This document shows, piece after piece, positions 1 through 30,755 of a DNA stretch of 30,755 bases. The position numbers and the translations under genes are program-made. The notes beneath the pieces were generated by a model. That model ran no database searches, was not told where the DNA came from, and saw nothing but the letters and a program-made list of their open reading frames with translations. Positions within the stretch are counted from its first letter, which is position 1. Every line of letters starts with the position of its first letter. Source of the DNA: Bacteroidales bacterium (lineage in GTDB: Bacteria; Bacteroidota; Bacteroidia; Bacteroidales; UBA932); NCBI GenBank assembly GCA_016281435.1, contig JAEEIQ010000086.1:1-30755 (forward strand), in the 5' to 3' direction.

Positions 1-1047
1 ATCGGCGGTGAGGCGTATAGGGTAAAGGGTGTTGTTGCCACGGGGTCCGAGACGCTCTGGGTTCCCGTAGGAAACGGCAACAATGTCGCGTGCCGTATCA
101 CCGCAGTGGCCCCCAGCAGCCGCTGGGTCGCCTTCAGGCAGCTTGACCTCTACTATGAGGGAACTCCCACGACCACGGTTGCTTATGTCAAGACCGGAAG
201 TCCGGCGCAGGCAGGTACTTCCGCCACCCTCAAAGGCTCCGTTGGAATGTATCTCGGAAATGTGTCGGAGACCACCTGCGGTTTCGACTATAAGCTCAAA
301 AGCGCCTCCGCCTGGACCACTGTCACCTGTGACGCTCCCGCCGCCTCCTTCAGCAAGGAGCTCAGTCTCCCTATCGGGGATTATGTCTATAAGGCGTGGG
401 TCTCCGTCGGTGGGGTCAAGAAGTATGGCGTCGAGACATCGGTATCCTTCTATACTGGTCTTTCAATCGACATTATTCTGGGGACAGTGACAGATGCAAC
501 CGGTCTTCCTGCCCATAAGGATGCGTACTATTTCCCGTCTAACGGACAGGCTTCCACGAATGCGACATATCGTAATGACAACAGGATTATCGAGTATGAT
601 CTCATGAGCGGATATGATTTCCGTTTCTGGGCCACATACGGTATCTCAAGGGCTACCGGGAGTGGCAATCTCTACGGAATGCGCGTTAATCCTCAGGGCA
701 CCAGCAGCGGTAACCCCTATGGAGGCAAGGACGGTCGCGCCTGGATGCAGCTGCCGGCCATTCCATCGATGACTCTTAAATCCGTCAGGTGGGTCCTGTA
801 TTCTGCGAACACCGCCTTCAAGTGGGCTCTTGTGTCCAATGTGACTACGAATACCGAAGCGACGCCTCCGACCTGCTCGATTGCAGAAGGAGCGACGAAT
901 TTCGGATCCATGGATTTCAGCTCGACCACGGATCAGACCATCAACGTGACCGGAGCGGCACCCGGTGTCGGATACTACATGGTTACCACGGCTAATGCCT
1001 ATAACGGCACTATTTCTGAGATTCATCTGGTATACACCTCGGATTAA
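1..1047 (+). CDS. Modular surface/secreted protein, C-terminal part (5' end outside window)
   Basis: The frame is open from the first base of the window, so the true start lies to the left; the 348 visible codons are the C-terminal part. No catalytic motif was recognised. The visible part opens with the end of a beta-rich module (ending near RQLDLYYEG). An Ig/fibronectin-like beta domain follows at about positions 180-460. A roughly 190-residue Thr/Ser/Asn-rich beta module, ending near SEIHLVYTSD, closes the protein. The first and last modules end in similar alternating hydrophobic patterns, suggesting a repeated architecture. This composition fits a Bacteroidota cell-surface or extracellular protein, perhaps an adhesin or the non-catalytic tail of a larger enzyme. 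No typical type IX secretion C-terminal signal was evident. The gene is followed directly by a strong terminator, so it is the last gene of its transcription unit. Function unknown. Confidence 0.8.
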   Translation: MGGEAYRVKGVVATGSETLWVPVGNGNNVACRITAVAPSSRWVAFRQLDLYYEGTPTTTVAYVKTGSPAQAGTSATLKGSVGMYLGNVSETTCGFDYKLKSASAWTTVTCDAPAASFSKELSLPIGDYVYKAWVSVGGVKKYGVETSVSFYTGLSIDIILGTVTDATGLPAHKDAYYFPSNGQASTNATYRNDNRIIEYDLMSGYDFRFWATYGISRATGSGNLYGMRVNPQGTSSGNPYGGKDGRAWMQLPAIPSMTLKSVRWVLYSANTAFKWALVSNVTTNTEATPPTCSIAEGATNFGSMDFSSTTDQTINVTGAAPGVGYYMVTTANAYNGTISEIHLVYTSD

Positions 1048-1068
1048 TGCCAGTCAGGTTCGTTTGAA

Positions 1069-1103
1069 GAACGCGGCCCCCATCCCGGGAGCCGCGTTTT
1101 TTA
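1069..1103 (+). terminator. Intrinsic terminator after the partial surface-protein gene
   Basis: A perfect 8-bp GC-rich stem (AACGCGGC at 1070-1077 with GCCGCGTT at 1091-1098) encloses a 13-base loop. A run of six T at 1097-1102 overlaps its 3' arm. It lies 22 bases after the stop codon. Confidence 0.88.
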
Positions 1104-1194
1104 TCTTGTTACCGATTCTTGCCGAAAGCGGAAAAAAGTTCGGAAATGCTCCAAAAAAACTTCAAAAATTATTTTATATTCGGTTGTCAGATAT

Positions 1195-1202
1195 TAAATT
1201 TG
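1195..1202 (+). promoter_or_regulatory. Probable -7 box (TAAATTTG) for the Oar-like receptor unit
   Basis: TAAATTTG matches the Bacteroidota housekeeping -7 consensus TAnnTTTG exactly. A TTTT at 1172-1175 sits 19 bases upstream and could be a degenerate -33 element. It lies between the upstream terminator and the ATG at 1240, giving a short leader of about 30 bases. Transcription would start near 1208, so the GTG at 1207 is unlikely to be the start codon. Confidence 0.6.
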
Positions 1203-1239
1203 CGCCGTGAAAAATTCTATCCAACATATCAATAAAATC

Positions 1240-4200
1240 ATGAGACATTCTTTCAAGAGTTTCTTGTCGTCTCTGGCGGCAATGCTCCTCGTCGTTCCTG
1301 CGTTCGCGCAGATCACGACATCCGCTCTCAACGGCCTTGTGACCGATAAGAACGGTGAACCTCTTGCGGGTGCGGTAGTCATCGCGGTCCACGTACCGAC
1401 CGGGTCGCAGTACTACGCAGTCGCCAACAGCCAGGGCCAGTATGCCATCAAGGGCATGAGGGCCGGCGGTCCCTATGAAGTCAACATTTCTACCCTCGGT
1501 TACCAGACCGTGGTCGTCAAGGACATCACCCTGCAGCTCGGTGAGGCATACGGCCTGAACGCAGCGCTGAAGGATGCGTCCCAGCAGCTGAAGGAAGTCG
1601 TCCTGGTTGCCTCCGCGACGAGTTTCTCCGAGGAGAAGACCGGCCCCGCGACCAACATCAGCCTGGGCCAGATCAACTCCCTGCCGACGGTCAGCCGCAG
1701 CATCACCGACATCGCGAAGTATTCGCCTTATTCCAACGGGATGAGCATCGCCGGCGGTGACGGACGTTCCACCAACTTCACCGTTGACGGAGCCAACTTC
1801 AACAATAACTTCGGTCTTTCTTCCAGCCTGCCCGGCGGCGGCAGCCCGATCTCCATGGACGCCATCCAGGAGGTCCAGGTCGTGGTCGCCCCCTTCGACG
1901 TGCGCCAGACAAACTTCGTCGGCGGCGGAATGAACGCGATCACCAAGTCCGGTACCAACAAGTACAGGGCTACGATCTATACCTACCACTACAATGACAA
2001 GACGCACGGCGTGAATGCCCACGGCACGAAGGCCGAGGTCCCCGACATGTACGAGCGCCATGTCTATGGCGGCACCGTAGGCGGCCCCATCATCAAGGAC
2101 AAGCTCTTCTTCTTCGTCAGCGCGGAACGTATCTCCCAGCCCGGAATGATCACCAACTGGAGGGCATGGCAGGACGGCGATCCCACCGAGAGCGACGGCA
2201 CTCCCAAGGCCGATACCAAGAAGCAGATTTCCCGCACGAAGGCTGAGGACCTGGCCAATGTCGCCGACGCCCTCAAGCAGCGTTTCGGCTATGACACCGG
2301 TTCCTACTCCTCCTTCCCCGCCGAGACCACGAACACCAAGCTGCTCGGCCGCATCGACTGGAACATCAACGCCGACCACAAGCTGGCCGTCCGTTACAAC
2401 TGGACCCAGAACCTCGAGTGGAAACCGACCAACGGAAACTCCTCCGACGCCTCCACCCGCCACTCCGGCAACCGTCTCGGTTCGCAGTACAGCCACTCTT
2501 ATCTGAACTCCTGCTACAACATGCAGAACAACGTGAGTTCCATCGCGGTCGACCTCAACAGCCGTATCGGAGACAAGATGCACAACCAGCTGCTCGTCAC
2601 CTACACGAGCATCGCCGATATCCGCGGAACCTACTCCGACGAGTTCCCCTTCATCGACATCCTCTACAAGGATCCGGCAGTCAGCGGCAGCGTGTCTCCC
2701 TACATCTCCGCCGGTTATGAGCTTTTCACCTACAACAACGGCGTCTACAACAAGATCATCAACGTCAAGGATGATTTCACCTACGACCTCGGAAAGCACC
2801 ATTTCCTCGCGGGCGTGAGCTTCGAGCACCAGTTCGCCAACAACGCCTACATGCGTAACGGCACCGGTTACTACCGCTATCGCAGCCTGGCCGACTTCTA
2901 TGCCGCCAACGGTTACGATCCCGTCTCCCACAGCCTTATCGATCCCGACATGAGCGTAGCTCCCGAGACCGTGAACCTTACCTACGGTTACAACGGAGCC
3001 ACCAATCCTACCGCCCAGGTCACCTTCAACCAGATAGGTTTCTATCTCCAGGACGAATGGGACGTCACCAGGAACTTCAAGCTCACCTACGGCGTGCGTT
3101 TCGATGCCCTCATCTTCGACGAGAAGGACATCATGCGCAACCAGGCCATGTATGACGTCGACTACAACGGCAAGCATGTCGATACCGGCAAGTGGCCCGC
3201 CGCCCACATCACCCCGTCCCCGCGCGTCGGCTTCAACTGGGATGTCTTCGGCGACAGAAGCCTGAAGGTACGCGGCGGCGCCGGTCTCTTCACCGGCCGT
3301 CTCCCTCTCGTGTTCTTCACGAACATGCCGACCAATTCCAACATGATCCAGAACAAGGGCGTCATCACGACGAAGTGGAACGGAAAGGTTGCCACCCCGT
3401 CCGGGGATCTGGCTTCGTTCGCCGGTCCGATGATCGTCAAGAAGGAAGACCTCCTCAAGAAGATGAACGAGGTCAATCCCGCTCTCTTCCCGCTGGACAT
3501 CAAGCCTGAGGACGGTGTCCTCGGTTCTTCCTCCATCAACGGCGTCGATCCTGATTTCAAGATGCCGCTCGTGGCGAAGTTCTCCCTCGGCGCCGACTAC
3601 AAGGTCCCCGTGGACTTCCCCATGACCGTAAGCGCGGAAGGTGTCTTCAACAAGACCGTCTACGGCGTGCGCATGACCAACTACAACGTCAAGGACAACA
3701 GCGACTGGGACCGTCTGCCCGGAGCTGACAACCGCCTTATCTATCCCACCAGCTACAAGTACGTCGCCACCGACGCCTTCGTGCTGACCAACACCACCCA
3801 GGGCTACGGCTACAGCGCCAACATCACCGTAAACGCCACTCCCATCCCGGCCCTGCGCCTGATGGCTTCCTACACGAAGATGGAGCAGAAGGAAATCACC
3901 GGCATGCCGGGATCCGACGCTTCTTCCGCCTACACCGGACTCTACACCGTCAACGGTCCTGAGTTCGCCGTCTTGCAGCGCTCGCGGTACGTCCGTCCCG
4001 ACAGGGTCATCGCTTCCGCGTCCTGGACCCAGAAGTGGAAAGGCCTCGAAGGCTTCGACACCCATGTTTCCCTCTTCTACGAAGGCTATTCCGCAGGCGG
4101 ATATTCCTTCTACTATGACAATGACCTGAACCGTGACGGTGTCTCCAACGACCTCATCTATATCCCCAGCAAGCCGACCGAACTGAAGTGGGCTTCCGCC

Positions 4201-4605
4201 GAGGACATGAAGGCCTTCTGGACATTCGTCAACCAGGACAAGTACCTCCGCACCCACAAGGGACAGTATGCAGAGGCCTATTCCGCCCGTTCCCCCTGGC
4301 TCCATCAGTTCGACCTCCGCGTCGCGCAGGATGTCGCCATGAAGATCGGCAAGACTCTCCACAAGCTTGAGTTCTCCGTCGACCTGATGAACATCGGAAA
4401 CCTCATCAACCAGAACTGGGGCATCCCCCAGGTCCTCGACTGCAACAACGGCAAGCTCCTCAAGTGCACCAATGTCGAGAGTCTCTCTTCCACCGTCGCC
4501 CCCGTCTATCAGTTCGTGGGCAACAACGACCACACCTACACCCACAGCGGAGACTTCTACAACTGCTGGCAGCTCCAGTTCGGTGTAAGATATTTGTTCA
4601 ACTAA
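1240..4605 (+). CDS. TonB-dependent outer-membrane receptor, Oar-like
   Basis: A 1121-residue outer-membrane beta-barrel receptor, expected to import or bind an unknown large substrate using TonB energy. A signal peptide covers residues 1-23 (cleavage after AFA). A carboxypeptidase-regulatory-like beta domain spans about 27-110, with the GLVTDKNGEPLAGA motif. The LKEVVLVAS segment at about 118-125 is a plausible TonB box. The plug domain at about 130-237 (TVDGANFNN, then FVGGGMNAITKSGTNKY) resembles the Oar family of Myxococcus and Bacteroidota rather than SusC. The rest is aromatic-rich barrel ending in a phenylalanine-containing strand (VRYLFN). The ATG at 1240 was preferred to a GTG at 1207 because the signal peptide begins there and the -7 box is too close to 1207. 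The next gene, a lipoprotein, starts 18 bases downstream and is the likely partner. Codon use is extremely biased, with no TTA, CTA or TCA, which suggests high expression. Substrate unknown. Confidence 0.9.
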   Translation: MRHSFKSFLSSLAAMLLVVPAFAQITTSALNGLVTDKNGEPLAGAVVIAVHVPTGSQYYAVANSQGQYAIKGMRAGGPYEVNISTLGYQTVVVKDITLQLGEAYGLNAALKDASQQLKEVVLVASATSFSEEKTGPATNISLGQINSLPTVSRSITDIAKYSPYSNGMSIAGGDGRSTNFTVDGANFNNNFGLSSSLPGGGSPISMDAIQEVQVVVAPFDVRQTNFVGGGMNAITKSGTNKYRATIYTYHYNDKTHGVNAHGTKAEVPDMYERHVYGGTVGGPIIKDKLFFFVSAERISQPGMITNWRAWQDGDPTESDGTPKADTKKQISRTKAEDLANVADALKQRFGYDTGSYSSFPAETTNTKLLGRIDWNINADHKLAVRYNWTQNLEWKPTNGNSSDASTRHSGNRLGSQYSHSYLNSCYNMQNNVSSIAVDLNSRIGDKMHNQLLVTYTSIADIRGTYSDEFPFIDILYKDPAVSGSVSPYISAGYELFTYNNGVYNKIINVKDDFTYDLGKHHFLAGVSFEHQFANNAYMRNGTGYYRYRSLADFYAANGYDPVSHSLIDPDMSVAPETVNLTYGYNGATNPTAQVTFNQIGFYLQDEWDVTRNFKLTYGVRFDALIFDEKDIMRNQAMYDVDYNGKHVDTGKWPAAHITPSPRVGFNWDVFGDRSLKVRGGAGLFTGRLPLVFFTNMPTNSNMIQNKGVITTKWNGKVATPSGDLASFAGPMIVKKEDLLKKMNEVNPALFPLDIKPEDGVLGSSSINGVDPDFKMPLVAKFSLGADYKVPVDFPMTVSAEGVFNKTVYGVRMTNYNVKDNSDWDRLPGADNRLIYPTSYKYVATDAFVLTNTTQGYGYSANITVNATPIPALRLMASYTKMEQKEITGMPGSDASSAYTGLYTVNGPEFAVLQRSRYVRPDRVIASASWTQKWKGLEGFDTHVSLFYEGYSAGGYSFYYDNDLNRDGVSNDLIYIPSKPTELKWASAEDMKAFWTFVNQDKYLRTHKGQYAEAYSARSPWLHQFDLRVAQDVAMKIGKTLHKLEFSVDLMNIGNLINQNWGIPQVLDCNNGKLLKCTNVESLSSTVAPVYQFVGNNDHTYTHSGDFYNCWQLQFGVRYLFN

Positions 4606-4623
4606 CGGATACCGTATAAGGAT

Positions 4624-7107
4624 ATGAAACGTATATTCAACATAATCGCGGTCCTTGTCGCCGGTGTGCTCGTCGCATCCTGCTACAAGCCCGAAATCGG
4701 AGCCTCCAGCATCGAGCTCAACAAGGCCGAGGCTGCGTTCGAGGCTACATCTCCGGCAGCGGTCACCCTTACCGTGACCGCCAACGGAGACTGGTATGTC
4801 TATGCTCCCGACTGGATTACCGCCGAGCCCGTCGAGGGCAGCGGCAACGGGGAGGTCAAACTCACGGCCAAGGCCAACACCAACTCATACGGCGAAGTCG
4901 TCGCTCCCCGCAAGGATGTCGTGACCGTATGGAGCATCGACGGTCCTTCGGCCAACCTTTCGGTCAGCCAGAACGGCCTGAAGGCCCTCGACGTCACCCG
5001 TACCTATGCCAAGGTGACCAAGGCGGACGATATCGACCTTACCAAGAAGTTCATCATCGTCGCCGACAACGGCGGCACCCTGCAGGCCATGACGTTCTTC
5101 AACCAGACCGACAAGGGTGATGCATACTATTCCTACATCGACGCGGAGAAAGTGGCCGCGAATGACGAGGGCGTCATCGAGTATGCCGGCAACAAGATCC
5201 AGTACACGCTGGAAACTGCCACCGGTGCTGAGGGCTATTTCCTGACGATGCCCAACGGCTTCTATCTCTACCAGAACGACGACACTTACCAGAACTTCTA
5301 TTCCACCCAGGATGCGACCAAGGCCAGCCGCTGGACCATCGCTTTCGAGGAGGACGGAACTGCGAAGATCGTCAACGCTTCGACAACGGGCAATCCCAAG
5401 ACCGTCGTCTACGACAAGGACCACAACAATTTCGGCGGGTACGTCGAGAAGAACCTCGGTCCTTGCATCATCCCGTCCCTGTACATCGACCAGGCTGCTC
5501 CTTCAATGGAGATCCTCAGGGCTGCCGAGAAGGTCACCGCCATCTCCGCCGCCGGCGAGGTGAAAATCAGCGTGAACGCCAACTGCGACTGGACCGTCCG
5601 CAACCATGACAGCTGGGTCAAGGACTTCACCAAGTCCGGCACCGACGACGGCGACATCACCGTGACCCTCGAGGCCAACACCACCGGCAAGGCGCGTGAG
5701 GCCAAGTTCCAGATCATCGGCGAGGAGACCAGCATCTTCGTCACCCTCGTCCAGATGACCCCCTGCAAGACCATCGGCGAACTCAACAAGGCTGTCGCGG
5801 CCGGCACCACCAACTATGAGATCGTCCTCAAGGATGTCATCGTCAAGTATGTCAACGGCAGCAACGCGTTCCTCGTGGATGAGACCGGAGGTATCCTGCT
5901 CTACAAGAGCGGCCACGGGCTCACTGCAGGCAAGAAGATCAACGGCGGCATCAGCGGTACCGCAACCGTGTACAACAACCTCAACGAGCTGACTTCCATC
6001 GTGAAGGGATCCGACTTCGCCGAGACCGACGCAACTGCGGACGAGATGGCCCCGAAGGAGATTACCTTCGAAGAGCTCAAGGCTAACTTCGACAAGTATG
6101 TCAATATGCTCGTTCTCGTGAAGGGTGTGGAGATCACTACCGGAGTCAGCAGCTCCGCCAAGTCCGGCGAGGTCAAGCAGGGCGAGATCACGTTCCCCAG
6201 CTACCTCAAGGGTAGTGCCACCATCACTACCGGCTCGAAGGGCGACCTTGTCTGCGTCCCCGCTTACAACAAGACCACCAAGCAGGTTCAGATCTGGGCC
6301 CAGGATCATTTCACAGCCTCCGAGATCGTAACCAGCCTCAAGGTGGCGGACCTGTCCATCGAGGTCGGCGAAAGCAAGACCGTCACCGTCACCAAAAATA
6401 CTGACGCCACACTGAGCTTCTCCTCCACGGATACCGGTGTTGCTACCGTCGATGCAGACGGAAAGGTTACCGGTGTCGCTGCCGGTGAAACGACCATCAC
6501 GGTCAGCGCTCCCGCTGTGACCGGAACTCCCTCCTACACGGCAGCGTCGATCACCTTCAAGGTGACCGTGACTGCCGCCGCCGACAAGCGGCATATCGGA
6601 AAGGTCGCCAAACTCGTTCCCGGTGACTATTACCTGGCCTGCCACGTCCCCAACAAGGACGTAGCCAACAATAACAATGAGGCGCTGGTAGGATGGCATC
6701 TTTTCTGTGGATCGTTTACCAGCAACCAGGGTGTTACCGAGAAGGTCACCTATGATGAGACGACTGAAGAACTCAGCGGTATTACCAACGCCGTCGTAGT
6801 TACGCTTGAGGCGGCCACCAATAAAGATGAATACTACATCTCCTGGGAAGTCGGCAGCACCAAGTACTATATGGCACATGGTTCCTCACAGACCAACCTT
6901 ACCCGGAAAACGAGCAAAGACGACGCACAGATATTCAAGGCATCCGACGGTGTGGCCGAGGGTATCTTTATGACCGGAACCCTCGAGAAGGGTATTTCCG
7001 GAGGCATTGTCAAATGCAGCGTTGGCGGTTCCCAGAGGCTTATGAGGTCTTACGCCCCTACCTCCAAGGCCGACTACGGCGTATGGTTCATTAAGAAGGA
7101 CAAATAA
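4624..7107 (+). CDS. Large surface lipoprotein with BACON, OB-fold-like and Big2 domains
   Basis: An 827-residue lipoprotein with signal peptide and lipobox (LVASC, lipidated Cys20), probably displayed at the cell surface. The first BACON-like beta domain is at about 23-118 and a second at about 292-378 (CDWTV...). An OB-fold-like DUF5689-type region covers about 379-564 (AFLVDETGGILLY), followed by a Big2 Ig-like domain at about 572-651. Two other regions, about 119-290 and 655-827, appear to be diverged copies of one beta-rich module. No catalytic motif was seen, so a binding or scaffold role is likely. It lies 18 bases after the Oar-like receptor and before a strong terminator, so the two form a receptor/lipoprotein pair, analogous in layout but not in sequence to SusC/SusD. 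An AAGGA lies almost against the start codon, too close for a normal Shine-Dalgarno. Ligand unknown. Confidence 0.85.
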   Translation: MKRIFNIIAVLVAGVLVASCYKPEIGASSIELNKAEAAFEATSPAAVTLTVTANGDWYVYAPDWITAEPVEGSGNGEVKLTAKANTNSYGEVVAPRKDVVTVWSIDGPSANLSVSQNGLKALDVTRTYAKVTKADDIDLTKKFIIVADNGGTLQAMTFFNQTDKGDAYYSYIDAEKVAANDEGVIEYAGNKIQYTLETATGAEGYFLTMPNGFYLYQNDDTYQNFYSTQDATKASRWTIAFEEDGTAKIVNASTTGNPKTVVYDKDHNNFGGYVEKNLGPCIIPSLYIDQAAPSMEILRAAEKVTAISAAGEVKISVNANCDWTVRNHDSWVKDFTKSGTDDGDITVTLEANTTGKAREAKFQIIGEETSIFVTLVQMTPCKTIGELNKAVAAGTTNYEIVLKDVIVKYVNGSNAFLVDETGGILLYKSGHGLTAGKKINGGISGTATVYNNLNELTSIVKGSDFAETDATADEMAPKEITFEELKANFDKYVNMLVLVKGVEITTGVSSSAKSGEVKQGEITFPSYLKGSATITTGSKGDLVCVPAYNKTTKQVQIWAQDHFTASEIVTSLKVADLSIEVGESKTVTVTKNTDATLSFSSTDTGVATVDADGKVTGVAAGETTITVSAPAVTGTPSYTAASITFKVTVTAAADKRHIGKVAKLVPGDYYLACHVPNKDVANNNNEALVGWHLFCGSFTSNQGVTEKVTYDETTEELSGITNAVVVTLEAATNKDEYYISWEVGSTKYYMAHGSSQTNLTRKTSKDDAQIFKASDGVAEGIFMTGTLEKGISGGIVKCSVGGSQRLMRSYAPTSKADYGVWFIKKDK

Positions 7108-7131
7108 CCTGACCTGAAACATCTTGAATAT

Positions 7132-7167
7132 TCAGCCCCGCGCCTAATGGTGCGGGGCTGATTTTTT
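7132..7167 (+). terminator. Intrinsic terminator closing the receptor/lipoprotein unit
   Basis: A perfect 10-bp stem TCAGCCCCGC (7132-7141) / GCGGGGCTGA (7152-7161) has a 10-base loop and is followed by six T at 7162-7167. It lies 24 bases after the lipoprotein stop codon. Confidence 0.93.
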
Positions 7168-7199
7168 CCGTATTCCCGCGGATTTTCCAAGTATTTGTT

Positions 7200-7207
7200 T
7201 ATATTTG
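7200..7207 (+). promoter_or_regulatory. Probable -7 box (TATATTTG) for the nuclease/receptor operon
   Basis: TATATTTG matches TAnnTTTG exactly, 33 bases after the end of the upstream terminator and 40 bases before the ATG at 7248. A second partial match (TATTTG) lies just upstream at 7192-7197. No convincing -33 TTTG was found at the usual spacing. The leader is A-rich (AAAACAAACGATAA), as is common at Bacteroidota start sites. With no terminator seen before 24154, this promoter could serve up to eleven genes. Confidence 0.65.
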
Positions 7208-7247
7208 TAAGATGCAGATGAAGCATTAAAACAAACGATAACCGCAT

Positions 7248-9473
7248 ATGAAACTCAAGCATTACCTATTCGCCGTGCTGGCAGGAGCGCTTCTTGCCGC
7301 AGGCTGCGAAAAGAACGAGGACCCCATGGCCCTCAAGGCCGATATCAAGGCCGCAGTCGAGACCGTCACCTTCACCCAGGAGATGGGCACGAAGGAGATT
7401 GAACTGACCTCGACCCGTGACTGGAAGCTCAACGCCTACGAAGAAGGAGTCGACTGGGTCTCCGTGACTCCCGAAAGCGGCTCCGCCGCCGTGAAGGCGC
7501 AGAAACTCAGCGTCACCGTCCGCGCCAACACCGGCCACGACCGTGAGACGGACCTCAGCTTTACGAACGGCACGAAGACCATCGCCGTCCATGTCTACCA
7601 GGCCGGCCCCCAGGGCCCCGGCGGCCCTATTTTCCAGGCCAAGTTCGATAACAGCCTCAGCGGGTTCACCGTCGAAAACAAGATGACCCTGGCCGAGGGC
7701 GTCGAGATCTGGACTGCCGACAGCCACGGCTACGCCAAGGCCACCGGTAAGATAGGCAGCACCTTCCATGCTTCCGACAGCTACCTCGTTTCGCCCGTCA
7801 TCGACCTGAACGGGGAAGCCGCCGCATGGCTGCAGTTCCGCCATGCCTCTTACAGTTCGGCCGTCTCCAAGGACGCGTCGGTGCTCATCCGCGAAGAGGG
7901 ACAGACCACGTGGACCAAGCTGGAGCCGGAAACCTGGCCCAACGGTTACACATTCATCGCCGCGGGCGACATCGACCTGAAGGACTGGCTTGGCAAGAAG
8001 ATCCAGATAGCCTTCCGCTTCACTTCCACCGCCTCCGCCAGCGACACCTGGGAGGTTGACAACGTGCAGGTCAGCCGCGAGGCTACTCCCGTCGTCGAAT
8101 GCGCGACCGTCGCCGACGTCGTTGCGCAGAAGAACAACACGAAGGTCCATGTGTCGAACATGACCGTCCAGCTCGTCTATGCCCACGGATATCTCGTTTC
8201 CGACGGGACCGATTATCTCCTTGTCTATCTCGGAGAAGAAGAGACCCCGACCGTCAAGGCCGGAGACGTCCTGTCCATGGATGCCACCCTGACCTTCTAC
8301 GGCACTAGCGGAGCGCCCAAGACCTATCCCCAGCTGGTTTCCCCGAAGAACATGGAGACTACGGCGACGGGACGCACGGTGACCATGCCCGAGCCCTCCG
8401 ACCTTACCCCGACCTTCGGAACGTTCAGCATCGACCCCGCGACCAAGTACCTGAAGTACTACAAGGTCAACGGCAAGATTTCGGTATCCGGCGAGTACAT
8501 CAACTTCAACGTAGACGGCGTCACCGACAGGACCGGTTCCGTCATTGCCTCCGATGGCATGGAAAGCCCCGCCGCCTTGAACGGGCTCGACTGCACGATC
8601 ACCGGATTCTTCGTCTATGCTTCCGGAAAGTCCAACCAGTACATCACCTTCCTTGCCACTGACATTTCCATCAAGGCAGGCTATCTGCAGGCCTCTCCCA
8701 CCGAAATGAGGGTCGGGGCCGACAGTACCTGGGCCGAGATCAGCATCAAGTCCGATCTCGAATGGACCATCCCCGCCGTCGAAGGCGTCAGTTTCGACAA
8801 GAGCAGCGGCAAGGGCGACGGCAAGGTGAAGGTCACCTTCGGCGCCAATACTGCGTTCTCGGCCAGGACCGTGACCGTTGTGGTGACTGCCGGCCAGATC
8901 AGCTCTTCCGTAGTGATCAGCCAGGTCGCCGCGGTCGATCCCAACGCGAAGACCGCCGAATTGACGAACGCTGAGATAGTGGACGCCTTGACCAAGAACA
9001 ACGCGACTGTCACGACTTATACCGACTTCACTTTCCCCAGCGCATCCGGCAGCTGGGCCGCCAATGTCAGCGCCCACAAGGACAACACATATGTCCAGAT
9101 CCGCAACAGCAAGGGAGCATATATCATGACCCCGGCGTTCTCCACCGAGATAACCAAGATCGAGTTCGTCACGGATGCGACAAAGGGCAACCAGTCAAGG
9201 ACCGTCCATGTCATGCCTGCCGACTTCAAACTGCCCGGCGGCAAGAACGATGCCGACAACCAGGACGCTTATAATGCGGCATCCAAGCCTACGGCCGAGA
9301 ATCCCAACTCGAAGGCCGTCACGGACGCTTCCCTCGGGTCCGTCAAGACCAGCACGACTGCAGGCGAAACCTGGACGATCGAAGTGAAGCCCGGCCACAA
9401 GCAGGTCATGATCATAGCCTACGACGGGGCCGTCTACATGTCCTCCATCAAGGTTTATCTCAAGAGCGAATAA
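7248..9473 (+). CDS. Surface lipoprotein with BACON, choice-of-anchor-J-like and OB-fold-like domains
   Basis: A 741-residue lipoprotein with lipobox LAAGC (Cys20). A BACON-like domain spans about 35-120 (RDWKLNAYEEGVDWVSVTP). A jelly-roll of the choice-of-anchor-J / MAM-like type follows at about 127-278 (SYLVSPVIDL near 178, DTWEVDNVQV near 266). A DUF5689-type OB-fold-like region covers about 283-475, and a second BACON-like domain about 482-565 (LEWTIPAVEGVSFDKSSGKG). A beta-rich C-terminal domain of about 170 residues is unassigned. No catalytic residues were recognised; binding is the probable role. It is the first gene after the promoter and lies 3 bases before the NUC1-type nuclease gene. 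In that context it may hold nucleic acid or another polymer at the surface for the enzymes downstream. That assignment is inference from context and the OB-like fold. Confidence 0.85.
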   Translation: MKLKHYLFAVLAGALLAAGCEKNEDPMALKADIKAAVETVTFTQEMGTKEIELTSTRDWKLNAYEEGVDWVSVTPESGSAAVKAQKLSVTVRANTGHDRETDLSFTNGTKTIAVHVYQAGPQGPGGPIFQAKFDNSLSGFTVENKMTLAEGVEIWTADSHGYAKATGKIGSTFHASDSYLVSPVIDLNGEAAAWLQFRHASYSSAVSKDASVLIREEGQTTWTKLEPETWPNGYTFIAAGDIDLKDWLGKKIQIAFRFTSTASASDTWEVDNVQVSREATPVVECATVADVVAQKNNTKVHVSNMTVQLVYAHGYLVSDGTDYLLVYLGEEETPTVKAGDVLSMDATLTFYGTSGAPKTYPQLVSPKNMETTATGRTVTMPEPSDLTPTFGTFSIDPATKYLKYYKVNGKISVSGEYINFNVDGVTDRTGSVIASDGMESPAALNGLDCTITGFFVYASGKSNQYITFLATDISIKAGYLQASPTEMRVGADSTWAEISIKSDLEWTIPAVEGVSFDKSSGKGDGKVKVTFGANTAFSARTVTVVVTAGQISSSVVISQVAAVDPNAKTAELTNAEIVDALTKNNATVTTYTDFTFPSASGSWAANVSAHKDNTYVQIRNSKGAYIMTPAFSTEITKIEFVTDATKGNQSRTVHVMPADFKLPGGKNDADNQDAYNAASKPTAENPNSKAVTDASLGSVKTSTTAGETWTIEVKPGHKQVMIIAYDGAVYMSSIKVYLKSE

Positions 9474-9476
9474 ACC

Positions 9477-10640
9477 ATGCGCTGCAGAGTCCTTGTCCCG
9501 CTGCTTCTGGCGGGCCTCCTCGCCGGGGCCTGCCAGAAGCCGGAGGACGGACCTTCCGTCCCGCTGGCCGTAGCGGTCCGCAATTCCAACGGAGGCCCGG
9601 AGAAGGACGACGTGTTCGTATCTGTCAAGTACAGCGGGGACTGGACCCTCAGCGTCACGGGACTTGACGGCGCCGAGATAGACTGGGCGCGTCTTTCCGT
9701 GTATTCCGGAAACGGGGAGAAGAATGACATCATCCTCGACTACGATGCCAACACCGGCACCGAAGACAGGGTGGTGGAAGTCCATGCAGTTTCCGACAAG
9801 GGTGAAGAGACCGTGGCCTCCTTCGTGCAGTACTGGCGCGCCGTTGGCCGCTACCACGAGGACGTGATGCCTTCGGGCTGGCTGGAACTGCCCGAGAAAA
9901 AGTCCGGCCTCGAGTTCTACACCCATCCTATGCACTTCGGCTCCGTCAACTGCCGCAACTACTCCTTTGCCTACGACCGCTCGAAGTTGGTCTCGTGGTG
10001 GGTGGCCTACCCCCTGAACGACGACCTTATCGGCGGCGGTTCCCGCACGGATGCCTGGGGCTACGACCCCAAGCTCCCGGAGAGTGCCCAGCAGAGGCTA
10101 GCCGGCGGCTACAAGACCTCCGGCTACGACCGCGGCCACCAGTTGCCCTCGGCCGACCGTCTCAGCCGCATCGCCAACATCGAAACCTTCTACTACACGA
10201 ACCTGACTCCCCAGAAAAGTGCCTTCAACCAGGGCATGTGGGGTACGCTCGAAGACAAGGTGCGCGTCTGGGCCAGGGCGATGGATACCCTCTATGTCGT
10301 GACGGGCTGCCAGGTGGAGGAGCCCCTCGGGTATGCCAGTGACAACGACTGGACCGAAGTCGCTATCCCGTCCGCATACTTCAAGGCTCTCGTAGGCTAC
10401 AAGAAGAACCCTACTTACGGCGTCCAGCCCCAGACGGGCGGGTACACCGGCGTCGCGTTCTGGTACAGGCACGATGTCTCCGAACGCGACTGGACCAGTG
10501 GTCAGATGACCATAGACCGGCTGGAAGAGATCCTGGGTTATGACCTGTTCGTAAACCTCCCCGCCAAGATAGGCGAAAGCAAGGCCGCCCTAGTGGAGTC
10601 CACTTCGGAATCATGGTGGAAATCATTCGTAAACAAATGA
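9477..10640 (+). CDS. Lipoprotein DNA/RNA non-specific endonuclease (NUC1/NucA type, beta-beta-alpha-Me)
   Basis: A 387-residue exported nuclease. Signal peptide with lipobox LAGAC (Cys19), so it is lipid-anchored, probably outside the cell. Residues about 40-120 form a BACON-like beta domain, and about 140-385 form the catalytic domain. The family signature DRGH is present at 218-221 (YDRGHQLPSADR), with His221 as general base. Asn251 in AFNQGMWGTLED is the expected metal ligand and Glu259 a further conserved acid. Enzymes of this family cut single- and double-stranded DNA and RNA to oligonucleotides using one Mg2+ ion; specificity here is not known. The gene starts 3 bases after the OB-fold lipoprotein stop, and its stop overlaps the next start as ATGA. 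Catalytic residues look intact. A BACON domain fused to this nuclease suggests attachment to a surface or to a bulky substrate. Confidence 0.93.
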   Translation: MRCRVLVPLLLAGLLAGACQKPEDGPSVPLAVAVRNSNGGPEKDDVFVSVKYSGDWTLSVTGLDGAEIDWARLSVYSGNGEKNDIILDYDANTGTEDRVVEVHAVSDKGEETVASFVQYWRAVGRYHEDVMPSGWLELPEKKSGLEFYTHPMHFGSVNCRNYSFAYDRSKLVSWWVAYPLNDDLIGGGSRTDAWGYDPKLPESAQQRLAGGYKTSGYDRGHQLPSADRLSRIANIETFYYTNLTPQKSAFNQGMWGTLEDKVRVWARAMDTLYVVTGCQVEEPLGYASDNDWTEVAIPSAYFKALVGYKKNPTYGVQPQTGGYTGVAFWYRHDVSERDWTSGQMTIDRLEEILGYDLFVNLPAKIGESKAALVESTSESWWKSFVNK

Positions 10641-11707
10641 AAAAAGCATTTCTTATCATCCTGGCCGCCGCGCTGCTGATGCCCGGCCCCGGCGCGTCCG
10701 CCCAGAAAAAGGATTATGTGATAGGGTTCTACAATCTCGAGAACCTTTTCGACATCTATGACGACCCGGCGAAGAACGACGAGGAGTACCTGCCCGACGG
10801 CAAGAACAAGTGGACCCAGGAACGCTACGAGATAAAGGTTTCCAACATGGCGCGCGTCATCCGGGCCATGAGGGACGACAACAAGCGCTGGCACACCATC
10901 CTCGGCGTGAGCGAGATCGAGAACCGCCTCGTCCTCGAGGACCTCGTGAGCGATCCCCAGATCGCCGCGGCGAACTACCAGATCGTCCACTATGACGGTC
11001 CTGACCGCCGCGGAGTGGACGTGGCCCTGCTCTACAAGCCGGACCAGTTCAAGTATCTCGACAGCGAGTCCATCCCCTTCACCTTCGAGGGGACGAAGGT
11101 CCCGATCACCCTCGACCAGGCTGCGCAGGACTATTTCCGCACCCGCGACATCCTGATGGTCCACGGCATGATGGCGGGGGAGGAGTTTGCATTCTATGTC
11201 GCCCATACCCCGTCCCGCCGCGGCGGCAAGGGCGGTGACCTCCGCTGCCGCTGCACGGAAATAATCTACAACCACTCCCGCTACATGGAGCAGAAGTATC
11301 CAGGCATCAAGATCGTGGTCATGGGCGACATGAACGACGATCCGACAGACGACAGCCAGAAGGTATGGCTGCACGGCAAGCCCACCATCGCCGAGACCGG
11401 TCCCGGGGACTTCTTCGATCCCTTCGAGGTCATGCTCAAGGCCGGATACGGCTCGCTCGCGTACCAGGGCAAATGGAACATCTTCGACATCATCCAGGTC
11501 AACCATACCCTTGCTGCGGCCCCCTCCGGCGGACTCAGGATACGTCCCATCGTGAAGGGCAAGTACTATGGACGCATTTTCGTCAAGCCTTTCATGACCC
11601 AGCAGAGCGGTCCCTACAAGGGCACTCCTTTCCGCACCTTCTCCGGAGGCGCCTTCGTGGGCGGCTATTCCGACCATTATCCGACTTATATCGTGATCAG
11701 CAAATGA
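10637..11707 (+). CDS. Secreted endonuclease/exonuclease/phosphatase (EEP) family enzyme
   Basis: A 356-residue enzyme with a cleavable signal peptide (cleavage after GASA, about residue 22) and no lipobox, so periplasmic or secreted. EEP motifs occur in order: NLEN (33-36), SEIEN with metal-binding Glu93, VAHTPSR with His190, GDMND with Asp231 and Asn233, and SDHYP with Asp346-His347. The superfamily includes DNase I-like nucleases, exonuclease III, and phosphodiesterases or phosphatases acting on other substrates, so substrate is not fixed by motifs alone. Next to a NUC1-type endonuclease, a nuclease or nucleotide phosphatase role is favoured. The ATG at 10637 is chosen over an in-frame upstream start at 10613 because it gives a clean signal peptide and an ATGA overlap with the preceding stop. 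Its own stop overlaps the receptor start the same way, indicating translational coupling. Confidence 0.9.
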   Translation: MKKAFLIILAAALLMPGPGASAQKKDYVIGFYNLENLFDIYDDPAKNDEEYLPDGKNKWTQERYEIKVSNMARVIRAMRDDNKRWHTILGVSEIENRLVLEDLVSDPQIAAANYQIVHYDGPDRRGVDVALLYKPDQFKYLDSESIPFTFEGTKVPITLDQAAQDYFRTRDILMVHGMMAGEEFAFYVAHTPSRRGGKGGDLRCRCTEIIYNHSRYMEQKYPGIKIVVMGDMNDDPTDDSQKVWLHGKPTIAETGPGDFFDPFEVMLKAGYGSLAYQGKWNIFDIIQVNHTLAAAPSGGLRIRPIVKGKYYGRIFVKPFMTQQSGPYKGTPFRTFSGGAFVGGYSDHYPTYIVISK

Positions 11708-14640
11708 AAAAGATAATCATTGCAGCCGCGCTGCTCCTGTCCGTCGTCCTGCCGGCCGCGGCACAGGGCCTGACCGGCGGCATCAAGGCTTCTATCGTCA
11801 GCCGCGCCGGCAGGGCCCCCATCGAGGGAGCCACCGTCGAGCTGTACCGTAGCGGCGAGAAAATCACCGGCGCCCGTTCCGATTCAGGTGGCGGGTTCCT
11901 GTTCGACCGCCTGGACGACGGCAACTACAACATAAGGGTCTCGGCCCCGGGATTCACGGAGACTGAAATCAACGTCACCGTCGAGAAGGGCCTGATGCGG
12001 GATCTGATCTTCGTGACCATGACCCCTTCGACCCAGGTCAGCGAGGCGGACGATTCCAATTTCGCCGAGTTCGACCTCGACGATTCCGGCTACAACGACG
12101 CCCCGACCATCCTGTTTGCGGCCAACGACGTGTTCAGCAACGTGGCCGGATACGGCTTCAGCGCCATACGTTTCAAAAACCGCGGTTACAATTCCGAAAC
12201 CCAGGACGTGTATCTTGCCGGAGTGCGCATGAACGACGCGCTCACCGGGTACAGTCCCTACTCCCTGTGGAGCGGCCTCAACGAGGCCACCCGCAGCAAG
12301 GAGTCGGTGACCGGCCTGGACATTTCCGAGCTTGGTCCCGGCGGCTACAACGGGGCCACCTTCATCCACGCCAATCCCAACTCGGTGCGTCCGGGACTGC
12401 GTTTTTCGCTGCTCAGCAACAGCGCCCTGTACCGCCTGCGCCTCATGATGAATTACGCCTCAGGCAGGAAGGACAACGGCTGGTCCTATGCGGTCAACGC
12501 CAGCGCCCGTCTCGGCGGCAACGACTGGATCGACGGTGTGTTCTACCGCTCCTTCGCCCTGTATGCCGGTGCCGAGAAGCGCATCGACAGCGAGCGCAAC
12601 ATCGCCTTCATCGTGATGGTGGCTCCCGGCCAGAGGGGTGCCCAGAACGCCTCCACCCAGGAGGTTTACGACCTCATGGGCGACAATCTCTACAACTCGA
12701 ACTGGGGCTACCAGGACGGCAAGGTCCGCAACTCCAGGGTGCGTTCCACCTTCGAGCCCATCCTGGCCATAAAGTACGACAAGACCCCTTCCGACGAGTT
12801 CAAGACCTCGACGACCCTCCTGTGGCGCACCGGCTGGAACGGCTATACGGCCCTCGACTGGTACGACGCCTCGGACCCGAGGCCCGACTACTACCACAAC
12901 CTTCCTTCCTATTTCTATATGGAGGATGAGGACTACAACCGCAGCAACGAATTCAAGGCCGCCCTCGCCCGTGAAACCTGGAATCCCCGTATCCGGGATT
13001 ATGCCAATTTCCAGCACCTGGACTGGGACCGCCTGTACAACGTGAACTACAATGCGGGAGGACGCAGCAAATACGCCCTCGAAGAACGCCATGTGGACCA
13101 GAACGACGTCAATTTCGTCTGGAACTTCCGCTGGCGTCCGTCCGACGCGGCCCGGCTCAACGGCGGCATCGACCTGAAGCTCAACGAGACCCGCAACTAC
13201 AAGAAGATGAACGACCTGCTCGGGGGCGAGTACTTCCTCAACATCGACAGTTTCGCCGAAAGGGACTTCGCCACTAACGAGTTCAAGATACAGAACGACC
13301 TCGACTGGTACATGGATCACGGGCAGGCGCAGAAGATACGCAAGGGCGACCGTTACGGCTACGACTATTCCGCGAGCATACGCAAGGCCCGCGCCTGGGC
13401 TGACGGGAGCTGGACTTCCGACAACCTCACGCTGACCGGTGCCGCCACTCTCGGAGTCGAATCCTTCTGGCGTACGGGCCATGTCCGCAAGGGCCTATTC
13501 GCGGGCCTGGACGACATGGGGCGCGACATGTATGACCTCTCTACCGGCGCGAAACTCACCACCTACGATGCGGACGGGAACGTCATCACTTCGAAGGGCC
13601 GTTCCGCCGTCAGCACCTTCCTGACCTGGTCCGCCAAGGCCGGAGCGCAGTATGTCATCGGCAGCCGCCAGAGGGTCGCCGCCACCATCGGTTACTTCAA
13701 CGACGCCCCGACTTTCAGCCAGGCCTTCATCTCCGCCCGCACGAGGAATTCCCTCGTCAAGGGTCTTACCACCATCAAGACGGCTTCTGCCGACCTGACC
13801 TGGCAGTACAGCGGCGGGGGAGTGGACGCGCGCGTGACGGGCTACTGGACCAAGATAATGGACCAGACCGACATCATGAGTTTCTACGACGATTCGCAGC
13901 ATTCGTTCACGAACTTCGCCATGACGGGCATCGACCAGAGGCATGTGGGCGTCGAAGCCGGCGTGAAGGTCCCCCTGTTCATCAGCGGCCTTACCGCCTC
14001 CGCGGTCCTGAGCCTCGGCGAGTATGTCTATACGAGCACTCCGCACATGGTCCAGACCGTGGATAACAGCTCCGAGGTCGTCCGCAGCGAGGACGTTCCC
14101 TATTGGAAGGACCATCCGGTCTATGCCACGGACGTGGACGGCAATTACGAGCTGACCCTGAACGGGGATTATGTCGCCTCCGGAAGGAAGAAGCACTATG
14201 TGCCGAGTACCCCCCAGCTGGCTTCAGAGCTGGCCCTGAACTACAGGACCAACAGTTACTGGTTCTTCGAGCTGAACGGGCAGTACTTCGCCCATTCTTA
14301 CCTAGACATGAACCCCCTGTACCGCACTGAATTCGCGGTCGGCGGAATCGACGGAATCATCACTCCGGCGGAGGTCGGCTACATGGCCTCGCAGGAGGAA
14401 TTCGCCCCTGCTTTCCTGCTCAATTTCAGCGCGGGCAAGAGCTGGTTCATAGGCGATTACAATCTCGGTTTCTCCTTCGAGGTGAAGAACATGCTGAACA
14501 ACCGCGGCGTCAGGACCGGCGGCTACGAGCAGACCCGCCTCATCAAGAGCGCCGGCAAGGACCGCTACTACCGCTTCGACCCCAAGTATTTCTACATGTG
14601 CGGGGCCAATTACATGTTGAACATCTATTTCAGATTCTAA
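11704..14640 (+). CDS. TonB-dependent outer-membrane receptor of the nuclease operon
   Basis: A 978-residue receptor. Signal peptide 1-20 (cleavage after AAA), then a carboxypeptidase-regulatory-like domain at about 26-107 (APIEGATVELYRSG; GNYNIRVSAPGF). A strongly acidic linker follows at about 114-132 (EADDSNFAEFDLDDSGYND). The plug-like domain at about 133-230 contains AIRFKNRGYNSETQDVYLAG. A long aromatic-rich beta-barrel ends in IYFRF, the aromatic C-terminus typical of outer-membrane barrels. The plug is atypical: the usual VDG is replaced by LAGVRMND and no clear TonB box is visible. It lacks the STN domain seen in the SusC at 25809, so it does not appear to signal to a sigma factor. 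The ATG at 11704 overlaps the EEP stop (ATGA); a longer frame upstream is only a shadow of the EEP gene. Import of nuclease products is inferred from operon position. Confidence 0.9.
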   Translation: MKKIIIAAALLLSVVLPAAAQGLTGGIKASIVSRAGRAPIEGATVELYRSGEKITGARSDSGGGFLFDRLDDGNYNIRVSAPGFTETEINVTVEKGLMRDLIFVTMTPSTQVSEADDSNFAEFDLDDSGYNDAPTILFAANDVFSNVAGYGFSAIRFKNRGYNSETQDVYLAGVRMNDALTGYSPYSLWSGLNEATRSKESVTGLDISELGPGGYNGATFIHANPNSVRPGLRFSLLSNSALYRLRLMMNYASGRKDNGWSYAVNASARLGGNDWIDGVFYRSFALYAGAEKRIDSERNIAFIVMVAPGQRGAQNASTQEVYDLMGDNLYNSNWGYQDGKVRNSRVRSTFEPILAIKYDKTPSDEFKTSTTLLWRTGWNGYTALDWYDASDPRPDYYHNLPSYFYMEDEDYNRSNEFKAALARETWNPRIRDYANFQHLDWDRLYNVNYNAGGRSKYALEERHVDQNDVNFVWNFRWRPSDAARLNGGIDLKLNETRNYKKMNDLLGGEYFLNIDSFAERDFATNEFKIQNDLDWYMDHGQAQKIRKGDRYGYDYSASIRKARAWADGSWTSDNLTLTGAATLGVESFWRTGHVRKGLFAGLDDMGRDMYDLSTGAKLTTYDADGNVITSKGRSAVSTFLTWSAKAGAQYVIGSRQRVAATIGYFNDAPTFSQAFISARTRNSLVKGLTTIKTASADLTWQYSGGGVDARVTGYWTKIMDQTDIMSFYDDSQHSFTNFAMTGIDQRHVGVEAGVKVPLFISGLTASAVLSLGEYVYTSTPHMVQTVDNSSEVVRSEDVPYWKDHPVYATDVDGNYELTLNGDYVASGRKKHYVPSTPQLASELALNYRTNSYWFFELNGQYFAHSYLDMNPLYRTEFAVGGIDGIITPAEVGYMASQEEFAPAFLLNFSAGKSWFIGDYNLGFSFEVKNMLNNRGVRTGGYEQTRLIKSAGKDRYYRFDPKYFYMCGANYMLNIYFRF

Positions 14641-14644
14641 GGCC

Positions 14645-15793
14645 ATGAAGAAGTTTTTTTACGCAACCCTGGCGCTGCTCACGCTCGCTTCCTGCCAGTC
14701 TCTGATCGAAGAGTTCCAGCCGGTATTCACCGGGAAGTACAAGGACGTCCCGGCTGAAGAAACCGAAACCATGACCCGCACCCACAGCATCGCCCAGCTG
14801 GCGGCGCTGTACACCCCCGGCGAAGGGGACGACAACGAGGTCAAGCTCACTCCCAAGAACGGGAAGGACATCATCATAGCCGGACGGGTCTGCACTTCCG
14901 ACCAGGCCGGTAATTTCTACAAGAGCCTTTACATCCAGGACGAGACCGGGGGCATCGAGCTGAAGTTCGGCAAGAACGGCCTCTACAACGACTACAGGCC
15001 CGGACAGTGGGTATATGTGAACTGCAGCGGACTGTATCTCGGGATGTATGGCTGGAAAGCCCGCAACACCACTTACAACAACGGTGGCAACGGCATGGTC
15101 CAGCTCGGGCTGGACGATCCTTCGAACAGCTACGAGACGTCCTACATCGAGGAGTCCCGCTTCATTTCCGAGCATTTCTTCAAAGGAGAGATAGTCGAGG
15201 ACGCTCCCGGCGTTCCCGTTGCCCCGAAGGTGGTTTCCTCTTCCGCCGCCCTTCCCAAGTGGAGCGACACCCAGGCGACCAACAGCAACGTAGGGCGTCT
15301 CGTGACCCTGAAGAACCTCAGTTACGGAGCCCAGGTGTTCGCCCTGCTGTATGTCGATTCCAACAAGGACAAGAAAGCTTCGTCGAACCGCGTTTTCATC
15401 TCTGATGGCGTCTTCGGCATCACTTCCTGGGCCCTCTCCGAGGCGAAGTTCAAGGAAACCCTGGATTCCGGGGTATGGGACGAGATCAAGCTCGGCAACT
15501 CCGGGGACTACAACTACGGCACCGTCGCGGAGCACAAGGACGAGCTGCGCAAGAACGCGGAAGCCGTGTCCGTGAGCCAGTATTTCCAGATGGAGGACGG
15601 TACCGAGATACAGATCCGCACCAGCGGCTTCTCGAAATTCGGTGACTACGAGATTCCGGCCGACGTGATCGCCGGCCGCAAGATAGACGTCACCGGCATA
15701 GTCTCCCTTTATCAGGGATCCATCCAGTTTACAGTCAATTCATACGAAGATTTCCGTTATTCGGATAACGGCAAGACCCTTCCTAAACAATGA
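14645..15793 (+). CDS. OB-fold-like (DUF5689-type) surface lipoprotein
   Basis: A 382-residue lipoprotein with lipobox LASC (Cys17). Residues about 45-215 have the DUF5689/OB-fold-like pattern: an N-terminal SIAQLAALY helix, a glycine-bounded strand IIIAGRVCTSD, then SLYIQDETGGIELKF and PGQWVYVNCSG. A second beta region of similar style follows (NVGRLVTLKNLSYG; PADVIAGRKIDVTGIVSLY). Similar OB-like segments occur in the lipoproteins at 4624 and 7248. No enzymatic motif was recognised; the lipid anchor and position suggest a ligand-binding partner of the receptor, much as SusD partners SusC, although it is not SusD-like. It starts 4 bases after the receptor stop, and its own stop overlaps the next start as ATGA. 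DUF5689 membership is my recognition of the pattern and needs a profile search. Confidence 0.83.
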   Translation: MKKFFYATLALLTLASCQSLIEEFQPVFTGKYKDVPAEETETMTRTHSIAQLAALYTPGEGDDNEVKLTPKNGKDIIIAGRVCTSDQAGNFYKSLYIQDETGGIELKFGKNGLYNDYRPGQWVYVNCSGLYLGMYGWKARNTTYNNGGNGMVQLGLDDPSNSYETSYIEESRFISEHFFKGEIVEDAPGVPVAPKVVSSSAALPKWSDTQATNSNVGRLVTLKNLSYGAQVFALLYVDSNKDKKASSNRVFISDGVFGITSWALSEAKFKETLDSGVWDEIKLGNSGDYNYGTVAEHKDELRKNAEAVSVSQYFQMEDGTEIQIRTSGFSKFGDYEIPADVIAGRKIDVTGIVSLYQGSIQFTVNSYEDFRYSDNGKTLPKQ

Positions 15794-17802
15794 AACGAAT
15801 CATTACCGCGGCCCTGACCGCCCTGCTTATGGCATCCTGCGCACCCAATCCCTTCCTTTCGGAATGGGATACCCCTTACGGGATCCCCGCTTTCGACAAG
15901 ATAAAGAATTCCCATTACCTTCCGGCCGTCAAAAAGGGCATAGCCCTGCATGACGCCGAGATCGAGGCGATAGTCTCCAATCCCGAGGCTCCTACCTTCG
16001 AGAACACCGTCGTGGCTTTCGACCGCAGCGGAGACGTGCTCGCCAGGGTGACCGCAGTGCTCTTCAACCTCAGTGAGAGCGACTCCAGCCCGGAGCTGGA
16101 CGCCATAGTCGAGAAGGCCATGCCCCTCGTCTCCGAGCACGGGGACGAAATCATGATGGACAAGCGCCTGTTCGAAAGGGTGAAGGCCGTGTGGGAAGGG
16201 GACAGGAGCGGACTGTCGAGGGAACAGGAAATGCTCCTGAAGAACCTCTACGAGGGATTCCTCGATAACGGCATAGGCCTCGACGAGGCTTCGCAGGAGC
16301 GGCTCAAGGCCGTCAACAGCGAGCTTTCTTCGCTATCCCTGAAGTTCGGCAACAACCTGCTTGCGGAAAGCAACGCCTTCAAGGCCGAATTCGGATTCTC
16401 CGTCGCCAACTACTATGACCGCATGGCTTCGACTGCCGACAGGGCCCTGCGCGAGAAGATATTCAAGGCCTATTCGACCCGCTGCGACAATGGCGGGGAC
16501 AATGACAACAAGGCTGTCCTCCGCCGCATCCTGCAGCTGCGCATCGAAAAGGCCCGCCTGCTCGGCTACGACACCCCGGCGGCGCAGATCCTGCACGACA
16601 AGATGGCAGGGAACCCTGAGACCGTGGATGCTTTCCTCGCCGAGATAATGGACGCCGCGATGAAGCGCGCCCGGCAGGAAGTCGCCGACATGCAGAAGGA
16701 AATGGACGCCGATATCGCCGCAGGACGTCTTCCCGACGGCTCGAAGATAGAGCCCTGGGACTATATGTACTATGCAGAGAAGGTGCGCAAGGCCCGCTTC
16801 GATTTCGATGAGAGCGAGGCCATGCAGTACTTCAAGATGGAGAACGTGCGCGCCGGCGTGTTCGGCAACGCATCCCGTCTCTACGGCCTGCAGTTCGAGC
16901 CCGTCGAAGGCGTCGCCCTGTACAACCCCGAGGCTGAGGCCTTCAAGGTCAGCGACTCCGACGGTTCGCTCATAGGCATCATCATTACGGACTACTATCC
17001 CCGCGACAGCAAGAGGGCCGGGGCCTGGATGACCAACTTCTGCGAACAGTACCGTCTGCCCGACGGAAGCGACGTGCGCCCCGTGATAGTCAACGTGGGC
17101 AATTTCAACAAGCCTTCGGAAGACACCCCCGCGCTTCTGACCATAGACCAGGTCGAGACCATGTTCCATGAGTTCGGCCATGCCCTGCACGGACTTCTGA
17201 GCAAGTGCAGCTACAGGAGCCTGAGCGGGACTGCGGTGAAGCGCGACTTCGTGGAACTGCCCTCCCAGATCAACGAGAACTGGGCCTTCCAGCCCGAGGT
17301 CCTGTCGACCTACGCCTTCCACTGGAAGACAGGGGATGTCATCCCTGCGGCCCTCGTGAAAAAGATAGGGGAGGTGGCCAATTTCAACCAGGGCTTTTCC
17401 ACGGGTGAACTTGCCGCCGCCTCGATCCTCGATATGAAATGGCATGAACTCGCGGAACTGTCCGACGACGCCGACATCGATGCACTAGAGGCAGGATTCT
17501 GCAAGGAAATGGGACTTATCGGAGAAATCATTCCCCGCTACCGCAGCACCTATTTCAACCATATATTCGGCTCCAGCGGCTATTCCGCCGGCTACTACAG
17601 CTACCTCTGGGCCGAAGTCCTCGACAAGGACGCCTTCGAGCTCTTCAAGCAGAAGGGAGTTCTCGACAAGGATACGGCGATGAGTTTCCGCCGCAACATA
17701 CTCGAAAAGGGCGGAAGCGAGGAGCCCATGGTCCTGTACAAGGCCTTCCGCGGTGCCGATCCCGACCCCGCGGCCCTGCTCCGTGCCCGCGGACTTGAAT
17801 AA
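15790..17802 (+). CDS. M3 family zinc metallopeptidase (peptidyl-dipeptidase Dcp-like), lipoprotein
   Basis: A 670-residue member of the thimet oligopeptidase / Dcp family, which cleaves short peptides; Dcp enzymes release C-terminal dipeptides. The signal peptide carries a lipobox (MASC, Cys17), so the enzyme is membrane-anchored and exported, unlike the cytosolic E. coli Dcp and OpdA. The mostly alpha-helical body leads to the zinc motif HEFGH at 460-464 (His460, Glu461, His464), with third ligand Glu489 in FVELPSQINENW. The conserved tail segment SSGYSAGYYSYLWAEV is present. Length is normal for the family. It is translationally coupled to the OB-fold lipoprotein (ATGA overlap), so it belongs to the nuclease/receptor operon. 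It could trim peptides from nucleoprotein or from other surface digestion, or simply serve general peptide scavenging. The assignment to Dcp rather than OpdA is less sure than the M3 family. Confidence 0.93.
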   Translation: MKRIITAALTALLMASCAPNPFLSEWDTPYGIPAFDKIKNSHYLPAVKKGIALHDAEIEAIVSNPEAPTFENTVVAFDRSGDVLARVTAVLFNLSESDSSPELDAIVEKAMPLVSEHGDEIMMDKRLFERVKAVWEGDRSGLSREQEMLLKNLYEGFLDNGIGLDEASQERLKAVNSELSSLSLKFGNNLLAESNAFKAEFGFSVANYYDRMASTADRALREKIFKAYSTRCDNGGDNDNKAVLRRILQLRIEKARLLGYDTPAAQILHDKMAGNPETVDAFLAEIMDAAMKRARQEVADMQKEMDADIAAGRLPDGSKIEPWDYMYYAEKVRKARFDFDESEAMQYFKMENVRAGVFGNASRLYGLQFEPVEGVALYNPEAEAFKVSDSDGSLIGIIITDYYPRDSKRAGAWMTNFCEQYRLPDGSDVRPVIVNVGNFNKPSEDTPALLTIDQVETMFHEFGHALHGLLSKCSYRSLSGTAVKRDFVELPSQINENWAFQPEVLSTYAFHWKTGDVIPAALVKKIGEVANFNQGFSTGELAAASILDMKWHELAELSDDADIDALEAGFCKEMGLIGEIIPRYRSTYFNHIFGSSGYSAGYYSYLWAEVLDKDAFELFKQKGVLDKDTAMSFRRNILEKGGSEEPMVLYKAFRGADPDPAALLRARGLE

Positions 17803-17822
17803 AGATTATCGTAATATAGACT

Positions 17823-19343
17823 ATGAACAAGAAAGTACTTCTGATGATACTCGACGGTTGGGGCGAAGGACGCCACGACCATTCGAACGCAATATGGACC
17901 CAGGGTCAGCCCCACATCGACGCCCTGCGCGCGAAATACCCCTTCAGCCACCTGAATGCCTGCGGCGAGGCCGTGGGGCTGCCCGAGGGGCAGATGGGCA
18001 ACTCCGAGGTAGGACACATGAACCTCGGCGCCGGGAGGGTGGTCTATCAGGACCTCGTGAAGATCAATATCGCCTGCCGTGAGCACAAGCTCATGGAGAA
18101 CAAGGAGATACGTGCGGCTTACGACTATGTGAAGTCCAGCGGGAAGAAGCTCCATTTCTTCGGCCTCTGCTCCCACGGAGGAGTGCACTCTTCCCTGAAC
18201 CATCTTTATGAATTCCTCGCCGAGGCCAGGAACGAAGGCCTCGACAAGGTCTTCGTGCACTGCTTCATGGACGGGCGCGACACGGATCCCCGCAGCGGCT
18301 ACGGTTTCGTCGAAGAACTCGAATCCAGGATGAAGGAAACCACCGGAAAGGTGGCCTCGGTCTGCGGCCGCTTCTATGCGATGGACCGAGACAAGAGGTG
18401 GAACCGCATCAAGGAGGCCTACGACATGCTCGTAGAAGGGAAGGGGGCTCAGTTCAGTTCCGCCCTCGAGGGCATCAAGGCGTCCTACGAGGCTGAAGTT
18501 ACCGACGAATTCATAAAGCCCATAGTCATCACCGAAGGCGGCAAGCCCGTCGCTACCGTCGAGGAAGGCGACTGCGTGATTTTCTACAACTTCCGCAACG
18601 ACCGCGCCCGCGAGCTTACCGCCGTGCTGACGCAGAACGACATGCCGGAAGAGGGGATGCACACCCTTCCCCTGTACTACTGCTGCCTGACTCCGTACGA
18701 CGCGTCTTTCCAGGGGCTTCACATACTCTTCGACAAGGAGACCATCCACGGCACCCTCGGGGAGACCCTCGCAAAGGCCGGCAAGAGGCAGCTGCGCATC
18801 GCCGAGACCGAGAAATACGCCCACGTGACCTTCTTCTTCAACGGCGGCCGCGAGACCCCCTTCGAGAACGAGGACCGCATACTGGTGAATTCCCCGAAGG
18901 TGGCGACATACGACCTGCAGCCCGAGATGAGCGCGCCCGAGGTGGCTGAAAAGCTCATCGCTGCGATAGAAACCGAGAAGGAAGACGCGATCATCCTCAA
19001 CTTCGCCAACGGCGACATGGTCGGCCACACCGGAGTTTACGAAGCGATCTGCAAGGCCGTCAAGACCATCGACGAACTTGCCGGTAAGGTGGTGGACGCT
19101 GCCGTCAAACACGGTTACGCTGTGCTTCTGACCGCCGATCACGGCAATGCCGACTACGCGGTCAACGAGGACGGCACTCCGAACACCGCCCATTCCCTGA
19201 ACCTCGTGCAGTTCATAGTGATCAACGCCGGCCCGGAAGTGAAGACCGTCAGGGACGGAGCCCTCTGCAACGTCGCGCCGACCATCCTGAAGCTCATGGG
19301 CATACCCCAGCCCGCAGAAATGACCGCCGAACCACTGATATAG
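17823..19343 (+). CDS. gpmI: 2,3-bisphosphoglycerate-independent phosphoglycerate mutase
   Basis: A 506-residue cytosolic glycolytic enzyme interconverting 3- and 2-phosphoglycerate through a phosphoserine intermediate, using Mn2+. The alkaline-phosphatase-superfamily motifs are complete. Metal ligand Asp11 is in LDGWG and nucleophile Ser61 in MGNSEVGH. His122 and GRDTDP (151-156) lie in the substrate-binding domain. Asp398 and His402 (GDMVGH), Asp439-His440 (TADHGN) and His457 complete the metal sites. Length matches the family. It starts 20 bases after the M3 peptidase stop, the largest gap in the eleven-gene run, so a separate promoter inside or just after that gene is possible, though none is evident. 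The manA-like gene follows after 3 bases. There are no TTA, CTA or TCA codons, consistent with high expression. Confidence 0.97.
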
Positions 19344-19346
19344 GAT

Positions 19347-20216
19347 ATGTACAAGTTCCGTCCGATACGCAAGACCCTTGTCTGGGGCACGGAGGACTGG
19401 GTTCTTTCCGGGGTACCCGGGAATGAATCCGTAGTCGCGGAAGGCCCCGACGCCGGCCGCAAGATCACCGAGATCTGGCCCGGGGAGTTCCCGCTGCTGA
19501 TAAAGTTCATCGATGCGCAGCGTGACCTCAGCATACAGGTCCATCCGGACGATGCGCTGGCCGCCAGGCGCCATGGCTGCAAGGGCAAGACCGAGATGTG
19601 GTACATCATCGACGCCCGGCCGGGAGCGAGCCTCATCAGCGGGCTGAAAGCCCCGCTCACCCCGGATGAATACGTTCGCCGGGTCGCAGACGACAGCATC
19701 ACCGAGGTCCTCGCGTCGCATTCCGTTTCCGCCGGAGATGTGTTCTTCCTTCCCGCCGGCCGCATCCATGCGATCGGAGGAGGATGCCGACTTGCAGAAA
19801 TACAGCAGACATCGGACATCACATACCGCATCTACGACTACAACCGTCCGGGCCTGGACGGCAAGCCCCGCCAACTCCATACCGAGCTTGCGAAGGATGC
19901 GATAGACTATAAGGTTTACGACGGATACAGGACCCGTTATGAGCCGTCCGTCGGCAAGGATGTCCTCCTTGTGGACTGCAAATGCTTCAGGACGACGCTG
20001 TTGGACCTGGATGCGCCCTTCGCGAAGCCCTTGCGCGGCTGCGGGGATTTCCTCATAGTGATAGGGCTGGAAGGAGAGGGCGGACTGCGCTGCGGCGCTG
20101 AAGCCTGCCGCGTTGCCCCCGGAGAGGCCGTTCTTGTTCCGGCCGCCGGCGGAGGAGAACTTGTCCTGGACCCCTCGGGCCCGAAGATGAAAGTATTGAC
20201 TACTTGTGTACCATAA
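19347..20216 (+). CDS. manA: Mannose-6-phosphate isomerase, class I (type I PMI)
   Basis: A 289-residue zinc enzyme interconverting mannose-6-phosphate and fructose-6-phosphate, linking mannose catabolism and GDP-mannose supply to glycolysis. It has a cupin fold with the expected zinc ligands: Gln64 and His66 in QVHPDD, Glu83 in KTEMWYI, and His141 in AGRIHAIGGG. The shorter length, compared with roughly 390 residues in E. coli ManA, fits the short bacterial form. It starts 3 bases after gpmI and is followed after 10 bases by a secreted propeller protein, so it is probably cotranscribed with both. No signal peptide, so cytosolic. Like gpmI it has no TTA, CTA or TCA codon. The gene symbol is by family; several paralogues can occur in one Bacteroidota genome. 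Confidence 0.93.
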   Translation: MYKFRPIRKTLVWGTEDWVLSGVPGNESVVAEGPDAGRKITEIWPGEFPLLIKFIDAQRDLSIQVHPDDALAARRHGCKGKTEMWYIIDARPGASLISGLKAPLTPDEYVRRVADDSITEVLASHSVSAGDVFFLPAGRIHAIGGGCRLAEIQQTSDITYRIYDYNRPGLDGKPRQLHTELAKDAIDYKVYDGYRTRYEPSVGKDVLLVDCKCFRTTLLDLDAPFAKPLRGCGDFLIVIGLEGEGGLRCGAEACRVAPGEAVLVPAAGGGELVLDPSGPKMKVLTTCVP

Positions 20217-20226
20217 CCTTCCTGTC

Positions 20227-21801
20227 ATGAACAGATCCTTTTTCCGCAGGATTACCACCATCTGCGCCTTTGCGTTTGCCGCGCTTCCCCTTTTCAGCCA
20301 GATCCCCGTTTCTGAACTGAGCCTTGGCGACCTCACTTTCGTCAGGCAGAGCTTCGACCGCAACTTCTACAACGACTGCAAGGTCATGAGCCGCATCAAC
20401 ATGGAAGGGACCGACCTGTTCCTGAATAATGCGGCCAACCTGATTGTCGAAGCCGATAGCGAAGGGGCTCTGGAACAGGACGGCAATACGCTGGTCTTCA
20501 AGGGAACCGGAAAAACCTTCGTGCGTGTAGGCGCATTCCATCCGTACCTGTGCTACGAAGTTTCGTTCAAGGCGGTGCCCTCCGGGGCCGGAGTCGGAAT
20601 AGGTTTTACCGAGAACGAAGGTGACGGGTGCATCCGCATCTGTTACAGGGACGGGAGCATCCTTGCCGAAAGGGACGGAAAGATCCTTAAGGCATCCCCG
20701 GCCGAAAAGGCGGAGGATATCTCGCTGAGGGTCCAGTACACGGGAAAGCGCTTCCACGTCTTCCAGCTCTGCGACAAGGGCGTGGCAAGGCTTCTTCTGA
20801 GCGTCGATGCCGACATGCGGGCCGTCGACGTGCCCGTAAAGTGGTCCTGGGCTGTATGCACCGAGCTTCCGGCCGGGACGCGGCTTGTCCTTTCGAAGGC
20901 GGAATCCCTTCTCAGCTGCGGCACGGGCCAGGCGGACCCCCAGGTGTTCCAGAACAAGGACGGAAGTCCCCTTGTCCGGGACGGACGGCTCTGGGTGGCG
21001 TTCACCACCCGCGGGTTCGAGCTCATCCCGGATTCATATCAGGGCGTTTATTCCATAGACCTCGACTCTTATGAAATCCGCCTGGAAGGGGCGCTCTTTT
21101 TCGGCGACGGGGACGGCCTCATCCACGGCTACCATGCAACCAAGATCGTATGGGACCCGGACAGGGAGAAATATCTCGTAATCACGACCAGCCACGGCGG
21201 CATCCATTCCCTTTCCTGGTGCGAGACTTCGGCCGACCTGATGCACGGGATGCATTATCTGGAGTGCACGGAGCTTGAGTATCCCCACGATTTCGCCCAC
21301 GGCGGACTTGCCGAAGGACGCCGGGACAACCGTTTCGGCACCGAAGATCCCGATTTCTTCTATGACGCCAAGGCCCGCAGATGGAGGCTGGCTTACTGCG
21401 CCAAGGAAGGCCTCAGCAAGGACCACAGGAACCAGTCCTACTGCACTTTCCTTTGCGAAAGCAAGAACTGGAACGGTCCGTACAAGCTGCTCGCAAAGGC
21501 CCCCATGGATAACAACACCGGCATTCGCATCACTTCCGTCGGAGGACGCAGGTATGTCCTCAGCGGCGGGCCGGATACGACTTTCTACATCTACGACTAT
21601 CCTTCCCTGGAGTACGTCGGGACCTTCAACCAGCTTTACGCCAACGGCGGTTTCAGGGGCTGGCCCACGATAGTCCCCATACGCTACGGGAACTATGAGC
21701 GTTACCTCTGGATCACCTTCGACAGGGGAGCCCTGACTGGGAGATATTCCTACGGCACCCTGTATTTCTATCTGGCCGACAAGATGTGGCGCTGCGAATG
21801 A
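20227..21801 (+). CDS. Secreted beta-propeller protein, possible glycoside hydrolase (GH43-like fold)
   Basis: A 524-residue exported protein with a signal peptide (about 1-25, ending LFSQ). Residues about 30-225 look like a concanavalin/LamG-type beta-sandwich (NTLVFKGTGKTFVRVGAF; VGIGFTENEGDG). Residues about 233-524 look like a five-bladed propeller: repeated blades with Asp-Pro motifs, including ADPQVF near 236, HATKIVWDPDREKYLVITT at about 303-321 and TEDPDFFYDAKARRWRLAY at about 372-390. Such blades are typical of GH43/GH32/GH130-like enzymes. Candidate acidic residues are Asp237 and the Glu-Asp at 373-374, but I cannot assign a catalytic set, so activity is not proven. The ATG at 20227 is preferred to a GTG at 20206 because the signal peptide begins there. 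It sits between manA and rsgA; a role in mannoside metabolism is conceivable but only by position. Confidence 0.75.
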   Translation: MNRSFFRRITTICAFAFAALPLFSQIPVSELSLGDLTFVRQSFDRNFYNDCKVMSRINMEGTDLFLNNAANLIVEADSEGALEQDGNTLVFKGTGKTFVRVGAFHPYLCYEVSFKAVPSGAGVGIGFTENEGDGCIRICYRDGSILAERDGKILKASPAEKAEDISLRVQYTGKRFHVFQLCDKGVARLLLSVDADMRAVDVPVKWSWAVCTELPAGTRLVLSKAESLLSCGTGQADPQVFQNKDGSPLVRDGRLWVAFTTRGFELIPDSYQGVYSIDLDSYEIRLEGALFFGDGDGLIHGYHATKIVWDPDREKYLVITTSHGGIHSLSWCETSADLMHGMHYLECTELEYPHDFAHGGLAEGRRDNRFGTEDPDFFYDAKARRWRLAYCAKEGLSKDHRNQSYCTFLCESKNWNGPYKLLAKAPMDNNTGIRITSVGGRRYVLSGGPDTTFYIYDYPSLEYVGTFNQLYANGGFRGWPTIVPIRYGNYERYLWITFDRGALTGRYSYGTLYFYLADKMWRCE

Positions 21802-22739
21802 TGGGGGAAGCGGTCGTCGTCAAGAATGCCGGCAGCCACTTCCTTCTGAGCTGCCTGCCCGCCTGGGATCCTTTTCCTGCCGTGTTGAGGGGCAAGGTCA
21901 GGCTCGGGGCCGGCACGTCCACGAATCCCGTGGCAGTCGGGGACATTGTCGACTGGCAGGCGGACGGTCCCGTGGACGCCCTGCATCCGGCGGTGATCAC
22001 GTCCATCCATCCGCGTTCCAACTACGTCATACGCCGGTCCACCAACCTTTCCCGGCAGTCGCACGTAATAGCCGCCAACATCGGACGCGCCTTCCTTGTG
22101 ACGACCCTCTATTTCCCTGAAGTGAAGATCCCGTTCCTGGACAGGATGCTCGTCACCTGCGAGGTCTACAAGATACCCGTGACCATAGTCCTGAACAAGA
22201 TGGACATGTACGGGAATGAGGTCCCGGAAGAAGTCGGACGTTTCTGCTCCATCTACGAAGGCGCCGGCTATGAGGTCCTGAAGACTTCCGTGAAGACGGG
22301 AGAAGGGATCGACAGGCTCAGGGACCTGGTCAGTGAGGGTGTATGCCTGCTTTCCGGGGAGTCCGGGGTGGGGAAGTCTTCCCTCGTGAAATCCGTCGAC
22401 CCTTCGCTCGAACCCCGGATAGGGCGCATTTCCGACGCCCATCTGCAGGGGCGGCACACCACTTCCCTCTACGAGATGTACCCCGTCAGCGGCGGGGGCT
22501 GGCTCATAGACACTCCGGGCCTGAGGGGCTTCGGCCTCGTGGATCTCGGGAAGGAGGAGATATCGAAGTATTTCCCCGAGATGCTCGCCCTGGCCGATTC
22601 CTGCCGCTTCGTTCCCTGCACGCACACCCATGAACCGGGATGCGCGGTCAAGGCCGCGGTCGATGACGGGCGGGTGAGTCCCGAAAGATACAATTCCTAC
22701 CTCGGAATGCTCGAGGAGGACAGTAAATTCCGCCAGTGA
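21798..22739 (+). CDS. rsgA: Ribosome small-subunit-dependent GTPase A
   Basis: A 313-residue circularly permuted GTPase that assists late 30S subunit maturation. The G motifs appear in the permuted order G4-G1-G3: NKMD (133-136), the P-loop GESGVGKSS (187-195) and DTPG (238-241). An N-terminal OB domain covers about 1-75, and the C-terminal zinc motif is Cys269, Cys274, His276, Cys282. All are diagnostic. Two ATG codons, 21798 and 21801, lie side by side; the first overlaps the preceding stop as ATGA and is used here, while the second would shorten the protein by one residue. Its stop overlaps the next start. This is a housekeeping gene at the end of a long co-directional run. Confidence 0.97.
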   Translation: MMGEAVVVKNAGSHFLLSCLPAWDPFPAVLRGKVRLGAGTSTNPVAVGDIVDWQADGPVDALHPAVITSIHPRSNYVIRRSTNLSRQSHVIAANIGRAFLVTTLYFPEVKIPFLDRMLVTCEVYKIPVTIVLNKMDMYGNEVPEEVGRFCSIYEGAGYEVLKTSVKTGEGIDRLRDLVSEGVCLLSGESGVGKSSLVKSVDPSLEPRIGRISDAHLQGRHTTSLYEMYPVSGGGWLIDTPGLRGFGLVDLGKEEISKYFPEMLALADSCRFVPCTHTHEPGCAVKAAVDDGRVSPERYNSYLGMLEEDSKFRQ

Positions 22740-24154
22740 TGGACCGCTCTCTCAATCGGGAGATCCTCCGGCTGTCCGTCCCCAGCATACTGGCCAATCT
22801 CACCGTGCCCCTCGTAGGACTGGTGGACACTGCCGTGGCCGGGCATCTGCCTTCCGAGGAACTCGCGGGGCTGGGCCTTGCCGGCGCGGCTGCGTTTATC
22901 GGTTCCATCAGCGTGGGCGCCATGCTGTTCAACTTGCTGTACTGGAACTTCGGCTTCCTGCGCACCGGGACTGGCGGGCTTACGGCCCAGGCCTTCGGGC
23001 GCGGGGACATGCACGATTGCGGACGCATCCTCTGCCGCGGGCTGGGACTTGCCCTCGGGATTTCCGTGGTCACCCTGCTGCTCCAATGGCCTTTCGTGAA
23101 GCTGGTGCTGCTTCTGGTACAGGCCTCTCCGGAAGTTGAGGCCCTTGCCGGGCAGTATTTCTTCATCCGTATCTGGGCGGCTCCGGCGACGCTTTCCCTC
23201 ATGGCGTTCAGCGGATGGTTCGTCGGGATGCAGGATTCGATGAGTTCGATGTGGAAGGACTTCGTGGTGAATGGCGTGAACGTTGCGGCCAGCGTGATCC
23301 TGGCCCTCGGGGCCGGGCGCTGGGAAGGCCTGGGTTTCAGCGGGATAGCCTGGGGGACCGTGGTCGCGCAGTATTCCGGACTGCTGTTCTGCGTCGGAGT
23401 CTGCATCTTCAAGTATCGGAAGAAGGTCTTTTCGTCGCTCGGGCGCGGCGATCTACGTGGCCTTTTCGGCGGGAGCGGCCTCAGGAGTTTCTTCAAGCTC
23501 AACCTGGACCTTTTCGTGCGCTCGCTGTTCTTCACGGCAATCTATATCGGGTTCACGGCCATTTCCGCGCGCCTCGGCGACCTCATGCTCTCGTGCGGTG
23601 CCCTGATGATGCAGATACTGATGATATTCAGCTTCTTCACGGATGGCTTCGCCTATGCCGGGGAGGCCCTCTCGGGGCGCTTCATCGGTGCCGGGGACGG
23701 GGTCATGCTCCGCCGGACCGTGCGCTATACCTTCGCGTGGAGCATGGCCCTTGCCGTCGTGTTCATCTTTATCTACCAGGCGCTCGGGAAGGCCATGCTG
23801 CATATTATGACGGATGACGTGCAGGTCGCCGGGGCCTGCCTGCAGTTCCTGCCGTGGCTGGCGCTGATGCCGCCCCTCGGCTGCGCCGCCTTCACCTGGG
23901 ACGGAATCTATCTCGGCGCCACCGCCTCCAGGGGCATCCGGGATGCGATGATGTGGGCAGCCGTCGCGTTCTTCGGAGTGTGGCTTGCCGGTTCGTTGCT
24001 GTTCCCGGCCCCCGTTGCTCTCTCCCCGTCCTCGTCGGGTGCCTCGCCCGAACTCCGCCTGCACATCCTTCTCGCCGCTTACTTCGCCCACCTCCTCGCC
24101 CGTACGGTCCTGCTGACGGCCCGCTACCGCCGGGACATCCTCTCCCGGCCCTGA
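22739..24154 (+). CDS. MATE family efflux transporter
   Basis: A 471-residue inner-membrane protein with about twelve hydrophobic segments arranged as two related halves. The N-terminus has the family pattern ILRLSVPSILANLTVPLVG followed by DTAVAGHL, as in MATE/DinF-type exporters. These use Na+ or H+ gradients to expel cationic drugs or metabolites; the substrate here is unknown. The ATG at 22739 shares a base with the rsgA stop (TGATG); a GTG at 22736 would add one residue. It is the last gene of the eleven-gene run. No clear intrinsic terminator follows in the 141 bases before the sigma gene. Residues 420-440 form a Pro/Ser-rich stretch before the last transmembrane segment. Confidence 0.93.
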   Translation: MDRSLNREILRLSVPSILANLTVPLVGLVDTAVAGHLPSEELAGLGLAGAAAFIGSISVGAMLFNLLYWNFGFLRTGTGGLTAQAFGRGDMHDCGRILCRGLGLALGISVVTLLLQWPFVKLVLLLVQASPEVEALAGQYFFIRIWAAPATLSLMAFSGWFVGMQDSMSSMWKDFVVNGVNVAASVILALGAGRWEGLGFSGIAWGTVVAQYSGLLFCVGVCIFKYRKKVFSSLGRGDLRGLFGGSGLRSFFKLNLDLFVRSLFFTAIYIGFTAISARLGDLMLSCGALMMQILMIFSFFTDGFAYAGEALSGRFIGAGDGVMLRRTVRYTFAWSMALAVVFIFIYQALGKAMLHIMTDDVQVAGACLQFLPWLALMPPLGCAAFTWDGIYLGATASRGIRDAMMWAAVAFFGVWLAGSLLFPAPVALSPSSSGASPELRLHILLAAYFAHLLARTVLLTARYRRDILSRP

Positions 24155-24261
24155 CGCTGCGCTGCTTCGACAACGTCCGGGACCCCGCAATCCCCGCGGA
24201 TGTTGAGTTTGTCGCGACTCACCGTAAAACTGCCGCCGGGATAGGATTGGGAAATAATTCT

Positions 24262-24269
24262 TATATTTA
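24262..24269 (+). promoter_or_regulatory. Possible -7 box (TATATTTA) for the sigma/FecR/SusCD locus
   Basis: TATATTTA differs from TAnnTTTG only at the last base. It lies in a short AT-rich island (AAATAATTCTTATATTTAC) within otherwise GC-rich DNA, 26 bases upstream of the TTG start at 24296. No good -33 TTTG is visible at the usual distance. Confidence 0.4.
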
Positions 24270-24295
24270 CGAAATCAAATGCAAGTCCACACGCT

Positions 24296-24856
24296 TTGAA
24301 AGGTCAGGAAGAAATATTCAAGGCCAGATTCGACACTTATTTCAAGAGGTGTTCGGCGTTTGCCCGCTCGTTCGTTTCGGACAAGGCGGAAGCCGAACTG
24401 ATCGCTTCCGAGGCGATGACGGTGCTTTGGCAGAAAAGAGGGGAGGATGACGTGGACGTGGCGGCGGCGCTGCCCTTCCTTTTCGGGATAGTGCGCAACA
24501 AGGCCATGAACTACCTGAGGGGTAGGAGGCGTGAACAGGAAGCCCTCGGCAAGGCGGGCGAGATGGCTGTCCGGGAACTTGACCTCCGGATCGGAACTCT
24601 CGAAATGTGTGACCCTTCGATGCTCTACAAGGCAGATGTCCAGGCCATCATCAACGCGACTGTTGAAAGCCTTGGCGACAAGACTGCCGAAGTCTTTCTC
24701 AAGAGCCGTTACGAGGGTATGAGCAACAAGGAAATCGCCAGCCGGTTCGGGATCTCCGTCAAAACCGTCGATTACCATATCTCACGCGCGTTGAAAGCCT
24801 TACGCAGGAGCCTCGGAGACTATCTGCCCGTCGTCTGCATTTTTCTTTCCCTTTAG
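24296..24856 (+). CDS. ECF RNA polymerase sigma-70 factor (Bacteroidota FecI-like)
   Basis: A 186-residue extracytoplasmic-function sigma factor. Region 2 lies at about 10-78 (LPFLFGIVRNKAMNYLRGRR). Region 4 with a helix-turn-helix lies at about 113-173 (YEGMSNKEIASRFGISVKTV). The short hydrophobic tail YLPVVCIFLSL is common in Bacteroidales sigma factors paired with FecR. The only credible start is a TTG; the nearby ATG at 24279 is in another frame and stops after six codons. The next gene, 57 bases on, encodes the FecR-type anti-sigma factor, followed by an STN-containing SusC. The family model is that ligand binding at SusC relieves FecR inhibition and frees this sigma factor to raise susCD transcription. 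Start choice is less certain than identity. Confidence 0.92.
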   Translation: MKGQEEIFKARFDTYFKRCSAFARSFVSDKAEAELIASEAMTVLWQKRGEDDVDVAAALPFLFGIVRNKAMNYLRGRRREQEALGKAGEMAVRELDLRIGTLEMCDPSMLYKADVQAIINATVESLGDKTAEVFLKSRYEGMSNKEIASRFGISVKTVDYHISRALKALRRSLGDYLPVVCIFLSL

Positions 24857-24863
24857 ACTGGGG

Positions 24864-24883
24864 ATTTCCGAATTTCCGGAAAT
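24864..24883 (+). promoter_or_regulatory. Direct repeat plus 12-bp palindrome between the sigma and fecR genes
   Basis: ATTTCCG occurs at 24864-24870 and again at 24872-24878. The second copy forms the perfect palindrome ATTTCCGGAAAT at 24872-24883. The site is 8-27 bases after the sigma stop and 30 bases before the fecR start. It could be an operator or a small RNA hairpin; no T run follows, so it is not a standard terminator. Functional meaning is inference. Confidence 0.4.
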
Positions 24884-24913
24884 AATAAGGGTACAGGCTC
24901 ATAATACCTTGAA

Positions 24914-25816
24914 ATGAATAAAGACATCCTGGCCCGTTATATTCGTGGCCGCGCCTCCGAAAAAGAAAAGGCTGCCGTCCTCAGATGGACGGAAGAATCA
25001 CCAGACAATCTTGCGACCTACCGTTTCTTGCACGGGGTATATGCCGCTTCCCTCGTGGAGGAGGAACCTGAACCGGCAAGACAGAGACGGAGCCCCGTCC
25101 CCTCCTTCGCGCTGGCGTTCGCCTGCACCGCGCTTCTGGCGGGATTGTTCCTGTTCCGTCCCAAGGAGACGGTATCTGTCCAGAGCGTCTGCTCTCCTGT
25201 GGGACAGCAGACGAAGGTGGACCTCTCCGACGGAACGGTAGTGTGGTTGAATTCCGGCTCGTCGATAGAGTTCGGCGACCTCGACAGGCAGAAAGTGCGC
25301 CAGGTCCGTCTGTCGGGCGAGGCTTTCTTCTCGGTTGCGGCCGATCCGAAAAGGCCTTTCATTGTCAGCACGCCCGATTTCAGCGTCAAGGTATTGGGGA
25401 CCAAATTCAATGTAAACACATACAACGACATAAAGACCGTGGTTCTGGTCGAAGGGGCCGTGGACGTGCAAAGGGGGAAGAACCGCGTGTCCATGACTCC
25501 GGGCGAAATGTTCTCATGGGATTCGTCTTCGTCCGAAAGCCGGATACAAGAAGTCGCGACGGATAACTATGTTTCATGGGTGAACGGTTATCTGCTGTTC
25601 GAGAACATCCCTCTCGGAGAGGTGCTTTCCCAGTTGCAGAGTTTCTTCGGTACGACTTTCTCCTATGACGCGGCCAAGGCTGCATCCACCCGTATCTCCG
25701 GCAAACTGGAACTGCGGGAAGGGCTCGATACGGCCCTGCTCAACTTGAAGAATACGACAATCCTTTCCTATGTGAAGGAAGGTGAGAAATCCGTGAGAAT
25801 CAAGATCAATGACTAG
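24914..25816 (+). CDS. FecR family anti-sigma factor (FecR + DUF4974 domains)
   Basis: A 300-residue inner-membrane anti-sigma regulator. A short cytoplasmic N-terminal domain (about 1-60) is expected to hold the sigma factor. One transmembrane helix lies at about 64-81 (SFALAFACTALLAGLFLF). The periplasmic FecR domain covers about 90-190 (KVDLSDGTVVWLNSGSSIEF; RLSGEAFFSVAADPKRPF). A DUF4974 domain at about 227-297 (FENIPLGEVLSQLQSFF; ISGKLELREGLDTALLNL) is the part thought to contact the STN domain of SusC. Length and domain order are typical. The start is 57 bases after the sigma gene, and its last 8 bases overlap the SusC start, so SusC translation is probably coupled to it. Confidence 0.95.
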   Translation: MNKDILARYIRGRASEKEKAAVLRWTEESPDNLATYRFLHGVYAASLVEEEPEPARQRRSPVPSFALAFACTALLAGLFLFRPKETVSVQSVCSPVGQQTKVDLSDGTVVWLNSGSSIEFGDLDRQKVRQVRLSGEAFFSVAADPKRPFIVSTPDFSVKVLGTKFNVNTYNDIKTVVLVEGAVDVQRGKNRVSMTPGEMFSWDSSSSESRIQEVATDNYVSWVNGYLLFENIPLGEVLSQLQSFFGTTFSYDAAKAASTRISGKLELREGLDTALLNLKNTTILSYVKEGEKSVRIKIND

Positions 25817-28800
25817 GCTGCCGAGATTCATACCGGTACTGCTTTCCGTCATCCTTCTCGTGACGGCCGCTACGGGCATGTCCGCGCAGAACGTGAGCTT
25901 GAACGTCAGCGGCAAGCCTCTCAGGGAGGTCCTGTCCGAGATTGAGTCCAAGGCTGGAGTCATATTCATATATAAGGACGGCAGTATCGATGCGGACCGC
26001 AAGGTCACTGTGAGGCTTTCCGACGTTCCGGTAAGTGAGGTCCTGGATGCCATACTTGGCGAAGAAACCGGTTACGTCATCAACGGACGGCAGGTTTCCA
26101 TCTTCCGGAAGGAGCGTCCTTCGGCCGGCCCCGACATCCATGCCGGGCATGACGCTGCGTCCACGGTCCCGGCGTCCCCTCCGAAACATGTCATAAAAGG
26201 GACCGTCTCCGACGGGGACGGGGTTCCCATCGTCGGTGCCTTTGTCATGGAAGAAGGCACGAAGAACGGCGTCGTGACGGACCTGAACGGCGCTTACGTG
26301 ATAGAGACGCGGTCTTCCGATGTCGTGCTCGAGGTTTCTTGCCTGGGTTATCAGGACCGCCGGGTCAAGGCTGACGGACGCGTGAAGATAGACTTCATGC
26401 TGCAGGAGAACGTGTCCCAGCTGGAGGAGGTCGTCGTCGTCGGCTATGGGGTCCAGCGCAAGGAGAGCGTCGTCGGAGCCATCGCGCAGATAGGCACGGA
26501 CGACATCCTTGCATCCGGCCAGACCAATGTGACCCAGGCCATTGCCGGAAAGCTGTCCGGCGTCCTGACGATGCAGACTTCAGGCGCTCCGGGGGCGAAT
26601 GACGCCCAGATACTGGTACGCGGCGTTTCCAGCTGGAACGGTTCTGCTCCGCTGGTGATGGTGGACGGGGTGGAAAGGGACTTCTCCACCATCGACCCCA
26701 ATGAAATAGCCAGTATTTCCGTCCTCAAGGATGCCTCCGCCACCGCTGTCTTCGGCGCCAAGGGGGCCAATGGCGTCATCCTTGTTACCACGCGTGGCGG
26801 CAGGGAAGGGACCCCCAGGATGAGGCTCAGTTTCTCGCACGGCTTCAACTTCGCCACCCGTATTCCCCGGCATGTCAGCGCCTATGATACGGCTTCCGGA
26901 TGGAACGTGGCCATGATGAACGAGATGAACTACGGAAGCATGTACACGTCCTCCCAACTCGCGGAGTACAGTTCCCCTTCGTCCTCAGTAAACGCCCTCC
27001 GCTATCCCGACGTGGACTGGTTCGACGTGATGCTCCGCGACGTCGCTCACTCGACCGACGCCAACTTCAATTTCTCCGGAGGCACGCGCAAGGCCCGTTA
27101 CTTCATATCGATGGGTTACAAGAACGAAGGTTCCATCTTCCGTCCTTCCGAACTCTACGGCAACGGCAACTATGGCTACGACCGCCTCAATTACCGGGCG
27201 AACCTGGATTTCAACGTCACGCCTTCCACCATTCTATCCTTCAAGGTGGGAGGAGACATAGGGATAAGGATGGCTCCGGCGACGGATCCCATGCGCTCCC
27301 TTTACGGCGCGTCCACGATAAGTTTCCCTGTCAGCTATCCGTCGTGGTTCCTTGAAGCGGTCCCCGACGTGAACGCGGGAGGTGCAGTTTCTGACAGGCT
27401 TGTGGATTCCGCCCGTTCCGGGTCATACTTCCTGAACCCGTACAATGCCCTCAACGACGCTTCCTACAACAAGACGGCGACAAGCAACCTCTATACGGAC
27501 CTGCTGCTGAAGCAGGACCTGTCCTTCGTCACGGAGGGCCTTTCCGCGGCAGCCAAGTTCTCGTTCAGCACCACCATGGCCCGCATAGCCGAAAAAGTCT
27601 CCGCCACGCCGATAAAGTATTACTTTGATTGGAACATTTACGACGAAGGCAGCGGAAACCCCTGGCTTCCCGAATCGTGGACCACGAATGCCATAGTCGA
27701 GGATCCGCCGTATGCTGCCACACAGGGGAGCATAAACGCCTATACCTATACGATGTATTGGGAGGGTTCGCTGAACTACACGCGAAGTTTCCAAGGCCAT
27801 CATGTAACGGCCCTCGCCCTGTTCAACCAGAGGGAGTACCGCAACCGGGTCGCTTTCCCTTACCGCAACCAGGGGGCCGTCGGACGCGTGACATGGGACT
27901 GGAAGCACCGGTATCTTTTCGAGGGCAACCTGGGAGTGACGGGATCCGAACAGTTCGCTCCGTCGAACCGTTACGGCATCTTCCCTTCCCTGGCGCTGGG
28001 ATGGGTCCTTTCCGAGGAACCGTTCTGGAAGAAGTCCCTTCCATGGTGGAACAAGTTCAAGATACGCTACTCTGACGGCCTCGTCGGCAATGACCAGACC
28101 TCCTCGCGCTGGCTCTATTTCAGCGCCTATTCCACGGCGGCCGCCTACACGAAATTCATTACGGGCAAGACCCCGGTGATAACGGAGGACAGCGCGGCAA
28201 ACGAATCCGCCCAGTGGGAGGAGGCGCGCAAGCGCGATATCGGCATCGAAATGTCGTGGTTCCGGGAGCGGCTCGGACTGAATCTGGACTTCTTCGATGA
28301 GAACCGTACGAAGATGCTGGTGTCCAGGGCCAACAATACCACCGCCCTTGTGGGCACGTCATTCAAGGAGGCCAACCTCGGCAGTATGCAGAAGCACGGT
28401 TTCGAAGTGGAACTGAGCTGGCAGGACAAGTTCGAAAACGGCCTCGGCTACAGGCTCAATGCCATGTACTCGTTCAATGAGAACAGGATAGTGAACTACG
28501 AGGACGCGGCCTTCGCCCCGGACTATCAGAAGATGGCGGGAAAGGCCTATGCGAGCCAGACGGCCGGCGACACCCTCGTGGACGGGGGTTATTATACTTC
28601 CGTGGATGACATCCACAACTACCCTTCGTACACGTCCGGAACCTGGCTTACGGAAGTCCTGATGGGCTCGTACAAGTACCTGGATTACTGCGTCGACGGC
28701 AAGATCGACCGTACTGACCTCCATTCCGTTCCGGGCAGCCGCTACCCTTCCACGGTGTATTCTTTCGGCGGCTCCCTGAACTGGAAAGGATGGGATTTCA

Positions 28801-29276
28801 GTTTCCTGTTCTACGGCAACTCCGGCAAATGGGTGGAGTTCAACAGCAACTTCATCCTTGAATTCGAGAAGGGTGACCGGCGAATGGCTGCGGCCAATGC
28901 CGATTACTGGACTCCGGTCAACACCTCGGCCCCCCATGCCACCCTCGTGAACAACGGGTCCGGAGTGAGCGCCCACCAGATGTACGGATGGGCCGGAGGA
29001 AGCGCAGGCTCGGAAGGAACCGGACTGGCCCTTCCGGGACATACATGGAGGAAGGCGGACTACCTGTGCCTGCGGGACGTGTCCCTGTCCTACACCTTCG
29101 ACACCGGGAAGATACGGCAGATGGCCGGAATATCCTCCCTGACCCTCTTCCTTACGGGGAACAACCTCGTTTATTTCACGGGCCTGATAGAAGGCAATCC
29201 GGAGGCGACGACCTTCCGTGAAGGCTTCTATCCCTTGATGCGAACTGTCCAGACGGGCTTTAAACTGGGTTTCTGA
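25809..29276 (+). CDS. SusC-like TonB-linked outer-membrane protein with STN signalling domain
   Basis: A 1155-residue SusC/RagA-family transporter that imports glycans or peptides delivered by its SusD partner. Domain order: signal peptide 1-26 (GMSA/Q) and STN domain at about 29-98 (VSLNVSGKPLREVLSEI). A Pro/His/Ala-rich linker covers about 103-125. A carboxypeptidase-regulatory-like domain lies at about 127-199, with the SusC signature EEVVVVGYG at 206-214. The plug at about 215-330 contains PLVMVDGVERDFSTIDPNEI, then SVLKDASATAVFGAKGANG. The beta-barrel ends in GFKLGF. The STN domain marks the signalling subclass that works with FecR and an ECF sigma factor, both encoded immediately upstream. 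It starts inside the last codons of fecR (8-base overlap) and SusD follows after one base. Substrate class cannot be decided because no enzymes of the locus are inside the window. Confidence 0.97.
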   Translation: MTRLPRFIPVLLSVILLVTAATGMSAQNVSLNVSGKPLREVLSEIESKAGVIFIYKDGSIDADRKVTVRLSDVPVSEVLDAILGEETGYVINGRQVSIFRKERPSAGPDIHAGHDAASTVPASPPKHVIKGTVSDGDGVPIVGAFVMEEGTKNGVVTDLNGAYVIETRSSDVVLEVSCLGYQDRRVKADGRVKIDFMLQENVSQLEEVVVVGYGVQRKESVVGAIAQIGTDDILASGQTNVTQAIAGKLSGVLTMQTSGAPGANDAQILVRGVSSWNGSAPLVMVDGVERDFSTIDPNEIASISVLKDASATAVFGAKGANGVILVTTRGGREGTPRMRLSFSHGFNFATRIPRHVSAYDTASGWNVAMMNEMNYGSMYTSSQLAEYSSPSSSVNALRYPDVDWFDVMLRDVAHSTDANFNFSGGTRKARYFISMGYKNEGSIFRPSELYGNGNYGYDRLNYRANLDFNVTPSTILSFKVGGDIGIRMAPATDPMRSLYGASTISFPVSYPSWFLEAVPDVNAGGAVSDRLVDSARSGSYFLNPYNALNDASYNKTATSNLYTDLLLKQDLSFVTEGLSAAAKFSFSTTMARIAEKVSATPIKYYFDWNIYDEGSGNPWLPESWTTNAIVEDPPYAATQGSINAYTYTMYWEGSLNYTRSFQGHHVTALALFNQREYRNRVAFPYRNQGAVGRVTWDWKHRYLFEGNLGVTGSEQFAPSNRYGIFPSLALGWVLSEEPFWKKSLPWWNKFKIRYSDGLVGNDQTSSRWLYFSAYSTAAAYTKFITGKTPVITEDSAANESAQWEEARKRDIGIEMSWFRERLGLNLDFFDENRTKMLVSRANNTTALVGTSFKEANLGSMQKHGFEVELSWQDKFENGLGYRLNAMYSFNENRIVNYEDAAFAPDYQKMAGKAYASQTAGDTLVDGGYYTSVDDIHNYPSYTSGTWLTEVLMGSYKYLDYCVDGKIDRTDLHSVPGSRYPSTVYSFGGSLNWKGWDFSFLFYGNSGKWVEFNSNFILEFEKGDRRMAAANADYWTPVNTSAPHATLVNNGSGVSAHQMYGWAGGSAGSEGTGLALPGHTWRKADYLCLRDVSLSYTFDTGKIRQMAGISSLTLFLTGNNLVYFTGLIEGNPEATTFREGFYPLMRTVQTGFKLGF

Positions 29277-29277
29277 C

Positions 29278-30755
29278 ATGAAGAGAATTGTTCCATTATT
29301 CTGTGTCCTGACGCTGCTTGCGGCCTCGTGTTCTTATCTGGACGTCTCTCCCGAACTCGGGATGAGCGAGGAAGAGGTCTTTTCCAGTTACCAGAACTTC
29401 TCGGCATATCTGGCCGGATGCTACGACAGCGGCACGAACAGGACGAGCGTCAATGCCAATCCCAGCAAGAACCTGTTCTACGGGTCCATACCCATAGCCA
29501 TGGACCATACGGTGTCCCGCTATCCGTTCAGCACCATCACGGACCTCGCGGACTGCGGACGCTCCCGCGACTGCCTGAAGATCAAGGCAGGCTCGTTCGT
29601 CTCCTGCGCGAACTTCTATTGCAACACCCAGATCCCCATCTTCACTTCGATGTGGATATGCATACGCAAGGCCAACAAGTGCATAGAGAACATCGACATG
29701 CTGAAGGACTGCTCCCAGGCGGACAAGGACGATATCCTCGCCCAGGCCTACTTTATCAGGGGGTGGTGCCATATGAATCTTTGCATCTACTATGGAGGGC
29801 AGCCTTATCTCGACCACGCCCTCAAGGCCGACGAGTCATGGGACCTGCCGCGCGAGACGGAGATGGAGACATACCTCAAGGCGGCTCAGGATTTCCAGAC
29901 ATCCTATGAAATATTCAAGCGCTGCGGACGCGTCAGGCGCGACCCCGCTTCGGGGGAAGGGCACCTGTCCAATGCCAAGCAGGCCTACCCCTGCGGAGCT
30001 GCGGCCCTTGCCGCCAAGGGGCGCTGCCTGCTTTACGCGGCCAGCCCCCTGAACAATCCCGACGGGGACATTACGATATGGCAGGAGGCTGCAAAGGCCA
30101 ACGCGGCGGCCATAAAAGTGGCTCAGGAATGCGGCTACACCCTTGTGCCGGGCAGCAAATGGACTACCAACTGGAAAGGCGTGGCCTATACCAACGAGCA
30201 GATCTGGGCCATCCATCTGGGAAGTTTCAAGGCCAATGCCATGTGGCACGTCAACTTCATGCCGCAGGCTGTCTCGGCCGCCACTCACGGAGGCGGGGAA
30301 TTCCCCACCCAGCAGTGCGTGGACCTTTATGAGACCATATGGGGCGACCCGCTTTACACACAGGAAGAAAGGGATGCTGCCTACGCGCAGAACGACAAGG
30401 GGGTTATGGGACCCGACGGCAAGCTGCATCGCTATTACGAGCAGAACCCTTACCAGAACAGGGATCCTCGTTTCTATGAGACCATAGTCTATGACGGATG
30501 TCCCGCCGAGGGAGTAGCTACAGGCGGAGTGAACATATATTACGATCCGGCTACGGGACAATGGCCGTATACCGTGCTTGATGGAAACGTGAGCTATTTC
30601 GGCGTGGACTGGAACAGCGGAGACGCCCCCAATACGAGCACCGGCTATTGCAGCCGTCATCATTGGAACGGACATTTCAAGGACGTCAAGAGCCTTATCA
30701 CCGAGCCGGTGATAAGACTGGCCGAACTGTGGCTGAATTATGCCGAAGCCGTAAA
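29278..30755 (+). CDS. SusD/RagB-like surface lipoprotein, C-terminus outside window
   Basis: The frame stays open to the right edge: 492 codons are visible and the last codon is cut. Signal peptide with lipobox AASC (Cys18) and the typical SusD start CSYLDVSPE. Alpha-helical TPR-type segments follow (QAYFIRGWCHMNLCIYYGG; GAAALAAKGRCLLYAASPLN). Near the right edge VIRLAELWLNYAEA is the hallmark C-terminal SusD motif, so perhaps 50-100 residues are missing. SusD proteins cap the SusC barrel and bind substrate at the surface. It starts one base after susC, so the two are cotranscribed. Unusually, the visible mature part has about 17 cysteines besides the lipidated one, including the clusters DCGRSRDC, SCANFYC and CIRKANKC. 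SusD proteins normally have few. They may form disulfides or bind a metal; this is inference. Confidence 0.95.
   Translation, partial: MKRIVPLFCVLTLLAASCSYLDVSPELGMSEEEVFSSYQNFSAYLAGCYDSGTNRTSVNANPSKNLFYGSIPIAMDHTVSRYPFSTITDLADCGRSRDCLKIKAGSFVSCANFYCNTQIPIFTSMWICIRKANKCIENIDMLKDCSQADKDDILAQAYFIRGWCHMNLCIYYGGQPYLDHALKADESWDLPRETEMETYLKAAQDFQTSYEIFKRCGRVRRDPASGEGHLSNAKQAYPCGAAALAAKGRCLLYAASPLNNPDGDITIWQEAAKANAAAIKVAQECGYTLVPGSKWTTNWKGVAYTNEQIWAIHLGSFKANAMWHVNFMPQAVSAATHGGGEFPTQQCVDLYETIWGDPLYTQEERDAAYAQNDKGVMGPDGKLHRYYEQNPYQNRDPRFYETIVYDGCPAEGVATGGVNIYYDPATGQWPYTVLDGNVSYFGVDWNSGDAPNTSTGYCSRHHWNGHFKDVKSLITEPVIRLAELWLNYAEAV

What the first reader, a model, noticed from the sequence alone, without database searches (positions are those of the whole stretch)
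7248..17802. Candidate surface nucleic-acid utilization operon: two secreted nucleases with an OB-fold lipoprotein/TonB receptor system
Seen: six tightly coupled genes (gaps of -4 to +4 bases) encode a BACON/OB-like lipoprotein, a lipoprotein NUC1-type nuclease, an exported EEP enzyme, a TonB-dependent receptor, an OB-like lipoprotein and an M3 peptidase lipoprotein. Known: NUC1-type enzymes degrade DNA and RNA, EEP enzymes cut phosphodiester or phosphomonoester bonds, OB folds often bind oligonucleotides, and TonB receptors import oligomers. Inference: capture, cutting and import of extracellular nucleic acid (as phosphate, carbon or nucleoside source), with the peptidase dealing with bound protein. 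I do not know of a characterised system with this exact set.
Basis: partly seen in the sequence, partly recalled or inferred. Interest (0 to 1): 0.78.

Follow-up and report, generated by a model that had tools for sequence, protein, structure and literature searches.

The report
Bacteroidota outer-membrane DNA uptake operon
A gut-type Bacteroidales genome carries a six-gene operon whose core, an outer-membrane importer and its surface lipoprotein, is related to the pair that a duck bacterium needs to take up DNA for natural transformation, here joined by two secreted nucleases, so it probably imports DNA and may make gut bacteria transformable.

Summary
Window 7248-17802 (+) holds six genes with gaps of -4 to +4 bases, behind a strong terminator. 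Among 80 named relatives with enough flank, EEP is beside the receptor in 76/76, NUC1 in 68/68 and DUF5689 in 76/76; the M3 peptidase in 44/64.

The reading changes. Receptor (full length) and DUF5689 lipoprotein match the Riemerella anatipestifer pair RA0C_RS04915/RS04920. Markerless deletion of either there abolishes natural transformation (PMC8459023). Its neighbour RS04910, which that text names once, is the same EEP family. Two domains of RS04920 are split here between g7 and g3. The module spans Bacteroidota: DUF5689 follows the receptor in 62/65 phylum and 40/40 Bacteroidales loci.

Best explanation: a TonB-powered outer-membrane DNA importer with surface nucleases, probably feeding ComEC-dependent transformation. 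Use as food is not excluded. Presence of ComEC or an HHH protein did not track the receptor. ComEC of 680 aa or more did, again in a second pre-specified set, without control for kinship.

The parts
7132..7161 (+). intrinsic terminator-like hairpin with T-run that separates g2 from the operon
   Evidence: 13 pairs, 10 G-C, TTTTTT tail
7200..7207 (+). TATATTTG, possible Bacteroidota -7 promoter element (consensus recalled)
   Evidence: one of two TAnnTTTG on the + strand of the window
7248..9473 (+). g3: lipoprotein, BACON + choice-of-anchor J; its residues 154-278 of the frame match the C-terminal part of the RS04920-type lipoprotein profile
   Evidence: two or more acidic residues after the lipid Cys in 46/52 relatives
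9477..10640 (+). g4: lipoprotein NUC1-type nuclease (Endonuclease_NS), DRGH motif intact
   Evidence: catalytic H, N, E in 75/75 aligned copies
10637..11707 (+). g5: exported EEP nuclease-like enzyme (Exo_endo_phos_3), same family as R. anatipestifer RS04910
   Evidence: motifs intact
11704..14640 (+). g6: TonB-receptor-like outer-membrane importer, RS04915 family
   Evidence: 26% identity over the full length to the L191 receptor, 1e-99; profile of 73 other receptors 734 bits, only window hit
14645..15793 (+). g7: DUF5689 lipoprotein, matches the N-terminal part of RS04920
   Evidence: two or more acidic residues after the lipid Cys in 62/65 relatives
15790..17802 (+). g8: M3-family peptidase lipoprotein, overlapping neighbour, not core
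   Evidence: present in 44/64 loci; 0/41 with an acidic tail

Best explanation
Genes 3-7 encode the Bacteroidales form of a phylum-wide outer-membrane DNA import system. The lipoproteins g7 (DUF5689, OB-like) and g3 (choice-of-anchor J), probably at the surface, bind extracellular DNA. The lipoprotein nuclease g4 and the exported g5 cut it, much as entry nucleases do. The TonB-receptor-like g6 passes the DNA, or one strand, into the periplasm. There a helix-hairpin-helix protein and ComEC would take it to the cytoplasm. Shown here: homology, conserved gene order, domain split, intact catalytic motifs, export signals. Shown by others in R. anatipestifer: the receptor and lipoprotein are each essential for transformation, and two TonB proteins affect it. 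Inferred: DNA as ligand in this lineage, TonB power, roles of the nucleases, and transformation rather than feeding as the main use.
For: 1) L191 reproduces the locus order and RS numbering of PMC8459023: RecA, four genes, ComEC, two genes, EEP (RS04910), receptor (RS04915), DUF5689 (RS04920) (RecA, ComEC, EEP, CarboxypepD_reg and DUF5689 confirmed by Pfam). Its receptor identities fit the paper (top value 77.01% there; L197 77.005%, though L196 is closer at 93.5%). Its genome was picked by size among hits of the lipoprotein model NF052645; the family searched had been reached through a receptor hit (G015).
2) Deleting RS04915 or RS04920 takes transformation from 5.4e-5 to below about 4e-10. 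tonBA or tonBB mutation inhibits transformation, and tonBA did not lower iron uptake in that medium.
3) g6 matches over its full length. A profile of 73 receptors (without L154, L155, L176 and the 80 named loci) hits g6 only, not the window's other receptors.
4) The RS04920-type profile hits g7 with its N-terminal part (140.7 bits) and g3 with its C-terminal part (42.8 bits, 2.3e-13).
5) DUF5689 lies downstream of the receptor in 62/65 phylum loci (61 within 0.7 kb) and 40/40 Bacteroidales loci. EEP lies within 1.5 kb in 44/65 and 27/40.
6) NUC1 H/N/E invariant in 75/75. A nuclease of this motif family is tied to competence in Moraxella (PMC6384898, title and start of abstract).
7) ComEC frames of 680 aa or more track the receptor: 32/37 v 18/37, then pre-specified 33/36 v 21/35.
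8) The relatives G001 and G1157 carry HHH_3 proteins.
Against: The pair is distant from the tested one (26-29% identity), and no member in Bacteroidales has been tested in any paper I saw. F. johnsoniae has the homologues but was not transformable as tested (PMC8459023). Presence of ComEC (37/40 v 37/40) and of the HHH protein (36/40 v 33/40) does not track the receptor. R. anatipestifer ComEC is itself only 605 aa; with a cut at 580 aa the length association weakens to 33/37 v 25/37 (p 0.046) and 34/36 v 26/35 (p 0.024), and kinship was not controlled. Two secreted nucleases fit feeding as well as entry. RS04910 is mentioned once in the paper's main text and no deletion of it is listed. 21 of 65 phylum loci and 13 of 40 Bacteroidales loci have no EEP nearby.
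Confidence: 0.6

Rival explanations
1. Nutritional nucleic-acid utilisation: surface nucleases cut DNA or RNA, the lipoproteins hold oligonucleotides and the receptor imports them as phosphate, carbon or nucleoside source.
For: Two secreted nucleases in the same operon. The lipoprotein is very common, 347 of 397 genomes of one family (unnamed by the tool; Flavobacteriaceae by my inference) hit by NF052645, more than known competence would suggest. Inner-membrane competence genes are present without the receptor too.
Against: The members tested in the papers I saw are essential for transformation. Removal of phosphate lowers transformation in R. anatipestifer. No SusD in the operon. No nucleoside transporter or salvage enzyme among g1-g8 by profile; the other window genes were not profiled.
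Confidence: 0.25
2. Dual use: one importer whose product goes both to ComEC and to nucleotide salvage, with the nuclease-rich operons shifted towards feeding and the nuclease-poor ones towards transformation.
For: NUC1 is present in only a part: within the fetched stretch in 4 of 65 phylum loci and 7 of 40 Bacteroidales loci, against 68/68 of the close relatives.
Against: No functional data; EEP alone is widespread, so a nuclease is not special to the window.
Confidence: 0.12
3. Release from DNA-based traps or biofilm: the nucleases act outward and the receptor imports something else.
For: A secreted nuclease of this motif family is linked to biofilm in Moraxella (PMC6384898, title).
Against: Does not explain the tight, phylum-wide link of nuclease with receptor and lipoprotein, nor the transformation phenotype.
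Confidence: 0.03

Closest known systems
Riemerella anatipestifer RA0C_RS04915-RS04920 natural transformation pair (PMC8459023)
   Same: Receptor homologous over the full length; DUF5689 lipoprotein next to it; EEP enzyme next to it
   Different: Here one collinear operon with EEP on the same strand, an added NUC1 nuclease and M3 peptidase; lipoprotein domains split over g7 and g3; 26-29% identity; function untested
SusC/SusD nutrient importers of Bacteroidota
   Same: TonB-receptor-like protein with CarboxypepD_reg domain and lipoproteins in one operon
   Different: No SusD homologue; the receptor has no SusC hit in Pfam or NCBIfam
Entry nucleases EndA (pneumococcus) and NucM (Moraxella), DRGH beta-beta-alpha-metal family
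   Same: g4 is in the Endonuclease_NS family with the catalytic residues intact
   Different: g4 is a predicted lipoprotein encoded with an importer; role in entry untested (that EndA belongs to PF01223 is recalled; the papers were seen only in the listing)

Membership tests
R. anatipestifer-type outer-membrane transformation pair | Outer-membrane receptor of the RS04915 family | tested here: met
   26% over 1023 aligned columns, 1e-99; profile 1-925 of 925; only window hit
R. anatipestifer-type outer-membrane transformation pair | DUF5689 lipoprotein encoded directly downstream | tested here: met
   4-base gap
R. anatipestifer-type outer-membrane transformation pair | Choice-of-anchor J domain fused to the DUF5689 lipoprotein | tested here: not met
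   Not fused: the domain lies on g3 of the same operon. Hence 'variant', not plain member
R. anatipestifer-type outer-membrane transformation pair | Required for natural transformation | not testable with these tools
   No experiment in this lineage
R. anatipestifer-type outer-membrane transformation pair | HHH protein and ComEC present in the genome | tested here: inconclusive
   The window's genome is not held. Relatives: HHH_3 proteins in G001 and G1157; ComEC in G1157 interrupted by a TGA; ComEC in G001 not searched
SusCD-like polysaccharide utilisation locus | SusD-family lipoprotein with a SusC-type receptor | tested here: not met
   No such hit among g3-g8
Endonuclease_NS (NUC1-type) | Family match and catalytic H, N, E | tested here: met
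Exo_endo_phos_3 (EEP) | Family match and E, H, D-N, SDH motifs | tested here: met
   each motif in 77-78 of 78 copies of the named loci, 42-47 of 48 phylum and 28-30 of 30 Bacteroidales copies. Substrate not testable
Type IV pilus-type competence | Secretin and pilus genes | not tested
   No whole genome held for the window

The most novel reading that the evidence does not exclude
Uncultured gut Bacteroidales (Candidatus Cryptobacteroides and kin) are naturally transformable through a TonB-powered DNA importer of the outer membrane that carries its own surface entry nucleases, a DNA-uptake route shared across Bacteroidota and unlike the known competence machines.
Probability: 0.42. Interest if true: 0.88.

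Novelty: new variant of a known kind. Interest (0 to 1): 0.72.

Why it matters
How DNA crosses the outer membrane in Bacteroidota, a main phylum of the gut, is an open question. The paper that found the R. anatipestifer pair called it a machinery of its own and left the nuclease that turns double-stranded into single-stranded DNA unidentified; on spread it says both that the homologues are wide in Bacteroidetes and that the receptor was found only in Flavobacteriaceae. This work shows the receptor, lipoprotein and a nuclease as one module across the phylum, puts candidate nucleases (EEP, NUC1) beside the importer, and names gut lineages in which natural transformation could be tested.

Tried and rejected
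Own-genome searches: no genome is held for the window.

Structure prediction: switched off, so the barrel and OB folds are not modelled.

Solved structures: none credible by sequence for g5-g7 (two hits listed, E 0.64 and 0.0083). g3 and g8 were not searched there.

ComEC as a neighbour in other genomes: present in 60 of 60 but on no contig position within about 20 kb of the receptor, so uninformative there; in L191 it is close.

Co-occurrence of HHH protein or ComEC with the receptor: no association (one HHH hit of the receptor-less set, G1236, lies in a 755-aa frame and may be another protein). The ComEC length difference was seen after the fact in set 1; the criterion was then written down and repeated in set 2. 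Sets: 40 and 40, then 40 and 36, of the genomes; matches between 1e-30 and about 1e-179 were left out; kinship and contig ends were not controlled. At 580 aa instead of 680 the p values are 0.046 and 0.024.

Direct g3 v RS04920 BLASTP found nothing (E 0.83); only the profile sees the relation.

A role for the M3 peptidase as core part was rejected. GpmI follows g8 in only 10 of 43 loci.

Literature: nine answered searches; no listed title deals with this operon in Bacteroidales. The lists are capped and only open-licence PMC papers are held.

Full report
WHAT IS THERE. The window is from Bacteroidales: the few named relatives of the receptor are Bacteroidales or Candidatus Cryptobacteroides. 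Six + strand genes from 7248 to 17802 have gaps of -4 to +4 bases, three of them ATGA overlaps (the g4-g5 one if g5 starts at 10637). A 13-pair terminator-like hairpin at 7132-7161 lies before them, and a TAnnTTTG motif at 7200. Domains: BACON and choice-of-anchor J (g3), Endonuclease_NS (g4), Exo_endo_phos_3 (g5), CarboxypepD_reg receptor (g6), DUF5689 (g7), Peptidase_M3 (g8).

CONSERVATION. A scan of named genomes with the receptor alignment gave 452 relatives, of which the best 80 were kept; their titles read Bacteroidales, Bacteroidia, Candidatus Cryptobacteroides, Bacteroides sp. or Rikenellaceae. Counting only loci with enough flank: g5 76/76, g4 68/68, g7 76/76, a g3-like frame 52/57, g8 44/64. 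In a phylum-wide sample 75 of 392 genomes matched at 1e-10. I fetched the 65 loci with E of about 1e-48 or better other than the query genome's own; nine weaker ones were not fetched. Of these 65, 61 have DUF5689 on the same strand within 0.7 kb downstream of the receptor, one more (L176) behind a receptor broken into two frames, and 3 have none. EEP is divergent upstream in 41, on the same strand upstream in 2, downstream within 1.5 kb in 1, and not nearby in 21. In Bacteroidales (order of G001) 170 of 247 genomes matched at 1e-30, 114 of them at about 1e-179 or better (my count). Of 40 loci that I chose from the 170, mostly strong ones, 40 have DUF5689 next to the receptor, 24 have EEP divergent, 3 collinear and 13 not nearby; NUC1 lies within the stretch in 7, in the window's order in 3. 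First-look filters make the genome counts lower bounds.

THE LINK TO TRANSFORMATION. A full-text search for DUF5689 and TonB found one paper: PMC8459023, in which transposon and markerless mutants of R. anatipestifer RA0C_RS04915 (CarboxypepD_reg outer-membrane protein) and RS04920 (DUF5689, DUF5017, choice-of-anchor J) lose transformation (I read the abstract, sections 18, 20, 21 and passages). To reach that locus I used the NCBIfam model NF052645 (lipo_M949_1556), which matches g7 and g3 in part and, in 5 of 7 fetched DUF5689 proteins of other genomes, nearly the whole protein. In the family of G015 (unnamed by the tool), 117 of 296 genomes exceed its cut-off. One of them, G913, has a contig of 2,164,087 bp and gives L191. 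There RecA, four genes, ComEC, two genes, EEP, receptor and DUF5689 stand in the order and number that the RS numbers of the paper require; Pfam confirms the five named ones. The published type-strain length is 2,155,121 bp (PMC3111989, passages); a second assembly of 2,164,087 bp is recalled. Receptor identities to other genomes agree with the paper's values, such as 77.01%, but one fetched genome (L196) is closer, at 93.5%. So RS04910 is an EEP protein; the paper's main text names it once, as an upstream gene whose transcription did not change.

HOMOLOGY OF THE WINDOW. g6 against the L191 receptor: 26% identity over the whole length, 1e-99. g5 against RS04910: 28%, 2e-52. g7 against RS04920: 29% over 169 columns, 6e-12. 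A profile from 73 receptors outside the named relatives (L154, L155 and L176 left out) hits g6 alone among all window frames of 80 aa or more (734 bits, positions 1-925 of 925), not the other two receptors of the window. Most of that set had been gathered by similarity to the window's family, so the hit itself is expected; the specificity and full coverage are the result. The matching lipoprotein profile (70 sequences) hits g7 with its positions 7-277, in two pieces, and g3 with 322-458. This ties g3 to the system by domain split.

SURFACE AND CATALYSIS. After the lipid cysteine, two or more acidic residues occur in 46/52 g3, 62/65 g7, 37/57 g4 and 0/41 g8 copies in which a lipobox was found. 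A K-(D/E)2 or Q-A-(D/E)2 signal sends lipoproteins to the surface in this phylum (PMC5080379, abstract); my count is a loose form of it. NUC1: H, N and E in 75/75, D of DRGH in 42/75. EEP motifs in 77-78 of 78 named-locus copies, 42-47 of 48 and 28-30 of 30 in the wider sets.

TRANSFORMATION OR FOOD. For transformation: the mutants; TonBA and TonBB needed for normal transformation (PMC8383284, abstract and passages); a DRGH nuclease involved in competence in Moraxella (PMC6384898, listing). Presence tests do not decide: ComEC 37/40 against 37/40 and HHH protein 36/40 against 33/40 in genomes with and without the receptor (p = 1 and 0.52). ComEC frames of 680 aa or more were commoner with the receptor: 32/37 against 18/37 (p = 0.001, seen after the fact), then 33/36 against 21/35 (p = 0.002) in a second set with the criterion written beforehand. 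Kinship is not controlled, some ComEC frames lie at contig ends, R. anatipestifer is competent with 605 aa, and a cut at 580 aa gives only p = 0.046 and 0.024. Against: F. johnsoniae has the homologues but was not transformable as tested.

VERDICT. DNA import by g6 with g7 and g3 is likely; transformation as its main use is more likely than not; the nucleases are most simply entry nucleases. It is a new variant of the R. anatipestifer kind, shown here as a nuclease-bearing module across the phylum.

Noticed in passing
window 1207-7107: A TonB-type receptor (OMP_b-brl_4, CarboxypepD_reg) and a BACON/Big_2 lipoprotein lie upstream as a separate unit; a g1-like receptor is upstream in 17 of 48 relatives with enough flank.
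   Followed up: partly
window 24296-30753: Sigma-factor-like, anti-sigma-like, SusC-like and SusD-like genes in a row, a separate nutrient locus by my reading of the translations (not profiled).
   Followed up: no
G1228 and other genomes: A second, weaker receptor group (E about 1e-40 to 1e-112), sometimes in the same genome as the strong one; a paralogous family with unknown partners.
   Followed up: no
genomes: Bacteroidales without the receptor often have ComEC frames under 680 aa, as if the transformation gene were shortened there.
   Followed up: partly
L232, L239, L241, L247, L270 and others: Two or more DUF5689-like frames in 17 of 40 Bacteroidales loci, mostly in tandem behind the receptor.
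   Followed up: no
L191:15728-17131: The NCBI family lipo_M949_1556 covers the DUF5689 lipoproteins next to this receptor in related genomes; that its name comes from an R. anatipestifer locus studied for antigenicity and pathogenicity is recalled.
   Followed up: partly
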